Source: an uncultured Ignisphaera sp. (GTDB taxonomy: Archaea; Thermoproteota; Thermoprotei_A; Sulfolobales; Ignisphaeraceae). From it: a stretch of 64,000 bases of DNA. The notes under the pieces are model-generated. The model had not been told where the DNA came from and did no database searches. It saw only the letters and a list, made by a program, of their open reading frames with translations. The stretch spans positions 124,001 through 188,000 of the forward strand of contig CALJEI010000001.1 of assembly GCA_938074605.1 (NCBI GenBank), given 5' to 3'. Below are positions 1-64,000 of this stretch, one piece after another. The first letter of the stretch is position 1. The number at the start of each line of letters is the position of its first letter. Position numbers and translations under genes: made by a program.

Positions 1-1423
1 TTCTTATTTTTCCAGGTGGTACAATATTTTCAAACTCCTTTTGAAGTTCTGTAGACTTTTCCTTCTCTAGCCATTCAATGTATTCCTCAATAAGCCTATA
101 TACTATATTATTCTTAAATATGGGTATGCCTTCCTTTTGGGCAAGCTCTTCAGCCTCTTGAATACTTTTTACATTAAACAGTAGTATGACACCTAGATAT
201 CTATCACTCTTTGCAACAATGCTAGCCTCTATAACATCTCTTTTCGTAAGAGGACCTACATCTGCTATTCTTACGGGAATATATTTTCTATTCAATGCAT
301 TAACAATGGCTTCAAGAGTTCCAAGGGTATCAGCCTTAACTATTACACCATTTACCTCTTTTCTAAACCTTATAGTCTCTATTTCTTCAAGCAGCTTAGT
401 TTTGTATTCCTCTACAAGCTGTTCAGATGGTACAACATATAGTGGAGAGCCAGCTAACGCATCTTCAATATTGGGAGCTATTATTCTTACACCAGCAGCT
501 GCTATAACCTCCTCAATGGGTTTAAGCTCTGTTTTAGCTACTCTTATATCGGTTAATGTCTTGGGTACTAGTATAGCTCTAATTTTTGTAAGTATAGGCC
601 CATTCATACCAGCAACAATTATTTGGTCATGCTCTTTTAGAATACCATCGTATACTATAACATCTAGTGCTGTACCATATCCAGGTTGTTCCTTAACCTC
701 TAGAACAACTCCCTTAGCTGGACCTTCAACATACATTATCTTTTCACTCATGTACTTCTGGGTAACACCTGCTATTACCGCTAGTAGCTCCGGTATACCT
801 TCACCTGTCTTAGCTGATAGAGGAATTATGGGGACTGTTCGAGTAAAGTCTCGTATGCGATCAAATAGATCAGAATTAATTCCATAGTTTGAAAGCTGTG
901 CTACTAGTTTATATACCTCTGTCTCAACTTTTTTAATTACTTGTTGACTCTGGTTTTTTAAACTAAATGTTATTGGTTTATCATGATAGGGCTTCCATCC
1001 AGCTATCTTATCTATCTTATTAGCAGCTATAACAAAGGGTACATTGCGAGACTTTAATATCTCTATACATTCTATTGTTTGAGGCATTACACCCTCATTT
1101 ATATCAATAACTAAAATAGCTATATCAGCTACACTTCCACCCCTTCTCCTAAGATTTGAAAATAGTTCATGACCAGGTGTATCTATAAATAATAGCCCTG
1201 GAATCTCAAGCCTAAATGGTATTACCTTCCTCAAAGGTTCTGCAATTCTTTCAATAATAGAAGCCGGTACGAGACTGGCACCTACATGCTGGGTCATCTC
1301 CCCCGCCTCCTTCTTTACAATAGCTGTGCCTCTTATCTTATCTAACAACGTTGTTTTGCCATGGTCAACATGACCTAGAACCACAACTATTGGTTGGCGA
1401 AGCCTTTTCTGTTGTTGCGACAT
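1..1423 (-). CDS. infB: Translation initiation factor aIF5B (IF-2 family GTPase), 3' end outside window
   Basis: This GTPase promotes ribosomal subunit joining and initiator tRNA placement. The reverse strand reads from an ATG at 1423 as M-S-Q-Q-Q, then a G1 motif GHVDHGKT at residues 17-24, a G3 motif DTPGHE and a G4 motif NKID, the standard order for this family. About 474 codons are visible and the frame is open to the left edge. The family is usually near 600 residues, so roughly the last fifth lies outside. It diverges from rps6e across a 125-bp gap. Identification is firm; only the missing C-terminus is unseen. Confidence 0.95.
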   Translation of the reverse strand, partial: MSQQQKRLRQPIVVVLGHVDHGKTTLLDKIRGTAIVKKEAGEMTQHVGASLVPASIIERIAEPLRKVIPFRLEIPGLLFIDTPGHELFSNLRRRGGSVADIAILVIDINEGVMPQTIECIEILKSRNVPFVIAANKIDKIAGWKPYHDKPITFSLKNQSQQVIKKVETEVYKLVAQLSNYGINSDLFDRIRDFTRTVPIIPLSAKTGEGIPELLAVIAGVTQKYMSEKIMYVEGPAKGVVLEVKEQPGYGTALDVIVYDGILKEHDQIIVAGMNGPILTKIRAILVPKTLTDIRVAKTELKPIEEVIAAAGVRIIAPNIEDALAGSPLYVVPSEQLVEEYKTKLLEEIETIRFRKEVNGVIVKADTLGTLEAIVNALNRKYIPVRIADVGPLTKRDVIEASIVAKSDRYLGVILLFNVKSIQEAEELAQKEGIPIFKNNIVYRLIEEYIEWLEKEKSTELQKEFENIVPPGKIR

Positions 1424-1548
1424 TTTTACTCACCATAATTATGTTCTTACCCAGTTCTAAAACACTGTAATCATAATGTGTAGTCTCAAAATAGCTTTTT
1501 AGGTTTACACGTTAGAAATAACACAAGTCTAGGGGTGTACCAACAAAT

Positions 1549-2196
1549 ATGTCGGAATTTAAGCTAGTGATCTCTGATCCCAGGGCTAAAAATCCAAGAG
1601 TAGTACCAGTAAAGGTAATAGGCTCTGAATCCCTGGAGTACACTGATGTTCATAAGGAACAGAGAGAGTTGCCAAAGATAAAACTGAATCCTACTCTCAT
1701 AAAGCTACTAAATCCTGAATTAGGTATTGTAATAGTGAGAATATGGAAGAATAGAGCCGGTAGAGAGAAGGTCAATTTAGCAGCTAGGGTAGCTGAAGAT
1801 GCATCAATTGACATACAAACGGTGGTAGTGCCCATGGCATTTATGAGGGAAAAGTTAGGGGTTTCTGAAGCTCTGGGAGAAGTTTTTAGAGCGCCTGCAT
1901 TCCAAATAAGAATATCAGGATCTGTGATACAGAGTCTAGTTGGTTTAAAAATAGGTGATAAAATTGATGGTAGAATTATAGGACTGCCAAACATCAGACT
2001 TGAAATTAGAGGAGGATCCGACTTGGCGGGCTTCCCTATGAGAGTAGATGTAGCGGGGCCTGCTAAAAAGTATGTTCTACTTTCACAGGGACCGGGCTTT
2101 AGACCTAAGGAAGAAGGAGAAAGAAGGAGAAAACTTGTAAGAGGCAATACTATATCAGAAGATATAGTACAGATAAATACTGTTGTTACAACATAG
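1549..2196 (+). CDS. rps6e: Ribosomal protein S6e (eS6)
   Basis: Small-subunit protein eS6. The 215-residue product has the conserved N-terminal beta-rich eS6 core followed by a basic C-terminal tail, close to the length of crenarchaeal homologues. A purine-rich GGGGTG at 1532-1537 sits 11 nt before the ATG and supports this start. An AT-rich box (GCTTTTTAGG, 1494-1503) lies where a TATA element would be expected. It opens a same-strand run with eif2g, the PIN gene and rpo7, a grouping seen in other crenarchaea. Confidence 0.95.
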   Translation: MSEFKLVISDPRAKNPRVVPVKVIGSESLEYTDVHKEQRELPKIKLNPTLIKLLNPELGIVIVRIWKNRAGREKVNLAARVAEDASIDIQTVVVPMAFMREKLGVSEALGEVFRAPAFQIRISGSVIQSLVGLKIGDKIDGRIIGLPNIRLEIRGGSDLAGFPMRVDVAGPAKKYVLLSQGPGFRPKEEGERRRKLVRGNTISEDIVQINTVVTT

Positions 2197-2220
2197 TGTA
2201 GTAGATTAATTAAAAAGATA

Positions 2221-2230
2221 CTTTATTATA
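2221..2230 (+). promoter_or_regulatory. Likely TATA box for eif2g
   Basis: CTTTATTATA lies in the 74-bp gap after rps6e, about 45 nt before the eif2g ATG. That would place a start site near 2255 with a short leader. The call rests on sequence and spacing only. Confidence 0.4.
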
Positions 2231-2270
2231 GAGAGTAATAGTAGTATTACTAGTGTTTGGTGCATAAATT

Positions 2271-3494
2271 ATGAGCCTAATCCCCACTATGAGCATAGGC
2301 ATTGTCGGACATGTTGACCATGGCAAAACAACCCTTGTGCAGGCACTGACAGGTATTTGGACAGCTAGATATTCAGAGGAGTTAAAGAGATCGATGACTA
2401 TAAAACTAGGTTATGCTGAAGGGCATATCGGATTATGTGAAGGTTTAGAAATTCCAGAATCTTATACTACAGACAATGTTTGTCCGCAAGGTTCAAAGCC
2501 AAGGATAATTAAATCAGTATCATATGTTGATGCACCAGGTCATGAGGTTCTAATGGCTACAATGTTATCAGGTGCCGCCTTAATGGATGCTGCCATACTT
2601 GTCGTCGCAGCTAATGAGCCTTGCCCCCAGCCCCAGACAAGAGAGCATCTCAAATCACTAGAGATTATAGGCTTAGACCAGCTTATTGTTGTTCAAAACA
2701 AGATAGATATTGTTAGCTATGAGCAGGCTAAGGAGAATTATAAACAGATAGTGAATTTTTTAAATGCTACAAAATTCTCTAAGGCACCTATACTACCTGT
2801 GAGTGCCCTCCATAAGGTCAACATTGATGTGCTTGCAATGAGTATGGCTAAAATGTTTAGAGAGCCTGAGAGAGACTTTAGTAGACCTGCCATAATGTTA
2901 ATTGCTAGAAGCTTTGATGTTAATCTGCCAGGTACAAGGCCAGAAAATCTTATTGGTGGTGTAGTTGGTGGTAGTGTGATGAAGGGGGTGTTAAGAGTTG
3001 GGGATGAGGTTGAGATAAAACCTGGTATAAGGATTGAATTGAAGGGAGGTAGAATAAGATATGAGCCGCTAATAACAAAAATTTCAAGCATTAGATATGG
3101 AAATAGCAATACAGATGAAGCAAAACCAGGCGGTCTCGTAGCAATAGGAACTATGCTAGACCCCTCAATAACTAAAGGCGATGCTCTTATGGGTAACATT
3201 CTAGGGCATAGCGTTCCTGATCCAGTCTCAGATATTAGGATAAAATACAATTTATTTGAACGCGTACTAGGTAGTAAGGATCAAGAATTAATAGAACCAT
3301 TAAAACCACGTGAAATAGTATTTTTGATAATTAGAACAGCATGGGCACGTGGTACACTAACAAGGGTAACAAGAGATGAATTTGAAGCTAAACTAGAAAA
3401 ACCCGTTGTAATACTAGGAAAAGATAAGGTAGCTATAATCAGGCAGGTTAGAGGTAGATGGAGATTAGTAGGGTGGGGTCAGGTAGCGAGCTAG
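2271..3494 (+). CDS. eif2g: Translation initiation factor aIF2 gamma subunit
   Basis: The GTP-binding subunit of archaeal IF2, which carries Met-tRNAi to the ribosome. The 407-residue protein has G1 GHVDHGKT (residues 13-20), G3 DAPGHE, G4 NKID and G5 SAL, then two beta-barrel domains ending in the typical VGWGQV tail. The zinc-knuckle insertion in domain 1 keeps only two cysteines (in the LCEG and VCPQG segments) instead of the four seen in many homologues, so zinc binding there may be lost. The last 37 nt overlap the start of the PIN-domain gene, suggesting co-translation. Confidence 0.96.
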   Translation: MSLIPTMSIGIVGHVDHGKTTLVQALTGIWTARYSEELKRSMTIKLGYAEGHIGLCEGLEIPESYTTDNVCPQGSKPRIIKSVSYVDAPGHEVLMATMLSGAALMDAAILVVAANEPCPQPQTREHLKSLEIIGLDQLIVVQNKIDIVSYEQAKENYKQIVNFLNATKFSKAPILPVSALHKVNIDVLAMSMAKMFREPERDFSRPAIMLIARSFDVNLPGTRPENLIGGVVGGSVMKGVLRVGDEVEIKPGIRIELKGGRIRYEPLITKISSIRYGNSNTDEAKPGGLVAIGTMLDPSITKGDALMGNILGHSVPDPVSDIRIKYNLFERVLGSKDQELIEPLKPREIVFLIIRTAWARGTLTRVTRDEFEAKLEKPVVILGKDKVAIIRQVRGRWRLVGWGQVAS

Positions 3495-3913
3495 AAAAAT
3501 ATAATTGTATAGCCGTTGTAGACACCAGTATAGTATTACTAATATCATTGAAAGAAGCACATCTAGATGACATACTGGATCTAATACCCAATTGCCACAC
3601 TGTTCTACTAACACCTGTTATAATAGAGCTACAGTCAATGGCTAAAAAGAAAAATACAAAGAAGTCATATATAGCGGAATGGGCTTTAAACAACCTTCTA
3701 CAGCTTTTCAATGTTATTGAAATATCTATGGAGGATGGAAAGAAGGTTGATGACATGCTAATAGAATTTGCTGAGTCAATAAAGAGAATAAAGAAGGTTT
3801 TAATTATAACTGCTGATACAAAGCTAAAGGATGACGCCTTAAAAAAGGGTATTAATGTAATGTGGTATCGAAAGGAGAGGAAAGGATTTGAGCTATTAAC
3901 AGAAATAATTTAA
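3458..3913 (+). CDS. PIN-domain ribonuclease-like protein downstream of aIF2 gamma
   Basis: A 151-residue single PIN domain. The acidic positions expected for metal binding are visible: D in VVDTS near residue 23, E in IIELQ near residue 57, and D residues in TADTKLKDDA near 118-124. PIN proteins in this chromosomal position belong to an Fcf1/Nob1-like family that may act in rRNA processing; that role is inferred from family and context. The ATG overlaps eif2g, and an in-frame GTG at 3473 is an alternative start. No antitoxin gene is adjacent, so a toxin role is less likely. Confidence 0.8.
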   Translation: MEISRVGSGSELEKYNCIAVVDTSIVLLISLKEAHLDDILDLIPNCHTVLLTPVIIELQSMAKKKNTKKSYIAEWALNNLLQLFNVIEISMEDGKKVDDMLIEFAESIKRIKKVLIITADTKLKDDALKKGINVMWYRKERKGFELLTEII

Positions 3914-3934
3914 GAACTCCCAAATACAGTAAAT

Positions 3935-3944
3935 GCTTAAAAAC
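3935..3944 (+). promoter_or_regulatory. Likely TATA box for rpo7
   Basis: GCTTAAAAAC sits about 36 nt before the TTG start of rpo7 in a 62-bp gap. A start site would fall near 3966, giving a leader of about 10 nt. Confidence 0.45.
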
Positions 3945-3975
3945 TCTTTTTACGATATCATCCTAGGGTTTACAA

Positions 3976-4515
3976 TTGTTTAGGATATACAGACTCCGTG
4001 ATATAGTAAGGATAGATCCATCTAAGATAGATAGACCATTAGAGGAAACAGCATTTGATGAAATTAGAAAAAAGTATGAAGGACTAAGAGATAGAAATCT
4101 AGGAATAGTAGTGGCAATAACAAATATAAAGGTTAATCCAATGGGGATAATACCGCTTGGCGATGGTGCTCCGCATTATAGGGTTGAGTTTGATGCAATT
4201 ACCTATGTACCAATAATTAATGAAGTGGTTGAAGGAATTGTTGAAGTTCTTGGAAGAATGGGATTAACAGTTAGAGTAGGGCCTATAGAGGGATTTATCC
4301 ACATATCGCAAGTAGCTGATGATGAGGTTTCCTATGATCCTGCTAGGAATATGGTTATATGCAGAAATAGTAAAAGATTTGTAGTACAAGGTGATATGGT
4401 TAGAGCAAGAATCACATCAATTTCACTAGGAGGTCCACAAAGACCGCCTAGAGTCAGTATGACTATGAGACAGCCATATCTAGGTAAGATTGAATGGCTA
4501 AGTAGACCTAAGTAA
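3976..4515 (+). CDS. rpo7: RNA polymerase subunit Rpo7 (RpoE')
   Basis: Stalk subunit of archaeal RNA polymerase, partner of Rpo4, involved in promoter opening and RNA binding. The 179-residue product has the N-terminal tip domain (MFRIYRLRDIVRI start) and a C-terminal S1/OB RNA-binding domain with the GFIHISQ signature, ending in the conserved QPYLGKIEWL tail. Translation begins at a TTG; homologues align from exactly this residue. The usual next gene, spt4, is not here: a guide RNA and an orphan ORF follow instead. Confidence 0.95.
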   Translation: MFRIYRLRDIVRIDPSKIDRPLEETAFDEIRKKYEGLRDRNLGIVVAITNIKVNPMGIIPLGDGAPHYRVEFDAITYVPIINEVVEGIVEVLGRMGLTVRVGPIEGFIHISQVADDEVSYDPARNMVICRNSKRFVVQGDMVRARITSISLGGPQRPPRVSMTMRQPYLGKIEWLSRPK

Positions 4516-4611
4516 TTTTATAATGCAGCTAATTGGATGGCAAAATTTCGATAGAAAACCTCACTCTTCAAGGTGACAGGAGTCCAGAGGCTAAGCAGCA
4601 CAATGTCCTAC

Positions 4612-4672
4612 ACATTATGATGAGCCTTGTAAGGTCTGAGGATTAAAATGATGAGCTGGGGGAACTGAGTGG
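4612..4672 (+). ncRNA. C/D box guide sRNA (2'-O-methylation guide)
   Basis: All four boxes are present in order: C ATGATGA (4617-4623), D' CTGA (4636-4639), C' ATGATGA (4648-4654) and D CTGA (4665-4668). The D' guide is 12 nt (4624-4635) and the D guide 10 nt (4655-4664), both normal for archaeal double-guide sRNAs. By the D+5 rule the modified bases would be the U in ACCTTACAAGGC and the third C in TTCCCCCAGC of the targets; I could not assign the target RNAs. L7Ae, the protein that binds these box motifs, is encoded at 11562-11942. The 3' end overlaps the GTG proposed for the next gene. Confidence 0.88.
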
Positions 4673-5070
4673 TCTGGCTTAGTAAGAGGGAAATAGCATA
4701 TTATTTAATTCTTAAAAAGAAATTCAATGGAAATGCATTCAACCTTGGTGAGGCCCTTGATATATTATCTCTCTTTGGATCACGAAATGTAGCTAGAAAA
4801 ATTATAAAGAGATTAAAATCAAAAGGATTTTTAGAGGGTATAGGGGTTACAACTTATAGGATTAAAGATGGAGAGGAGGTACTAATAAAACTTCTATCTA
4901 GTTATATTGCACAGAGGCTATACAAGAATTTAAAATCTAAAGGATATAACGTAGCTGTCAGTACTCTTGGACAATATAGTGCTTTGGAAATACGCAATTG
5001 TAGTAACAATATTCTTACAGAATTGGATATATTTAAAGAATTTGGCATAGATATTGTGTGTATTAGATAG
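4669..5070 (+). CDS. Uncharacterised protein, possible winged-helix fold
   Basis: I do not recognise this 133-residue protein. It is rich in Lys and Ile and starts with a helical segment (KREIAYYLILKKKF), then alternating helices and a short beta-hairpin-like stretch around GFLEGIGVTTYRI, which resembles a winged helix-turn-helix. That is inference from pattern only. The GTG at 4669 overlaps the D box end of the sRNA just upstream, so the real start may be further in. It occupies the place where spt4 often follows rpo7 but shows no zinc-binding cysteines, so it is not Spt4. Confidence 0.6.
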   Translation: MVWLSKREIAYYLILKKKFNGNAFNLGEALDILSLFGSRNVARKIIKRLKSKGFLEGIGVTTYRIKDGEEVLIKLLSSYIAQRLYKNLKSKGYNVAVSTLGQYSALEIRNCSNNILTELDIFKEFGIDIVCIR

Positions 5071-5122
5071 GGAGTAAAAAACAATGATATTTATGGTATT
5101 CATACAGTCATATTATGTTGCT

Positions 5123-5416
5123 TTACTCTTTTTTTGATATTACAATCTCTATTGTGGAAACCCTACTCTGCCTACCATCACTGCTGGTTATTGATTGACT
5201 TCCTATTGAGACTCCCTTAACCTCTACCCTTCCTGGTAGGAATCTATTTCTAACTATTTCAATAGCGTCTACAGCTTTACTTATAGCCCTACCTCTAGCT
5301 TTTACAACTATTTCACCTACTCCTTGATTTAGTAGTGTTAATATTGCAAGTACGTAGTTCATTACAGGCTTCTTACCTACTAGTACAGTATTTGCTGCAG
5401 ATGGTGTTTGAGCCAT
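5123..5416 (-). CDS. albA: Alba chromatin protein (Alba1 type)
   Basis: Dimeric DNA/RNA-binding chromatin protein. The 97-residue product has the Alba fold signature: [12 protein letters not shown] at residues 11-22, then a [18 protein letters not shown] helix and a final beta strand. Lysines 15-16 match the lysine whose acetylation tunes DNA affinity in Sulfolobus Alba. The ATG is preceded by an AAGGTG ribosome-binding-like motif. It is divergent from reverse gyrase with a 131-bp shared promoter region. Confidence 0.95.
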
Positions 5417-5547
5417 TTCCTACACCTTTTTGGTGGGTTTTAGTTTCTGCAGTAGTGTTAGAATAGGTCTAGAATAAAAGTTTATTGCATGCATATTGGA
5501 TGAGTTTTACGTCTTTTGAATAATTCACTTAGCCATTTAAGATTAAG

Positions 5548-8500
5548 ATGGGTAATAGTATAATGATTGTAGCATACAGACATGGATGCCCGGTATGTGG
5601 AGGATATATAACCAATGATGAATTAGTCATTGGAAGGTGTGGTAGATGTAGCTATAGTTTAGGCTCAGGTGATGTAGGGGAACAACTACTGCAAATACTA
5701 GCTAAGGAGGTAGAGGATTTTGGAAGCTTCTTTACTTTAGCAACAGGTTTTAAACCACTACCTATTCAGATATATTGGATTAAAAGGCTATTTTTTGGCG
5801 ACTCTTTTGCTTTAATAGCTCCTACAGGTATAGGCAAATCAACTCTGTTAGCTATATATGCATTATATCGTGCTTACTTCTATGGAAATAAGGTCTATAT
5901 AGTAACGCCTACAAGGGAGATAGCAAAACAGTTTTATGGAAAGATATGTGATTATGTCAAAAATATGCTTCAATATGGATATGATGTAAGTAGAATTAAG
6001 ATTGTTTTCTATGACTCAACAGCTAAAAATATATCTGAAGTCAAGGATGTTGTTAAAAGTGGTACATTCGATATTTTAATAACTTCTGCAGCATTTTTAT
6101 CAAGGCACCATAGCATTATTATCGACAAGAAAATAGATATTGTTATAGCTGATGATCTAGACTCTATTCTAAAGAATTCTAGAAATGTCGATAGACTATT
6201 AAGGTTATTAGGATTTAGTGATAGTGTTATTGAGAAGAGCGTAAAGCTAGTTAAACTAAAACAAAGTCTAATTGCCGCTAAGGCATCAAGAAAGCCAGAG
6301 GTTGTTGAAGAGCTGAAGAATGCTATCACAGATCTTGAGGCTGAGATAAGAAATGAAATATCAAAGAGAGCAGCACAATTAGTTGTTGCTTCTGCTACAG
6401 GTAGGGTAAGAGGGTTAAAGTCTCTTGTCTTAAGAGAGCTGCTAGGATTTGATGCAGGTGCGATGTTTGAATACTGGAGAAATATTGCAGATCTATATTC
6501 AGAAATTGATTCAAATACATATATGAAGATTTTAAAGATAGTGAAAGATGTTGGTAGTGGAATAATATTCTACTCAAATATGTACAAGGAGTACATTGAT
6601 GAACTGTGTAGAAAATTTGAAAACAATGGTATAAGGTTTGCTATAGCAAAGAGTGGTAATAAGGCTGTTGATAAATTTCGTAGAGGAGATATAGATGTGG
6701 TGATTGGCCCAGCATCATACTATGGCATACTTGTTAGAGGACTTGATGAACCACTAAGAATTAGATTTACAATATTTATTGGCGTTCCCCAAATAGTGAG
6801 AGACCTCTATGATAGTTTGAATAACATAAGATTTATGTATATTATTCTTAGGAAGTTAGAGGAGCTAGGGATAGATCTAAATAATTTACGTAACCAACTT
6901 ATTGAAATTATTCAGAAGAGTACTCCAGCACTCCTTATACTCTATTCAAAACTTTTAAAAAATCCTATGGACACTCCACAAGGGCTTATCAATAATCTAA
7001 GTGTGCTTCAAGCTATAAAAGAGCGATTATATAATGAAGTAGCTAAAATAGTTAGCGAGAAGGGTAAGCTAGTTATAGAGAACTACTGTATAGTAGTGAA
7101 ATATGGAGGTAAATTAATTGTTGTGAAACCTGATCCTTATACCTATATACAGGCAAGTGGAAGAGCATCAAGGCTTCTCAATGGCTATAAGACGTTTGGG
7201 CTCTCCATAATTTTTGAAAAGCATAGGGAGCTCATAAACATCCTCGAATATAGATTAAAGCATTTAGTCAACTTTAGCGGATTTAAAGAGCTGGATCTAA
7301 AAAGCATTAAAGAATATATTAGTAGGATAGTAGAGTCTAGAAGCCGTGGTAGTGATAGTGATATTAGAAGCGGTATTTCTACTACACTAATTATAGTTGA
7401 ATCACCTACAAAGGCTAAGACTATAGCATCAATGTTTGGTAGACCTGCAAAGAGAATCTTTAATGATATAATTGTATATGAGAGCATAATTCCTGTTGAT
7501 GTGAATAAGGTGTATATCGCTATGGTTATGGCTACCCTTGGGCATATAGTTGATCTAATTACTGATGAAGGTCTTCACGGTGTTAAGGTTGAACAGGGCA
7601 AATACATTCCAGTGTATGATTTTATAACTAGATGTAGAAATTGTGGTCATCAGCATATTGGAATATATGATTCGTGTCCATATTGCAGTTCTCTAAATAT
7701 ATTTGTGAGTTCATCGATATACAATATTTTAAAGAAGCTGGCATTAGAGGTTGATAAAATACTTATTGCTACTGATCCTGATACTGAGGGTGAAAAGATA
7801 GCATATGATGTAAAGATGCTGCTTACACCATATAATAAAAACATATATAGAATAGAATTTAGGGAAGTTACTAGAGGCGCACTTCTAGAGGCTCTTAAGA
7901 ACTGTAGAGATATAAATATTAAAAGAGTTGAAGCACAAATAACAAGAAGAATAGCAGATAGATGGATAGGATTTGAAGTAAGCATGTGGCTACAGAATCA
8001 CTTCAATAAACCTTGGCTTGGTGCAGGTAGAGTGCAAACACCCATACTACTATGGAATGTAGATAGATATAAAGAGTATAGAGAGAAATTAGGATATGTA
8101 ATAAGGTTTGATATAAGTGGTTACAGGGGGAGGCTATATCTTGGTAATGATATTAATAGAGATTATGTTGAGAAAATAATGTCTATCCTTAGTGAAAAGG
8201 GATTTAAAATAGAAAGTGCCAGTATGCATGAAAAAGTCATATCACCACCACCTCCATATACAACAGATACACTATTGAGTGATGCTAGCAATTTTTTAGG
8301 ATTCACAGCTTCAAAAACAATGGCACTAGCACAAACCCTATTTGAAATGGGTTTGATAACATATCATAGAACAGATTCAACAAGAATATCATCTATTGGA
8401 ATAGCAGTAGCTAGAGAAGCACTTAATAAAATGGGTATGGCACAACAGTTTACTCCAAGAACATGGGATGGAGATACTAGAGGCGAAAATGCGCATGAAG

Positions 8501-9222
8501 CAATAAGACCTACTGCTCCATATACCTCTGATGAGATTATAGAAATGGCTATGAGGGGTGAAATGGGTATTATTGTGAATATGGGTAGAGAGCATATCAG
8601 ACTCTATGACCTTATATTTAGACGCTTTATAGCAAGTCAAATGAGCTATGCCAAAATTATATATGTGAGGGCTACCCTTAGAGTAGATAGATATAGCATT
8701 GATATAGAGGTGCCAGTGGATATTATAGAGGAGGGGTTCACCAAAGTATATAGAGTAATATATTTATTCCCCCAGTTAAAGGAATTGCTAAGTATAGGAA
8801 GTATAAAACCCTCTTCTATTTCTATATCTAAAGGCTCTAATAAGGGGCTATATAGAGTTTCAGATCTGATTAGACTACTTAAAGAGCATGGTATAGGGAG
8901 ACCCAGTACCTATGCAAAAGCTATTGATAATAATATTAGACATGGCTATATAATTCTAAGTAAAAAGAGAAAGATAGCTATACCCACCAAACTTGGAATT
9001 GATGTGTCAAACATAATACGGGAACATTTTGAAAATATTGTAGGGGTTAATGCTACAAGAGATCTTGAAAAGCTTATAGACTACGTTGAAGAAGGGAGAC
9101 TGGTTATTTATGAAGCTCTTGACCGCATTAAGAGTGCTATTGATACCATACAAACAATGTTTGATACCAAGCCCCTAATAAGTTTAAACATTAATATAGA
9201 TTTAGCGTTGACCACATCATAG
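5548..9222 (+). CDS. rgy: Reverse gyrase
   Basis: ATP-dependent topoisomerase that introduces positive supercoils, the hallmark enzyme of hyperthermophiles. The 1224-residue protein is a single-chain fusion. The helicase half has a zinc finger (C14, C17, C31, C34), Walker A APTGIGKST (91-99), DDLD (202-205), an SATG motif and QASGRASR. The topoisomerase IA half begins near residue 614, with TOPRIM E618, a second zinc finger (C696, C699, C710, C713), D743/D745/E747 and the active-site tyrosine Y939 in LITYHRTDSTR. All catalytic residues are present, so the enzyme should be active. It converges with the second alba gene, 22 bp apart. Confidence 0.98.
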   Translation: MGNSIMIVAYRHGCPVCGGYITNDELVIGRCGRCSYSLGSGDVGEQLLQILAKEVEDFGSFFTLATGFKPLPIQIYWIKRLFFGDSFALIAPTGIGKSTLLAIYALYRAYFYGNKVYIVTPTREIAKQFYGKICDYVKNMLQYGYDVSRIKIVFYDSTAKNISEVKDVVKSGTFDILITSAAFLSRHHSIIIDKKIDIVIADDLDSILKNSRNVDRLLRLLGFSDSVIEKSVKLVKLKQSLIAAKASRKPEVVEELKNAITDLEAEIRNEISKRAAQLVVASATGRVRGLKSLVLRELLGFDAGAMFEYWRNIADLYSEIDSNTYMKILKIVKDVGSGIIFYSNMYKEYIDELCRKFENNGIRFAIAKSGNKAVDKFRRGDIDVVIGPASYYGILVRGLDEPLRIRFTIFIGVPQIVRDLYDSLNNIRFMYIILRKLEELGIDLNNLRNQLIEIIQKSTPALLILYSKLLKNPMDTPQGLINNLSVLQAIKERLYNEVAKIVSEKGKLVIENYCIVVKYGGKLIVVKPDPYTYIQASGRASRLLNGYKTFGLSIIFEKHRELINILEYRLKHLVNFSGFKELDLKSIKEYISRIVESRSRGSDSDIRSGISTTLIIVESPTKAKTIASMFGRPAKRIFNDIIVYESIIPVDVNKVYIAMVMATLGHIVDLITDEGLHGVKVEQGKYIPVYDFITRCRNCGHQHIGIYDSCPYCSSLNIFVSSSIYNILKKLALEVDKILIATDPDTEGEKIAYDVKMLLTPYNKNIYRIEFREVTRGALLEALKNCRDINIKRVEAQITRRIADRWIGFEVSMWLQNHFNKPWLGAGRVQTPILLWNVDRYKEYREKLGYVIRFDISGYRGRLYLGNDINRDYVEKIMSILSEKGFKIESASMHEKVISPPPPYTTDTLLSDASNFLGFTASKTMALAQTLFEMGLITYHRTDSTRISSIGIAVAREALNKMGMAQQFTPRTWDGDTRGENAHEAIRPTAPYTSDEIIEMAMRGEMGIIVNMGREHIRLYDLIFRRFIASQMSYAKIIYVRATLRVDRYSIDIEVPVDIIEEGFTKVYRVIYLFPQLKELLSIGSIKPSSISISKGSNKGLYRVSDLIRLLKEHGIGRPSTYAKAIDNNIRHGYIILSKKRKIAIPTKLGIDVSNIIREHFENIVGVNATRDLEKLIDYVEEGRLVIYEALDRIKSAIDTIQTMFDTKPLISLNINIDLALTTS

Positions 9223-9244
9223 CCTATAAGCTTAGGCAACTACA

Positions 9245-9520
9245 TCAAGACTTTTGTATGGAGATTTTTATATATGAGATTCTTCGACCTTTAATGAGGT
9301 GACTACCTATTTCAACATTTTTAAGTGTAATCCTATCTCCAAGTCTAGATGATAGTATATTGTATAGTGTTACTGCTCTATAGATGTGTCTCCCCCTTCC
9401 CAGAATCTCTATAGAATTCACATCTCTATTCAGATTAACTATAGCCTCAAGGAGATAATCCCTTAGCGGTCTATTGCCTAAAACTATAGTCCTTGTGGAA
9501 TCTTCAGATCTAAAGCTCAA
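9245..9520 (-). CDS. Alba-family chromatin protein (second paralogue)
   Basis: A 91-residue Alba paralogue with TIVLGNRPLRDYLLEA at residues 11-26 and a GRGRHIYRAVTLYNILSSR helix. Where Alba1 has GKKP, this one has GNRP, so the lysine that is acetylated in Sulfolobus Alba is absent. Alba2 proteins are known to form heterodimers with Alba1 and change DNA packing; that role here is inferred. The gene ends 22 bp from the end of reverse gyrase, with a small hairpin-forming sequence (GCCTA/TAGGC) between the two stop codons. Confidence 0.92.
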   Translation of the reverse strand: MSFRSEDSTRTIVLGNRPLRDYLLEAIVNLNRDVNSIEILGRGRHIYRAVTLYNILSSRLGDRITLKNVEIGSHLIKGRRISYIKISIQKS

Positions 9521-9688
9521 AATTCTTCAACCTCAGGACAACTTTAGCTATTTACTGGCTATTAAATAGATATAGTGTTAGATAGAAATATAAGTGTTAT
9601 ATTCGCAGTATATCTCCTTTGATAAAAAGCTTAAATTTATTCTATAATATTACAGTAGGCAGAAAGGAAGATTTAAAGGTAGTGTGGC

Positions 9689-10267
9689 ATGGATCAAAGC
9701 TTCCTTATATTGACTTGGAGGGATATTATCGATCTGTCTATGGAACTCTGTATAAAAATAAGAGAGTCTAGATACATACCAGAAACTATCGTAGCAGTAT
9801 TGAGAGGTGGTTATATTGTTGCTAAACTTGTAAGTGACTATCTATCCGTAGATGACATTGCAACAGTTGAGATAAAGTTTTATAGAGGAATTGGTGAAAG
9901 AGGTGAGAAGCCTATAGTAGCAAGCCCGATAACACATGATCTAAGGGGTAAAAATATACTTGTAGTGGATGATGTAGCAGATAGTGGACGGACACTTCAA
10001 GTAGCAATGGATGTCGTAAAGCTGCATGGCGCTAAACATATTAAGACGGCAACACTATATGTAAAACCATGGTCAATAACAATGCCTGATTATCATGTAG
10101 GTGAAACAAGTAGCTGGATAGTATTTCCATGGGAGGTAGGTGAGGTTGTAAGAGAACTCTCAAAAAAGCTAGGAAATATAGAGAGTGTAGTAAATATGCT
10201 AGATCTAGAGAAGTATTATGACAAAAACCTTGTAAACAAATTAATAAAAATATTGAAAACCATATAG
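9689..10267 (+). CDS. Purine phosphoribosyltransferase (Gpt/Hpt-like)
   Basis: A 192-residue type I phosphoribosyltransferase, expected to attach ribose-5-phosphate from PRPP to a purine base (guanine, xanthine or hypoxanthine) in salvage. The PRPP-binding loop VVDDVADSGRT is at residues 92-102, and the hydrophobic LRGGYIVAKL segment near 39-47 matches the family's PPi loop. The base specificity cannot be read from the sequence. It stands alone on the plus strand between alba2 and tRNA-Glu. Confidence 0.85.
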   Translation: MDQSFLILTWRDIIDLSMELCIKIRESRYIPETIVAVLRGGYIVAKLVSDYLSVDDIATVEIKFYRGIGERGEKPIVASPITHDLRGKNILVVDDVADSGRTLQVAMDVVKLHGAKHIKTATLYVKPWSITMPDYHVGETSSWIVFPWEVGEVVRELSKKLGNIESVVNMLDLEKYYDKNLVNKLIKILKTI

Positions 10268-10362
10268 CGAATAAAAACTGTGTTACTAATAAACTAGTAT
10301 CTAATCTAGTAAGTGTAATTCAGATTACAAAAACGTGTAAGAATAATCAGCGATTATGTTAT

Positions 10363-10388
10363 AAGCTTTTAGTCTTATCTAAAAGCTT
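10363..10388. repeat. Perfect 10-bp inverted repeat upstream of tRNA-Glu
   Basis: AAGCTTTTAG (10363-10372) and its exact complement CTAAAAGCTT (10379-10388) are separated by 6 bp. The palindrome ends 11 bp before the tRNA and covers the position where its TATA box should be, so it could be a promoter or a protein-binding site. Function is not known. Confidence 0.6.
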
Positions 10389-10399
10389 CTACTTTTAGC

Positions 10400-10474
10400 G
10401 CCGCGGTAGTATAGCCCGGTCAAGTATGCGGGCCTTTCGAGCCCGTGACCCGGGTTCAAATCCCGGCCGCGGCA
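10400..10474 (+). tRNA. tRNA-Glu (anticodon UUC)
   Basis: A 75-nt cloverleaf can be folded by eye. The acceptor arms GCCGCGG and CCGCGGC pair fully, the anticodon stem CGGGC/GCCCG encloses the loop CTTTCGA with anticodon TTC, and the T arm CCGGG-TTCAAAT-CCCGG is intact. The discriminator is A10474. CCA is not encoded and no intron is visible. Glutamyl-tRNA synthetase lies 1.6 kb away at 12017-13777. Confidence 0.96.
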
Positions 10475-10666
10475 CTAACAATACAATGTCCTCAGTCTTT
10501 ATGTAACTTCTAAAGATAATTGATGTAGTAAATATTAGACGTTTAACCACTAAACGTATATACAAAAACATAAATATGCTATTACTAAAGAAACCAAGGC
10601 ATTTTATTTGTATCAAACCTAGCATAGTTATGGACAGGATACTAAATGTAACTAATGTAATATAGA

Positions 10667-10849
10667 TTAACCTTTTCCGCTATACAGTTTTGTCCAGGGT
10701 AATTTCTTCGAATCTCTTCTAAGTCTAAAGTTCTTAAAACACTTACTTGAGCAGAACCAAATTATAGTACCGTCGTTTTTCACAAACATTATACCAGTTC
10801 CAGGCTCTACATTGTTTCCACAATATCCACATACATGTCTAGAGACCAT
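10667..10849 (-). CDS. rpl24e: Ribosomal protein L24e (eL24)
   Basis: Small zinc-binding large-subunit protein of 60 residues, the normal archaeal length. Zinc ligands C7, C10, C33 and C37 are all present in the CGYC and CSSKC motifs. It diverges from rps28e, with 89 bp between them. Confidence 0.94.
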   Translation of the reverse strand: MVSRHVCGYCGNNVEPGTGIMFVKNDGTIIWFCSSKCFKNFRLRRDSKKLPWTKLYSGKG

Positions 10850-10938
10850 GGTGATCCGCCCTCCTTATAGCTAGAACACCATGTTAAAGCTTATAAGCTC
10901 TTTCTTTTAAATAAGTCATAAGAATTAGGTGTAAGCAA

Positions 10939-11202
10939 ATGTCGAATACCACAGTTGAGGAGAAAAGTAAAGAGTATGAGATAAATGTTATAGAGAAAAT
11001 AGGATTCCCTGCTGAGGTTGTCCAAATAATTGGAAGAACTGGAGTAACCGGTGAGGTTACACAAGTAAGGGTTAGAATACTTGAAGGTAGAGATAAAGGC
11101 CGTATCCTAACTAGAAATGTGAGAGGACCTGTAAGGATAGGTGACATTATTATTCTTCGAGAAACAGAGAGAGAGGCAAGAAAATTAAGCGTAAGAAGAT
11201 AG
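10939..11202 (+). CDS. rps28e: Ribosomal protein S28e (eS28)
   Basis: An 87-residue OB-fold small-subunit protein with the [17 protein letters not shown] core and the characteristic REAR(K)L tail of eS28. AGGTG upstream of the ATG acts as a ribosome-binding site. In many crenarchaea rpl7ae, rps28e and rpl24e run in one direction. Here rps28e is on the plus strand while both neighbours are on the minus strand. Confidence 0.95.
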
Positions 11203-11561
11203 GGCATTGCATAACCAACTCTTCCCTACCTTAAAGAATATAAGTAGTTACACTAGAGTTTCTTCCCCAACTTCTAATATCACTAACCCTTAGATACTCC
11301 TACCTTAAATAATAACAAAAAAATTTGTATGGGTTTATAAATCTACTTACCCCTGTTCAGGGCTAGAGAAAGATAAAGTGGCGATGAATAGCTTAGTAAA
11401 AAGGTGAAAGAATCTATATAAAACAGATTCTGTAGCAATAGATAAATCGTTATTTATTAAAAGGTTAGGAGGTATACTACTAAGTAGAGAGAAATTCTAT
11501 GAATTATTACTAAATTAAAAACCCTATTAAATTTATCCACTTGTTGACTCTCTGTGTTATG
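11203..11561. other. Intergenic region between S28e and L7Ae, no gene seen
   Basis: This 359-bp gap between convergent genes contains a TATA-like TTTATAAAT near 11334-11342 and a short inverted repeat CCCTG-TT-CAGGG close by. Stop codons interrupt all frames within short distances. I see no complete C/D box set and no cloverleaf. A transcript from the TATA-like site is possible but unsupported. Confidence 0.5.
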
Positions 11562-11942
11562 CTATGCCTTTGCTCTAAGTTCTTGGAATTTAGCTGTAAG
11601 CTCCTCTACGTCGGCTTTAGCCTCCCCTGGTTCAACTATACATGCAGAAGCTGCTGCAACTTCTATTCCTGCAGCTTCTCCCAATCTCTTTTTGCTTGGT
11701 ACATATAGATAGGGTACTTTCTTCTCCTCACATAGTAGTGGTAAGTGAGCTACAACTTCAGGTGGATCAACATCTTCAGCAATGAGTACTATTTTACATA
11801 GGCCTCGTTCAACCCCTTTTGTAACCTCATTGGTGCCTTTTCTTATTTTACCACCTGTTTCCCTTGCTTTTTTTAATGCTTGATATGCTTTTTCTGAAAG
11901 CTCTAGGGGCACCTCGAACTTTACATAAAATGGTTTTGACAT
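11562..11942 (-). CDS. rpl7ae: Ribosomal protein L7Ae, also C/D and H/ACA sRNP core protein
   Basis: A 126-residue kink-turn binding protein. It is a ribosomal protein and also the primary binder of C/D and H/ACA guide RNAs and archaeal RNase P. The RNA-binding signature [12 protein letters not shown] is at about residues 36-47, followed by the conserved [10 protein letters not shown] and LCEEKKVPY segments. Two C/D box sRNAs in this window (4612-4672 and 36585-36646) carry the box motifs it recognises. Confidence 0.96.
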
Positions 11943-12016
11943 TTTTCACCCCCTTTTCTTTATATTGTCAGAATTCTAAAGCTATTGTACTGGTATTTAA
12001 GGTATTTTGAAAAATA

Positions 12017-13777
12017 CTATTCATGCGAGTAAACTATCGTGACACTATTTCTCTTAATATCATCTATTCTACCAAAACCTACCCTAACCATTTGAACAAT
12101 TTCGCCTAAGCTAAGCTTAAGCAAAGATTTCTCACCCAAACACACTATTTTCTTCAATTTATTGCCATAAGCCTTATAGATTACAACCCTAATACTATCG
12201 TCCACTGGCACCCACTGTACAATTTGTGCACCTAGCTTCTTTGCATCCTCTAAACTTTTACCGATATACTCAGCCTCTACTACTCCAGTATCAATGGTAT
12301 CTAAGTAGCGAATATTTATAAACTCCATTAATCTAATGAAATTAGTTTTTACTAGAAGCTGTAAATCGTCATTTGAGATATAGACTTCTGGTTTATATAC
12401 TGTAAAAGTTCTTACCCCAAGATCACTAGTTGGATGAAATGGTATTGTTACTTCTAATGGAACTTCTAATCCTTTTAATAAAACTTTAATTGGATTACAG
12501 ACAATGAATACTCTCTTAGACTTTGGATCAAGTATCTTTCTATTCATTGCTGAAATATTAATCCAGCTAATCTTTGCATCAACACCCCTTACACCAAGCT
12601 CCATTATTATCTGTTTTACTGTCTCTGGTGCTATACCTCTTCTCCTAAGAGATGAAAGTGTTGCAAATCTTATATCATCAAATCCCATAAACTTATCTGG
12701 ATTATTCTTGAGCTGAGTCTTTATCCAGCTCTTACTCAATATAAACCCTTCAATTTTTACACGCCCAAAATTTAAAACCTCTGGATAGCGCCAGTCCATA
12801 TATCTATATAGATATAGCTGTTTTATGGTATTCAGTGTATGTTCCCTGCCTCTAAGTACATGGCTTACATCCATAAAATGGTCATCTACTGCTGCCGCAA
12901 AATTGTATGTAGGCCAAAGCCTATACTTATCTCCCGTGAGTGGATGTGGATACTTTACTGTGTCTATAATTCTAAACATAACCCAATCTCTAACCGCAGG
13001 ATCTGGGTGATTAAGCTCTGTCTTTATTCTTATAACAGCTTCTCCTTCACTATATTCACCCATTAATATTTTTTCAAATCTCTCTAAATTAATATTTGGA
13101 TCCTCATTTCTATGTGGACATGCCTTCCCTAAATTTCTAAGCTCTCTGAAGATATCAGAACTACATAAATCCACATATGCTACGCCCATCTCCAGAAGTT
13201 TTCTTACTACATTATAGTATAACTCCATCCTTAAGCTCTGTATATACTCTTCATCCCATTTAATTCCAAGCCACCTAAGATCTTCTCTAATGAGTTCGTA
13301 TGCCTCTGGTAATGGCCTCTTAATCCTGGGATCCGTATCTTCAAATCTCAATATAAATTTACCATTATACAGCTTAGCATATTCATAGCTAAGCAGTGCA
13401 GCTCTTGCATTACCAAGATGTATTACAAAATCAGGATTTGGAGCAAACCTAGTTACAACAATCTTCCACATATTAACATTTGGAAGAGGTGGTAATCCTC
13501 TTGACTCCTCCTTTTTACCCTCAACTATTCCATATTCGTCAATTAATTTTTTAACCTCCTCAATGCTTAGGGTATTCACATATTCTATAACGTTTTTAAC
13601 TATTTCACTTATTTCTTTAACCGCTGATTTGTATTCCTTAAAATTACCAATCACCTTATTAAGTACAGGACCTATTGCTGCCTGTCCATGCTTCACCCTA
13701 TTCTGAAGGGCATATCTTAATGCCGCCTTTCTTATCTCTTCCCTAATGTCTACATCTAGTGAGCTCATGTACTTCAC
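12017..13777 (-). CDS. gltX: Glutamyl-tRNA synthetase, archaeal type
   Basis: Class I synthetase of 586 residues that charges tRNA-Glu. Archaeal enzymes usually also charge tRNA-Gln for later transamidation. An N-terminal helical domain of about 105 residues precedes the Rossmann fold, where the HIGH motif reads HLGN (120-123) after TRFAPNP. The KMSKS loop is LSKS (347-350). A beta-barrel anticodon-binding domain follows, as in eukaryotic GlnRS. The first ATG overlaps the preceding gene by 35 bp; the ATG at 13768 is an alternative. Confidence 0.95.
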   Translation of the reverse strand: MKYMSSLDVDIREEIRKAALRYALQNRVKHGQAAIGPVLNKVIGNFKEYKSAVKEISEIVKNVIEYVNTLSIEEVKKLIDEYGIVEGKKEESRGLPPLPNVNMWKIVVTRFAPNPDFVIHLGNARAALLSYEYAKLYNGKFILRFEDTDPRIKRPLPEAYELIREDLRWLGIKWDEEYIQSLRMELYYNVVRKLLEMGVAYVDLCSSDIFRELRNLGKACPHRNEDPNINLERFEKILMGEYSEGEAVIRIKTELNHPDPAVRDWVMFRIIDTVKYPHPLTGDKYRLWPTYNFAAAVDDHFMDVSHVLRGREHTLNTIKQLYLYRYMDWRYPEVLNFGRVKIEGFILSKSWIKTQLKNNPDKFMGFDDIRFATLSSLRRRGIAPETVKQIIMELGVRGVDAKISWINISAMNRKILDPKSKRVFIVCNPIKVLLKGLEVPLEVTIPFHPTSDLGVRTFTVYKPEVYISNDDLQLLVKTNFIRLMEFINIRYLDTIDTGVVEAEYIGKSLEDAKKLGAQIVQWVPVDDSIRVVIYKAYGNKLKKIVCLGEKSLLKLSLGEIVQMVRVGFGRIDDIKRNSVTIVYSHE

Positions 13778-14225
13778 CTTCTTTAATTACAGCCATAACT
13801 TCCCGTTGTATGCCATTAGAAAAAACTTCACCTAAAAATACCACAATCCCTTTTACATATGATTTAATGACACGCACCTCATTTTTATTCGTAACTATGT
13901 AGAATAGTTTATCGCCAAAACTAATGCTATCTCCTTCAGAAACCAAGGGATACACCTTCTTTCCCATCACTTCAATAATTTCTACCTTGCTACCTGCTTT
14001 AATATAGAGTAATATATTTCTATTTGGAGAATATATGGCTAGATCAAGAACCACTTTATTCATGCCTATATCTATTATATAGTCTAGTACCCTCTCATAT
14101 ACTATCTCTATAAATTCCTCACTATTATTCATACTATGGTGGCAGAAAGTATCTAATGTTAGATCTATGTAGATTTTAGATTTACTGTTTAACAATATGT
14201 CTAGAGAATATGTAGTGGATGGCAT
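13743..14225 (-). CDS. DUF2118-like protein with a biotinyl/lipoyl-type fold (putative)
   Basis: A roughly 160-residue protein of unknown function. The second half has the pattern GSKVEIIEVMGKKVYPLV-SEGDSI-GDKLFYIVT-NEVRVIKSYVKG, which resembles the hammerhead barrel of biotinyl/lipoyl domains and matches my memory of archaeal DUF2118. No modifiable lysine in an MKM-type motif is seen, so it is probably not a carrier domain. The ATG at 14225 was chosen; a TTG lies one codon upstream. It overlaps gltX and is probably co-transcribed with it. Confidence 0.7.
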   Translation of the reverse strand: MPSTTYSLDILLNSKSKIYIDLTLDTFCHHSMNNSEEFIEIVYERVLDYIIDIGMNKVVLDLAIYSPNRNILLYIKAGSKVEIIEVMGKKVYPLVSEGDSISFGDKLFYIVTNKNEVRVIKSYVKGIVVFLGEVFSNGIQREVMAVIKEGEVHELTRCRH

Positions 14226-14274
14226 CAATGAGTTTTCTTGTTGTAATCTGGATCTTAATTTTTCTATATCTTTT

Positions 14275-14286
14275 ATATTTATAAAG
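14275..14286 (-). promoter_or_regulatory. Likely TATA box for the DUF2118-gltX pair
   Basis: On the minus strand this reads TTTATAAATATA, in the gap after the GGPP synthase gene and about 50 nt before the ATG at 14225. It suggests the pair has its own promoter, separate from the isoprenoid cluster. Confidence 0.5.
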
Positions 14287-14337
14287 GCTAGTGGGGAATT
14301 ATAGAATGAATTTCTCTGATTTACAGCCTTTTTGTAT

Positions 14338-15342
14338 TTAGTAATTTCTTTTCACCATAAATTCTACAACTTCTCTAAACATATCTAGGGCTTCTCTATC
14401 TTCTGAAACAACACTTCTACTTATTTCAATAGCTCTATTAGCGTACTGTTCAGCTAAATTCTCTGCATACTCTATAGCTCCACTAGACTTTATAATCTCT
14501 GCAGCTTCACTTAATTCATGTAGACTTGCATTTCTATTACCTAGAATGCTTCTTAACCTCTTTCTCCCATCTTCATTAATTTTATTTAAGGTATGAATTA
14601 CAAGTATAGTCATTTTACCTTCTCTAATATCACTATAAACAGGTTTCCCCAATATCTTCTCATCGCCTACCAGCCCTAGAATATCATCCCTTATTTGAAA
14701 TGCTATACCAGCATTAATCATAGACTCCCTAAGTTTTTCAATAACCTCTTTATCTCCACCAGCTAGTACTGCTCCTATAACTGCTGAAGATGCAAAGAGT
14801 GATGCTGTTTTCTTTCTAATCATCTCAATATACCTAGTGGAATCTACACTATCAATTGTTGGTAATAACATATCGAGTGCTTGACCCTCTGCAACAATAA
14901 TAGCTGCCTCAGTTAGTGTTTCCAACGCCTTGACAACCCTATCACTTGGTATTCCATAATTTAGTGATTTAATTAGACATCTATATGCATATGCAAATAG
15001 TAAATCCCCAGAAATTATAGCCATGTCAGTACCCCATATTTTATGAACAGTAGGAACCCCTCTTCTAAGCTCATCTCTATCTATAATATCATCGTGTACT
15101 AGAGTGAATGTGTGAAGAATCTCCACAGCTGCAGCACCGGGTATCGCTATATTCTCAGAGCCACCACATATTCTAGCTGATAACACTGTTATTAGAGGTC
15201 TTATCCTTTTTCCACCAGCTTTTATATAGTGAAGTGCTGATTCATATAATGTTTTAGGCTCTCCCTTTACTACCTCATATATAAAGTTCTCAACTCTTTT
15301 AGATATTTCATTAGCATATAGCAAAAAGCTCATTTGATACAC
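14338..15342 (-). CDS. idsA: Geranylgeranyl diphosphate synthase (polyprenyl synthetase)
   Basis: Chain-elongating trans-prenyltransferase of 334 residues that makes the C20 precursor of archaeal lipids. The first aspartate-rich motif is DDIID (84-88) and the second is the QIRDD segment. A phenylalanine (F79) lies five residues before the first motif, the position where an aromatic residue limits product length to C20 in archaeal type I GGPP synthases, so C20 is the likely product. It follows fni by 4 bp in a minus-strand isoprenoid operon. Confidence 0.93.
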   Translation of the reverse strand: MYQMSFLLYANEISKRVENFIYEVVKGEPKTLYESALHYIKAGGKRIRPLITVLSARICGGSENIAIPGAAAVEILHTFTLVHDDIIDRDELRRGVPTVHKIWGTDMAIISGDLLFAYAYRCLIKSLNYGIPSDRVVKALETLTEAAIIVAEGQALDMLLPTIDSVDSTRYIEMIRKKTASLFASSAVIGAVLAGGDKEVIEKLRESMINAGIAFQIRDDILGLVGDEKILGKPVYSDIREGKMTILVIHTLNKINEDGRKRLRSILGNRNASLHELSEAAEIIKSSGAIEYAENLAEQYANRAIEISRSVVSEDREALDMFREVVEFMVKRNY

Positions 15343-15346
15343 CTTA

Positions 15347-16432
15347 TCAGCTGATAGGACATGGTATATAGGAATTGTTATTTCTTATTTTAAGTTTTCG
15401 TGCACATAACCATTGAGCTAAAAAACCATGTATAATTATATGGATATTCCTGATTTCTACAATATTTTTACAGCCAGTTAACATCATTGCAATTCTTAGT
15501 TGGTTAAGTAGTGTATCTATGTATTCTCTTTCTCTACCTGATAGCACTGCTTTGAGAAAAGGTTGTGCAATACCTACAAGATCTGCACCTAACGCTATGG
15601 CTTTAACAATATCTACACCTGTCCTTATACCACCACTAGCAATAACTATAACATCAGATCCTATCGATGATACCTCTACTATTGATGCTGCTGTAGGTAT
15701 CCCCCATGTCTTAAATACCTCCCCTATATCATCATACTTCCCCTTCCCCCTTAGCATCTCTATTGTAACCCAATTTGTTCCACCAGCTCCAGCAACATCA
15801 AAGATCTTTACCCCTAGGCCATAGAATTTGCTAGCTGTTTCACGAGATAATCCATTACCAACCTCCTTAATTATTATTGGAACACCTATTTTTTCAATAA
15901 TTTTTTCAAGTAATTTAATGCATCCCCTGAAATTCTTATCTCCTTCAAGCTGTATAAGCTCTTGAAGCATATTTAAGTGTATGGCAAGAGCATTTGCTTC
16001 TATAGATTCTACAATAAATTCTATTGCTTCATAGTTGATGGTAGAAAGCTGTGCTATACCTATATTTGCTATAACAGGCACACTACGTGCTACATCCCTT
16101 ACTACTCTATAGGTATAGCTAAGCTCAGGCTTCATAACCATAGCTCTTTGACTACCAACACCTATTGCCAATTTGTATTCTTCTGCTACTTCAGCTAATT
16201 TTCTATTTATGTTAAACGCTCCTTCAAACCCTCCAGTCATACCAGATATTATTATTGGTGCATGGAGCTTATATCCAAGAAATTCAGTAGATAGATCTAT
16301 TTCATTTATTGAAAGTTCCGTAAAGGCTTGATGTATTATCATCACATTTTCTAAAAGTGTAGTTAAAGGTCCTTGAGATAATTGGTTCATTGCATGTTCT
16401 ATATGTTCACTTTTTCTACCTTCAATACTCAC
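15347..16432 (-). CDS. fni: Type 2 isopentenyl-diphosphate delta-isomerase
   Basis: FMN-dependent enzyme interconverting IPP and DMAPP. The 361-residue protein shows the family landmarks in order: RKSEHIEHA near the N-terminus, ISGMTGG, VGSQRAM, the conserved INLNMLQE-type substrate strand written here as LAIHLNMLQEL, and a C-terminal TIM-barrel phosphate-binding ASGGIRTG. It overlaps ipk by 4 bp (ATGA), so the two are translationally coupled. It links IPK and GGPP synthase in one route. Confidence 0.95.
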   Translation of the reverse strand: MSIEGRKSEHIEHAMNQLSQGPLTTLLENVMIIHQAFTELSINEIDLSTEFLGYKLHAPIIISGMTGGFEGAFNINRKLAEVAEEYKLAIGVGSQRAMVMKPELSYTYRVVRDVARSVPVIANIGIAQLSTINYEAIEFIVESIEANALAIHLNMLQELIQLEGDKNFRGCIKLLEKIIEKIGVPIIIKEVGNGLSRETASKFYGLGVKIFDVAGAGGTNWVTIEMLRGKGKYDDIGEVFKTWGIPTAASIVEVSSIGSDVIVIASGGIRTGVDIVKAIALGADLVGIAQPFLKAVLSGREREYIDTLLNQLRIAMMLTGCKNIVEIRNIHIIIHGFLAQWLCARKLKIRNNNSYIPCPIS

Positions 16433-17202
16433 ATTACAACCCTCGTTCCAAGTACTTTACCGTCGCATATAGCTTGATATATACTTCCTGCCTTTAATCC
16501 ATTAAAAACATAAACATCTATACTATCTCCTTCCATATACATTAGCCCTAGCATCAATTTTGTTTTCATACCCCCTGTCACATCTATTCCTTTTATACCC
16601 CCAACATCTAAAAGATTTAATTCAGACAACTTTACAGTAGAAAGTAGCCTGGCATTTCTATCCGCTGGATTCCTATCAAAAATACCATCAACAGATGTTG
16701 CAAATAGTAATCTAGATGGCTTTAATAGTGAGGCAAAATACCATGCAATCTCATCACCAGACACTATTTCTGGTTCTCCCATTTCATTAAAGATAATATC
16801 GCCATATAGAACAGGTGTAAGTCCTTTGTTAAATGCATTAATTATGGGTTCCTTAAAAGAATGCAGCTTACCGCCAATCCTTAAAAACATAGCATGTGTA
16901 TCAAAAGGTATTGCTGGTAGTCCATACAAATTTAATGTATCAACGATAACCATATTTAACTCTCTCATAAACCACACAACTTGTGAAATACTATTAATTG
17001 AACGTATATCGCCGTGTTCCTTCACCACATAGTGACCGTAACTGCCACCTCCGTGTATCACTATAATTCTACTATTACATTCCCTATATGCATAAGTTAT
17101 TTCCTTACAAACTCTATGTAGCGTAGAATATCTTATAGAAAAAGGCTTTTCTTTATCGGTCATAAGTGCACCACCGAGTTTCAATATAATTGAAATTGTC
17201 AT
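16429..17202 (-). CDS. ipk: Isopentenyl phosphate kinase
   Basis: Amino-acid-kinase-fold enzyme that phosphorylates isopentenyl phosphate to IPP in the archaeal branch of the mevalonate pathway. The 257-residue protein has LKLGGALMTDK at the N-terminus and VIHGGGSYGHYVV near residue 50, where the histidine following the glycine loop contacts the substrate phosphate. TSVDGIFDRNP and GIDVTGGM(K) in the second half are also family-typical. Its presence indicates the modified mevalonate route. Confidence 0.94.
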   Translation of the reverse strand: MTISIILKLGGALMTDKEKPFSIRYSTLHRVCKEITYAYRECNSRIIVIHGGGSYGHYVVKEHGDIRSINSISQVVWFMRELNMVIVDTLNLYGLPAIPFDTHAMFLRIGGKLHSFKEPIINAFNKGLTPVLYGDIIFNEMGEPEIVSGDEIAWYFASLLKPSRLLFATSVDGIFDRNPADRNARLLSTVKLSELNLLDVGGIKGIDVTGGMKTKLMLGLMYMEGDSIDVYVFNGLKAGSIYQAICDGKVLGTRVVM

Positions 17203-17223
17203 TGTAAACTCCCTTCTATTAAT

Positions 17224-18066
17224 TTAGGGTAGCCTAACTCTATAGAGTATTACTTGATTTAAATCTACGACAGTTTTATATAAATTCATCTCATCATTTA
17301 TTGGATAATCTATCTTCATCCCAAGGGAATTTCTTACAATTTCACTCTCTATAATATAGATTAATCTAACCATATTCTTTACATTTAATATTGGTGAACT
17401 ACTATTGACAATTCTCTGTACAAACTGTGAGACAACATGTGTAGCTAGTTTATAGAGTAGAGAGAGTGAGTAATTATCATATGGATTACCAACATGTATG
17501 CACATCTTAGAATTACATCCATATCTATGTATATCCTCAATATCCAGTATTAAATCTATATTGTGCACTATATCTTCATACCCCCTACTGATACATAGTG
17601 TTTTAAAGAAATATGAACATCGTAGTGCTCTGAGATAACCTGGGTCTATATTAAGCATTTCAACATCTAAATTGGTAAGGACGTTAAATATATGGGTATA
17701 GTTTATGGTATCTATTGCCAATATCTTTTTTGATATTTCGCAATCCAGTACTGGAAGGATTATTAGCAATGGTAGCTCGTTATCACACTGTATCTCTATA
17801 TCTCCTTCAATGCATTTTCTTTCTATATTCCACAATATTATATTGAATTTATTTAAAACATATCTCTTTAGATCACTAAATCCTTGAATTACACCATTTT
17901 TATTAAACTGTTCACTACAGTGTCTCCTTAGGCTTAATCGAGCTTTTATAATACATTTTAATTTGCTCAAAACAGCTATATATGTATTAAAATAATTGAC
18001 TAGTGGTATACCAATTACTGGAAATGGTACTTGAACTTCTCTAAATAATACTATTCTACTATCCAT
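17224..18066 (-). CDS. Divergent mevalonate kinase-like (GHMP superfamily) protein lacking the ATP loop (putative)
   Basis: This protein of about 280 residues lies directly between rps2 and ipk, where mevalonate kinase is found in many archaea. Faint resemblance to mevalonate kinase can be traced: a VLF-E-IG-P segment at the start, and GDIEIQCDNELPLLI near residue 114 in the place of the family's substrate strand before the glycine loop. The GLGSSA-type ATP loop itself is absent, replaced by hydrophobic residues, and no late GGGG motif is seen. It is either an inactive relic or an unrelated protein. The ATG at 18066 sits one TATA spacing (about 26 nt) from the box at 18087-18096, which favours a leaderless start over the ATG at 18078. 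Confidence 0.5.
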   Translation of the reverse strand: MDSRIVLFREVQVPFPVIGIPLVNYFNTYIAVLSKLKCIIKARLSLRRHCSEQFNKNGVIQGFSDLKRYVLNKFNIILWNIERKCIEGDIEIQCDNELPLLIILPVLDCEISKKILAIDTINYTHIFNVLTNLDVEMLNIDPGYLRALRCSYFFKTLCISRGYEDIVHNIDLILDIEDIHRYGCNSKMCIHVGNPYDNYSLSLLYKLATHVVSQFVQRIVNSSSPILNVKNMVRLIYIIESEIVRNSLGMKIDYPINDEMNLYKTVVDLNQVILYRVRLP

Positions 18067-18086
18067 TGATGACATCACACTATAAG

Positions 18087-18096
18087 CTTTATAACC
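18087..18096 (-). promoter_or_regulatory. Likely TATA box for the isoprenoid cluster
   Basis: GGTTATAAAG on the minus strand, centred about 26 nt upstream of the ATG at 18066. The spacing suits a leaderless mRNA. It lies in the 243-bp gap after rps2, which otherwise shows only a pyrimidine-rich stretch near 18150-18175. Confidence 0.5.
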
Positions 18097-18321
18097 TATA
18101 GATAGAATAAACTAGTTATCCTGTCTTAAAATCTGTTTTAAACATGAAATTTGGCCCCCTCCCATCCTAGAGATGGCAGAGTTTTAACTATAATAGATTT
18201 ATACAATACTCTAAATATCATCTTTCTTTAGATTTAGAAAAGGCAATATTTCTGGTAATAGAGTAAAACATGCTATAATTTTGTATTTTAAGGTTGTCAA
18301 GAGATGTTTAAAATAAGATTT

Positions 18322-18948
18322 TCATGTTGTTGTTTCAAAAGCTTCAGGCCCCAGTGGGAGATTGTCATTAGGTCCTAATTCCCCTCTTTCTCTAAGTGTT
18401 TGTCTTGCTAGAATCCAGTATAGTAGCGCCAATGACTTTCTACCCTTATTATTACCGGGGATCACTAAATCAATTCCATCGAGTTTATTATCAGTACTTG
18501 CAAATGCTACTATTGGTATTCCTACTTTCAATGCTTCTTCTAATGGCTGCGAATCTATTCTGGGGTCTGTTAATACTATAACCTCTGGTTCGTAATACCA
18601 TTCAAGTTTTGGATTCGTTAATGTTCCGGGGATAAATCTTCCTACAACAGGTTTTGCTTTTACAAACTCAGCAAATTTTAATACTGGTTGTTTACCATAC
18701 TGTCTTGTTGCAATTACCATTATTTTTGATGGTTCATATCTACCTAGAAACCTACCCGCTACTCTCAATCTTTCATCAGTTTTCTTTATATCTAAAATAT
18801 ATAGTCCATCTGGCCTTACTCTAAATATAAATCTCTCCATATGTTTTGTACATGTATGTGTCCCTATGTGGACACCTGCCTGTAGATACATTTCTAGTGG
18901 TACTAGAAGCTCAATTTGTTGTGAAACCATTTTCTGTTCTTCTGACAC
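18322..18948 (-). CDS. rps2: Ribosomal protein S2 (uS2)
   Basis: Small-subunit protein of 208 residues. The uS2 signatures [17 protein letters not shown] at the N-terminus, the [17 protein letters not shown] stretch and the [13 protein letters not shown] segment are all present, and the archaeal length is normal. It is the last gene of the operon that begins with rps13. In many archaea rpoK and enolase lie just upstream; here rps2 directly follows rpo10 by 10 bp. Confidence 0.96.
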
Positions 18949-18958
18949 TATCTCCCAC

Positions 18959-19168
18959 CTACTTCACTGTACCATATTGTATTATCTCTCTAAACAATTC
19001 AATGTGTGAAAGCATTGTTCTTCTACAACAATATCTTTCTATACCTAGTTCATCTAATACTTTTTTTGGGTCTTCCCCTCTGCTAACTCTCTTATAAAAT
19101 TCCTCCCATTTTGCACCAATTGGATAACCACATGTAAAACATCTTACTGGTATAATCAATTGTTTCAC
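18959..19168 (-). CDS. rpo10: RNA polymerase subunit Rpo10 (RpoN)
   Basis: A 69-residue zinc-binding RNA polymerase assembly subunit. The zinc ligands C10 and C13 (RCFTCG) and the double cysteine C47-C48 (YCCRRM-like YCCRRT) define the family. Its ATG overlaps the end of rps9 by 4 bp, indicating coupled translation. Confidence 0.96.
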
Positions 19169-19644
19169 CTATAAGACTTTTGTCTAAATCTCCTAGCACT
19201 ATATCTCATCCACTTCTCTGACTCTGTTCTTCTAGGATCACCAGATATCATAGTTCTATCAAATTCCTTAAATATTTCTCTTAGTATAGGCATATTAAAG
19301 TAGACTATAACCCCTCTTGCTATTGCATTTCTAACAGCATATGCTTGCGCCATTACTCCACCACCCTCAATAGTAACATCAATATCTATAGTATTTCGCA
19401 GCTTTTCATTTAAAAGCATAAGGGGTTCCATCATTTTAAGTCTAGCTATCTCTATTGGCCATATCTCGATAGGAATACCGTTTACCCTACATTTACCACT
19501 CCCTGCTTTTATTATTGCTCGTGCAATAGCGGTCTTTCTTTTACCAACACTCATAACAATTTTTCTACCACCAACTATTTGAGAATATGCTCCTATAATC
19601 TTAGTTCCACTTCCACTTAACTCAACATGTTCCATAACTTCCAC
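19165..19644 (-). CDS. rps9: Ribosomal protein S9 (uS9)
   Basis: Small-subunit protein of 159 residues with a 25-residue N-terminal extension before the uS9 core, which begins at [12 protein letters not shown]. The [19 protein letters not shown] segment and the basic [11 protein letters not shown] tail, which reaches the P-site tRNA, are intact. It lies 3 bp after rpl13. Confidence 0.95.
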
Positions 19645-19647
19645 CTA

Positions 19648-20148
19648 CTACATCTCTTTCCAGCCAAGTGCTTTGGCTATCTCTAATACTCTTACTACGG
19701 TTCTCCTCTTAATATTCTTAGCATCAATATCAACTATTTTTATTAATTCTCTCCCACTAAATTCTCTAGGTATGCCAATATACGCCTTTACATTTTTAAG
19801 AAGTATAACTCTCCGCCAGTTATGCTTTGGAAGCATATTTTTAACACTACTTTTAAATATTGCAATAGGATTTCTAGGTCTTTTCATCGATTGTCTATAT
19901 GGGTTTCTATGTGTCTTTACATTAAGTAGAAGCTTATAGCTATCAATAACCATTTTTCTATTACCTGATACTACCGCTTTTTCAATATTAATTACATGAA
20001 CTTTAAAGCCCATTAATAGTAGTTTAGCTACATTACTTGCTAGACGACCTAGTAGTGCATCCTCTGCATCTACTATAATCTCCTTATTTTTTAGATTAGC
20101 TAAATAGTTATATAGCTCTTTTAAGCTTAATTCACGTACTATGCTCAT
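19648..20148 (-). CDS. rpl13: Ribosomal protein L13 (uL13)
   Basis: Large-subunit protein of 166 residues. DAEDALLGRLASNVAKLL, the VINIEKAVVSGNR strand and the MLPKHNWRR motif are characteristic. A 20-residue N-terminal extension precedes the core. Its start overlaps rpl18e by 4 bp (ATGA). Confidence 0.95.
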   Translation of the reverse strand: MSIVRELSLKELYNYLANLKNKEIIVDAEDALLGRLASNVAKLLLMGFKVHVINIEKAVVSGNRKMVIDSYKLLLNVKTHRNPYRQSMKRPRNPIAIFKSSVKNMLPKHNWRRVILLKNVKAYIGIPREFSGRELIKIVDIDAKNIKRRTVVRVLEIAKALGWKEM

Positions 20149-20522
20149 ATAATCACCTTAAACCTACCCCCCTTATGATTTTCATTTAAAAACTCCACTA
20201 TATGCATAACTCTACCTCCTACACTTTTCACCTTCTCAGCAGCTTGCTTTGAGAATGCCATAGCAACTATAGTAACTCTATGGTCTATAGAGCCTGCTCC
20301 CAAGACCTTACCGGGGACTATAATTATATCGCCATCCTTTGAATATCTGTTTATCTTACTTATATTAACTGCTATTCTTTTCCTTCTTGGCTTTTCAAGA
20401 AGTTCTGCTACATACCTCCATATTCGAGCATTATTATTTCTAGACGCCTTCCTCAGTATTCTAATGCTCTTTCTCCAGATGTAATTTGTAGGCCCAGTAC
20501 GCCTCATCTCTATCCACTCCAC
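20145..20522 (-). CDS. rpl18e: Ribosomal protein L18e (eL18)
   Basis: Archaeal/eukaryotic large-subunit protein of 125 residues. VNISKINRYSKDGDIIIVPGKVLGAG-type sequence and the VTIVAMAFSKQAAEK motif identify it. The gene overlaps the end of rpo3 by 13 bp. Confidence 0.95.
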   Translation of the reverse strand: MEWIEMRRTGPTNYIWRKSIRILRKASRNNNARIWRYVAELLEKPRRKRIAVNISKINRYSKDGDIIIVPGKVLGAGSIDHRVTIVAMAFSKQAAEKVKSVGGRVMHIVEFLNENHKGGRFKVII

Positions 20523-21352
20523 TGCATAATTAATTTAGAAATTGTTTTAAGTTCATTTAAAAGAATTTCAATAGATTTGCGTACTATGGTTTCTGGATTT
20601 AGCGAGCCACTACTCTCTATCCTAACTATATTTTTATCTTCATCAATTGCTATATCTATTGCTTTTAATGGACATGAGTATACGCACTGCCAACATATTA
20701 TACAGTTATATAGGTTATCGATAGTAAGCCTCCCTCCATCTATCTTTAAAACCTTCTTTGGACACACTTCAATACACTTTCCACATAGATTACATAGAGA
20801 ATTGTTTATTGATATATTTGGTACATGTCTAACAATAGCTACAGTAGCTGGACTCCATTTAGCGTGTTCAAGACCTCTACCTATTCTTGCCCTAAGCTCT
20901 AAGGAAATCTTTTGACCAGGTGCCAGAATGACTATAGGTATGTTATCATGTACTGGTCTAACATATGGATCCTCAGACTTTATGTTACTTGAATATATAG
21001 TTACTTCACTATTACTTGCCTCAGCCTCTAGTAACATATGGATATAACATTTCTCACAAATTTCTGCAGGAGGTTTTTCTTCTGATTCACTACACTTGCT
21101 ACATACTTCAAGATCTACATCCCCCAATTTATTTAGAGAATCTTCACTTGTTAGAGGAATCATACCGAGTCTATGTGCCAGAATTTCATCAAACATAGCT
21201 GATGTATTCACAATAACCATAACTTCGTCAATAGCATATGTTGGTACCTTAGCTAGAGAGTATCTCCGTATAACATTTAGTAAAGGTAGAGGGATGCCTT
21301 CCACTAAAAACTCTATTCTTTCATTATCCAATTTAAGTAGAGTTAATTCCAT
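20510..21352 (-). CDS. rpo3: RNA polymerase subunit Rpo3 (RpoD) with two Fe-S cluster motifs
   Basis: Alpha-like RNA polymerase subunit of 280 residues that dimerises with Rpo11 for enzyme assembly. The N-terminal alpha-type domain has PLPLLNVIRRYSLAKVPTYAIDEV. Inserted after it is a ferredoxin-like domain with two complete cysteine sets: C187, C190, C193, C197 and C217, C220, C223, C227, so two [4Fe-4S] clusters can be predicted. A further CxxC pair (C84/C87 with C99/C102) may bind zinc. Some archaeal Rpo3 proteins keep one or no cluster, so the full set is worth noting. Confidence 0.95.
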   Translation of the reverse strand: MELTLLKLDNERIEFLVEGIPLPLLNVIRRYSLAKVPTYAIDEVMVIVNTSAMFDEILAHRLGMIPLTSEDSLNKLGDVDLEVCSKCSESEEKPPAEICEKCYIHMLLEAEASNSEVTIYSSNIKSEDPYVRPVHDNIPIVILAPGQKISLELRARIGRGLEHAKWSPATVAIVRHVPNISINNSLCNLCGKCIEVCPKKVLKIDGGRLTIDNLYNCIICWQCVYSCPLKAIDIAIDEDKNIVRIESSGSLNPETIVRKSIEILLNELKTISKLIMQWSG

Positions 21353-21357
21353 TTACT

Positions 21358-21768
21358 CTACACCCTTCTACCACGTCTGCCACCAGGCCTTCTAGTAGTA
21401 TCATGTGGCACAGGTGTTACATCCTCTATACGGCCAATTATAAATCCAGCCCTTGCTAAAGCTCTTATAGCAGCTTGTGCACCAGGACCAGGTATCTTTG
21501 GCCCATGCCCCCCAGGGGCTCGCACCTTAATATGTATTGCCGTTACACCTTTTTCAATCGACTCTTGGGCAACCTTATAAGCAACCATCATTGCTGCATA
21601 TGGGCTTGGCTTCTCTCTATCAGCTCTTACAACCATACCTCCAGAACCCCTAGCAACAGTTTCTGCCCCACTTAGATCAGTTACGTGAATTATTGTATTG
21701 TTAAATGATGCATATATATGGGCTATACCCCATTTAAGTTCTCTAGCTGCAAATGACATTATATCCAC
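21358..21768 (-). CDS. rps11: Ribosomal protein S11 (uS11)
   Basis: Platform protein of the small subunit, 136 residues. [21 protein letters not shown], the [24 protein letters not shown] core and the basic [11 protein letters not shown] tail are diagnostic. It lies between rps4 and rpo3 in the conserved archaeal order with spacing below 10 bp. Confidence 0.97.
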
Positions 21769-21776
21769 CTCATATG

Positions 21777-22289
21777 CTATGCTTCCTCTGCTCCTCTACT
21801 TTTTAATAAAGGTGATGTTGGATATAGAGATATATGAGGCTCTTCATCCCTTGTAACTATGTGTCCTGGTGATGTAACCCTCCTACCTTTAATTGCTATA
21901 TGGCCATGTACTATCATCTGTCTCGCTTGATGAATTGTCTTTGCAAGCCCTTTCTTCCACACTATTGTCTGTAGTCTCCTCTCTAAAACACTCTCAACCG
22001 TAATATTGAGAATATCATTTATCTCTGCTGCAGCTATATTTATCAACCCCAATCTATATAGCTTTAGAGAAAGCTGTTGAAGCTGCTTTATCCGCTCATC
22101 CTCTGGGAGAGCTAATAGTGACCTAGCCCTATGTTTTACTCTTCTTAGCAAGGTTTCAGCAATCCATAGTTCTCGCTTATTCCTAAGTCCATACATCCCT
22201 ACTAGCTCCATCTCCCTCTGTAACCGTGTCTTAATCCATGGATGTCCAGGTGATTCCCACTTTCTACGCGGCTTCTTTGGATCGCCCAT
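21777..22289 (-). CDS. rps4: Ribosomal protein S4 (uS4)
   Basis: Primary 16S rRNA-binding protein of 170 residues. The N-terminus [14 protein letters not shown] is the archaeal/eukaryotic form, and the S4 RNA-binding domain [31 protein letters not shown] is at about residues 100-132. Eleven bp separate it from rps13. Confidence 0.97.
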
Positions 22290-22300
22290 GTTGCTATCCC

Positions 22301-22762
22301 TTATTTCTGTTGTTGAGCCTTCTTTCTCTGTACACCTACAATAGGTCCAAGTCTTCCAGTTGTATGTGTCTTCTGACCTCTAACCTTGTATCCCTGTGAG
22401 TGTCTTATACCTCGCCAGCTCCTAATTCTAATTTCCCTATTTATATCCTCCCTAACATAGTATATAAGATCAGAGCTAACAAGATGTATATCTCTACCTG
22501 TTTCATAGTCTTTTCTTCTATTTAAAACCCATGAAGGAAATCCAAACCTTTTAGGCTCTTTAATTATTTCCTCAATTCTCATCACATCTTCATCACTTAA
22601 GTACCCCACTAACATACTTGGATTTAAGTTAAGCACTCTACATATTCCCATAGCTAAATTGTAGCCCACCCCTTTAATCCTTGCAAGTCCCCAAGCTATC
22701 GTTAGCTCACCAGGTATATCAGTCTCTGCTATTCTAACTATATGCCTGTATTCCATAGCCAT
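22301..22762 (-). CDS. rps13: Ribosomal protein S13 (uS13)
   Basis: Small-subunit head protein of about 153 residues, first gene of the operon. [25 protein letters not shown] near the C-terminus is the uS13 signature. Three ATGs lie close together (22768, 22762, 22756). The purine motif AGGGAG directly abuts the first but is 7 nt from the second, so I chose 22762. Confidence 0.95.
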
Positions 22763-22830
22763 ATTCATACTCCCTATAGCATAACTATAATTATTACCTA
22801 TTAGTTACAATAATAAGTATACTTGAAGCA

Positions 22831-22840
22831 GTTTTTAAGC
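22831..22840 (-). promoter_or_regulatory. Likely TATA box for the rps13 ribosomal operon
   Basis: GCTTAAAAAC on the minus strand, about 70 nt before the rps13 ATG. It predicts a leader of about 45 nt carrying the AGGGAG ribosome-binding motif. It would drive the nine-gene operon ending with rps2. Confidence 0.45.
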
Positions 22841-22913
22841 TAAAAAGCTTCCATTATACATGAAATTCATATCCATCTTCATCCCCACCCTGGAGTACGC
22901 AAAATAAACTATT

Positions 22914-23123
22914 TTAGGAACCATGTTCTTGTTCTTGAACCCATTTTGAATACTTTTCTATTACACCATATATTCCTAAAACAAGGCCAATTATAGATAT
23001 AGTGTATACTATAATTAGTAGAATTAAATTGGGTTCTAGTATCCTTATAACCATTAGAAAGGGTATCAGAAATGCTATGAATAAAAGCGTTCCACCAATA
23101 GTAATATACGGCATCCTACCCAT
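22914..23123 (-). CDS. Small two-helix membrane protein at the end of the ABC transporter operon
   Basis: I do not recognise this 69-residue protein. Two hydrophobic segments (about residues 7-28 and 32-53) are followed by a short charged tail, YSKWVQEQEH. Its ATG overlaps the end of the ABC ATPase gene by 8 bp, so it is translated from the same mRNA as the transporter. It might be an accessory subunit, but no function is shown by sequence. Confidence 0.7.
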   Translation of the reverse strand: MGRMPYITIGGTLLFIAFLIPFLMVIRILEPNLILLIIVYTISIIGLVLGIYGVIEKYSKWVQEQEHGS

Positions 23124-24114
23124 ATAGCCAGCACTTTACGGTATGTGTTCCATCAACTTCTATTACAGGGGGCTCTTCTCTTCTACAAATATCCATTGCA
23201 TAAGGACATCTAGGATGAAACCTACAGCCAGGAGGAGGATTCAATAAACTAGGAGGCTCACCTGGAGGTATCTCTCTAAATAAGGTTCTGTTCCTTGGAT
23301 CAGGATCTGGTATTGCTTTTATTAATGATTGTGTGTAGGGGTGTAGTGGTTTAGATAATACTTTATATGTTTGTGCCATTTCTACTATATGCCCTGCATA
23401 CATAACTGCAATCTTATCTGAGAAGTATTTTGTAGTTGAAAGATCATGGGTTATATACATTATACTTAAGTTATATTTCTTTTGAAGTTCTCGAAATAGT
23501 GTAAGTATTTCTATTCTAACAGAGGCATCAAGCATAGATACAGGCTCATCAGCTACAATCAATTTAGGTCTTAAGATTAGAGCTCTAGCAATTACAACAC
23601 GCTGCTGCTGTCCTCCACTTAACATATGGGGATATTTATTTATAAAATCTTCTACTGGTATCAGTTTTACTTCTTCAAGAACTTCCCGTACCTTGTATAT
23701 TCTTTCACTTTTCTTTATCCCATGTATAATTAAGGGTTCTTCAAGTATCTGCCTAATATTCATAAATGGTGGTAGTGCTCCATAGGGATCCTGCTGAACG
23801 TAGCCTAATTCTCTCCTATACCACTTAATTTCCTTTCCTTTAATAAATGTTATATCCTTACCATCATATATGATTCTTCCTTTTGTAGGTTGATGGATCT
23901 TTAGTATAGTTTTACCAAGTGTTGTCTTACCTGAACCACTTTCACCAACGATTGCAAGAATTCTGCCTCTTTCCAAATCGAAGCTAACATCATCTAATGC
24001 TCTTATATATCCTGATACTGTTAAGAATTTTCTTATAGGATGCCATACACAGAGCTTTCTAACACATAAAAGATCACTAGGATTACATGACTTAATGTCT
24101 TCACCCTTTTGCAT
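23116..24114 (-). CDS. Opp/Dpp-type ABC transporter ATP-binding protein (DppF/OppF-like)
   Basis: Cytoplasmic ATPase of 332 residues powering uptake of an oligosaccharide or peptide. Walker A GESGSGKTTL, signature LSGGQQQRV and Walker B LIVADEPVSMLD are intact. The C-terminal extension with RFHPRCPYAMDIC is the oligopeptide/dipeptide transporter domain with cysteines that bind an Fe-S cluster in some homologues. A 104-bp stretch of this extension is identical to the next ATPase gene (see repeat entries). It overlaps that gene by 14 bp. Confidence 0.93.
   Translation of the reverse strand: MQKGEDIKSCNPSDLLCVRKLCVWHPIRKFLTVSGYIRALDDVSFDLERGRILAIVGESGSGKTTLGKTILKIHQPTKGRIIYDGKDITFIKGKEIKWYRRELGYVQQDPYGALPPFMNIRQILEEPLIIHGIKKSERIYKVREVLEEVKLIPVEDFINKYPHMLSGGQQQRVVIARALILRPKLIVADEPVSMLDASVRIEILTLFRELQKKYNLSIMYITHDLSTTKYFSDKIAVMYAGHIVEMAQTYKVLSKPLHPYTQSLIKAIPDPDPRNRTLFREIPPGEPPSLLNPPPGCRFHPRCPYAMDICRREEPPVIEVDGTHTVKCWLYG
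23163..23266 (-). repeat. 104-bp direct repeat, copy 1 (inside the second ATPase gene)
   Basis: Bases 23163-23266 are identical, base for base, to 24154-24257. The flanking bases differ on both sides. The repeat encodes the same stretch (PGEPPSLLNPPPGC through the DICRREEPPV end) in both ATPases. Confidence 0.95.
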
Positions 24115-25066
24115 ATAGCCAACACCTTACATAGCTATTTCTTTCTATATATGTTACAGGGGGCTCTTCTCTTCTACAAATATCCATTGCATAAGGACAT
24201 CTAGGATGAAACCTACAGCCAGGAGGAGGATTCAATAAACTAGGAGGCTCACCTGGAATAAATCTAACATTCCTATCTTCTCTAAGAGTTGGCACACTAG
24301 AAAGTAGTAGTTGTGAATATGGGTGCTGAGGCTCTCTATAGAATTTTTCTGCATAGCTATACTCAACTATTTGACCTGCATACATAACTGCAACCTTATC
24401 TGAAATTTCACTTGATAAAGCAATGTCATGTGTTATAAATACGTAGCTGATCTTTCTATCAGTTTTTATTTTCTTTAGCAAGTTCATGATATTTGCCTGT
24501 GTAAGAACATCCAATGCAGATGTAGGTTCATCTAATATAACTATAGAGGGCTGGGTTATTAAGGCCATTGCTATAACTACTCTCTGCTTCATACCTCCAG
24601 ATAACTCAAACGGATATCTATCTATAAACTCCTGTGATATCCCAACAAATTTTAGCATTTCTTTAGCTTTATCTAAAGCTTCATTCTTACTCATATTTTT
24701 GTGAATTATTAAAGGCTCAGCCAGCTGCTCACCTATCTTTATCACTGGATTCAATGCATTCATTGAGGCTTGAGGAACAATTGATACTTTGTTCCATCTA
24801 ATTCTACTATTAAACTCATCATCGCTAAGCTTCATCACATCTTCCCCATCTATATATATGTTTCCCTCAAATCTATGGACATTTTTAGGAAGTAGCCGTA
24901 GTAATGCCCTTGCAAGTGAACTTTTACCACTACCTGACTCACCAATAACAGATAATGATTCATTACCATATAGGTCGAGGAATACACCATCGACGGCTTT
25001 AACCAGACCTGCCCTAACCCTATAGTAGAGATACAGTTCCTTAATACTAAGTGCTACCTCCACCAA
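24101..25066 (-). CDS. Opp/Dpp-type ABC transporter ATP-binding protein (DppD/OppD-like)
   Basis: Second ATPase of the transporter, 321 residues. Walker A GESGSGKSSL, signature LSGGMKQRV and Walker B IVILDEPTSALD are intact, and the C-terminal oligopeptide-transporter extension with two conserved cysteines is present. It starts 1 bp after the permease gene. It and the neighbouring ATPase would form the heterodimeric motor of one importer. Confidence 0.93.
   Translation of the reverse strand: MVEVALSIKELYLYYRVRAGLVKAVDGVFLDLYGNESLSVIGESGSGKSSLARALLRLLPKNVHRFEGNIYIDGEDVMKLSDDEFNSRIRWNKVSIVPQASMNALNPVIKIGEQLAEPLIIHKNMSKNEALDKAKEMLKFVGISQEFIDRYPFELSGGMKQRVVIAMALITQPSIVILDEPTSALDVLTQANIMNLLKKIKTDRKISYVFITHDIALSSEISDKVAVMYAGQIVEYSYAEKFYREPQHPYSQLLLSSVPTLREDRNVRFIPGEPPSLLNPPPGCRFHPRCPYAMDICRREEPPVTYIERNSYVRCWLYAKG
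24154..24257 (-). repeat. 104-bp direct repeat, copy 2 (inside the first ATPase gene)
   Basis: Exact copy of 23163-23266, 991 bp away, in the corresponding region of the paralogous ATPase. Synonymous sites are identical too, unlike the rest of the two genes, which points to recent gene conversion. Confidence 0.95.
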
Positions 25067-25067
25067 T

Positions 25068-26477
25068 TTACATCTCCCTTAACCTAGGATTGAATATTTT
25101 ATCTAGTGCAAGTCCCAGCATGGCAAATCCTAATGCTGTAAGTAATAGTAGTAGTGATGGCTGTAGAATCCAGTAGTAGTAGCCTTTATAAAGTGCTGCT
25201 TCTCTTGCTGCATCCTCTAATACTCTACCCCATGTGACAGCCTGTGGGTCACCTACACCAAGTAATGCTAGTGCCGCCTCTAAAAATACAAAATCAGGTA
25301 CTGAAAGAACTATTGTAGGTATTATTGTAGGTAGTATTTTCGGTATCATATACCTGAAAACAATTCTAAAGCTACTAGTACCATAAGCTATAGCAGCCTC
25401 TATATACGGTATTTCTTTTATTTGAAGGAATATTGCTCGATAATTCTTTACACCTGATCCAAAAATACTTAAAAGTATGACCACTCCCAATAGCATCCAT
25501 ATTGTTATCTTGTAAAGGTATGATATCATTAGCAGTATTGGTAAGAATGGTAACACCATAAATATTTCAGTAACTCTCTGAACAATAAAATCAAAGCCTC
25601 TTCCATACCAAGCACTTATAGCTGCAATAAACATTTGGGCAAAGGTTATGGTTACTGATGCTACTAGGCCAAAGGCTAACGCTATTGGTGTTCCCCATAT
25701 GAGTGCTAAAGCTAAATCACGTCTTCTATGATCAGTACCTGCAGCTCCATACACCTTTCCATATACTACTAACTTAGCATCTATCTGAACTCTATTCAAA
25801 TCTTCTTCTCCTATTAACACATCTATTATAGTTCTATACTCACCTTTAGACACTTCAACAGTATTTCGATTAAGTATAGATGAATCCTCTTTAGCAAATA
25901 GTGCTATATCGACACTAACATCGTAGTTAGGTCGTGAACCTAACCTATTTATAAGGTTTGTATAAAACCTTTTAAGAAATTCTTCGTCACTTGAGATGTA
26001 GTATGCTTCATATCCTCTTAGCACTCTTCTACCTATTACATATTCTATTTCACCAGGCTTTATCCATGTTATCTGAACTGTGAATTGTTTGGTGGTATTT
26101 GAATATAGTCTTAGAATTATTTCATTTGGAAAGTCATCATATATATAGCTGAATGTGAATAGAAGCCTTAAAATATACTTCCCACTTGAAACAGGAATTA
26201 TAGTCTTATTTACATTTAAATCTATTCTTCGGCTATCTAGAACTATGGTTTCAGGAAGCTTTCTATGGGAGAAGATATTTACCCAACTGGGCATTGCATT
26301 CTTGGGTAAATCCTCCCAAGGCTCGATTGAATTCCACTTCCTTACAACTTCTCCATATGGTACTGTAATTATTGCGTATAGTGATAATATAATCAGAGAG
26401 GTTATTATTATAATGCCAATCAGAGCTGATTTATACATCAAAAGTTCTCTGAATAATGCTTTTACTCGTCTCATCAT
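25068..26477 (-). CDS. ABC transporter permease, DppC/OppC type with a large external insertion
   Basis: Membrane permease of 469 residues, longer than the usual 280-320. A first helix (about residues 18-39) is followed by roughly 210 hydrophilic residues rich in beta-strand patterns, then the family's GTDHRRRDLA motif and five helices with the EAA-type loop (EAAIAYGTSSFRIVFRYMIP). The insertion should lie outside the cell and could help capture substrate, since no separate binding protein is encoded nearby. It overlaps the partner permease by 4 bp. Confidence 0.9.
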   Translation of the reverse strand: MMRRVKALFRELLMYKSALIGIIIITSLIILSLYAIITVPYGEVVRKWNSIEPWEDLPKNAMPSWVNIFSHRKLPETIVLDSRRIDLNVNKTIIPVSSGKYILRLLFTFSYIYDDFPNEIILRLYSNTTKQFTVQITWIKPGEIEYVIGRRVLRGYEAYYISSDEEFLKRFYTNLINRLGSRPNYDVSVDIALFAKEDSSILNRNTVEVSKGEYRTIIDVLIGEEDLNRVQIDAKLVVYGKVYGAAGTDHRRRDLALALIWGTPIALAFGLVASVTITFAQMFIAAISAWYGRGFDFIVQRVTEIFMVLPFLPILLMISYLYKITIWMLLGVVILLSIFGSGVKNYRAIFLQIKEIPYIEAAIAYGTSSFRIVFRYMIPKILPTIIPTIVLSVPDFVFLEAALALLGVGDPQAVTWGRVLEDAAREAALYKGYYYWILQPSLLLLLTALGFAMLGLALDKIFNPRLREM

Positions 26478-27565
26478 GTACTTACACCTCCTATCTTAAT
26501 CCTAGGGTCTATCAATACATATATTATGTCTAGTAAAAGTACTGTAATTGCAAGTAGATATGCATAGATTGTTACTATACCTATGAGGACTGGCGAATCA
26601 TTGTTTGCTATAGCCATCCATATCAGTGTACCTATACCCGGCCAGTTGAATATGTTTTCAGTAATTATAGCTCCCATCCATGATGAGATTAATAGCAGTG
26701 CTAATTGTGTAACTATTGGTGGTAGTGTTGGTCTGAGTATGTATCTCCTTTCTATTTCTCTAGCTGGTACTCCTTTTGCTTTCGCTAATTCTACATAATC
26801 TTCAGATGAGAACATGAGGAAGAATGTTCTCATGGAATATGTATTTATTGAAAAGTATGCTATAAACCATGACATCATAGGAAGTATCATGTGTTTTAAC
26901 ACACTTAATGCATAAAGTAGAGGATGTTCTGGAGGTGGAGCATCTACAAGCCCACCATAGGGCAGTATCCCAAGCCATGACGCGAAAATCATTATTAAGA
27001 AGAGTCCATAGAACCAGCCTGGCATAGAGGATAGAGGAGAAAGCATTACTATAATTCTATCGATCTTACTTCCATATCGTCTAGAAAGGTATAGCCCTGT
27101 AGCTAGACTTGAGAAGAATAGCATAATCTGTATAGTGGTGAATAAAAGTATTGAAGCAGGAAGTCTTTCAAGTACTATAATTCTTACTTGTTTAGAGCCA
27201 CTTGCACTTGTTATCCTAATAGCTCTTCCAAGATTTAGTGTTAGTGCATCTATAAGATAATTAAAGCTTCTATATATGAATGGTTTATCGAGACCTACCC
27301 TCTTTATCTCTAATTCAATTACTTCCCGTGCTATCGACTCAATAACACTTTTATTTAGACCTCTATATGCAGGGTTATTTCTAATTGCTTCATACACACT
27401 AAATTGAATTTCACTTTTTATTATTTCATCAACAAATCCCCCCATATTAGCAATGATGATAACAATATATATTGCTATAATGGTAGTCGCTAAAATTGCT
27501 ATACCTCTAACCAAAAGATATTTTCCTAATCTTTTTAAAGTAGCATATTTAGTTGCTGCTACCAT
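26474..27565 (-). CDS. ABC transporter permease, DppB/OppB type
   Basis: Membrane permease of 363 residues and first gene of the operon. It has an N-terminal helix, an extracytoplasmic segment of about 70 residues and five further helices, with the EAA loop ELAKAKGVPAREIERRYILRPTLPP. AGGGTAAG lies 8 nt before the ATG. The neighbouring GH20 gene on the other strand suggests the imported substrate is an amino-sugar oligosaccharide, although these families are often named for peptides. Confidence 0.92.
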   Translation of the reverse strand: MVAATKYATLKRLGKYLLVRGIAILATTIIAIYIVIIIANMGGFVDEIIKSEIQFSVYEAIRNNPAYRGLNKSVIESIAREVIELEIKRVGLDKPFIYRSFNYLIDALTLNLGRAIRITSASGSKQVRIIVLERLPASILLFTTIQIMLFFSSLATGLYLSRRYGSKIDRIIVMLSPLSSMPGWFYGLFLIMIFASWLGILPYGGLVDAPPPEHPLLYALSVLKHMILPMMSWFIAYFSINTYSMRTFFLMFSSEDYVELAKAKGVPAREIERRYILRPTLPPIVTQLALLLISSWMGAIITENIFNWPGIGTLIWMAIANNDSPVLIGIVTIYAYLLAITVLLLDIIYVLIDPRIKIGGVST

Positions 27566-27610
27566 AAAAACATCTTACCCTAACACATTATTGTATGTTA
27601 CTTAGATTAG

Positions 27611-27625
27611 CTTTATATAATAAAG
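27611..27625 (-). promoter_or_regulatory. Likely TATA box for the ABC transporter operon
   Basis: CTTTATTATATAAAG on the minus strand is a near-palindromic TATA element about 50 nt before the permease ATG. It predicts a leader of about 25 nt containing AGGGTAAG. Confidence 0.5.
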
Positions 27626-28233
27626 AGAAGGTTTAAAAATATTCTTAATTAAATGTGATTTAGTCTTCAAATTAAAGCATCTTATAATCTATAGTCACTG
27701 TTTATATGCATCTAGCTATAATCATGGAAAGATTATAGCTTGTTTAATTAATTAAGTTATGACTGATGCAATTATATATTAAAATTCATTTTCACTATCT
27801 ATCTTATAGAGATGATAATATCTAGCATAATTTAATACGCTTCATATTATAATTAAAAAGTGTGGTTTTAGGGTACATCATGTTAAACAGATATGTATAT
27901 ACAATGGTAGAACTGTTGTTGTGCCGCTAGAAAGAGTAGGGCAAAACCAGCTCTAAGAAAATAGCTGGGTAGACAGATACTATTACAAACCTAGTCCTTA
28001 AGAACAGGACATTATCACCAAAATTACACAAAAAGAAACGCGTTTGTCTACTAGAGAAATAGAGGGTTGATTAACGTAAATACTGGCAGCAGTTATCATT
28101 GTTGTCAATGTAAGTACAAATGAGGTATCATTAGACGCTAGCCAGTGGTTGTAAGAGATCCAGATATATATTTGAAGAGTGGGGAAAATAGTGCATAGTA
28201 GATCTGGGGGTATGAATTCAAAAAGCTCCATCT

Positions 28234-28247
28234 AAATTTATTATATA
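28234..28247 (+). promoter_or_regulatory. Likely TATA box for the GH20 gene
   Basis: AAATTTATTATATA ends about 30 nt before the first ATG of the GH20 gene, giving a start site near 28267 and a very short leader. Confidence 0.5.
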
Positions 28248-28277
28248 CCCAAATTAAGAGTATCGTCCTGGTGATAT

Positions 28278-29969
28278 ATGATGCATCAAAATAGTATCCA
28301 TATAGTTCCTGAGCCCAAAATTATTGAATTTACAGGTAAGTGGTTTACGTTCAATGGGTTTTCTAACTTTCCTGAATTTCTAGTAAAGGAGTTTAATATT
28401 CCTATAGGTGATTGGGAGATAGTCAAGACCGTGGGCGAGGGTGATGCTGGTATAGAGATAGGGAAAGGTATCGTGAGAATATGGGGTGATGAAAAAATCG
28501 CTTATGCTACTATAATTCAATTACTTCTACAGAATAGATCATACCTACCAGAGGTTAAAATTGTTGAAACATTTAAATTTAATTTCAGAGGGTTTCATCT
28601 AGATGTAGCTCGAGGTGGGGTTCCTACAGTAGCTACGCTAAAGAGAATTCTACGATGGCTCTTTCTATTAAAATATAACTACTTTGCCATATATTTAGAG
28701 GATCTATTTCCATGGAAGGCCTATCCAGATATAGGCTTTTCTAGAGGTAGATACAATGAAGAAGAGTTAAGGGAGGTCATTGACTATGGTGCAAGACTTG
28801 GTATTGAAGTTTTTCCATCACTTGAATTATGTGGCCACATGGAAAATATATTAGTCTTACCACAATTTCATAGATTTAGCGAATGGCATAATCCTAGGGA
28901 AGGGGTATTGAATGTAGGTGATGAAGAAGCAAGGAAATTTGCCTACAGCTTACTTGAAGAAGTAGTAGAGTTCTTTCCAAGTAGGTATATCCATATTGGG
29001 GGCGACGAAACATGGGCACTAGGTAGAGGTAGGAGTCTCGACAAAACACTAAAATTTAATGGCCCTGAGCTCTATGAAATTCACCACTACAACATGATTA
29101 AAATTGTAAAATCTAGAAGCAAGATACCGATGATATGGGGCGATATGATTGCTGCTGCATATCTTAGAGAGAGTGAAAGAGAAATATGGAAAAAGCTTTT
29201 AGATAGCCCAATATGGAGGGAGGTAGTAGTAGTTAATTGGGACTATTCACCAAGTACAAGAGAATATTTTAGAAAAAAGATAAGGCTATTTAAAGAAAAA
29301 GGCCTTAACCAAATTATTGCTCCTGGCCTCTGGAACTGGAATAGATACTATCCAGACTTTCCTACAGCACTTGAAAATCTAAGGAATTTCTTAGGAGCAG
29401 CAAGAGATGAAGGTATTAATGGTTTTTTGATAACCGCATGGGGTGATGATGGTTCAGAGTGTCTCTTCTCATTTCTAGACCCACTGATGCTAGCAGCAAT
29501 AGAATATGCAGAAGGTAGTGGTAACTGGGAAGATAAATGGATGAGTCTAACAGGTGAAGAGCCTAAAGTGGTAAAAGTTAGAAAGCTATTTGGTGAGGTT
29601 GATACTGTTATATCAAAATGGGATGTTAGATGGGGGATATGGCTTCCTAAGCACATTCTACTAAAAACAGAAATCTCAAAATTGCTTACCAGATATATAT
29701 CTAAGGATGAGATTATCAATCTAAGAAATTATATTAAAGAGGTACTAGAATATGTAGAGGATGTAGTACTTCCAGAAGATCTTAGCTTTATCAAAAACTT
29801 TCTTAAAGCATCATTAAAATCTATTGATGGAACCATAAAGGTTTCAGACTACATAGCATTATCTAAAGAATACTCTAATCTGTGGCTTAAAGAAAGAAAA
29901 ATTGAAGGACTTGAAAATATTGTAGGCAGATTTTGGAGAGCTGCAGGAATACATGATCTTCTACACTAA
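28278..29969 (+). CDS. Glycoside hydrolase family 20-like beta-N-acetylhexosaminidase
   Basis: Predicted to remove terminal beta-linked N-acetylhexosamine using substrate-assisted catalysis. The 563-residue protein has a small N-terminal alpha/beta domain and a TIM barrel. The barrel contains FRGFHLDVARGG near residue 97, PSLELCGHME, and the hallmark HIGGDETW, where D243 and E244 match the catalytic Asp-Glu pair; TAWGDDGSE is late in the barrel. No signal peptide is visible, so it is likely intracellular and acts after import. It is divergent from the ABC operon. GH20 is uncommon in hyperthermophilic archaea. Confidence 0.85.
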   Translation: MMHQNSIHIVPEPKIIEFTGKWFTFNGFSNFPEFLVKEFNIPIGDWEIVKTVGEGDAGIEIGKGIVRIWGDEKIAYATIIQLLLQNRSYLPEVKIVETFKFNFRGFHLDVARGGVPTVATLKRILRWLFLLKYNYFAIYLEDLFPWKAYPDIGFSRGRYNEEELREVIDYGARLGIEVFPSLELCGHMENILVLPQFHRFSEWHNPREGVLNVGDEEARKFAYSLLEEVVEFFPSRYIHIGGDETWALGRGRSLDKTLKFNGPELYEIHHYNMIKIVKSRSKIPMIWGDMIAAAYLRESEREIWKKLLDSPIWREVVVVNWDYSPSTREYFRKKIRLFKEKGLNQIIAPGLWNWNRYYPDFPTALENLRNFLGAARDEGINGFLITAWGDDGSECLFSFLDPLMLAAIEYAEGSGNWEDKWMSLTGEEPKVVKVRKLFGEVDTVISKWDVRWGIWLPKHILLKTEISKLLTRYISKDEIINLRNYIKEVLEYVEDVVLPEDLSFIKNFLKASLKSIDGTIKVSDYIALSKEYSNLWLKERKIEGLENIVGRFWRAAGIHDLLH

Positions 29970-30427
29970 AATAATTCAAAATCCAATTCATAGTCAAGGT
30001 AATTCAGCATTTAGATTTTCTCACTTAAATTTCTCATTATTGTCATAGGGGTATCCAGAGTATCTTAAGGGGATTGGGGTTAAATTTAATATGTTTATAG
30101 CGATTTTTATTATTTCACTATTTTCTTTTCTATACTATTTTTATTATGTCTCAAATTAAACTTTTAATGTCTCTATACTATAAGTCTTTAAAAGAATTCT
30201 CTACTTAGAATTCTATAAAAATTCTCTATTGAATACAAAGCTTTATAGTGGAGATGGTGGGTAAAATCCCCTAACAGCAAAGAGACACCAATCGCTATAA
30301 ACATGAACATAAAACAACTATATTAGTAGACCTCTAAAGACATTAGTATATATGGATTTTGTAGCATAGTTCTATTGAACACATACTTTTATTTAAGACA
30401 GCTACAAAGGTTAATGGGTTTTTAGAC
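29970..30427. other. 458-bp intergenic region, no gene seen
   Basis: Strongly AT-rich, with many stops in all frames. Apart from the putative TATA box for the next gene at 30386-30397, I find no RNA gene, repeat or open frame worth naming. Confidence 0.5.
30386..30397 (+). promoter_or_regulatory. Likely TATA box for the Gfo/Idh pair
   Basis: CTTTTATTTAAG lies about 31-42 nt before the ATG at 30428, giving a start site close to the start codon. Confidence 0.45.
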
Positions 30428-31543
30428 ATGCCTAAGATTAGTATAGCATTCGTAGGTTTAGGAGGTATAGCTTCACAAGCTCATTTACCAGCTATAAAAG
30501 AACTGGGATTTAATGTTGATTTTTGTGTTGATGTTGATGAATATAAGGTCAAATCTTTTGTTGAAAAAACAGGGTGTAAGGGCTATATTAACTATAAAGA
30601 GATGCTGAGAAATGAAAATCCTGATGTTGTGCTTATTGCCACCCCAAATGCCTTTCATGCCACGATAGCTATAGACGCTCTTAAGAATGGTGCCCATGTC
30701 TATATCGAAAAACCTATGGCTACAAATAGTGAAGAAGCTTTGAAGATAGTTGAAACCACATATAGTGTTGATAGATTTGCCGTTGTAGGACATAATGGCC
30801 GATTTGACTATAGAGCCTCTACTGCTGCTAAGCTTATTCATAGAGGTGGTATAGGGAAGATATATTATGCAAGGGGGTTTATACTTAGACAGCGTGGAAT
30901 ACCTCCAGCTTCTACATTTATAAAGAAGGAGTTTGCAAAAGGTGGTGCTGTATATGATATTGCTTCACATGCCATAGATATGCTTCTTTACCTATCTGGA
31001 TATCCAAAGCCTGTAAGTATTAAGGGATATACAAATAGAGTTTTTGGTGATAGGCTAGAAGAATTTGGTATGAACTATCCACAGCCACCCCAACAAGGTA
31101 TGGTATCTGAGGTGGAGGACTTTGGCTCAGCCTATATCTCCTTTGAAGATGGTATTGCCATGTATGTTGAGGTTAGCTGGGCTTCATATATAAAAGAAAA
31201 TAGGGTGGAATATACTGTTCTTGGTAATAGAGGTGGTATACAGATTGACAATACCGGTTTGAGTTATATGACTTCAATTGAAAGAGAATTCTTTATAGCC
31301 TCACCACCAACATTACCGCAGGTTAGTACCCATAGGGAAGTCTGGAGGAGATTTTTAAAAGCTATTGAAAATAATGACAGAGCTCTTCTCTGTCCGATAA
31401 CGACAGTAGAACAGGGTGCAATTGATGTTGCTATTCTTACTAGTATTTATGAGTCTTCATTAAGTGGTAAAGAAGTTAAAATAGATGTTCCAGATAAGCT
31501 AATTGATTGTGCTAAAGAACAGCTTAAGTGTTTAAGGCTGTAG
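30428..31543 (+). CDS. Gfo/Idh/MocA family oxidoreductase (first of three)
   Basis: NAD(P)-dependent sugar dehydrogenase-like protein of 371 residues. The N-terminal Rossmann fold has GLGGIASQAHLPAI (dinucleotide loop) and the EKPMAT motif whose lysine is usually catalytic near residue 97. The C-terminal alpha/beta domain supplies the substrate site, with SHAIDMLLYLSG carrying a conserved His. It overlaps no gene but is followed after 11 bp by a paralogue, probably in one operon. The substrate is unknown; the GH20 and transporter nearby suggest an amino sugar or its derivative. Confidence 0.88.
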   Translation: MPKISIAFVGLGGIASQAHLPAIKELGFNVDFCVDVDEYKVKSFVEKTGCKGYINYKEMLRNENPDVVLIATPNAFHATIAIDALKNGAHVYIEKPMATNSEEALKIVETTYSVDRFAVVGHNGRFDYRASTAAKLIHRGGIGKIYYARGFILRQRGIPPASTFIKKEFAKGGAVYDIASHAIDMLLYLSGYPKPVSIKGYTNRVFGDRLEEFGMNYPQPPQQGMVSEVEDFGSAYISFEDGIAMYVEVSWASYIKENRVEYTVLGNRGGIQIDNTGLSYMTSIEREFFIASPPTLPQVSTHREVWRRFLKAIENNDRALLCPITTVEQGAIDVAILTSIYESSLSGKEVKIDVPDKLIDCAKEQLKCLRL

Positions 31544-31554
31544 GGAGGCAGTTT

Positions 31555-32637
31555 ATGAGTGGTAATATAGTTAAGTATGCAATTATTGGTGTTGGAGGAC
31601 ATGGTTTAAATAGGCATTTAATTCCACTACTTAGTGTTCCAAATGTTAAGTTAGTTGCTGTTGCTGATATAAATAAGTCTAGATGTGAGGAAGTTGCCTC
31701 TAAATATAGTACAAAGTGCTATACAGACTACATGGATATGATTAATAGGGAGGAGATAGATGCTGCAAGTATTGTTACCCCTACAGGTCTGCATGCAAGT
31801 ATTGCTATAGATGTGTTAAAGAGTGGTATACACGTCCTCGTTGACAAACCTCTTGGGGCAAATTTAAATGAGGTGGTTGATGTTGTTAAAATTGCTAAAA
31901 AGATGAATAGAAAGATCATGGTTGGATACTGGAGTAGATTCTCTCCAGCACTACAGTATGCTGTTGAAATCTATAGAAAGGGTCTCCTTGGCGAGCCCTA
32001 CTACGCCTATGGATATCTTATTAGAAGGAGAGGTATACCAGGATCACCAACATTTATCGATAAAACTCTATCAGGTGGTAGAGGTGCTCTTCTCGATATA
32101 GGATGCTACATAATTGATAATCTTCTTACAGTAACAGGCTATAGAAGACCACTATCTGTCGCTGGTGCGGCTTATACCAAATTTGGTAATGTAGTTGATG
32201 AAATTAAATTTAATTGGGGTACTTGGGATCCATCAAAATTTGAATTAGAAGATTTTGCTACCGGTTTTATAAGATTTGAAGGTGGCCTAACTATGGTATT
32301 TGAGGTTGCATGGGCTGCAAATATATCGCATGTAGGTGAAGTTGGCTATATGAAGGTTCTTGGTGATAGGGGTGGTATTGAAGCTAAAGGTGATGAAGCC
32401 ATGAAGGACATTTCATTCCATAGTAGATCAGAGAACTTTCTATACGATACAAAGCCTATTTTAAAATCCACTAATATGGCTCTTGAAATGGTTAAATCAT
32501 TCATATATAGTATTATTGAAGATAGAGAACCTCCTATAACGGGGTACCAGAGTATTATACTCCATTCAATAATAGACGCTGTATACAATTCTTCGAGTAT
32601 AGGTGAAGAGGTAAAAATAGTTTTACCTGAAATATAG
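31555..32637 (+). CDS. Gfo/Idh/MocA family oxidoreductase (second of three)
   Basis: A paralogue of the upstream gene with about 360 residues. GVGGHGLNRHLIPLL is the dinucleotide loop, DKPLGA carries the catalytic-type lysine, and GGRGALLDIGCYIIDNLL matches the substrate-domain helix. GGGAGG at 31543-31548, 6 nt before ATG 31555, fixes the start there rather than at an in-frame codon overlapping the previous gene. In place of the usual His in SH-x-ID, the sequence reads GCYIID, so substrate or mechanism may differ from its partner. Confidence 0.87.
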   Translation: MSGNIVKYAIIGVGGHGLNRHLIPLLSVPNVKLVAVADINKSRCEEVASKYSTKCYTDYMDMINREEIDAASIVTPTGLHASIAIDVLKSGIHVLVDKPLGANLNEVVDVVKIAKKMNRKIMVGYWSRFSPALQYAVEIYRKGLLGEPYYAYGYLIRRRGIPGSPTFIDKTLSGGRGALLDIGCYIIDNLLTVTGYRRPLSVAGAAYTKFGNVVDEIKFNWGTWDPSKFELEDFATGFIRFEGGLTMVFEVAWAANISHVGEVGYMKVLGDRGGIEAKGDEAMKDISFHSRSENFLYDTKPILKSTNMALEMVKSFIYSIIEDREPPITGYQSIILHSIIDAVYNSSSIGEEVKIVLPEI

Positions 32638-32663
32638 CATTTTTAATTATTGTTAGAGATATC

Positions 32664-33887
32664 TCAATCTTTTCTCCTTGCATAAGGCGGTATATAGCTT
32701 TCTACCTGACTGGGGTCAAATTTTATTTTAGCTCCTTTTTCTGCAGAGAGATAAGCATGCATCATTAGCTGGACAACTAGGTATCCATCGTACCAATTCT
32801 CAATAGGGGTTTTTCCTGCTAGAAATGATTCTACCATGTGTTTATCTTCAGCATGATAGCCGTACGTTATAGCTTCATCTGGTATTATTGGCATTAATCC
32901 TTGTTCTGCATTCTGTTTTTCTATGAATTCTTCAGATGGTGGAATCTTTATATTTCTGCTAATAAATGTGAAGAGTTCTGGCTGTAGTGTATTTATATAG
33001 AGGCTGTATTCAGGGCCTAGTACCTCAAATGATAGTCTTAGACCTGCTCCTACAAACGACCATGATGTTCTGGTTTCTGTCACTATTATATTGCCTTCAT
33101 CATCCTCGTATGTTACTATAGCTAGTGCGTAATCCTCAGCTGGTTCTTTTGAAAAGTCTATTCCAAAGCGTTTTTTAAGATCCTCAACATATTCTTTTCT
33201 AAGCCACTTCAAGATAGCAGTTTCTCCATATATGTATTTCGGCTTTATGCTATCCTTACCTTTCTTAGGGTCGTAAAGTATATATCTTGCAGCTTCTAGA
33301 CTGTGGCACATCATATCTAAAAGTACACCTCCGCCTGATATGGATGGCTTCCAGAACCATATATTATGAGGACCTGCATGTTCTTCTGCAGCTCTTGCTA
33401 GATATGGTCTTCCAGAATATCTTGCACCTATACCCCATACAACTTCCTTACCTCTTGTAATAGAGGGCATAAAAACTTGATTCTCTAGATATCCATGCAG
33501 AAGACCTGATTTCTCAATAGCGTCCAACATCTCTTTAGCCTCCTTAACGTTTCTAGCAAGAGGTTTCTCAACAACAACACCTACTAGATTGCCTTTACCC
33601 TGCTTAGCTTCTTCAGCAACATATTTAGCATACGTTACATGGGTATCGTTTGGAGTCAAAATCCATACGGCATTCACCTTAGGATCTCGTAGTAAATCCC
33701 ATACATCGCTATATACTTTAGGTCTACCTAAACCAAGTTGTTCAGAGTAAAATGCAGCCTCCTTTGCTCTTTCATATGTTCTAGAGTATATAGCAACTAC
33801 ATCAATATTTCTAATATTTGCAAATGCTCTTAGATGAAATTTTGCAACAAATCCCACCCCCAGTATTCCTACACCTAACCTCTCCAT
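32664..33887 (-). CDS. Gfo/Idh/MocA family oxidoreductase (third, longer)
   Basis: A 407-residue member of the same superfamily on the opposite strand, convergent with the previous gene. GVGFVAKFHLRAF is the dinucleotide loop, EKPLARNVKEAKEM the catalytic-lysine motif, and GGGVLLDMMCHSLEAARYIL the substrate helix, which retains the His. GGGTGA about 8 nt before the ATG is a good ribosome-binding site, and TTTTAAATTGG at 33919-33929 may be its TATA box. The long C-terminal domain indicates a different substrate range from the other two. Confidence 0.87.
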   Translation of the reverse strand: MERLGVGILGVGFVAKFHLRAFANIRNIDVVAIYSRTYERAKEAAFYSEQLGLGRPKVYSDVWDLLRDPKVNAVWILTPNDTHVTYAKYVAEEAKQGKGNLVGVVVEKPLARNVKEAKEMLDAIEKSGLLHGYLENQVFMPSITRGKEVVWGIGARYSGRPYLARAAEEHAGPHNIWFWKPSISGGGVLLDMMCHSLEAARYILYDPKKGKDSIKPKYIYGETAILKWLRKEYVEDLKKRFGIDFSKEPAEDYALAIVTYEDDEGNIIVTETRTSWSFVGAGLRLSFEVLGPEYSLYINTLQPELFTFISRNIKIPPSEEFIEKQNAEQGLMPIIPDEAITYGYHAEDKHMVESFLAGKTPIENWYDGYLVVQLMMHAYLSAEKGAKIKFDPSQVESYIPPYARRKD

Positions 33888-34445
33888 ACTGTTTCACCCA
33901 GTAGATGATACTGTATTTATCCAATTTAAAAGTATTATAAAATAATTAGTGTCTATATCTATAGAATTCATGGATATCGCTCTATATATTTTACTTATAC
34001 TTTTAAAGACCTCCATCTAAATATATTGTTCTAAGAAGCTTGGTTATTTTTTAATGCTTTGCTGAAAGAAGTCTATATAAGCTTTATAAACATTAGCAAC
34101 AGGAAGTTAGGTACTGGCTAAAGGTTTTAATGGTAGAGTAGCTACTCTAAACCACCTAAAGCTTTCTGTAGATGAAAGCTTTATTGCCACTGAGCTGCTA
34201 ACCGTTGTCTATAAATCTATGTAAATAGACTTGAAGTATAGATAGTGCAGAAATTAAATGCAGCCAAAGATAATCGAGAAGAGATAGAAATCTAGAGACA
34301 GTTCAACAATACCTATCACCCAGATGCTTTAAACAAAATACGAACGACATACAGTTCTATCTATTACTAGAGAATTTTGAAAGCTAGTTTAAATCCTCAA
34401 AATATAAAATACTTTTGTATCCTTAGATTAATTGGTGTGAATTAT
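33888..34445. other. 558-bp intergenic region, no gene seen
   Basis: AT-rich, with stops in every frame. One half of a C/D-like motif (AGATGA and CTGA, 34170-34195) is present but lacks a second box pair. An in-frame codon at 34377 extends the following kinase upstream, but the extra residues have no similarity to the family. Confidence 0.45.
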
Positions 34446-35402
34446 ATGTCTTTTGATGTAATATCACTTGGCGAATTACTTGTAGAATTTGTTCGAAAAG
34501 AAAGAGATGTAATGCATACTGTGCCTGGAGAGTATATTGGTCCTTTTCCAAGTGGTGCTCCTGCAATAACAATTGATACTTGTGCTCGCTTAGGTCTAAG
34601 AACAGGCTTTATTGGTGTTGTTGGTGATGATGATTTTGGTCAGATGCTTTTAGAGAGGTTTAGAGGTGATGGTGTTGATATTTCAAGGATTAGAATTGAC
34701 AAAGATTCCATAACTGGTATGGCTTTTGTGGCATATAGATCCGATGGTAGTAGGAGATTTGTATTTAATTTAAAATACTCTGCCTCTGCAAAACTATCGC
34801 CAGAAGATGTTGATCTAGAGTATATAGCTAGAGCTAAGCTCCTCCACATTTCTGGGTCAACTCTATATATAAGCAGCTCTACTAAAAATGCATGCAAAAA
34901 AGCTGTCACATTAGCTAAGGCTAGTGGTACTATAGTTTCTCTTGACCCTAACATCAGACTTGAACTTGCATCCATTGATGAAATTAAAGAGATGCTCCAC
35001 CCAATACTTATAAATACCGATATTTTGCTTATTGGTGAAGATGAGCTTATATCAATTACGGGTATTACCAATATTAATGAAGCTGCCTATAGGGCACTTG
35101 ATCTAGGCCCTAAACTAATTGTTGTTAAGAGGGGGCGAAGAGGCTCTATAGCACTAACAAGCAATGGAATAATTATTGAAGCCCGGGCATTTCCTGTAGG
35201 TGAAGTAGATCCCACTGGGGCTGGAGATGTATTTAATGCAGCCTTCATATATGGTTATTTGAATGGTTGGAATTTAGAGAAAATCCTCATTTTTGCAAAT
35301 GCTGCTGCAGCAATCAAGGTTGGTAGAAGGGGGCCTATGGAAGGCCCAAAATCATATGAGGAAGTAGCATCGCTAATTCTAGAAAAGAATATCCACTTCT
35401 AA
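34446..35402 (+). CDS. PfkB family sugar kinase
   Basis: ATP-dependent carbohydrate kinase of about 318 residues. It starts with VISLGELLVEF (PfkB N-terminal motif), has PSGAPAITIDTCARLGL and IGVVGDDDFG, and ends with DPTGAGDVFNAAF, whose aspartate is the catalytic base. The closest known types are 2-keto-3-deoxygluconate, fructose or ribose kinases; specificity cannot be decided. I chose ATG 34446 because homologues begin here. It may phosphorylate a product of the adjacent dehydrogenases. Confidence 0.88.
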   Translation: MSFDVISLGELLVEFVRKERDVMHTVPGEYIGPFPSGAPAITIDTCARLGLRTGFIGVVGDDDFGQMLLERFRGDGVDISRIRIDKDSITGMAFVAYRSDGSRRFVFNLKYSASAKLSPEDVDLEYIARAKLLHISGSTLYISSSTKNACKKAVTLAKASGTIVSLDPNIRLELASIDEIKEMLHPILINTDILLIGEDELISITGITNINEAAYRALDLGPKLIVVKRGRRGSIALTSNGIIIEARAFPVGEVDPTGAGDVFNAAFIYGYLNGWNLEKILIFANAAAAIKVGRRGPMEGPKSYEEVASLILEKNIHF

Positions 35403-35770
35403 ATAAATCCTATTACATAGAAATCTACTATATAAACATCTTTGAATTAAAGCATTTTAAATATCCCATATTATGATTTTTATCACTAAATACAATTTTG
35501 TTACCAACGTTTTTTAACTATACCTACAAATCTGTAGACTACAAAATAGGTTTTAGCTATATTGGGAATACAGTTTTCTTAACTCCTTGGCATATGGACA
35601 CCACTAATAGCTAAAGATCTATCCCTTAACATGTTAGGAATTAACCATTCTATAGAATTTCATCTCCACTAAAATTAGATGTTTGGAATTAAATTCTATA
35701 CTCTGATTTCATTCTGTTTCTATATTTAATAAATCGATAGAAATAAGTGTCTAGTATAGACGGTAGAAAC
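35403..35770. other. 368-bp intergenic region, no gene seen
   Basis: Very AT-rich sequence between the sugar kinase and a decayed nucleotidyltransferase gene. No RNA or open frame with protein-like composition is visible. Confidence 0.5.
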
Positions 35771-36228
35771 CTATAGATTTCTCTTTCCTTCAGCACCAGG
35801 TTTATTAGCTTCTCTAAATCTCTTAAGAATATTACCCATAAGGGTATCTCTATCATACAGAATTTTAGCATCAAATACAATATCTATATAGAGAGGTCTT
35901 GTAACTAAAGCTTGATTTCTACTCAATACTATAGGGTGATAAGATTGGATTTAAACCACAGATGCTAAACTCATCAAATATAGGTTTAGAATATCTTCAG
36001 CTTTATTAAGAAGTTTTTTGAAGCTCATATCTATCACTAACAACATCTAGAACAACAAGCACATCAACATTGCTGTCATGTTTAGGCTCTTTTCTAACAT
36101 AAGAACCAAAAAGAACTAGAGAAAAAAGATTGTTACCAAAGACTGTTAAAAATGCTTTTATAGGAGCATTCTTAAGTTTAGCTAAAAATAGCATCGATAT
36201 CACGTGCATTTTGTGCAATTAAAGCCAT
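35771..36228 (-). pseudogene. Decayed nucleotidyltransferase (MNT/NTP_transf_2 type) gene
   Basis: Three reading frames together spell one archaeal nucleotidyltransferase. It opens MALIAQNARDIDAIF from the ATG at 36228, then shifts frame into LVLFGSYVRKE-HDSNVDVLVVLD, which holds the GS-x9-DxD nucleotidyltransferase motif. A second shift near 36010 leads to NKAEDILNLY, an in-frame TAA, and then HPIVLSRNQALVTRPLYIDI and FDAKILYDRD. Two frameshifts and one stop make it non-functional. Intact relatives often pair with a HEPN protein as an antitoxin-like enzyme; no HEPN partner is recognisable here. Confidence 0.82.
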
Positions 36229-36951
36229 TAGTTGGCAACCTAAGAGGTAAAATGTAGAAAGATAGTAAATATAGTTTTAGTCTTTAACTAAAAACTTCAA
36301 CATCTCTATAACTACCTTTCAACAAATATACCGCTTTACCTATATTAAGATCTATAAAGCTTATCTCCCTAATCTCACAAAGTAGAGTGGGGTTAAAAAT
36401 TAATATATCCATAAAGTAAACCCATTGCACTTATCTATGAAGCCTACGACTTCTACTAGCTAAATTGGTTTAACTACCTTGTTACTTTAGCTCTCTCCGG
36501 TACAGACAGCCTATCCATAATATGTTTTGTATAAGGTTCTACTGCATTTCACATTTAGTTTTTAATCCGTTACCTAAAACCTTATAGTGGTGATGTAAGG
36601 CCTGCTGCTTCTGATAAAATGATGTGAGAACCCGAGTCTGATTTATACTTACTACCCCTAATAGGTGAAGGATATAGGGGAAATCGTGTTATACATAACG
36701 CTAGCACTAAAAACTTGGTAGGAAGTAGGTGTTCGAAATATGTATTTTATTACGATGATAAACAGTATTACATTTAAGAAATACAAATTTAAATGATATA
36801 TCATGAGTGTTTAGCCCAAAATTCCAATACATTTATGTTACAAGACGTAGTGTGTAAGTGTGTTTAGTATCAAAGATAGTTTGAGAATTATTTCTACTAT
36901 AGAAAGCCAGAATTCAAGCAAAATTAAAAATCCTTAAAGCTATATATTGAT
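36229..36951. other. 723-bp region with a C/D sRNA and coding debris
   Basis: Apart from the sRNA at 36585-36646, the minus strand has a 41-codon open stretch beginning near 36411 that contains EIREISFIDLNIGKAVYLLKG, and another short one around 36480-36550 that contains VEPYTKHIMDRLSVPERAK. Both are cut off by stops and may be fragments of genes that decayed together with the nucleotidyltransferase. No function is assigned. Confidence 0.45.
36585..36646 (+). ncRNA. C/D box guide sRNA, second copy type
   Basis: Boxes in order: C GTGATGT (36590-36596), D' CTGA (36611-36614), C' ATGATGT (36619-36625) and D CTGA (36638-36641). Both C boxes end in T instead of the consensus A. The guides are 14 nt (36597-36610) and 12 nt (36626-36637), and the ends can pair through TATA/TATA. 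The D' guide is complementary to AAGCAGCAGGCC, and nine bases of that (GCAGCAGGC) occur in the highly conserved archaeal 16S rRNA segment around E. coli position 350, so that site is a possible target. The D guide target is unassigned. Confidence 0.78.
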
Positions 36952-37030
36952 GGGCCCGTAGCTCAGCCAGGATTAGAGCGCCGGCCTTCGGAGCCGGTGG
37001 TCAGGGGTTCAAATCCCCTCGGGCCCGCCA
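36952..37030 (+). tRNA. tRNA-Arg (anticodon UCG), CCA encoded
   Basis: The acceptor arms GGGCCCG and CGGGCCC pair fully, the D stem is GCTC/GAGC, and the anticodon stem CCGGC/GCCGG encloses CTTCGGA with anticodon TCG. The T arm AGGGG-TTCAAAT-CCCCT is intact. Discriminator G37027 is followed by an encoded CCA (37028-37030). No intron is visible. Contrast tRNA-Glu in this window, where CCA is not encoded. Confidence 0.97.
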
Positions 37031-37437
37031 CAATTAAATATCTTCAATTCTTCTAAGTATTAGTTAAAGGTATATTGCATGGTATGAATATCGGTCATGT
37101 AATTTTAAAAGAACAAATATTCCTTAAAGGCAATGTAAAGAATCAATGTGCTGGTTAAAATAATCTACAACAGATACTTAGCTATTTCCATTAATCTTTT
37201 CTCCCTCCTCAGAATGTACTTTATCAAACATTACAGTACCATAATCTTTAAATTTCTTCTAATATTGATTGAAACTTTATAGATGTTAGAAAATTGTGTA
37301 TGGACTAAAATATTTTAGCATTGGTAATACGGTTCTATTGCTGTTTACTAGAATTAGAATTATTAGGCTTTATAGACTCTAGTAACAATTTAATTTGAAG
37401 TTAAGCTGAAGTACATACTATAGCTAGGTGTAGGTTT
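37031..37437. other. 407-bp intergenic region, no gene seen
   Basis: AT-rich, with stops in all frames, between tRNA-Arg and the PP-loop reductase-like gene. No copy of the tRNA 3' end that would mark an integrated element was found downstream. Confidence 0.5.
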
Positions 37438-39534
37438 GTGCCTAGAAGAATTGTATGGCCTAAGGTAAAGAAGATCTACTGGTGTTTATATTGTAATGTG
37501 CCACTTCTACAACCAGATTGTCCAATTTGTGGCTCTAGGTGTAGGAGAATACCTCTTTCAGATCCTGGTGATGCGAGACTTGCTTTTGAAAAAGATATTC
37601 AGAATATGTATATTGGATATCTATATGAGTTTGGTACTGATAAAGGTTTTAATTCATTAATAGGAAGATCCATTGTATTGCTAAATAAAGCTCCCTACTT
37701 CGATGAAATGAAGGAGGTATATGTGGATGGCATACAGATAGGAAGGCTTTACTTTGATCCATTTCTTAGGAAATGGCGCTTCCGATTATCGAAAGTAGGT
37801 GCCATGAGAATTCTCTCAATAGATCCAGATATTGTTGAAAAAGCCATTATAGATAAAAGACGCTGTCTACCAATGGATAAAATTAGAATAGATAAGAATA
37901 TTGCGCCATATAAGCAGGTGTTATTAGTAAGACCATCAGGTAAAATTACAGGACTCGGATATTCAGTTGGTAATAATAGGGTGATTGTATATAGCTGGTG
38001 GAATGGAGATTATGTAGAATCAGAAAAAGAATACTCTGAACCTAGTAAGAGATCTTCTTTAGAGGATGTGTTAAAGGCGCATGAAGAGTATATGAATATC
38101 ATTGAGTCTAAGGCAAAGAAATTCATCTCAGTAATGTATGAAAAAATATCAAGGCCATTAATAGCCTCATTTAGTGGGGGTAAAGATAGTCTAGTCTCAT
38201 TACATCTAGCCCTATCCCTTAGTTTAGAGCCGAAAATACTATTCAATAATACAGGAATAGAGCTTCCAGAGACCATAGATACAGTCTATAGAACTATTGA
38301 GAGATATGGTCTGAAGCTCATAGAAGCTTCAGCTAATGATGTATTTTGGAGGGCTGTATATAGCCTTGGGATACCTGGAAGAGACTATAGATGGTGTTGT
38401 AAAACATGTAAGCTTACTCCACTACATAGAGTAGCCAATAAGTTATGGAAAACCGGTGCACTAAATATTGTTGGTCAGAGAGCACTTGAATCAATAGATA
38501 GAGCACGTAGCCCTAGGATATGGAGACTTCGATGGGCTCCACAACTACTTAATATATCGCCCATAAATGAATGGTCCCAGCTAGAGGTATGGCTATATAT
38601 ATTCAGACACAGACTTTCACCAAACCCTCTCTATTTTACAGGATTTGAAAGAATAGGATGTTTTATGTGTCCAGCATCAACATTAGCTGAACTAGAACTT
38701 GTATCTAAAACACACTTAGATCTATGGAGCAGGTGGCTAGAAGTTTTAACGTATTGGGCTAATAGGCTAGATAAACCAAGGGAGTGGATAGACTATGGAT
38801 TATGGCGGTGGAATGCTCCTGCAAGATATCGAACAATGATTGCTAAGAGACTTAGTATAGTAGATAGAATAGATAACTGGAGAGATACATTCAGTAGAAT
38901 GTCACCAATAGGAATTGCAGAGCCACTGTGGGCAGAGTCATATGTAGAGATAACATTTGATAGATCTCTAGATCTAGCCTTTCTGATAGAGCAGATACCT
39001 ATAATTTGCCCCAAGAGCTACTCCATAGAGGATGGAAAAGCCAGTATATACTGGAATTCATGTTCTGTACACATAAATGTTAATAAAATTGTATTTAGCT
39101 ATCAAAATAAGAATGATGTAGAGAAACTAGTTGACATACTAAAACTCTTTTTTAGATGGCATCTCTGTACAGGCTGTAGATCTTGTGAAACTAACTGTAT
39201 AAGTGGAGCACTTAAGGTAATAGAAAGAAGTGAAGGCACTAATTTATATAGACCTATAGTTCTAAGTAAAACAAAGTGTCTAAGCTGTAGACTCTGTATA
39301 TACAACTGTCCAATTGCTGATGTATATGTAGAACACGTAATAACACCACTAATATTTAGTGACTATGAGGCTTGGCGTAGAAAAACTAGGGAACATCACA
39401 ATGAAATACTAGAAAAGCTAAAGAAGTTTATAGTAGCAGGCTCTGGTAACAGCTTGACAACTTATAAACATAAGAAAGGAGAAGTCAGCTCCGAGAAATA
39501 CGTCGATACATCTCAATTCTTTACAATACCGTGA
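37438..39534 (+). CDS. PAPS reductase-like PP-loop protein fused to zinc ribbon and ferredoxin domains
   Basis: A 698-residue multidomain protein. An N-terminal zinc ribbon (C16, C19, C28, C31) and a PUA-like region precede a PP-loop ATP pyrophosphatase/PAPS reductase domain with SFSGGKDS (244-251) and cysteine pairs in RWCCKTCK and GCFMCP. The C-terminus is a ferredoxin domain with two [4Fe-4S] sets (C577/C580/C583/C587 and C614/C617/C620/C624). PAPS-reductase-like proteins of this build occur in archaea; they may reduce sulfur compounds or thiolate RNA, but the substrate is not established. It starts at GTG. Confidence 0.85.
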   Translation: MPRRIVWPKVKKIYWCLYCNVPLLQPDCPICGSRCRRIPLSDPGDARLAFEKDIQNMYIGYLYEFGTDKGFNSLIGRSIVLLNKAPYFDEMKEVYVDGIQIGRLYFDPFLRKWRFRLSKVGAMRILSIDPDIVEKAIIDKRRCLPMDKIRIDKNIAPYKQVLLVRPSGKITGLGYSVGNNRVIVYSWWNGDYVESEKEYSEPSKRSSLEDVLKAHEEYMNIIESKAKKFISVMYEKISRPLIASFSGGKDSLVSLHLALSLSLEPKILFNNTGIELPETIDTVYRTIERYGLKLIEASANDVFWRAVYSLGIPGRDYRWCCKTCKLTPLHRVANKLWKTGALNIVGQRALESIDRARSPRIWRLRWAPQLLNISPINEWSQLEVWLYIFRHRLSPNPLYFTGFERIGCFMCPASTLAELELVSKTHLDLWSRWLEVLTYWANRLDKPREWIDYGLWRWNAPARYRTMIAKRLSIVDRIDNWRDTFSRMSPIGIAEPLWAESYVEITFDRSLDLAFLIEQIPIICPKSYSIEDGKASIYWNSCSVHINVNKIVFSYQNKNDVEKLVDILKLFFRWHLCTGCRSCETNCISGALKVIERSEGTNLYRPIVLSKTKCLSCRLCIYNCPIADVYVEHVITPLIFSDYEAWRRKTREHHNEILEKLKKFIVAGSGNSLTTYKHKKGEVSSEKYVDTSQFFTIP

Positions 39535-39657
39535 TGTAGCGTAGCAGTATAACCATAAGTGAACAAGCTTTTAAGCCTTAAAATAACATCATCATATAAG
39601 GGCTATCACCATATAAGAAACTATAGAGAACACCATGAATGGATAGGATGATATAGC

Positions 39658-40401
39658 ATGTATGTAATTAAGAGCATTAAAGGTGAGATCCTTAGAAAGA
39701 TGCTCCATCTATTGTTTACCCTAACCTTAATTATACCTCTAACTCCTTATTACCGACAAATTTTTATGGACATTGGATTTCCCTATGATGCTACAATATT
39801 CACATATGCTCTTCTAACATTTGTAAGTGCATTCATAAATAGTCTACAGATAAAGGTACCAAAAGTCTATACAACCTCATTAAAAATGTTTAAAGATTTT
39901 CGAAAGAGAATTATAGAGTATATTAGTGAAAGTATAGGGATGAAGAATGTATCTGATATTCTTCGAGGTGTAGATGGTGTTTTTGATAAACATGAAGAGA
40001 GGTTTATAGAGTTTATAGCTAGTGTTGAAAGGGAGTATGAGAAGAAATACGGATATATAGGCATAACATTTGGTATCATCTCCATAACACTCTCCTATAT
40101 TTTATTTGGATTACTTCCAACAATATATGGCATACTAGCATTAGCTATTGTAGATTCTATAACAGCTGTAATCACTCTTCTAACTATGGGAAAATTAAAA
40201 AAAATCTTTAAACATACAACTATTTCAATTGCTATAGCATTTATCATATACACAGTAATCTGTTTTCTAATAGATAATAATATAGCTAATGCCGTACTGA
40301 TAGCCTTAGCCGCCATTGCAGTAGAGCTATTTAGCCCCGAGGATAACCTAACACTACCGTTGATTATTGCACTACTCTCTCACATACTACACCTCCAATA
40401 G
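39658..40401 (+). CDS. Dolichol/phytol kinase-like integral membrane protein
   Basis: A 247-residue membrane protein. The start GEILRKMLHLLF resembles the E-RK-H motif of dolichol and phytol kinases. Later come ALAIVDSITAV, a lysine-rich loop, and the closing AVELFSPEDNLTLPL, which matches the DN-T-P motif of CTP-dependent polyprenol kinases. Between the first two helices and the rest is a charged cytosolic loop of about 80 residues, unusual for the family. It would phosphorylate an isoprenoid alcohol, possibly for protein glycosylation; this is inferred. Confidence 0.7.
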   Translation: MYVIKSIKGEILRKMLHLLFTLTLIIPLTPYYRQIFMDIGFPYDATIFTYALLTFVSAFINSLQIKVPKVYTTSLKMFKDFRKRIIEYISESIGMKNVSDILRGVDGVFDKHEERFIEFIASVEREYEKKYGYIGITFGIISITLSYILFGLLPTIYGILALAIVDSITAVITLLTMGKLKKIFKHTTISIAIAFIIYTVICFLIDNNIANAVLIALAAIAVELFSPEDNLTLPLIIALLSHILHLQ

Positions 40402-40465
40402 AGGGTAACAAAAACACTTTTTACTCCAATACTAAGATAAACACTATACTTGAAGTGTGACCAAA

Positions 40466-40813
40466 ATGGGTACACCTACACCATCTACTGGCCTCATAGA
40501 TATTAGTGAATTTCAGAAGATTGACCTTAGAGTAGGGCTTGTCAAGGAGGCTGAGCAGATTCCAGGTTCAAAAAAACTTTTAAGACTAGTTGTAGATTTA
40601 GGTGACGAGGTCCGTCAGATTATAGCAGGTTTAGCAGAGTGGTATGAACCAGATGATCTTCTAGGGAAATACGTAATAGTAGTTGCTAATCTAAAGCCGA
40701 AGAAAATAATGGGTTATGAAAGCCAAGGCATGATTCTGGCTACATGCGACTCAGATAAACCATCATTATTAACAGTTATTAGCGAAGTAAAACCAGGCTC
40801 AAAAATATGCTGA
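40466..40813 (+). CDS. tRNA-binding OB-fold protein (MetRS beta subunit/Trbp111 type)
   Basis: A single EMAP II/Trbp111-type tRNA-binding domain of about 115 residues. The family signature is clear: DLRVGLVKEAEQIPGSKKLLRLVVDLGDE, then QIIAGLAEWY, VVANLKPKKIMGYESQGMILA. In archaea such stand-alone proteins act as the beta subunit of methionyl-tRNA synthetase. An in-frame GTG 9 bp earlier is an alternative start. It precedes ileS by 65 bp. Confidence 0.9.
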   Translation: MGTPTPSTGLIDISEFQKIDLRVGLVKEAEQIPGSKKLLRLVVDLGDEVRQIIAGLAEWYEPDDLLGKYVIVVANLKPKKIMGYESQGMILATCDSDKPSLLTVISEVKPGSKIC

Positions 40814-40877
40814 ATAATGCTGGCCACCATATCTAAGTTTAAAAACTATTAGAATCATTATAATATGTAGAGTTGGG

Positions 40878-43853
40878 GTGATAACATTATCCCTAACACC
40901 GTCCATTAAAGGGAGATATTCCCCTAAAGCTGTCGAGAGTCACATACTTAACTTTTGGAGAACAAATAGAATATATGAGGAAATTAAGAAAAGTACATGT
41001 AGTGAAAATAGGTCTATCTTTAGGTTTTTAGAGGGGCCGCCAACAGCCAATGGATTTATGCATGTAGGGCATGCGAGAGGGAGAACATTTAAAGATGTTA
41101 TTCTAAGATATATGAGGATGAAAGGCTTCTGTGTATGGGATCAAGGCGGTTGGGATACACAGGGACTTCCTGTTGAATTGGAGGTGGAGAAGAATCTAAA
41201 ATTTAGGAGTAAGAAGGATATTGAGAATTATGGTATCGATAGATTTATTAATGAGTGTCAGAAACTTGTTGACTTCTATATTAAGCATTGGACAGAAACA
41301 AGTATAAGGCTAGGACTCTGGCTAGATTATAGCAATGCATATGAAACAAGACATATAAAGTATATTGAATCTGTATGGAGATTTCTTAAAGCTATGTGGG
41401 AAAAGAACTATCTATATGAGGATCTAAGAGTTGTACCTGTATGCCCACGGTGTGAAACTGCTCTAAGCTCACATGAGGTAGCCCTAGGATATAAAACTAC
41501 AAAAGATCCTAGCCTCTATTTTAAGATACAGCTGGCTGATGAACCATCTACCTATATGATTGCTTGGACAACAACGCCATGGACCATCATCGCCAATGAA
41601 GCTTTAGCCGTACATCCTAATGAAAGATATGTAAAGATTAGAGTGAAAGATGAATACTGGATTATTGCTGAAAAGAGACTACAGAGCTTTATAAATGAGA
41701 TTGGGTTAAAGGAGTTTACAATAGTGGATGCATTTTTAGGGTCACTATTATTCAACAGAAAGTATATTCATCCACTAAAAGATGAAGTTCCAGATCACGA
41801 AAACCATGAACCTGCAAACCACCGTATTCTTATAGCTGAATGGGTTAGTATGGATGAAGGGAGTGGTGTGGTACATATTGCGCCTGCCCATGGTCCTGAG
41901 GACTTTGAGCTATGTAAAAAATATGATGTTAAACTCTTTAAACCAATACAGAAGAATGGTATATTCAGTAGTGATGCAGGAAAATATGCTGGCAAGTGGT
42001 TTAAAGATGTAAATCCCCTTGTCATTGAAGATTTGAAGCAAAAGAATCTAATGGTATATGTAAGTGAGGTTGAGCATGAATATCCACATTGTTGGCGCTG
42101 TGAAACACCATTAATGTATTATGCAGATAAACAATGGTTTATACGTATAGATCCTATAAAGAGTTTAATGATTAGGGAAAATCAGAAGGTTATGTGGTAT
42201 CCTGATTGGGCTGGTAAGAGATTTGAAGATTGGATTAACAATGCTCGTGACTGGTGTATATCTAGAGAGAGATATTGGGGTACACCTCTACCAATATGGA
42301 CATGTAAAGAATGTGGATATAGAATAGTAATTGGAAGTATAGAGGAGTTGTACATATATATAAACACCCCTCTACAGGATGTCCATAGACCGTGGATCGA
42401 CTCCATAGTAATTAAGTGCCCTAAGTGTGGAAGTGAAATGTTTAGAGAACCATATGTCGTAGATGTATGGCTTGATAGTGGTATGGCCCATACAGCCTCC
42501 CTTAATCAAATAGATCTTATTGAAAAAATGTCGCAACTATTTCCATACGACTGGATAACAGAGGCTATCGATCAAACTCGTGGATGGTTCTATACATTGC
42601 TCTTTACATCTGTGGCTCTATACGGTTCAACACCATATAGAGCTGTACTTTGTCAAGGCCTTATACTTGATAAGTATGGAAAGAAGATGAGCAAAAGTAG
42701 GGGGAATGTTATATGGGCCTATGACTTCATGGAAAAATATGGTGCTGATCCCCTAAGACTGTACCTGATATCAAAGGCTGCACCATGGGACAACATAAAC
42801 TTTGACCCAGATGAGGTTAGAGACATAAAGAGCAATCTTGATATATTGTGGAACTCGATAAATTTTGCTGATACATATATGGAGCTCGATAAATGGAATG
42901 CTTCATCCATCGATAGGGATTTAGCCCATCTTCTACCTATAGATTATTGGCTACTATACGAATTAAATAATCTAATAAAGGATGTGGGTCAATCTATTGA
43001 GTCAAATGAGCTTCATAAGGCTGTGAGAAGTATATTTAACTTTATAGTGGAAACTCTTAGCCATAGATATATAACCGTCATAAGACCTCGTGTATGGCTT
43101 GAGGAAGAAGTCGCAGAAAAACGATCTGCCTACGCTACACTGTATATATCACTATTAGTAGTAATTAAACTGCTAGCACCATTTGCTCCATTCATTACTG
43201 AGTATTTGTATCAGTATTTCATTAAAAAATATACACCTCCATCCTCAGTAAAAAGTAGCGTACATCTTGAGTCGTGGCCCTCTCTAGAGGAGAGCATACT
43301 AAATGAGACATACTGGAGGGTTGTAACACTTCTATTCAACGTATCTGAAGAAATTTTAAGCATTAGGGCTAAAAACAATATAAAGAGGAGATGGCCATTA
43401 AAGAAGGCTGTAATTGTGTTAAAGAATCCTGCTGAGATTAAAGTATTTGATCGAGCAAAGAATGTTGTTCAAATCTATGCCAATATTAAAGACATTATTG
43501 TAACCGATAAGAATGTGTCTATAGATAATATGGTTAAGATTATGGACTCTCCTATTGAAGTCTATTTAGATGCCTCAATTGATGAGGAGGTGGTATTAGA
43601 GGGTCTTGCTAGAGACTTTATAAGGAGGATACAAATGTTTAGAAAAGAGATTAACCTATCTGTTGATCATATAATTGATTCAGCAATAGTGTTTACACCC
43701 TCTGAAATTATGAATAAGGCTATAGTGAGACATAGACAATATATAGAAAGAGAGACACGCATTAAAGAAATAGTGCTATTGAATAGCATACCAAATGGAG
43801 CAAAGCATTGGACTATAGAAGACAATGATGTATATATAGTTTTTAACATATAG
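40878..43853 (+). CDS. ileS: Isoleucyl-tRNA synthetase
   Basis: Class Ia synthetase of 991 residues, charging tRNA-Ile and editing valine. The HIGH motif is HVGH (62-65) after EGPPTANG, and the KMSKS loop is KMSKS (603-607). The editing domain has TTPWTIIANEAL and the GSGVVHIAPAHG motif. Zinc-binding cysteine pairs occur in PVCPRCE, CWRCE, WTCKECG and KCPKCG. Translation starts at a GTG preceded by TTGGG. All catalytic motifs are intact. Confidence 0.97.
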   Translation: MITLSLTPSIKGRYSPKAVESHILNFWRTNRIYEEIKKSTCSENRSIFRFLEGPPTANGFMHVGHARGRTFKDVILRYMRMKGFCVWDQGGWDTQGLPVELEVEKNLKFRSKKDIENYGIDRFINECQKLVDFYIKHWTETSIRLGLWLDYSNAYETRHIKYIESVWRFLKAMWEKNYLYEDLRVVPVCPRCETALSSHEVALGYKTTKDPSLYFKIQLADEPSTYMIAWTTTPWTIIANEALAVHPNERYVKIRVKDEYWIIAEKRLQSFINEIGLKEFTIVDAFLGSLLFNRKYIHPLKDEVPDHENHEPANHRILIAEWVSMDEGSGVVHIAPAHGPEDFELCKKYDVKLFKPIQKNGIFSSDAGKYAGKWFKDVNPLVIEDLKQKNLMVYVSEVEHEYPHCWRCETPLMYYADKQWFIRIDPIKSLMIRENQKVMWYPDWAGKRFEDWINNARDWCISRERYWGTPLPIWTCKECGYRIVIGSIEELYIYINTPLQDVHRPWIDSIVIKCPKCGSEMFREPYVVDVWLDSGMAHTASLNQIDLIEKMSQLFPYDWITEAIDQTRGWFYTLLFTSVALYGSTPYRAVLCQGLILDKYGKKMSKSRGNVIWAYDFMEKYGADPLRLYLISKAAPWDNINFDPDEVRDIKSNLDILWNSINFADTYMELDKWNASSIDRDLAHLLPIDYWLLYELNNLIKDVGQSIESNELHKAVRSIFNFIVETLSHRYITVIRPRVWLEEEVAEKRSAYATLYISLLVVIKLLAPFAPFITEYLYQYFIKKYTPPSSVKSSVHLESWPSLEESILNETYWRVVTLLFNVSEEILSIRAKNNIKRRWPLKKAVIVLKNPAEIKVFDRAKNVVQIYANIKDIIVTDKNVSIDNMVKIMDSPIEVYLDASIDEEVVLEGLARDFIRRIQMFRKEINLSVDHIIDSAIVFTPSEIMNKAIVRHRQYIERETRIKEIVLLNSIPNGAKHWTIEDNDVYIVFNI

Positions 43854-43874
43854 CAGAACCTCAATGGTATCAAC

Positions 43875-44441
43875 ATGTCTATAGTATACGAGATGCCTCC
43901 TACTTTTCGGGAAACTTTATCAAAACCCTATATCTATCTCAAACATGGAACGCTACTCTTAACTGGATCACGAGAAGCTATAGCATATACCCTTCGCTCA
44001 CAATACTATTCAGAATTATACAATATAATAGTTGTTGGCGACTATGTCTGTGAAACCTTTGTAAAGTATATTGGGGTCCCCAGACTCTGTATTATAGACG
44101 GTAGAACACTGCGGCATTTAGATGTAAACTTTGATGAAATCAAGAAAAAGTTTAAGTATATTGAGACATGTAGAAATCCTCCAGGCTATATATCGAAGAC
44201 ATGTTTAGATGCAATATATAGGTGTTTTAAGAAGGGTGTAGACTCTCTTATACTAGTAGATGGTGAAGAAGATCTTTTAACGCTAGCCTCACTAATCATC
44301 ATACCACATGGTTATGTTGTGTATGGCATCCCCTCTTTAGGTGTTGCAATATCAGATACATTGTCATTAAAGATTTGTGCAACAAATATATTCTCACACT
44401 TTAAACCTATTCAAATAAGTACTGCAGATGGGGTAGAATAG
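43875..44441 (+). CDS. GTP-dependent dephospho-CoA kinase (DUF359 family)
   Basis: Final enzyme of archaeal coenzyme A synthesis, phosphorylating dephospho-CoA with GTP. The 188-residue product has VVGDYVCETF, CIIDGRTLRH, RNPPGYIS and the strongly conserved VDGEEDLLTLA, followed by PHGYVVYGIPSLGV. These motifs define the family first described in Thermococcus. It starts 21 bp after ileS and may be co-transcribed. Confidence 0.9.
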   Translation: MSIVYEMPPTFRETLSKPYIYLKHGTLLLTGSREAIAYTLRSQYYSELYNIIVVGDYVCETFVKYIGVPRLCIIDGRTLRHLDVNFDEIKKKFKYIETCRNPPGYISKTCLDAIYRCFKKGVDSLILVDGEEDLLTLASLIIIPHGYVVYGIPSLGVAISDTLSLKICATNIFSHFKPIQISTADGVE

Positions 44442-44491
44442 TCATTAACTACTTTAATGTCCATGTTTCTAACCTATCAAAAACCCTATAC

Positions 44492-45109
44492 ATGGTATTG
44501 AAGACTTTCATCGATGATTCGTATATAGATGAGTTCTGCTACGGTATATATTCACTATTTAAAGGTAATGCTCTATCCATAGCTATAGATCGTCCATTCT
44601 GTAATAGGGTTATTATCGTCGGTAAAGATTTTGAAGTAAAATTCTTCAATAGCGCCAAGAATGGTAGTATAATAAGCATAGCTGTTGAAATTAACGATAC
44701 TATTTTAAAAAACATGAAGACCTTCTTAGACAATTCACTACTTCAGCTAAATAAAGTTCTACCTAAAAAAAGCTTCATTGACAGGAATGTGAAGCTTGGA
44801 ATACATACTACAATTAAGGTGGACCAAATAAATGTTGAAGAACTAATACAGAAACTCTTCAGTTTGAGTATAGTATTGGATAGAACGGAGGATAAAATGG
44901 TAGAAGGATTCCCAATAATGATTATTAGAGGAAGTACTATAGGCTATGATCTTCGTAGATATGAGATAATTATTGCAATACTAGCCTCAGAAAATATAGA
45001 GCTCTCTATAACAATAGAGGTTAGTATTCACCTAGATAAAATATTTAATGCAATTAATTACATAAATGAGTTAATTAATATAGTGACAGAGTCTATATTA
45101 TCTAGCTAA
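44492..45109 (+). CDS. Uncharacterised protein between CoA kinase and hydrogenase maturation genes
   Basis: I do not recognise this 205-residue protein. It has alternating beta-strand and helical stretches, no predicted membrane segment, no CxxC motifs and no nucleotide-binding loop. Part of the C-terminal half (IELSITIEVSIHLDKIFNAIN) is strongly hydrophobic-amphipathic. It lies 50 bp after the CoA kinase and 127 bp before hypA, so its link to either group is uncertain. Confidence 0.6.
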   Translation: MVLKTFIDDSYIDEFCYGIYSLFKGNALSIAIDRPFCNRVIIVGKDFEVKFFNSAKNGSIISIAVEINDTILKNMKTFLDNSLLQLNKVLPKKSFIDRNVKLGIHTTIKVDQINVEELIQKLFSLSIVLDRTEDKMVEGFPIMIIRGSTIGYDLRRYEIIIAILASENIELSITIEVSIHLDKIFNAINYINELINIVTESILSS

Positions 45110-45192
45110 AGATCTTTTCACCATAAGTAGCGTAAAAACCCTGGCAATTTACCGCTGTAACTCTCATTACCATAACTACTCAAATTGGTTAA

Positions 45193-45202
45193 CTTTATAA
45201 TA
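45193..45202 (+). promoter_or_regulatory. Likely TATA box for the hydrogenase maturation genes
   Basis: CTTTATAATA lies 35-44 nt before the hypA ATG at 45237. The expected start site near 45223 fits a short leader, and marks the beginning of the hypA-ATPase-hycI transcription unit. Confidence 0.5.
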
Positions 45203-45236
45203 GGCGTACCTTAGTTATCACTAGATGTGTACATCC

Positions 45237-45644
45237 ATGCATGAGTGGGCGCTAGCTGAAGCCATTATAAAGCTGATTGAGTATAAGGCATTAGAAAGTG
45301 GGATAAATAGAGTAAATTATGTTAAGGTTGTTCTAGGAGAGCTTCAGCAAGTTGATGAGGAGATACTTTTGTATGCCTTTAATGAACTTCTCAATATCTT
45401 AAAGAATGAGAAAAATATTGAGGTAGTAAAATATCAACTGGTTAAAGAAAAAGCTGAATTTAAGTGTAATAGATGCAATTCTATATGGAGTCTTAACACA
45501 AATACTGTATCGGCTGATGAATTAGAGATGATTCACTTCATACCTGAAATCATACATAGCTTTATCTCATGCCCCCATTGTGGCTCCCACGACTTTGAAA
45601 TTATTCGTGGCAGAGGTCTTAGTGTAATAGTATATCCACAGTGA
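45237..45644 (+). CDS. hypA: Hydrogenase nickel-insertion protein HypA
   Basis: Nickel metallochaperone for [NiFe] hydrogenase. The zinc-finger cysteines are C77, C80, C112 and C115 (CNRC and CPHC). The N-terminal Met-His-Glu needed for nickel binding appears only if translation starts at 45237, so I chose that ATG over the one 12 bp upstream. It is the first gene of a three-gene maturation unit convergent with the hydrogenase operon. Confidence 0.94.
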   Translation: MHEWALAEAIIKLIEYKALESGINRVNYVKVVLGELQQVDEEILLYAFNELLNILKNEKNIEVVKYQLVKEKAEFKCNRCNSIWSLNTNTVSADELEMIHFIPEIIHSFISCPHCGSHDFEIIRGRGLSVIVYPQ

Positions 45645-45653
45645 GATGTAGTT

Positions 45654-46412
45654 ATGCAGCAAGACTATAGAATATTTGCAATTCATTCACGTCTTTCATC
45701 ATTGAAGCTAGCAATACCTGTTATTAGCCCCAAGGGTGGTGTTGGCAAGTCAACTATTTCATCAATGTTATCTCTAGCACTATCTGATATAGGTATTGCC
45801 ACGGGACTTCTCGACCTTGATATAACAAACCCCACCCTTCACACTATTCTTGGAATTGATATACATTCTGTTAAGCTAGAGGAGATAAAGGGAATTAAGC
45901 CTTTTAAACTTACAGAAAGGTTAGAGTTTATGAGTATAGCATTCTTTACAAGAGATGCAGCTTTACCCCTCCGGGGCAGTGATATTGTTAATACAATAAG
46001 AGAACTACTTGCAATTATAAATTGGAATAGCATGATACTAGTAATAGATACACCACCAGGTCTTTCAGATGAAGTACTAGAACTTCTCTTATTGCTAAAT
46101 AGTGTTAATCCACACATCACTAAGCCTCTAATAATTACAGGCCAGAACATCCTATCAATAATCTCTACAAAACGACTATTAAGCTTAATTAGAAAAGAGA
46201 AGATAGAGCCCCTAGGTGTATTGTGTAATATGTGTAGCAACAATGAATTTATACGAGATATAGCTAAAGCATATAGTGTTGAGATTCTAGGCTACATACC
46301 ATTTATTCAAAACTTTGAAGAGACTATTGGAAACACTAAAGCAATATTAAAGCATGCTCAATCCTACCTTAATATATTAATCGATAAAATACTTAATTTA
46401 GTTAAGACTTAA
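45654..46412 (+). CDS. MinD/Mrp-type ATPase, candidate replacement for HypB (HypB-AT)
   Basis: A 252-residue P-loop ATPase of the deviant Walker family. KGGVGKST at residues 27-34 carries the signature lysine, and LLDLDITNPTLH and IDTPPGLSDE are the A' and switch II motifs. In Thermococcus kodakarensis an ATPase of this family works with HypA in place of the GTPase HypB. The position between hypA and the hycI-like protease supports the same role. There is no CPxC Fe-S motif as in NBP35 proteins, although CNMC occurs near residue 197. Confidence 0.85.
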   Translation: MQQDYRIFAIHSRLSSLKLAIPVISPKGGVGKSTISSMLSLALSDIGIATGLLDLDITNPTLHTILGIDIHSVKLEEIKGIKPFKLTERLEFMSIAFFTRDAALPLRGSDIVNTIRELLAIINWNSMILVIDTPPGLSDEVLELLLLLNSVNPHITKPLIITGQNILSIISTKRLLSLIRKEKIEPLGVLCNMCSNNEFIRDIAKAYSVEILGYIPFIQNFEETIGNTKAILKHAQSYLNILIDKILNLVKT

Positions 46413-46427
46413 GCTGGGAGAATCCTA

Positions 46428-46925
46428 ATGAAAGTTCTAACTAGAGATGAGGCCTGCTATATACTAAAGAAGAAGATACTAGAAGGATTTACAGTAGTAT
46501 GCATAGGCAGCGAACTGAGAAGCGATGATAGAGCTGCAATAGAGTTGTGTAAAGAACTAGAATCCTCCAAATTGATTAAGACACTTATATGTGAATATGG
46601 TATTGAAAACTGTATTGGGGAGATATTAGAGGATGGTATAAAGAAAATTGTATTAATTGATGCTGCTATAGCTAGTGGTTTAGATCCTGCTTCAATTATT
46701 ATACTAAATATAAATGAAGTTCAGAATTACATGCCGTATTCAACACATGCTCTTCCATTACCATTACTCTTAAAACTGATAATGGAGGAACTAAAAGATG
46801 TTGAGATAGTGATAATGGGAATAGTTGTTAGTAAGCTGGATATAGGCCTAGAAATGAATCCTCAGATTAAAAATCTTATCTCTTCATTAATTAATTGCTT
46901 GTTTGAAGAAAATGTATTAAATTAA
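46428..46925 (+). CDS. hycI: Hydrogenase maturation endopeptidase (HycI type)
   Basis: Protease of 165 residues that removes the C-terminal peptide of the hydrogenase large subunit after nickel insertion. Nickel-sensing acidic residues appear as SDD at 32-34 and ID at 77-78, with H107 in THALPLP, matching the HycI Asp-Asp-His pattern. Its target is present in this window: the large subunit at 52950-54164 has a 26-residue tail after the second cysteine motif. Its stop lies 1 bp from the convergent hydrogenase operon end. Confidence 0.9.
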   Translation: MKVLTRDEACYILKKKILEGFTVVCIGSELRSDDRAAIELCKELESSKLIKTLICEYGIENCIGEILEDGIKKIVLIDAAIASGLDPASIIILNINEVQNYMPYSTHALPLPLLLKLIMEELKDVEIVIMGIVVSKLDIGLEMNPQIKNLISSLINCLFEENVLN

Positions 46926-46926
46926 A

Positions 46927-47919
46927 TTAGAGAAGCAATTCCATTAACGCTATTAATAGTCCAATGATAGATGGTATTAGACCATATTTTAATACAATGA
47001 TTAGTCCTTGATCTATACGAAGTCTACCAAACGATGATCTAATAACTGTTAGAATCATTAATGATATAAGGTACTTTAATATAAGTAGTGCAATACCAGC
47101 TAGGCTTAAGTGTCTATATGGATAGGGGCCTCCGAGAAATAGATATGCTATTATTAGTGCTGTAAATGCTAATTTAATGTCGTGGGATAGGTTATATAGT
47201 GCAAGTAGAGTTCCAGAGTACTCTGTTATGTGTCCTGCTATAAGCTCTTGTTCTGCTTCAGGTATATCGAAAGGTTTTAGTCCTAGCTTGGCTTGAGATG
47301 CTATGAACATTGATATGAGGCCTAGTACCATGGCTATAAATGAGAGGGGGGACTCCAGCCATAGTTTCCATGACCATGTTGCTGCACAAAATATAGAATA
47401 CTGAGGTATGCAACCCATATTTGAGGTAAGTAGCACTGGTATTAGTAGCGCCATAAATATTGTGGGCTCTACAACAACTATTATTGCTATAAGTCTCGAT
47501 AGTCCTGCTACTGTAAATGGATTTGGATATGCCAGTACTGCTATGATTATTCCTATGGTGTGCCAAACTGCATAGAAGTAAATAAACACTATTATATCAT
47601 ATGGTGATGCAAGTCTTAGTGGCGATATAGGGAGTAGGAGAAGTGATGCTATTATAGAGGATATTGATATGATGAGCCCTATTTCAGCTATACCTATAGC
47701 TGAATAGCGCTGTTTTTTAATTTCTTTAGCAAAAAGAAGTTTAACTAAATCTGCAAATGGCTGAATAACACCTATAGGCCCTGTGTATGAGGGCCCCATT
47801 CTATTCTGCATTCTAGCAGTGAGTTTTCTATATAGCCACTCACTAAATAGTGCTAGCGATGATATGAATACAAGGCCTGGAAATACAATGACTGAAAATA
47901 GTAGCAGAGGTAGATCCAT
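46927..47919 (-). CDS. mbhM: Membrane-bound [NiFe] hydrogenase subunit MbhM (NuoH-like)
   Basis: A 330-residue membrane anchor, homologous to complex I NuoH and hydrogenase HycD/EchB, linking the catalytic arm to the ion-pumping part. RMQNRMGPSYTGPIGVIQPFADLVKLL near residue 37-63 is the NuoH signature, and DIPEAEQELIAGHITEYSG in the middle is also diagnostic. About eight membrane helices are visible. It is the last gene of the operon. Confidence 0.94.
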   Translation of the reverse strand: MDLPLLLFSVIVFPGLVFISSLALFSEWLYRKLTARMQNRMGPSYTGPIGVIQPFADLVKLLFAKEIKKQRYSAIGIAEIGLIISISSIIASLLLLPISPLRLASPYDIIVFIYFYAVWHTIGIIIAVLAYPNPFTVAGLSRLIAIIVVVEPTIFMALLIPVLLTSNMGCIPQYSIFCAATWSWKLWLESPLSFIAMVLGLISMFIASQAKLGLKPFDIPEAEQELIAGHITEYSGTLLALYNLSHDIKLAFTALIIAYLFLGGPYPYRHLSLAGIALLILKYLISLMILTVIRSSFGRLRIDQGLIIVLKYGLIPSIIGLLIALMELLL

Positions 47920-47936
47920 TCACATCACCCATCCAT

Positions 47937-48296
47937 CTAATGTATATACATACGTATAAGTATAACTATAAGTGAAAGTAGTAATAAGAGGCTTAACCAC
48001 ATAGTCATATAACCATACCATTCATTTAATATGCCACTATGAACAACATCTCTGAGTATGTCAAAGGCTTTTCTCCAAGACCTTCTTACAATCCCCCAAT
48101 ACAGAGCCAGTACGCTTGGAACCTTCAATGACAATATATCTTCACTCTCCCCACCTATATACATCTCCTCACCAAGCTGCGATGTTTTAGCCCTTCTAAT
48201 AGATAGAACCATAGTATATATGATTATTGTCAATAGCAGCATGGTGCCAGTTACTATAAGTGTGACTGTAAATGGATCTGATACTATTGTGCCCAA
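47937..48296 (-). CDS. mbhI: Membrane hydrogenase subunit MbhI-like
   Basis: A 119-residue protein with one helix near each end (about 11-33 and 94-115) and an amphipathic middle. Thermococcal MbhI has this layout and joins the antiporter part to the MbhM anchor. Sequence similarity is weak by eye; the call leans on position between the MbhH- and MbhM-like genes. Confidence 0.7.
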   Translation of the reverse strand: MGTIVSDPFTVTLIVTGTMLLLTIIIYTMVLSIRRAKTSQLGEEMYIGGESEDILSLKVPSVLALYWGIVRRSWRKAFDILRDVVHSGILNEWYGYMTMWLSLLLLLSLIVILIRMYIH

Positions 48297-48311
48297 AATT
48301 ATTCACCTCTT

Positions 48312-49916
48312 TCATCTAGGGAAGAGCATCTTCATATAGTCATAAAAAACTCTAACATATGGTTCATAGCTATATGCAGATGCTGCTACATCCTCTAAGA
48401 TGTTTATGAATCCTACAGTTAGTGATAGACCGAGTACCACACATATTAATGCAAGTATTAGTGCTGGAATTGAGGCTGCTAGATGTTCTCTAGGCTTCTC
48501 TCCACCCATGCTTGGCTTTCCAAAGACTATGTACAGAAGCTTCATATAGCCCATTAAAGTTATAGCAGTTGCTACGATAGTGATTGCTGCCACTATTGGC
48601 TGTGAAGCCTCTAAAGCAACTTGATATATCATGAACTTGCTATAGAATCCAGCAAGCGGTGGAATTCCTATTAAGTTTAAAACACCTATAACAATACTAA
48701 ATCCCGCTAGTGGTAAGAACCTACCTAAACCCGCTAATGCATCTACATTTCTACTACCTGTAATCTTCTCAATACTAATGAGTGATATAAATAATAGTGA
48801 GCTTGATATAACATAGTTAATCATATGAAATACTGAGGCTATAAGTGCTCTATGCATTACACCAGTAAATAATGCTAAACCTATAGCCATGTATATAAAG
48901 CCTATATGACTTATTGAGCTATACCCTAAAAGTCTTTTCACATCCCTCTGAACAGCCATCATTATACCTCCAATAATAGATGCTATAGACCCTAGTATAA
49001 GGAGAAATAGTAATATTGTATTTCTTACATGCCCCTCAGCAATAATTGAATTAGGTCCAAATATTGTAAACATATACCTTATAACAACATATATTGCAAC
49101 AGATTCAGCTACAGGAAATATTGCTGAAATAGGTGTAGGTGCTTCAGAAATGGCATCAGGTAGCCAAAAGTGATTGGGAACTAGTGCTGACTCTAATGTA
49201 AAGACCCATATAGTCAATGCTAAGGCAAATATCAAGTCCACAAAATAGTTTCCAAAGAAGCCACCACTTATAAGTCCATCTATACTACCCCTTGCCTTTA
49301 GAGCTAGGTCAGCCATATTCAGCGTCTGAAATCCGCTATAAAATAGGATAGTTGCAAAAAGGTATAGAACTAAAGCAATAATGCTTACAAAGGAGTATTT
49401 TATTGCCGCTTCAATAGCCTCAGCCTTACTTCTATGAAATGCAACAGCTGTATAGAGACCGATGCACATTACCTCCATCATAACAAATAGATTAAATATA
49501 TCACCTGTGTATAGAGACCCTATAGCTCCTGCAAAAATTGCTAACACAATTGTATAAAAGTAAGCCAAGGTTGACGCTTTTTGATAGAATCCAAGGTAAA
49601 TAGAGCTTGAAATAATTGATAGCAGGAATATAAGTGCAGCTAGTAATGCTATAGTGGCATTAAGCTTATCTATAATATATGCTATACCTATTGGAGGAGG
49701 CCATCCACCAAATGGATAGATTACTACCCCTTCTCTAAATACATTAATTGCCACTAGTAGTGATAACATAAACGTTAAGAACCCCAATGTCGATGCGTAG
49801 ACTATAAAAAATCTTCTGCTTTTAATCATAAGTGAAAGAAGAGGAGTTATAAATGAAAAGGATATAAGCATTGGTGGAATAAGCCCATAAGTAATGTCTG
49901 GTACTACCATCATCAT
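48312..49916 (-). CDS. mbhH: Membrane hydrogenase antiporter subunit MbhH (MrpD-like)
   Basis: Large ion-translocating subunit of 534 residues with about 14 helices, related to MrpD and complex I NuoL/M/N. GDIFNLFVMMEVMCIGLYTAVA contains the conserved membrane glutamate, and NHFWLPDAISEAPTPISAI the conserved discontinuous helix region. The operon has only one MrpD-type subunit and no MrpA-type N-terminal partner, as in Mbh complexes. Confidence 0.93.
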   Translation of the reverse strand: MMMVVPDITYGLIPPMLISFSFITPLLSLMIKSRRFFIVYASTLGFLTFMLSLLVAINVFREGVVIYPFGGWPPPIGIAYIIDKLNATIALLAALIFLLSIISSSIYLGFYQKASTLAYFYTIVLAIFAGAIGSLYTGDIFNLFVMMEVMCIGLYTAVAFHRSKAEAIEAAIKYSFVSIIALVLYLFATILFYSGFQTLNMADLALKARGSIDGLISGGFFGNYFVDLIFALALTIWVFTLESALVPNHFWLPDAISEAPTPISAIFPVAESVAIYVVIRYMFTIFGPNSIIAEGHVRNTILLFLLILGSIASIIGGIMMAVQRDVKRLLGYSSISHIGFIYMAIGLALFTGVMHRALIASVFHMINYVISSSLLFISLISIEKITGSRNVDALAGLGRFLPLAGFSIVIGVLNLIGIPPLAGFYSKFMIYQVALEASQPIVAAITIVATAITLMGYMKLLYIVFGKPSMGGEKPREHLAASIPALILALICVVLGLSLTVGFINILEDVAASAYSYEPYVRVFYDYMKMLFPR

Positions 49917-49922
49917 ACACCT

Positions 49923-50429
49923 CTAATCAAACACCTTAGATGCATACTTTTCAAAAATATATGATATTGACCTATATGCTCCCTCTTCATCAATTCTCTT
50001 AACATCGATCCAGTGAACATAGAAGTACTTTCCATTCTCATCTATTTCAACTACTACAGTACCAGGAGTATTTGTTATTGAATTAGCTACAGCTGTTATA
50101 GCATAGTCACTATTAACCCTTATGGGAATCTTAACTATACCCGGATTTATTGGCATTTTAGGACTTAAAATTCTTTTAATTACGTCAATATGAGCCTTAA
50201 CCTCGGCCACAAAGAAATAATACAAAGTATAGACTATAGTGTGTGCCCAGCGTCTTGGATCAAATGGTTTGTATGGGTTAGATATAACAATATTGGCTGT
50301 AATTATGCCTATCACAATACTCACCAAGACTCCAGTAATTATATCATAGGGTGTAATAGCCCCTGTAAACACTATATATACTATAAAAACAAGTAGTGAT
50401 ACTGGTATAGCTCTATATAGCCTACCCAT
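49923..50429 (-). CDS. mbhA: Membrane hydrogenase subunit MbhA (MrpE-like)
   Basis: A 168-residue subunit with two or three N-terminal helices and a cytosolic C-terminal domain. SITNTPGTVVVEIDENGKYFYVHWIDV is the MrpE signature. Starts 3 bp after the MbhG-like gene. Confidence 0.9.
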   Translation of the reverse strand: MGRLYRAIPVSLLVFIVYIVFTGAITPYDIITGVLVSIVIGIITANIVISNPYKPFDPRRWAHTIVYTLYYFFVAEVKAHIDVIKRILSPKMPINPGIVKIPIRVNSDYAITAVANSITNTPGTVVVEIDENGKYFYVHWIDVKRIDEEGAYRSISYIFEKYASKVFD

Positions 50430-50432
50430 ATT

Positions 50433-50831
50433 CTATCCCCTCAACCTTGAAATCTTTCTTACATCTGTTGTTCCATATATTCTATAGATTTGAAGTGTTG
50501 TAAACATTAGAAATAGTAATACAGCCAGTCCTATTACTATAGCAGTTAATACAAGTGCCTGGGGTAAAGGATCTACAGCTTGCAAAACGAATTGTCTAAG
50601 ATACTGTGGCGGTGGGGGGATTTCTATAACTACTGGGGGTATTGGATTTGGTATGGCGTGTCTAAAACCAACCACTATGACAAGTGTATTTATTGTATCG
50701 CTAAATATTGTAAGTGAAATTATTTTTTTAATTAGACTAGGTCTCACAAACACACCATAGAGTGACATAGCGATATTTACAAATAGTGAGAGTACAACTA
50801 TATTGAATAAGAATGGCTCTACTTCCATCAC
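50433..50831 (-). CDS. mbhG: Membrane hydrogenase subunit MbhG (MrpC/NuoK-like)
   Basis: A 132-residue three-helix subunit of the MrpC/NuoK type. An extracytoplasmic loop with several prolines (NPIPPVVIEIPPPPQ) lies between helices two and three. DPLPQALVLTAIVIG is the conserved third-helix motif. Its start overlaps the upstream gene by 4 bp. Confidence 0.9.
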   Translation of the reverse strand: MMEVEPFLFNIVVLSLFVNIAMSLYGVFVRPSLIKKIISLTIFSDTINTLVIVVGFRHAIPNPIPPVVIEIPPPPQYLRQFVLQAVDPLPQALVLTAIVIGLAVLLFLMFTTLQIYRIYGTTDVRKISRLRG

Positions 50832-51652
50832 TCTTCACCTTTAATAATATCCTTTACAACCTCTTCTGGAAGTATAAACAATATAAATAGTGCTGTAAAA
50901 CCAAATGCTACTGCGAGTGTTTCAAATGTATTAAAGAGCAGTAATGTTCCTCCTAACACCATAACCTCAGCATAGGATGGTAGGCCATAGTGTGAATAAA
51001 GCTTAGGTTGGTTCTGGAATATATATGCTAAATCGCCATGGAGTATTGCAATAATTAGTACAATAAATGCTGATAGAGCTATACCAATTAGACCTATACT
51101 CCTTAGTGTTACAGCTTTACTTACTGTAATCATTTTTGAGAATAGGTATATTGAAAATGTTATAATGAGAAGCATTGGGGCAACTGCAATTGTTGCTCCT
51201 CCCTGGAAGCCTCCACCAGGCGTTAAATGACCATGTAGAGTTATTGAGAGTCCAACTGATGCGATCATAACTATTATTATCCTGGTAATGGTTTTCACTA
51301 TCAATGACATTCCTCCTCTTGTTTTAGAAAAACCTTTCAACAATTTTTCACTAGCTCCTCTACTGATTGCAAGAGCACCTACAATTGCTATAAACATTAC
51401 AGAGGTCTCAAATAGTGTATCAAGCCCTCTATAGTCCCAGACAATTGCTGTAACAGCCTCCGGAGACATTGCACTGACATACCGGTATTTTGTATCTAGA
51501 TTAAATGTTGTATTTAGAAATATTGTAGCTAGGCTTCTAACACTACTTGGAGGTACTGTAAATCCAAACCCACCCATTGCTAAAACCATAGCTAGACCGA
51601 TAACCATTAGAGTTAACGATATTATTATTACTACCTGTAGTGTATTACCCAT
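50828..51652 (-). CDS. mbhEF: Fused membrane hydrogenase subunit MbhE-MbhF (MrpA C-terminal plus MrpB)
   Basis: A 274-residue protein joining two parts that are separate genes in Thermococcales. The first part (to about residue 100) has DYRGLDTLFETSVMFIA, typical of MbhE. The second has LHGHLTPGGGFQGGATIA, typical of MrpB/MbhF. Six or seven helices are visible. No stop or ribosome-binding site separates the two halves. Confidence 0.88.
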   Translation of the reverse strand: MGNTLQVVIIISLTLMVIGLAMVLAMGGFGFTVPPSSVRSLATIFLNTTFNLDTKYRYVSAMSPEAVTAIVWDYRGLDTLFETSVMFIAIVGALAISRGASEKLLKGFSKTRGGMSLIVKTITRIIIVMIASVGLSITLHGHLTPGGGFQGGATIAVAPMLLIITFSIYLFSKMITVSKAVTLRSIGLIGIALSAFIVLIIAILHGDLAYIFQNQPKLYSHYGLPSYAEVMVLGGTLLLFNTFETLAVAFGFTALFILFILPEEVVKDIIKGEE

Positions 51653-51654
51653 AT

Positions 51655-51906
51655 TTACTCACCTTCATAGCGTTCGGTTTTCTTAATCAATATCAGTATT
51701 AAAGCAGTATAAAGGCCTACGCCAACAGGTATGTATGTTAAAAATATGTCTGGCGCCATAAGTAGATAGTATAGAAATGCGTATAACGCACTCTGTACTG
51801 CAGAGAATATTGCTGCCTTAATCAAGTCACGCTCCACTATAGCTAGATATACTACTGAAATTGATAGGAGAGCTGACAAGGCCATCAATATATAGTGTAA
51901 CATCAT
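51655..51906 (-). CDS. mbhD: Membrane hydrogenase subunit MbhD-like
   Basis: An 83-residue subunit with three helices. ERDLIKAAIFSAVQSALYAFLYYLLMAPDI resembles the MrpA C-terminal segment found in MbhD. It overlaps the MbhC-like gene by 4 bp and is followed after 2 bp by the MbhE-MbhF fusion. Confidence 0.85.
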   Translation of the reverse strand: MMLHYILMALSALLSISVVYLAIVERDLIKAAIFSAVQSALYAFLYYLLMAPDIFLTYIPVGVGLYTALILILIKKTERYEGE

Positions 51907-52289
51907 GTTATAACACCCCTCTCTCTATCCTCCTCTAAACGATCTATAACCTTGGGATATACAATGGCTGCCTTAGATCTGTGTGCTGCACGCGCAATAG
52001 CGTGTGAGCCTACAGGTGCTAGAAAGAGAAGCAGTATCGCTGAAACAATTGAGGCTCCAGCCATAAAGAATCTATAGACACCTAAGAATTCTGCACCTAA
52101 TGAAAGTAGTGTAACACCTATTAATGGCACAAATGCTCCACCTATAGCCCCTACGGTTAGGGCATGGAGTCTTACAAAAAAGTTTGGAAATCTATTCATA
52201 CCTATTGCAGCAATAAGGTCGCATATAGCTCCTATTGCTATCAACACTTCGCCAATTATTATAAGGATCTCGTTAATCATTCTACTCAC
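51903..52289 (-). CDS. mbhC: Membrane hydrogenase subunit MbhC (MrpG-like)
   Basis: A 128-residue three-helix MrpG-type subunit. IGMNRFPNFFVRLHALT near residue 29-45 is the strongly conserved MrpG motif, and HAIARAAHRS near the C-terminus is also typical. It overlaps the MbhB-like gene by 8 bp. Confidence 0.9.
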   Translation of the reverse strand: MSRMINEILIIIGEVLIAIGAICDLIAAIGMNRFPNFFVRLHALTVGAIGGAFVPLIGVTLLSLGAEFLGVYRFFMAGASIVSAILLLFLAPVGSHAIARAAHRSKAAIVYPKVIDRLEEDRERGVIT

Positions 52290-52566
52290 CTATTTCCTTA
52301 GATTCAAGGTATTTAGCTACATACACATCAAGTGCATAGGCCCATAGCACAAACACTATAACACAGGATATCAGAATAGGGGATTTAAAGTATATAGCCA
52401 ATACTGCTAGGAATACTGCTATGTCATAAGATATAGCATCAATTGCTATTACCATGTCTGGAACGGTCGGCCCTTTTAATATACGTATTAAATAGAGTAT
52501 GATTGACACTATAAATATAGGCACTATTGTTGTTATGAAGAGCATTACCTGTTCCTCTATTCCCAT
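52282..52566 (-). CDS. mbhB: Membrane hydrogenase subunit MbhB (MrpF-like)
   Basis: A 94-residue three-helix MrpF-type subunit. RILKGPTVPDMVIAIDAISYD carries the MrpF GPT-x2-D-x3-A-x-D motif. It starts 6 bp after the ferredoxin-like MbhN gene, linking the antiporter part directly to the catalytic part. Confidence 0.9.
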   Translation of the reverse strand: MGIEEQVMLFITTIVPIFIVSIILYLIRILKGPTVPDMVIAIDAISYDIAVFLAVLAIYFKSPILISCVIVFVLWAYALDVYVAKYLESKEIGE

Positions 52567-52572
52567 AGTCCA

Positions 52573-52953
52573 TCACTCTCTTACTGTTTGTAGAGTGAGC
52601 TCCCTTGAAAAAACTTCCTTCACGGAGGACAGCCTATATTCATTTGTTGTTATATATGCATCTACAGGACATACTGTTACACATCTATAGCAAAATACAC
52701 ATGACATGTAATTAATATTTGGGTATAGTCCTCTAGGATTATGCTTTAACTTAATGTTTTCTGGAAGCTTCTCCATTGTTATACAGTTAGACGGACACTC
52801 TATTGCACATAGTGTACATCCTGTACACTTCTTCAAATCTGCATAGTGTCTTCCTCGAAAATCTTTTTCTACAGGTGTAGGCTTTTTTCTAGGATACTCA
52901 ATGGTTATAGGCTTTGATAAGAGATTCTTTAATACCTCTTTAACTATGCTCAT
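52573..52953 (-). CDS. mbhN: Membrane hydrogenase ferredoxin-like subunit MbhN (NuoI-like)
   Basis: A 126-residue electron-transfer subunit with two [4Fe-4S] motifs: CTGCTLCAIECP and CVFCYRCVTVCP. It should pass electrons from ferredoxin to the proximal cluster in MbhJ. Its start overlaps the large-subunit gene by 4 bp. Confidence 0.93.
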   Translation of the reverse strand: MSIVKEVLKNLLSKPITIEYPRKKPTPVEKDFRGRHYADLKKCTGCTLCAIECPSNCITMEKLPENIKLKHNPRGLYPNINYMSCVFCYRCVTVCPVDAYITTNEYRLSSVKEVFSRELTLQTVRE

Positions 52954-54164
52954 AGCTTCACCTTCCCCATAGCGATTTCTTTAAGTGTAACTTTTTTCTC
53001 AACTCCATCCCTTAAATTAACAACGATTGCTCTCTCCATACATGATATACATGGATCATAGCTAACCAGTATTACGGGTACATCTGCAATACTATGTCTT
53101 AGGTAGCTAAATCCACTATTTATTATATTATTAAAGGATGGTGTTCTTACCTTAACCCTATAAGGCTTGCTTCCTCCGGTGTGCTGAATATAGTATGTGA
53201 GTTCCCCTCTTGGAGCCTCAACTCTTGTAAATGATTCACCTGCTGGAAAAGTTCTCGGCAATTTTCTTTCATCAACTATAGCTGGTCCACTAGGAAGATG
53301 TTCAAGTATGTATTTACACATCTCTAGGGATTCTAAAGCTTCATCCCATCTAACAAGCATTCTAGCTAATGAATCCCCTTCACTTCTTACAATAACATTA
53401 AATTTAATTTCATCATATGCATCATATCTATCCTCAGCTCTCGTATCGCTCCTCACTCCACTCCCTCTAAGGATTGGGCCGACCATCCCATGGGAAACAA
53501 CGTCTCTCGTCTTTAGTACACCTATTTCTGTAAGCCTCTTAGATATCGTTGGATCATTCTCAAATAGCTTTCTATAGTATTTTAATCTAGGCTCTACCTT
53601 TTTAAGTATCTCAATAAGTTTATCCCTCTTAACTTCATCAATATCTCTACGCACACCACCAAACATGTGAAAATCTGCTAAAACCCTACCCCCACTTACT
53701 ATCTCCTTCGCCTTCATTATAAGCTCTCTATCCCTCATTATATACATAAACAGGGTATCGAAACCTATAATTTCAGCCATAATAGCATTGATAAGCATAT
53801 GACTGTGTATCCTTTCTAACTCCATTACTAAGACTCTTAGATATTCAGCTCTAGGTGATGGCTTTATTTCAGCTAGATACTCTACAGCTCTTACAAAACA
53901 ATTTTCATGAACTGTATTACATATACCACATATTCTTGATACTATGAATTTATCCTTGTAAAATGTGTTGTTTTCAAGAAGTTTTTCAACACCCCTATGA
54001 TTATAGCCTGTACCTATCTCTACTCCTACAACCTCCTCCCCATCAGCGTAAACCTTTATAAGAATTGGTTCATGAATAGCGGGATGCTGAGGCCCTATAG
54101 GTATCTCTAGTGTTACAGGGATTTTAATTAGTGATGTAGCTCTCTCCACTACTTCGCCCTCCAA
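52950..54164 (-). CDS. mbhL: Membrane-bound [NiFe] hydrogenase large subunit MbhL (NuoD-like)
   Basis: Catalytic subunit of 404 residues holding the NiFe centre. Both cysteine pairs needed for the metal are present: C79/C82 in RICGIC and C372/C375 in DPCISC, so it is a true hydrogenase rather than a cofactor-less relative. After the DPCISCMER motif 26 residues follow, matching a C-terminal peptide that a HycI-type protease would remove, and such a protease is encoded nearby. Confidence 0.95.
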   Translation of the reverse strand: MEGEVVERATSLIKIPVTLEIPIGPQHPAIHEPILIKVYADGEEVVGVEIGTGYNHRGVEKLLENNTFYKDKFIVSRICGICNTVHENCFVRAVEYLAEIKPSPRAEYLRVLVMELERIHSHMLINAIMAEIIGFDTLFMYIMRDRELIMKAKEIVSGGRVLADFHMFGGVRRDIDEVKRDKLIEILKKVEPRLKYYRKLFENDPTISKRLTEIGVLKTRDVVSHGMVGPILRGSGVRSDTRAEDRYDAYDEIKFNVIVRSEGDSLARMLVRWDEALESLEMCKYILEHLPSGPAIVDERKLPRTFPAGESFTRVEAPRGELTYYIQHTGGSKPYRVKVRTPSFNNIINSGFSYLRHSIADVPVILVSYDPCISCMERAIVVNLRDGVEKKVTLKEIAMGKVKL

Positions 54165-54169
54165 ACATT

Positions 54170-54622
54170 TTACACCTTTGCATCTTTTCTAAGTGGGAAG
54201 ATATCCCTGGAAACTACATCTGTTGGTACAAAAAAGCTCCTCTTCAAATATTTGTTTCCCACGAAATCTACACCAAGGAGGTCATAGGTTTCACACTCAC
54301 CTGAATATGCACCTGGTATCATATCTATAAGACTCGGTACTTGGGGTTTATCCCTAGGCACTACTACCTTGATTACTATAGTGTTAGCAAGTGGTATTAT
54401 ATGTATGAAGTAGTTTACCTCAATAATACCTTCAGTTATCTTATCAACACCTATAATGTTAGATATATAGAGTGCCTCTTCTCCAAAACGTTGTTTCAGT
54501 AAAGTTATAGCTTCTTTTAAATTACTTACATCAATATGAAACCTAGGTCTATTTGGTTTTACAGTATCCTTTCCAATTATGTAGCTAGAAAAAATGTCCT
54601 CAATCTCCTTAATGCTGCTCAT
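54170..54622 (-). CDS. mbhK: Membrane hydrogenase subunit MbhK (NuoC-like)
   Basis: A 150-residue homologue of complex I NuoC. LKQRFGEEALYISNIIGVDKITEGIIEVNYFIHI and the SLIDMIPGAYSGECETYDLLGVDF-type segment near residues 96-119 are typical. It overlaps the MbhJ gene by 14 bp. Confidence 0.9.
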   Translation of the reverse strand: MSSIKEIEDIFSSYIIGKDTVKPNRPRFHIDVSNLKEAITLLKQRFGEEALYISNIIGVDKITEGIIEVNYFIHIIPLANTIVIKVVVPRDKPQVPSLIDMIPGAYSGECETYDLLGVDFVGNKYLKRSFFVPTDVVSRDIFPLRKDAKV

Positions 54623-55040
54623 CCCCTTTCACCTTTTCTCTATCCAGTAACAGGAGCAGCGCCCTCAATATCTCCTCTGGTCTTGGTGGACACCCAGGTA
54701 CATAAGCATTAACCGGAATCACCTTATTGGCACCACCACTAATACTACTATAACTACCCTTAAATACACCACCATCATATGCACAAGCACCTACAGCCAC
54801 AACATACTTTATACCCGGCATCTGTTCATAGAGCCTCTTCAACCTCTCGCCCGCCTTCTTAGTAACAGCGCCTGTTACAATTAAAATATCTCCATGTCTT
54901 ATAGAGGGAGAAAGCTTAACACCATAGCGTTCAGGATCATAAAGTGGTGTAATTGCGGCAAGAACCTCTATATCACAACCATTACATGCACCAGTATTAA
55001 AATGTACAAGCCACGGTGAATACTTAATCAGCTTGCTCAT
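54609..55040 (-). CDS. mbhJ: Membrane hydrogenase small subunit MbhJ (NuoB-like)
   Basis: Small subunit carrying the proximal [4Fe-4S] cluster, with C19, C22, C86 and C117 as ligands (ACNGC, GACAY, PGCPPRP). First gene of the operon. I chose the ATG at 55040 because a TATA-like GCTTTTATTT at 55071-55080 predicts transcription from near 55050. A GTG at 55058 would lie upstream of that start site. Confidence 0.94.
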   Translation of the reverse strand: MSKLIKYSPWLVHFNTGACNGCDIEVLAAITPLYDPERYGVKLSPSIRHGDILIVTGAVTKKAGERLKRLYEQMPGIKYVVAVGACAYDGGVFKGSYSSISGGANKVIPVNAYVPGCPPRPEEILRALLLLLDREKVKGDEQH

Positions 55041-55070
55041 AAGAGTCCCACACCACACTCTAGGGGCTGG

Positions 55071-55080
55071 AAATAAAAGC
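55071..55080 (-). promoter_or_regulatory. Likely TATA box for the hydrogenase operon
   Basis: GCTTTTATTT on the minus strand, centred about 36 nt before the MbhJ ATG. It would drive the 13-gene operon ending at 46927. Confidence 0.5.
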
Positions 55081-55214
55081 TTTTCTAATTAGACTGGTAT
55101 GCAATAACTATGTATCACAATTATAACAAAATCTCGCTTCTATTTTATTATGCAGAAAACCTTCCGTGTATTCTACTATGACTAAATTAAAATAATAAGG
55201 TCTTTGAAACTGCT

Positions 55215-55242
55215 TTAGTCTAATGTTAAGTTTATAGACTAA
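55215..55242. repeat. 8-bp perfect inverted repeat in the gap upstream of the hydrogenase operon
   Basis: TTAGTCTA (55215-55222) and TAGACTAA (55235-55242) with a 12-bp spacer. It lies about 175 bp upstream of the hydrogenase start and 64 bp before the TnpB remnant. It could be a protein-binding site or part of a decayed mobile element end. Confidence 0.4.
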
Positions 55243-55305
55243 CATAACTTTAATAGCTATTAGAGTGAAGCATTAATCCTATGCTCAATATATAGAAAGA
55301 GCTGA

Positions 55306-55440
55306 AGCCAAAAATGTACAAAGCGATATAGGTGTCCCAACGTTAGATGCAAGAAAGATTGAGACACAATAGTTGTAGCAAATCTAATTAAAAAGATGAG
55401 TATGGGGACTTCATCTATTCACACCAAAAGCCTCATGACT
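55306..55440 (+). pseudogene. Decayed fragment of an IS200/IS605-type TnpB protein
   Basis: The frame starting at 55306 reads KCTKRYRCPNVRCKKD, then a TGA stop, then DTIVVANLIKKMSMG. This follows the C-terminal zinc ribbon and the RD-T-A-x-NI motif of TnpB (CPxCG..ADRDT..AxNI). It has lost one cysteine spacing, an arginine to the stop, and the rest of the protein. No TnpA or intact element ends are visible. The region is otherwise without genes from 55041 to 55510. Confidence 0.5.
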
Positions 55441-55510
55441 CTTCACACTAAGCAAAAGGAGAATTCCAGCAAAACACAAATTAACGCTAGGATTGAATGG
55501 TTACATGCCT

Positions 55511-56674
55511 CTAAGAAAATAAATGACGCCTATATGTTGTAGTATATGAATTCTTTTTCAATTTAAGGTTGGGAAGGCTGGTGAGAAATGTGTATATGAA
55601 CTGTTCATGTCTATCATAATCTAAATGCTTTATATTGAGGTGCATAAATCTATGTATCCTTCCTACAGTACCACTATTATATTTAATGATCCTTAGCATA
55701 CTCCAAATAACATTTTTAGTAATATACTGTAGTTTCAGTGAGTTAAACAGCCCCCTTACATCTCTACTGCGTAGACTTGCCCCCTCGCTATACAGCTTTG
55801 ATATTAGTGATATCGCATAGAGGCCACCACCACTAATACTCTTCACCATAGCCATTCCATCGCCTATTCCTACAATACCGTTAACAGATATTTTTATAGG
55901 GTATCCCTGTAGCACTATCCCTCCATAGATATCTTCAACAGATCTATATGATAGTCCTAGTATATTCTTAAAGATCAGCCTTATATCTTCAAGCTCTTCT
56001 ACCGAGGTTCTATATCCTGTAGAGTATCCTATGATTATCCTATATCTATCTATTGGTACCATCCATGCGAAGCCTTTTCCAAAGAATTTTGGTGAAATAA
56101 ATATGTATAGAGTCTCTACTTGATCATCGCCTAGTGGATTAGATAACAATACTTCCTCCTGAAGAGCCTTAAGAGTATCATATTTAGCAATTAATCCACA
56201 TTTTCTTGAGAGTAGCGGTGGGTATCCTTCTGCTATAACAATTCTATCAAAATAATCAGACAATTGTAATCCATTCTTTCTAAGGGTAAGAAGATATTTA
56301 TTGTTATCCACATCTATATTGCTTACCTCACACCCTAAATTTATTGTAGCACCCATTTCATTTAGAGTGTGTATTAACTCAATCTCATGTCTTACTCTAT
56401 TAATTCTGTACACAAAGTATTTATCTACCCCTATCTCTAATCCAAAATCCATACCATGTATAAAAAATATAATAGATTTGTACATGTTCTCTATAAATTT
56501 TATTGCTAGAGGGAGTCTTGTCAATGTCTCTAAAGAAACTAAACCTGTACAATGTTTATATGGTCCTGAGGTTCTTCGCTCAAAGATAGTAATGGTTGAG
56601 ACTACCCCAGTATTAAGTAGATGGTAAGATGTTGTAAGACCTGCAATTCCACCTCCAACAACCCCTATATCCAT
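55511..56674 (-). CDS. FAD-dependent oxidoreductase, geranylgeranyl reductase family
   Basis: A 387-residue flavoprotein of the GGR family, which saturates isoprenoid chains of archaeal lipids; related members have other substrates. The FAD-binding VVGGGIAGLTTSYHLL is at residues 5-20, the GPYKHCTGLVS segment contains the family's conserved Cys near 43, and GIVGIGDGMAMVKSISGGGLY is the second FAD motif. It ends in the gap that holds the TnpB remnant and diverges from the peptidase-like gene. The precise substrate is not known. Confidence 0.82.
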   Translation of the reverse strand: MDIGVVGGGIAGLTTSYHLLNTGVVSTITIFERRTSGPYKHCTGLVSLETLTRLPLAIKFIENMYKSIIFFIHGMDFGLEIGVDKYFVYRINRVRHEIELIHTLNEMGATINLGCEVSNIDVDNNKYLLTLRKNGLQLSDYFDRIVIAEGYPPLLSRKCGLIAKYDTLKALQEEVLLSNPLGDDQVETLYIFISPKFFGKGFAWMVPIDRYRIIIGYSTGYRTSVEELEDIRLIFKNILGLSYRSVEDIYGGIVLQGYPIKISVNGIVGIGDGMAMVKSISGGGLYAISLISKLYSEGASLRSRDVRGLFNSLKLQYITKNVIWSMLRIIKYNSGTVGRIHRFMHLNIKHLDYDRHEQFIYTFLTSLPNLKLKKNSYTTTYRRHLFS

Positions 56675-56782
56675 TTACATAACACCATTTCAATCACTTA
56701 CATATTTCACTTTTACAAAAAATATTTATTAATCTTAACCAAGCATATAAAATTGAATAAATTAATATATGGCGATACCCCT

Positions 56783-58543
56783 TTGATAAAAAACATACTT
56801 AGCACTCTAAATGAATTCTTTTCAGAGCAGGAACTCATAGAGCTTGTCTCAACTATATCGAAATTTCATAGAATCCAAGGATCAAGAGAGTTAGAAAAAG
56901 CAGCAGAATATATTAAAGATGAGCTAAAAACTTTAAAAGAGTTTAACGTTAATATGTATACATATGAATATAGCACGCAATATGGGGTACATCCCCCCGT
57001 TATAGGATGGAATCTCAATGAATGTTTTGTTGAACTTCTTAAACCTAATAAAAAAATTCTCTCATCACATCTATATTCTAAGGTTTGTGCCGTAGTTCAT
57101 AGTCCCTCCGGAGATGTAGAAGGAGAGGTTGTATATATAGGTGAAGGAACCAGGGTTTTATACTATAAAGATAAAGACGTTAATGATAAAATAGTTTTAG
57201 CTTATGGAAATCCATATATTGTATATAAGATTGCTACACAACTTGGTGCTAAAGGCCTTTTATTCTTTAAGTCGAATATTCATGAGGATGCTATTCCCTA
57301 TCTTTCACTATTCCTAACACCTGAAGAGGCTGCTATAGCAAAAGCGCCCGCTGTAGCTATTTCAAGAAGACATGCCTACAACATAATAACATTGATAGAA
57401 CGTGGAATAAAGCCATATGTAAGAATATTTGTAGATGCTGAATATCTAGGAGATGCAAAGATTAAAGTTGTAGAGGCTGCTATAGGGGAGGGCGAAAGTG
57501 AATTACATGTTTATGCCCATTACTGTCATCCAGCTGGTACAGTCAATGATAATGTAAGTGGTTCTGCAACTATCCTAGAACTTGCCAAAGCATTTGATAG
57601 AGCATTATATAGGAATAGAATGGATATTCCAAAATTAATGAAAATAGTATTTGTATGGTTTCCTGAATATTATGGCTCACTACCATATTTACTAGATAAA
57701 ACTTCATGTCAAACATTAAAAATAGTATATAGTGTAAATCTCGATATGATTGGCGAAAAACAAGAGTTGACAAAATCAACTATAAATATAGTTAGACCTC
57801 CTAATTTCATAAATGGTATTGAATATGAAAGTATAATCGTTAAGTATTTAATTGAAACTCTATCAATAAATAGATCCTTCTCAAATACTATTCAAATAAT
57901 GTCTTATCGATTTGATATAAATCCATATGATGGTGGAAGTGATCATGATATATACCTACAATTTTCAATTCCATCAATAATGGTCAATCAATGGCCAGAT
58001 ACATATTATCATACAAACTTAGATTCTATCGATAAATTTGATCCAATTTTAGCAAAGAGAATTGGTATTGGAATTGGTTCTGCATTATATGTAATATCAT
58101 CTAATGCATTAGATAGAAAAACAATTAAGATATTAAGCAATGTCTATAAAGAGTATGTTAGTGGCTATACTAAAATTAAATTCGGTATAGAGGTGTTAAA
58201 GAATATAAAAAACATAGAAAATTCTAATAATAATTATCTACAAAATAGTTCAGTAAAATTTAGATATATTGGGGGTAAAGGAGTATTGATGTTTAGAACA
58301 ATTTTAAGATTATGCAAATCTATAGAGAGTTTAGACAATCTCATAGAATTATTGGAGAAGCAGCCTAATCAATTCCTCTTTTCACACTACATACCCTTAC
58401 TGCTTATGTATAAACCCCTTGGAATAGATGAGATAAGGTCTTATATAATGTTGGAATACGGCATAGACTTAGATAGTAATACTCTTAATAAAATGATTGA
58501 TTATCTAAAACAATTTAGACTAGTTGAGGAAATTACCTCCTAA
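56783..58543 (+). CDS. M28/DUF4910-like aminopeptidase (putative)
   Basis: A large protein of about 585 residues with a peptidase M28-type pattern. HRIQGSRELEKAAEYIKDEL is the usual N-terminal region, a PA-like insert follows, and YAHYCHPAGTVNDNVSGSA, NLDMIGEK and GGSDHDIYLQFSIPSIMVNQWPDTYYHT give candidate metal-binding His and Asp residues. A C-terminal helical domain of about 130 residues resembles a winged helix. The start is uncertain; the TTG at 56783 avoids overlap with the divergent gene, and a TTG at 56753 is also possible. Confidence 0.75.
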   Translation: MIKNILSTLNEFFSEQELIELVSTISKFHRIQGSRELEKAAEYIKDELKTLKEFNVNMYTYEYSTQYGVHPPVIGWNLNECFVELLKPNKKILSSHLYSKVCAVVHSPSGDVEGEVVYIGEGTRVLYYKDKDVNDKIVLAYGNPYIVYKIATQLGAKGLLFFKSNIHEDAIPYLSLFLTPEEAAIAKAPAVAISRRHAYNIITLIERGIKPYVRIFVDAEYLGDAKIKVVEAAIGEGESELHVYAHYCHPAGTVNDNVSGSATILELAKAFDRALYRNRMDIPKLMKIVFVWFPEYYGSLPYLLDKTSCQTLKIVYSVNLDMIGEKQELTKSTINIVRPPNFINGIEYESIIVKYLIETLSINRSFSNTIQIMSYRFDINPYDGGSDHDIYLQFSIPSIMVNQWPDTYYHTNLDSIDKFDPILAKRIGIGIGSALYVISSNALDRKTIKILSNVYKEYVSGYTKIKFGIEVLKNIKNIENSNNNYLQNSSVKFRYIGGKGVLMFRTILRLCKSIESLDNLIELLEKQPNQFLFSHYIPLLLMYKPLGIDEIRSYIMLEYGIDLDSNTLNKMIDYLKQFRLVEEITS

Positions 58544-58556
58544 AATATAGAATGTA

Positions 58557-58571
58557 ATGCTAAGCTAGCAT
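58557..58571. repeat. Small hairpin sequence between convergent genes
   Basis: ATGCTA-AGC-TAGCAT can form a 6-bp stem with a 3-nt loop in the 64-bp gap between the peptidase-like and ThiF-like genes. It could help transcription end, but no T-run follows directly. Confidence 0.35.
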
Positions 58572-58607
58572 CAGCGGTATTTCATTAGCTAATTATAATT
58601 AAATTTT

Positions 58608-59345
58608 TTAAGTACCACCACATACTGGGCATTTAGGATTCCTTTCTATATTAACTGTTCTAAACTCCATCGTATATAGATTGATAAGCAATAGCTTATT
58701 TGTAAGAAGTTCGCCTGTTTGTGTCAATAGTTTTACTGTTTCTACTACTTCAATAAGTCCTATTATACCTGGTGTGAAGCCTATAACTGGAATGATGTTC
58801 CTCCTCTCTACAATTTTTCTTCCAACGAATAGACAATTAAGACATGCTGTTTGTCTAGGAATTATGGTTGTTACTTGTCCATACCAACCCTCTACACCAC
58901 CATGTACGAGAGGTTTCCCGTGTCTAATACATAAGCTATTTAAAATTAGTCTAGTTCTCCAATTATCCAATGCATCTATAACTACATCAGCTTCTCTAAC
59001 TAATTTACTGCCATTATTTTCATCAAATTTCTCTTTATAACATTCAATTGTAACTCTAGGGTTAAATTCTTTAAGCTTTCTACAGGCTACCACAGCTTTG
59101 TATTCATTTATGTCTTTATCGCTATAGAGTATTTGTCTATTTAGATTATTTAGCTCTACAATACCATCATCAACTATAACTATTTTACCAATACCCATAT
59201 ATGTAAGATATATGGATATAACTGATCCAAGACCTCCCGCTCCAACAATTAATACTGTTGAATTTTTTAACCTCTCTTGACTTTCTACACTAAATGCTAA
59301 TAATTGCCTACCATACCTCTCTAATTCATAAGCATCTAACGGCAT
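58608..59345 (-). CDS. ThiF/MoeB/HesA family adenylyltransferase (E1-like)
   Basis: A 245-residue enzyme that activates the C-terminal glycine of a small ubiquitin-like sulfur carrier (MoaD, ThiS or SAMP type) by adenylation. GAGGLGSVISIYL is the ATP loop near residue 35, DDGIVELNNLNRQILY the following motif, and two CxxC pairs (CLNC and CPVC) bind zinc. In crenarchaea such proteins serve molybdopterin synthesis and urmylation-like modification. No carrier gene is nearby. Confidence 0.9.
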   Translation of the reverse strand: MPLDAYELERYGRQLLAFSVESQERLKNSTVLIVGAGGLGSVISIYLTYMGIGKIVIVDDGIVELNNLNRQILYSDKDINEYKAVVACRKLKEFNPRVTIECYKEKFDENNGSKLVREADVVIDALDNWRTRLILNSLCIRHGKPLVHGGVEGWYGQVTTIIPRQTACLNCLFVGRKIVERRNIIPVIGFTPGIIGLIEVVETVKLLTQTGELLTNKLLLINLYTMEFRTVNIERNPKCPVCGGT

Positions 59346-59597
59346 TATAATCCCAATTTGTTTTTCAAATCATTTACAGTTTAAAAACTTAACAATCTTA
59401 ATAACTTAGACCAGTAACCTATTCCATTTAAGGATAAATGTTAATAGGTTAAAGATGTTTGAATTCTATTATCACCACTTTTGTATCCATATATCAGCTA
59501 GCTGGATATGACATTCTTTAAGCTATTTTTATGGAGTAATACATTAATTGTGACATTACTACTTATATTCTTCTTGTTCATCTATAATATGAGATAG

Positions 59598-61211
59598 ATG
59601 TGGGTATCTATGCGCTTTACAGGAGTTATTGAAATAATATTCAATAAAATGTTAACTGATGATATAAAGAAAGAGATTGAAAATCTCATAAAATATCTAA
59701 ATAGTGACTATCTTAAGAGGGGGACAAAGGACCCTAAGGAAGCTGCACACATAAACTCATATGTGTTTAGAGAGTCAGGGATAATTTTAGAAATGGAGAC
59801 TGGAAGTAAGGTTAGAATAGATGAGGCTACATTGAGGGTGAAGAATATACTAACAACTAGTTTGGGTTCTAAGTATAAAATTGGGGTTAGGAGGGTAGTT
59901 TTACATAAACCGACAATTATTCTTGATAATAGAATCTCTATATCATTAAAAATTCCATTGATAAAAAGCATAGTAAATGATGGTGAGCATAGCATTATAG
60001 AGCTTATAGAGCTTGATGAAAATGATCTTAAAAAGCCTTTATTCCTTAGACTTTTAAGACTTATAGAGGATAAGGAGCAAAGAGCTAAATGGGGTGGAAA
60101 ATCAGAACACTGGATTCTTATAAAGAAAAGCGATAGAAAGATTATGAAGGCTTATGTAGAAGATCCAAATGATGTATTAGAGCGTATTGGATGGATGAAG
60201 AGGATGTCCATAGGCCAATGGCTATATACCCCCCCACTTACACATATGTTGAATGCACTTAAGAGACTTTTCATTGATGAAGTTATAAAGCCTTTAGGAT
60301 TTGAAGAAGCCACATTTCCAAAAATGTACCCCCTAGAGGTTGGTCTAAAGACTGGCCATCTAAAGGGTGTAATAAACTCTATGATTTTTGCCTCACTTCC
60401 AAGAAGTTACGATATTTCAGAGTTTGAAGAACTCATAGACCTTATGTATGTATTAAATGAGGTTCCGCCAGAAGAGCTGCAGAAATATCTTAGAACACCA
60501 TCATATTTCCTATGCTTTGCACAATGTGAACCATTTTATTGGTTTTTTGAGAATGAAATTCTAGACGATAACTCACTGCCAGTAAAGTGGTATGATTATA
60601 GTGGCCCCTCGTATAGATGGGAATCTGGGGGAATTCATGGTATAGAGAGAGTGATAGAATTCCATAGAATAGAGGTTGTATGGCTTGGAAAGCCAGATGA
60701 TGTTATAAAGATACGAAATAATTTGTTAGAACGCTATGAATACTTTATGGATAAAGTTCTAGATATTGAGTGGAGAATGGCCTGGGTAACTCCATGGTTC
60801 TATGAGCAGTCTGGCACTTTTCAAGAATTGAAAGAAAATATTATTGAAGTGAATAGGCCTGGGACAATCGACTTTGAAGCATGGCTTCCATATCGAGGTG
60901 AAAGGGAGGATAACAAAAATTGGATCGAAATGGGAAACATATCGATTCATGGCACTAAATTTACAGAAGCCTTTAGAATAAAGCATAACAGAGGTGAGAC
61001 ACTATGGACTGGCTGTTCTGGATTTGGAAGTGAGAGGTGGTTTATAGTTTTACTTGCGCAAAAGGGTTTCAATATTGATAATTGGCCTAAAAAATATATA
61101 GAGTACGTTAAGACTACACCTTTTCCAAAATCTCTAAATACAGTAACATACCCCAAGACTAAAGACAATAGAGAGCTGCTCGCTAAAGTAATTGACTTAT
61201 TCAAATGGTGA
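59598..61211 (+). CDS. serS: Seryl-tRNA synthetase, methanogen-type (SerRS type 2)
   Basis: Class II synthetase of 537 residues with the atypical architecture first seen in methanogens. The N-terminal tRNA-binding domain is mixed alpha/beta rather than the usual coiled coil. C310 (FAQCEPF), E359 (EFHRIEVVW) and C473 (WTGCSGFGSER) align with the zinc ligands C306, E355 and C461 of the Methanosarcina barkeri enzyme. Motif 2 and 3 regions (YRWESGGIHG, GFGSERW) are intact. A second ATG at 59610 follows a GGGT motif and may be the true start. Confidence 0.92.
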   Translation: MWVSMRFTGVIEIIFNKMLTDDIKKEIENLIKYLNSDYLKRGTKDPKEAAHINSYVFRESGIILEMETGSKVRIDEATLRVKNILTTSLGSKYKIGVRRVVLHKPTIILDNRISISLKIPLIKSIVNDGEHSIIELIELDENDLKKPLFLRLLRLIEDKEQRAKWGGKSEHWILIKKSDRKIMKAYVEDPNDVLERIGWMKRMSIGQWLYTPPLTHMLNALKRLFIDEVIKPLGFEEATFPKMYPLEVGLKTGHLKGVINSMIFASLPRSYDISEFEELIDLMYVLNEVPPEELQKYLRTPSYFLCFAQCEPFYWFFENEILDDNSLPVKWYDYSGPSYRWESGGIHGIERVIEFHRIEVVWLGKPDDVIKIRNNLLERYEYFMDKVLDIEWRMAWVTPWFYEQSGTFQELKENIIEVNRPGTIDFEAWLPYRGEREDNKNWIEMGNISIHGTKFTEAFRIKHNRGETLWTGCSGFGSERWFIVLLAQKGFNIDNWPKKYIEYVKTTPFPKSLNTVTYPKTKDNRELLAKVIDLFKW

Positions 61212-61216
61212 GCACC

Positions 61217-61885
61217 ATGGCAAAATTGTTTGAGGAGTCTTCTAAAAGGCCATTACTCCAAGTAGCTCTAGACTTTACAGATTTAAAACAGGCTCTACAT
61301 GTTGCCTCAATCACCATAGATGCTGGTGCACATATAATGGAGCTAGGAACACCCCTTATAAAAAGCTATGGGCTACAGGCATTAGTAGCCCTAAAGGAAC
61401 TCATAAGGGATAGACTAATAGTTGCTGATCTAAAAACCATAGATGCAATAGAACTGGAATTTATACCCTTTGCAAAACATGGTGTTCACGCAGTTACACT
61501 ATTAAGTTTTATAGATGAAGATGTTATAGGAGATGCTATATCTCTATGTAGAGAACTAGGCATAGATTTAATAGTAGATCTTATACATCAACAAAATCCT
61601 ATTGAAAAAGCCTTAAGGCTTGCAGACCTAGGAGTTAATATAGTAAATATTCATATAGGTGTAGATGTACAGAGGAAGAGAAATATATCCGTAAGACAAC
61701 TATTAAAAGAAGTTGAAGAGATAGCTGATACAGGAATTATAGTAGCTGTAGCAGGTGGTATAAAGCCTAAGGATGTAAGACTTTTTGTAGAACATGGCGC
61801 TAAAATAATAGTAATCGGTTCTGCAATAACTAGACACCCAAACCCATATCAAGCAACAATTGAAGCACTAGAAGGCTTAAGATGA
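61217..61885 (+). CDS. 3-hexulose-6-phosphate synthase-like protein (OMP decarboxylase fold)
   Basis: A TIM-barrel protein of about 222 residues. LQVALDFTDL, IMELGTPLIKSYG and VADLKTIDAIELEF match the HPS family, where D and K in DxKxxD bind the substrate phosphate and metal. In archaea HPS runs in reverse to make ribulose-5-phosphate for nucleotides and supplies pentoses in place of the oxidative pentose-phosphate path. The ATG at 61217 follows GGTGA at 61207-61211; an earlier ATG overlaps the serS stop. Confidence 0.87.
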   Translation: MAKLFEESSKRPLLQVALDFTDLKQALHVASITIDAGAHIMELGTPLIKSYGLQALVALKELIRDRLIVADLKTIDAIELEFIPFAKHGVHAVTLLSFIDEDVIGDAISLCRELGIDLIVDLIHQQNPIEKALRLADLGVNIVNIHIGVDVQRKRNISVRQLLKEVEEIADTGIIVAVAGGIKPKDVRLFVEHGAKIIVIGSAITRHPNPYQATIEALEGLR

Positions 61886-61990
61886 AAACAGATCCCCATC
61901 TCAATAATGGGATATAGTCTCTACACAAAGTTGTCATTATAGAAAATCATAAAAACCTTATACATTAGGTAATCTTAATTGTGTATAAAA

Positions 61991-62329
61991 ATGGAGGATA
62001 AAGAAGAAATAAAGAAGAAAATAATAGAGGCATTAAGAAATATATACGACCCTGAAATACCTATAAATATTTATGATTTAGGACTACTATATTCAGTTGA
62101 CATTAAAGATGACAAAATAGATGTCACCTTAGGCGTAACATCACCATTTTGCCCAATAGCATATCTAATTGTTGAGCAGACTAAAAATGCGCTAAAAAAC
62201 ATCTTTCCAGATAAGGAAATAGAGGTTCATCTAGATCTTAATACCTTGTGGAGCCCTAAGATGATGACTGAAGATGGTAGAAAACTATTTAAGCTTCTCT
62301 ATGGATACGATCCTGCTACAGGAATTTAA
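61991..62329 (+). CDS. DUF59/MIP18-like Fe-S assembly protein (SufT family)
   Basis: A small single-domain protein of about 112 residues. YDPEIPINIYDLGLLY and TSPFCPIA carry the conserved acidic pair and cysteine of the family, which helps mature Fe-S proteins. The ATG at 61991 is preferred over the TTG at 61979. A TATA-like CTTATACAT at 61956-61964 would start transcription close to either codon. Confidence 0.88.
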   Translation: MEDKEEIKKKIIEALRNIYDPEIPINIYDLGLLYSVDIKDDKIDVTLGVTSPFCPIAYLIVEQTKNALKNIFPDKEIEVHLDLNTLWSPKMMTEDGRKLFKLLYGYDPATGI

Positions 62330-62381
62330 CCAACATCACAATGTTAATTGCTACTTAGTACATCGGAAAACAAATGATATA

Positions 62382-62392
62382 GACTTTAAAAT
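62382..62392 (+). promoter_or_regulatory. Likely TATA box for the proteasome beta gene
   Basis: GACTTTAAAAT lies about 38-48 nt before the psmB ATG, and AGGTG at 62416-62420 serves as ribosome-binding site. Confidence 0.45.
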
Positions 62393-62429
62393 TCTGGTAG
62401 TGGAAAATTTTTACGTAGGTGTTTAGTAT

Positions 62430-63035
62430 ATGGCTTATGAAAGGTTAAACATAGGAGCTACTGCTATAGGTATAAAGGCAGTTGATGGTGTTGTGGTAGC
62501 TGCTGAAAAGAGAATAAGCTACGGTGGATATGTAGTTAGTAGAGTTGGTAAGAAGATATTTAAGATAGGAGATAGAATGGTTATAGCAGCTGCTGGACTT
62601 TTTGCAGACATGCAAACATTAAGTAGAGTATTGAGTGCTGAAGTAATGTATAGAGAGCTTTTATTATCCTCAAAAATAAGGGTTCGTGCTGCTGCAAAGC
62701 TACTTTCAGCTATTCTATACAGCTATAAGCTTATGCCTTTTCTATCAGAAATAATATTTGCGGGTCATGATGAAGAGGGCTTTCATCTATACGTACTAGA
62801 CCCTATAGGATCTATAATCGATGATAATTACGCTGCAATAGGAACAGGCGCTCCCATAGCTATAGGTGTGATAGAGTCTGAATACAAAGATGGTATTTCT
62901 CTAGATGCAGCTGTTGAAATTGCGATAAAATCCATTAAGGCAGCTATATCAAGAGATGCTACCTCTGGAGATGGTATTGATATTGCTATTGTAGATAAGA
63001 ATGGTATTAGGGAAAAAAGCATTCTAATTTCATGA
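62430..63035 (+). CDS. psmB: Proteasome beta subunit lacking the catalytic threonine
   Basis: A 201-residue proteasome beta-type protein with a 9-residue leader. Active beta subunits have G-T-T-T-x-G after the leader and expose Thr1. Here the sequence is IG-A-T-A-IGIK, so the Thr1 position is A10. The lysine equivalent to K33 (K42) and the SGDGID region are retained, while the aspartate 17 equivalent is E26. Crenarchaea usually have a second, active beta subunit; this one probably forms mixed rings with it. It overlaps nfi by 4 bp. Confidence 0.88.
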   Translation: MAYERLNIGATAIGIKAVDGVVVAAEKRISYGGYVVSRVGKKIFKIGDRMVIAAAGLFADMQTLSRVLSAEVMYRELLLSSKIRVRAAAKLLSAILYSYKLMPFLSEIIFAGHDEEGFHLYVLDPIGSIIDDNYAAIGTGAPIAIGVIESEYKDGISLDAAVEIAIKSIKAAISRDATSGDGIDIAIVDKNGIREKSILIS

Positions 63036-63706
63036 GGATTAGCCACATAATGTTTTTTGATGTTGAAAGAGCTAAGAGAGCCCAAAATACATTGAGTAGA
63101 TTAGCTATAATAACACCACTAGATATCAGTTCTATTGATATCATCGTAGGCCTAGATGTAAGCTACCATAGCTCAAATGCAGTAGCTACTGCTGTTGCAT
63201 ACAGTATAAATAGAAAAAATGTTATAGCTGTAGAAGTTGCTACTAAACCAGTTAAAGTGCCATATATACCAGGACTACTTGCATTTAGAGAAGCTCCTGT
63301 GATGTTTCTTGCACTTAAAAAACTTATCACCAAGCTTAAGAAAATCGATGTTATAATGGTTAATGGCCATGGTCTTGCCCATCCAAGAAAATGTGGTATA
63401 GCAACACATATTGGTGTAGTTATAGATTTACCAACCATAGGTATTGCAAAGAAACTTCTATATGGTGAAATCGTATTTGTAGATAGTAGATTAGCTATAG
63501 TAGTTGATGGTAATATAGTTGGCTATGCTGTTAATAGAAGGGGGCGTAACATCTATGTTTCTATAGGTCATAGAATTACTGCTGATGATGCCCTTAGAAT
63601 TGCTCTCGCTACTTGGGATGTAAATCATTTATTACCAGAGCCCATAGAACTTGCAGACAAAATTTCGAAAGAATACAAATATATTATTGCATCTAACAAC
63701 AAATAA
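63032..63706 (+). CDS. nfi: Endonuclease V, with Asn at a metal-binding position
   Basis: A 224-residue repair enzyme family that nicks DNA or RNA near inosine. GLDVSYH supplies the first metal Asp (D35 equivalent), PYIPGLLAFREAP the Glu (E89 equivalent), and GHGLAHPR the recognition loop. The third acidic ligand, D110 in E. coli (VDGHG), is an asparagine here: VNGHG. Activity could be reduced or altered. The start codon overlaps the psmB stop in an ATGA. Confidence 0.88.
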   Translation: MRISHIMFFDVERAKRAQNTLSRLAIITPLDISSIDIIVGLDVSYHSSNAVATAVAYSINRKNVIAVEVATKPVKVPYIPGLLAFREAPVMFLALKKLITKLKKIDVIMVNGHGLAHPRKCGIATHIGVVIDLPTIGIAKKLLYGEIVFVDSRLAIVVDGNIVGYAVNRRGRNIYVSIGHRITADDALRIALATWDVNHLLPEPIELADKISKEYKYIIASNNK

Positions 63707-64000
63707 CTTCACCTATATCACCATATAGTTGATAGCCTGGATACTTCTGTATTATACTCTTTATAGAGTTGTCTTTCAACATCGCTACGAAGGTTTTAAC
63801 TGCTGTTTTTTCAATGCTTTTCCGAAAAACTACAAAATCGTAGTTTTCTATAGTCAATGGTATATAGTCCAAATTATATTTTATAGCTGCATACTCTATG
63901 CATATACCAACATCTGCACGACCTTGAGCAATAGCAGCAGCTATAGCATTATGTGTTGAAACTTCGTAGCTGTATCCCTTTATAGTTTGAATTATTTCAT
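63693..64000 (-). CDS. C-terminal part of a molybdate-binding/PBP-like domain protein, 5' end outside window
   Basis: About 102 codons are read on the minus strand from the right edge to a stop at 63693-63695. STHNAIAAAIAQGRADVGI and YAAIKYNLDYIPL match the periplasmic-binding-protein-like domain that is fused to MoeA or transcription factors in archaea. Its end overlaps the end of nfi by 14 bp in convergent orientation. The full protein cannot be named from this part alone. Confidence 0.75.
   Translation of the reverse strand, partial: EIIQTIKGYSYEVSTHNAIAAAIAQGRADVGICIEYAAIKYNLDYIPLTIENYDFVVFRKSIEKTAVKTFVAMLKDNSIKSIIQKYPGYQLYGDIGEVICC

Follow-up and report, generated by a model that had tools for sequence, protein, structure and literature searches.

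A probable composite sugar-catabolism island in a hyperthermophilic Ignisphaera

The 64,000-nucleotide stretch of Ignisphaera DNA analysed here (the window) contains what we take, with a probability of about 0.6, to be a composite island of sugar-catabolism genes from a hyperthermophilic archaeon, in which a GH20/NagA hexosaminidase branch is joined by a second, co-inherited Gfo/PfkB gene set, and in which the importer may serve glycosides. The enzyme types are already known; their combination into such archaeal routes is predicted from sequence. What the analysis shows is which genes are present, how they are linked and co-occur, and the folds and catalytic residues of their products.

The locus and its importer

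All nine named genes are intact open reading frames, and the gene calls of the initial annotation (two Opp-type ATPases, two permeases, a GH20, three Gfo/Idh proteins and a PfkB kinase) were right, each with a Pfam match above cut-off. The two permeases and two ATPases make up a complete Opp/Dpp importer core on the minus strand. The operon's first gene encodes a DppB-like permease (26474..27565; PF00528, 5e-29; 91% identical in the sister genome G008), and it is accompanied by a DppC-like permease with a long N-terminal extension (25068..26477; PF00528 at residues 283-467; 84%), a DppD-like ATPase (24101..25066; PF00005, 2e-26; PF08352, 8e-20; 88%) and, overlapping the latter, a DppF-like ATPase (23116..24114; PF00005, 8e-35; PF08352, 8e-22; 87% identical and in the same place in G008). 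The solute-binding protein gene is absent from this cluster, all 11 SBP_bac_5 matches of the genome lying on other contigs; the only binding-protein gene found with no neighbouring importer lies on G000:C2 (about 10.4-12.9 kb). The proposed import by the adjacent transporter is thus unproven: the permease and ATPase genes are present, but a binding-protein gene alongside them is not. The importer may bring in glycosides by using a binding protein encoded elsewhere.

Between the importer and the GH20 gene is an AT-rich gap of 712 bp (27566..28277; 30% G+C) without a binding-protein gene. It is occupied in G008 by a GH31 gene, and searches of the gap by tblastn and blastn found no remnant of either a GH31 or a binding protein. 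A TnpB remnant was considered there and is not claimed, the matches being 13-residue scraps at most (best E = 0.001). Upstream of GfoA, a 35 bp plus-strand segment (30358..30392) that is 91% conserved in G008 is likely to be a promoter region distinct from that of GH20. The gene adjacency of the window is kept in G008 as far as GfoC, where the G008 contig stops. The importer-GH20-Gfo layout is probably a recent assembly, since GH20 adjoins the importer and Gfo genes in two genomes only, that of the window and G008.

The GH20 hexosaminidase and its NagA partner

The GH20 protein (28278..29969, plus strand) matches the catalytic domain PF00728 at 2e-22 (80 bits against a curated cut-off of 22.3), and among PDB sequences it matches GcnA (1e-24). 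Its AlphaFold2 model (pLDDT 89.7) retrieved GcnA and GH20C at Foldseek ranks 1-21, with TM scores of 0.70-0.78. The catalytic pair D243-E244 is present together with R112, H187, W287, W321, Y323 and W388, and across 25 sequences D243, E244, H187, W287, W321, Y323 and W388 are invariant; no obvious signal peptide was seen on reading the sequence. The proposal of an intracellular hexosaminidase is upheld as a prediction by this complete active site, the GcnA/GH20C fold, the lack of an obvious signal peptide and a NagA partner: the protein is probably an intracellular exo-beta-N-acetylhexosaminidase of the GcnA/GH20C type, which would cut terminal beta-linked GlcNAc or GalNAc off oligosaccharides, and its predicted amino-sugar role is well supported. 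With GcnA of Streptococcus gordonii and GH20C of S. pneumoniae it shares the full-length fold, including the C-terminal domain, the catalytic Asp-Glu and the absence of a visible secretion signal. It differs from them in sequence, with only about 18-19% of residues identical when the structures are aligned, and in its partner genes; it falls instead in an archaeal/thermophile clade, with whose members it shares 47-80% identity.

GH20 had been described as rare in such archaea; with 45 of 379 Thermoproteota genomes and 22 of 155 genera encoding one, it is uncommon but not very rare. A single origin of the Ignisphaera GH20 genes is not supported, as the G009 gene clusters with one from Thermofilaceae (support 99/99), although in a tree that has poor rooting and long branches. 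A literature search found no paper combining Ignisphaera with hexosaminidase.

The GlcNAc-6-phosphate deacetylase gene nagA adjoins GH20 in G009 and on a Dictyoglomus contig, and it is one gene away from GH20 in G003. Presence or absence of GH20, counting two remnants as well as intact genes, matches that of NagA in 11/11 genomes of the genus (p = 0.018, uncorrected; this and the other p-values come from 11 related, partly draft genomes of a single genus, so the tests are not independent). In the genome of the window, TIGR00221 scores above cut-off at C9:5186 and C1:5, and NagA, encoded apart from the window's GH20, would deacetylate HexNAc-6-phosphate as its partner.

The Gfo/Idh dehydrogenases, the PfkB kinase and their partners

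All three Gfo/Idh proteins carry PF01408 and C-terminal domains above cut-off. GfoA (30428..31543, plus strand) has an EKP motif with K95 and a DIASH motif with D177 and H181; GfoB (31528..32637, plus strand, likely ATG start at 31555) has K107 and DIGCY; and GfoC (32664..33887, minus strand), convergent with GfoB, has an EKP motif with K108 together with D191 and H195. Orthologues of GfoC occur in 10/117 genomes of the order. The initial annotation saw these proteins as amino-sugar oxidases; GfoA and GfoB instead resemble DgpA-like glycoside 3-dehydrogenases by sequence, and GfoB also by fold. The best PDB matches of both by sequence are DgpA and DgpA1, from a gut C-glycoside pathway, and with the GfoB model (AlphaFold2, pLDDT 92.3) DgpA1 and DgpA occupy Foldseek ranks 1-15. 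The EKP/DKP lysine is shared, the RRRGIP and WDP-FE-ED stretches are conserved in GfoB, and GfoA keeps the DxxxH motif. GfoB differs from the DgpA proteins in being only 26-30% identical and in having Tyr194 where DgpA has His, with DxxxY at this position in all its close orthologues. As their closest relative is a glycoside 3-dehydrogenase, GfoA and GfoB probably make or reduce 3-keto sugars. Elsewhere, GfoB orthologues adjoin a complete SBP-OppBCDF operon with GH1, or GH38/GH31. Levoglucosan, inositol, xylose dehydrogenase and UDP-GlcNAc 3-dehydrogenase assignments of the Gfo proteins were rejected on scores far below cut-off, and assignment to GH109 on a weak PDB match and the retained EKP/DKP lysine motif. 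Looking up candidate Sulfolobus orthologues of these proteins by locus tag yielded nothing informative.

The PfkB-family sugar kinase (34377..35402, plus strand, likely start 34446; PF00294, 8e-53; GAGD motif at 281-284) is nearest among NCBIfam models to tagatose kinase NF049991, at 300.5 bits, below the cut-off of 420. In relatives it is consistently accompanied by a NagK-like kinase, an SIS protein resembling GlmS/GlmD and a GatZ-like protein, and these partners make phosphorylation in an amino-sugar context plausible; that much of the phosphorylation step first proposed is retained, without its place in a nine-gene single pathway. A literature search for tagatose-6-phosphate 4-epimerase together with tagatose kinase found nothing.

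GfoC, PfkB, an AtOGE-like AP_endonuc_2 protein and the GlmS-like SIS protein occur in the same 5/11 genomes (p = 0.0022 per pair, uncorrected). In G007, the SIS, GatZ, BadF, PfkB, AP_endonuc_2, GfoA, GfoB and GfoC genes lie within about 12 kb; G008 groups PfkB, GatZ, SIS and BadF together; and in the genome of the window the remaining members (AP_endonuc_2, NagK-like, SIS and GatZ-like) are on two other contigs. Among PDB entries the AP_endonuc_2 protein (G000:C6:186252-187043 in the genome of the window) is best matched by 8BVK, the Agrobacterium O-glycoside beta-eliminase AtOGE (PMC10628242). Seven residues of the AP_endonuc_2 protein (E41, H68, H134, H136, D165, H194 and E243) are invariant; of these, E41 to D165 are spaced exactly as the described site residues of AtOGE, in a comparison made by the position numbers of that paper and not by sequence alignment. 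The metal-site residues are conserved by position; the window genome's protein differs in being encoded on another contig and in having Gln at the position of AtOGE E161, and its eliminase activity is putative. Similar metal sites are also found in related isomerases and dehydratases. In G007 the AtOGE-like gene is linked to GfoA.

Could these genes serve inositol-type catabolism, with the Gfo proteins as IolG, AP_endonuc_2 as IolE/IolI, PfkB as IolC and the GatZ/FBA-like protein as IolJ? IolE is indeed the NCBIfam model that the AP_endonuc_2 protein matches best (92 bits), and weak IolG matches were obtained with the Gfo proteins, but all these scores are far below cut-offs, PfkB scores 300 bits to tagatose kinase versus 173 to IolC, and SIS and NagK-like members are foreign to inositol catabolism, which makes this reading highly improbable. 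The fructoselysine (Frl) operon, which likewise pairs SIS, AP_endonuc_2 and PfkB proteins, was rejected (FrlB, 40 bits; FrlD, 67 bits). The SIS protein falls under every cut-off (AgaS, 61 bits against 529; GlmD, 99 against 580; GlmS, 152 against 418), and none of the Gfo, PfkB, SIS, GatZ and NagK-like proteins reaches an NCBIfam equivalog cut-off.

In our main reading, GfoA and GfoB probably oxidise a glycoside at C3, reduce the 3-keto sugar left after elimination, or both. The second set also includes the AtOGE-like enzyme, the NagK-like kinase of the BadF fold, a GlmS/GlmD-like isomerase or deaminase and a GatZ-like aldolase or epimerase, and its kinase, SIS, PfkB and GatZ members recall the bacterial route in which an amino-sugar-6-phosphate becomes a ketose-6-phosphate, a ketose bisphosphate and then trioses; we infer all substrates and the direction of every step. 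A bolder reading, less likely than not, is that the archaeon breaks down glycosides, perhaps of HexNAc, by a complete route of 3-keto oxidation and beta-elimination, with the kinase, SIS, PfkB and GatZ proteins leading to trioses and the hydrolytic GH20/NagA branch alongside.

One pathway or two, and known amino-sugar routes

The arrangement first proposed is a single amino-sugar pathway in which GH20 cleaves HexNAc oligosaccharides taken up by the importer, and the amino sugar is oxidised by the Gfo proteins and phosphorylated by PfkB. The genes are neighbours here and, up to GfoC, in G008, an adjacency that could be functional; the partners of PfkB are amino-sugar-type enzymes; and the nearest NCBIfam model of GfoB, far below cut-off, is an archaeal UDP-GlcNAc 3-dehydrogenase. 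Against this, the occurrence of GH20 across the 11 genomes of the genus does not follow that of the Gfo/PfkB set (Fisher p = 0.55), and the two are unlinked in G007, G006, G001, G003 and G009; the G007 set has its own binding protein and Opp ATPases next to it, with GH20 not beside; and the G008 GH31 gene separates importer from GH20. A single pathway is therefore unlikely, and of the island as first described the amino-sugar context of GH20 and PfkB survives, but not the union of all nine genes. It is less likely still that the importer, GH20, the Gfo pair, GfoC and PfkB are chance neighbours serving unrelated sugars with no common substrate. Conservation of the adjacency in only two close genomes would fit such a neighbourhood, as would the separation of PfkB from its GatZ, SIS and BadF partners in the window genome, but every member is a sugar gene, and the exact co-occurrence of GfoC, PfkB, eliminase-like and SIS genes, with their tight cluster in G007, argues otherwise.

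The composite island is reminiscent of the bacterial Aga/Kba (GalNAc) and Nag (GlcNAc) pathways, in that the genome encodes a NagK-like kinase, NagA, a protein resembling SIS deaminases, a PfkB protein resembling tagatose kinase and a GatZ/KbaZ-like protein. It differs from them in that no PTS was seen in the regions read, the genes are dispersed, the SIS protein is closer to GlmS/GlmD than to AgaS and the GatZ match is limited to the N-terminal part of the model. The thermococcal chitin pathway uses diacetylchitobiose deacetylase, GlmA and GlmD; an SIS-type GlcN-6-P deaminase-like protein is common to both, whereas here GH20 and NagA would release HexNAc and then deacetylate it. Recombinant enzymes from the island are probably heat-stable. 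If our reading is correct, hyperthermophilic archaea have a GH20/NagA hexosaminidase branch unlike the thermococcal chitobiose route, and the Gfo/PfkB set would suggest that archaea, too, have a 3-keto-glycoside route, which the literature searched describes in bacteria only.

Gene order and genome setting

The genome holding the window is 1.63 Mb in size and 97.8% complete, with Ignisphaera sp. SKYB63 as its closest named relative, and the window corresponds to bases 124001-188000 of its contig 1. The presence of a helicase-plus-topoisomerase gene of the reverse-gyrase type (window 5548-9222) is in keeping with a hyperthermophilic host. All nine genes named in the initial annotation of the island are intact and all were correctly named. 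They are arranged about a gap of 712 bp (27566-28277), from which the Opp/Dpp importer genes (23116-27565) run leftward and the GH20 gene (28278-29969) runs rightward. After a further 458 bp come the Gfo/Idh dehydrogenase genes GfoA (30428-31543) and GfoB (31528-32637), the third dehydrogenase gene, GfoC (32664-33887), faces GfoB, and the PfkB sugar kinase gene (34377-35402) lies after GfoC and reads rightward. Judged from the sequence, GfoB probably starts at the ATG at 31555 and PfkB, for which the range aligned with relatives was also considered, probably at 34446. The island genes have a G+C content of 35.6-38.6%, compared with 35.3% for the window, and thus do not depart from their surroundings. 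The gap is AT-rich, and a sister genome carries a GH31 gene at the same place; within 27566-28277 we found no trace of GH31, only very weak TnpB-like scraps. Also encoded in the window are a 4Fe-4S ferredoxin-like sequence joined to a PAPS-reductase domain (37438-39534), and an Rpb3/RpoA-like RNA polymerase subunit with a 4Fe-4S ferredoxin-like insert (20510-21352).

GH20 and its linkage to nagA

Among proteins of solved structure, the GH20 protein is closest in sequence to S. gordonii GcnA and S. pneumoniae GH20C (1e-24 to 1e-22). Its AlphaFold2 model (pLDDT 89.7) matches GcnA/GH20C over the full length, and the first 21 Foldseek matches to this model are, without exception, GcnA or GH20C. 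The catalytic pair D243-E244 is kept, as are the other conserved active-site residues. Relatives with 47-80% identity are found in Ignisphaera, Bathyarchaeota, Brockarchaeota, Thermofilaceae, Dictyoglomus, Thermotogae and further groups. A Pfam search detected GH20 in 45 of 379 Thermoproteota genomes; the earlier description of GH20 as rare in hyperthermophilic archaea therefore needs softening.

Which genes travel with GH20? A gene encoding the GlcNAc-6-phosphate deacetylase NagA, scoring above the curated cut-off, adjoins GH20 in one Ignisphaera genome (G009) and, at a distance of 2 bp, in a Dictyoglomus contig; in a second Ignisphaera genome (G003) nagA is one gene away. Among the 11 Ignisphaera genomes compared, nagA is present in nine, and it is these nine that carry GH20, intact or as a remnant (Fisher p = 0.018, uncorrected for relatedness or for the counting of remnants as GH20). 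In G001 and G008 GH31 is a neighbor of GH20; G006 and G007 have TldD/PmbA genes next to it. Short GH20 matches with an internal stop codon occur in G005 (C2:187285-187434, locus L019) and G002 (C120:28269-28499, locus L018), at sites where relatives have GH20 or its GH31 neighbor. From their sequence and position these are likely to be GH20 remnants, and some lineages of the genus are therefore likely to be losing GH20.

A conserved dehydrogenase and kinase gene set

GfoC, PfkB, an AP_endonuc_2 protein and an SIS protein (49% identity or more) all occur in exactly the same five genomes (G000, which holds the window, G001, G004, G007 and G008; p = 0.0022 for each pair, uncorrected), and GatZ-like genes occur in four of these five. 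The gene order in G007 is SIS, GatZ, BadF and PfkB, then AP_endonuc_2, GfoA, GfoB, GfoC, a solute-binding protein (SBP) and Opp ATPases, and GH20 is absent from this gene cluster. PfkB, GatZ, SIS and BadF are grouped together in G008; in the window's genome contig 7 carries BadF, GatZ and SIS, and contig 6 carries the AP_endonuc_2 gene. In G001, two genes stand just before the PfkB orthologue (L101:2524-9162): one encodes a rhamnosidase with Bac_rhamnosid domains, the other a sulfatase that has an SGSH_C domain. In six genomes of the genus designated g99 (loci L162-L167), GfoB orthologues (60-63%) end a conserved SBP-OppBC-OppDF run whose opposite end carries a GH1 gene.

The nearest PDB sequence matches of GfoA and GfoB are DgpA/DgpA1 (E 1e-37 to 1e-47), which beat the next enzymes by about 15 to 25 orders of magnitude and for GfoB are nearest by fold too; a search for solved relatives of GfoC gave no specific match. 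One gut-bacterial DgpA oxidizes C- and O-glucosides at C3 (PMC11239390). The best PDB match of the AP_endonuc_2 protein is 8BVK, AtOGE, a Mn2+ beta-eliminase acting on 3-keto-O-glucosides (PMC10628242). Compared by the position numbers described in that paper, the AtOGE site residues E39, H66, H132, H134 and D163 correspond, with a shift of +2, to invariant E41, H68, H134, H136 and D165, and further along AtOGE H189 and E233 correspond to H194 and E243. The BadF protein matches hexokinase 2e2n and MurNAc/GlcNAc kinase 8zo3, the SIS protein resembles the GlmS isomerase domain and GlmD, and the GatZ match of the GatZ-like protein is weak and partial. Tagatose kinase is nearest to PfkB, below the cut-off; in the PDB a putative ribokinase comes first, followed by KDG kinases.

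Binding protein and reading of the island

We found no SBP linked to the island importer in the window's genome or in G008. Among the SBPs inspected in the window's genome, the one without an adjacent importer lies on contig 2 at about 10.4-12.9 kb, with raffinose-synthase-like (PF05691) and GH1 genes as neighbors, and by elimination only it is a candidate partner of the island importer.

The initial annotation viewed the island as one amino-sugar route of import, cleavage, oxidation and phosphorylation. Its broad amino-sugar idea survives because both gene sets hold amino-sugar-type enzymes; the claim of a single pathway is unsupported, and for the oxidation step 3-keto-sugar chemistry is a better reading than amino-sugar oxidation. 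With a probability of about 0.6, the island combines a GH20, for which NagA is the linked partner elsewhere, with dehydrogenases and a kinase from a different conserved set.
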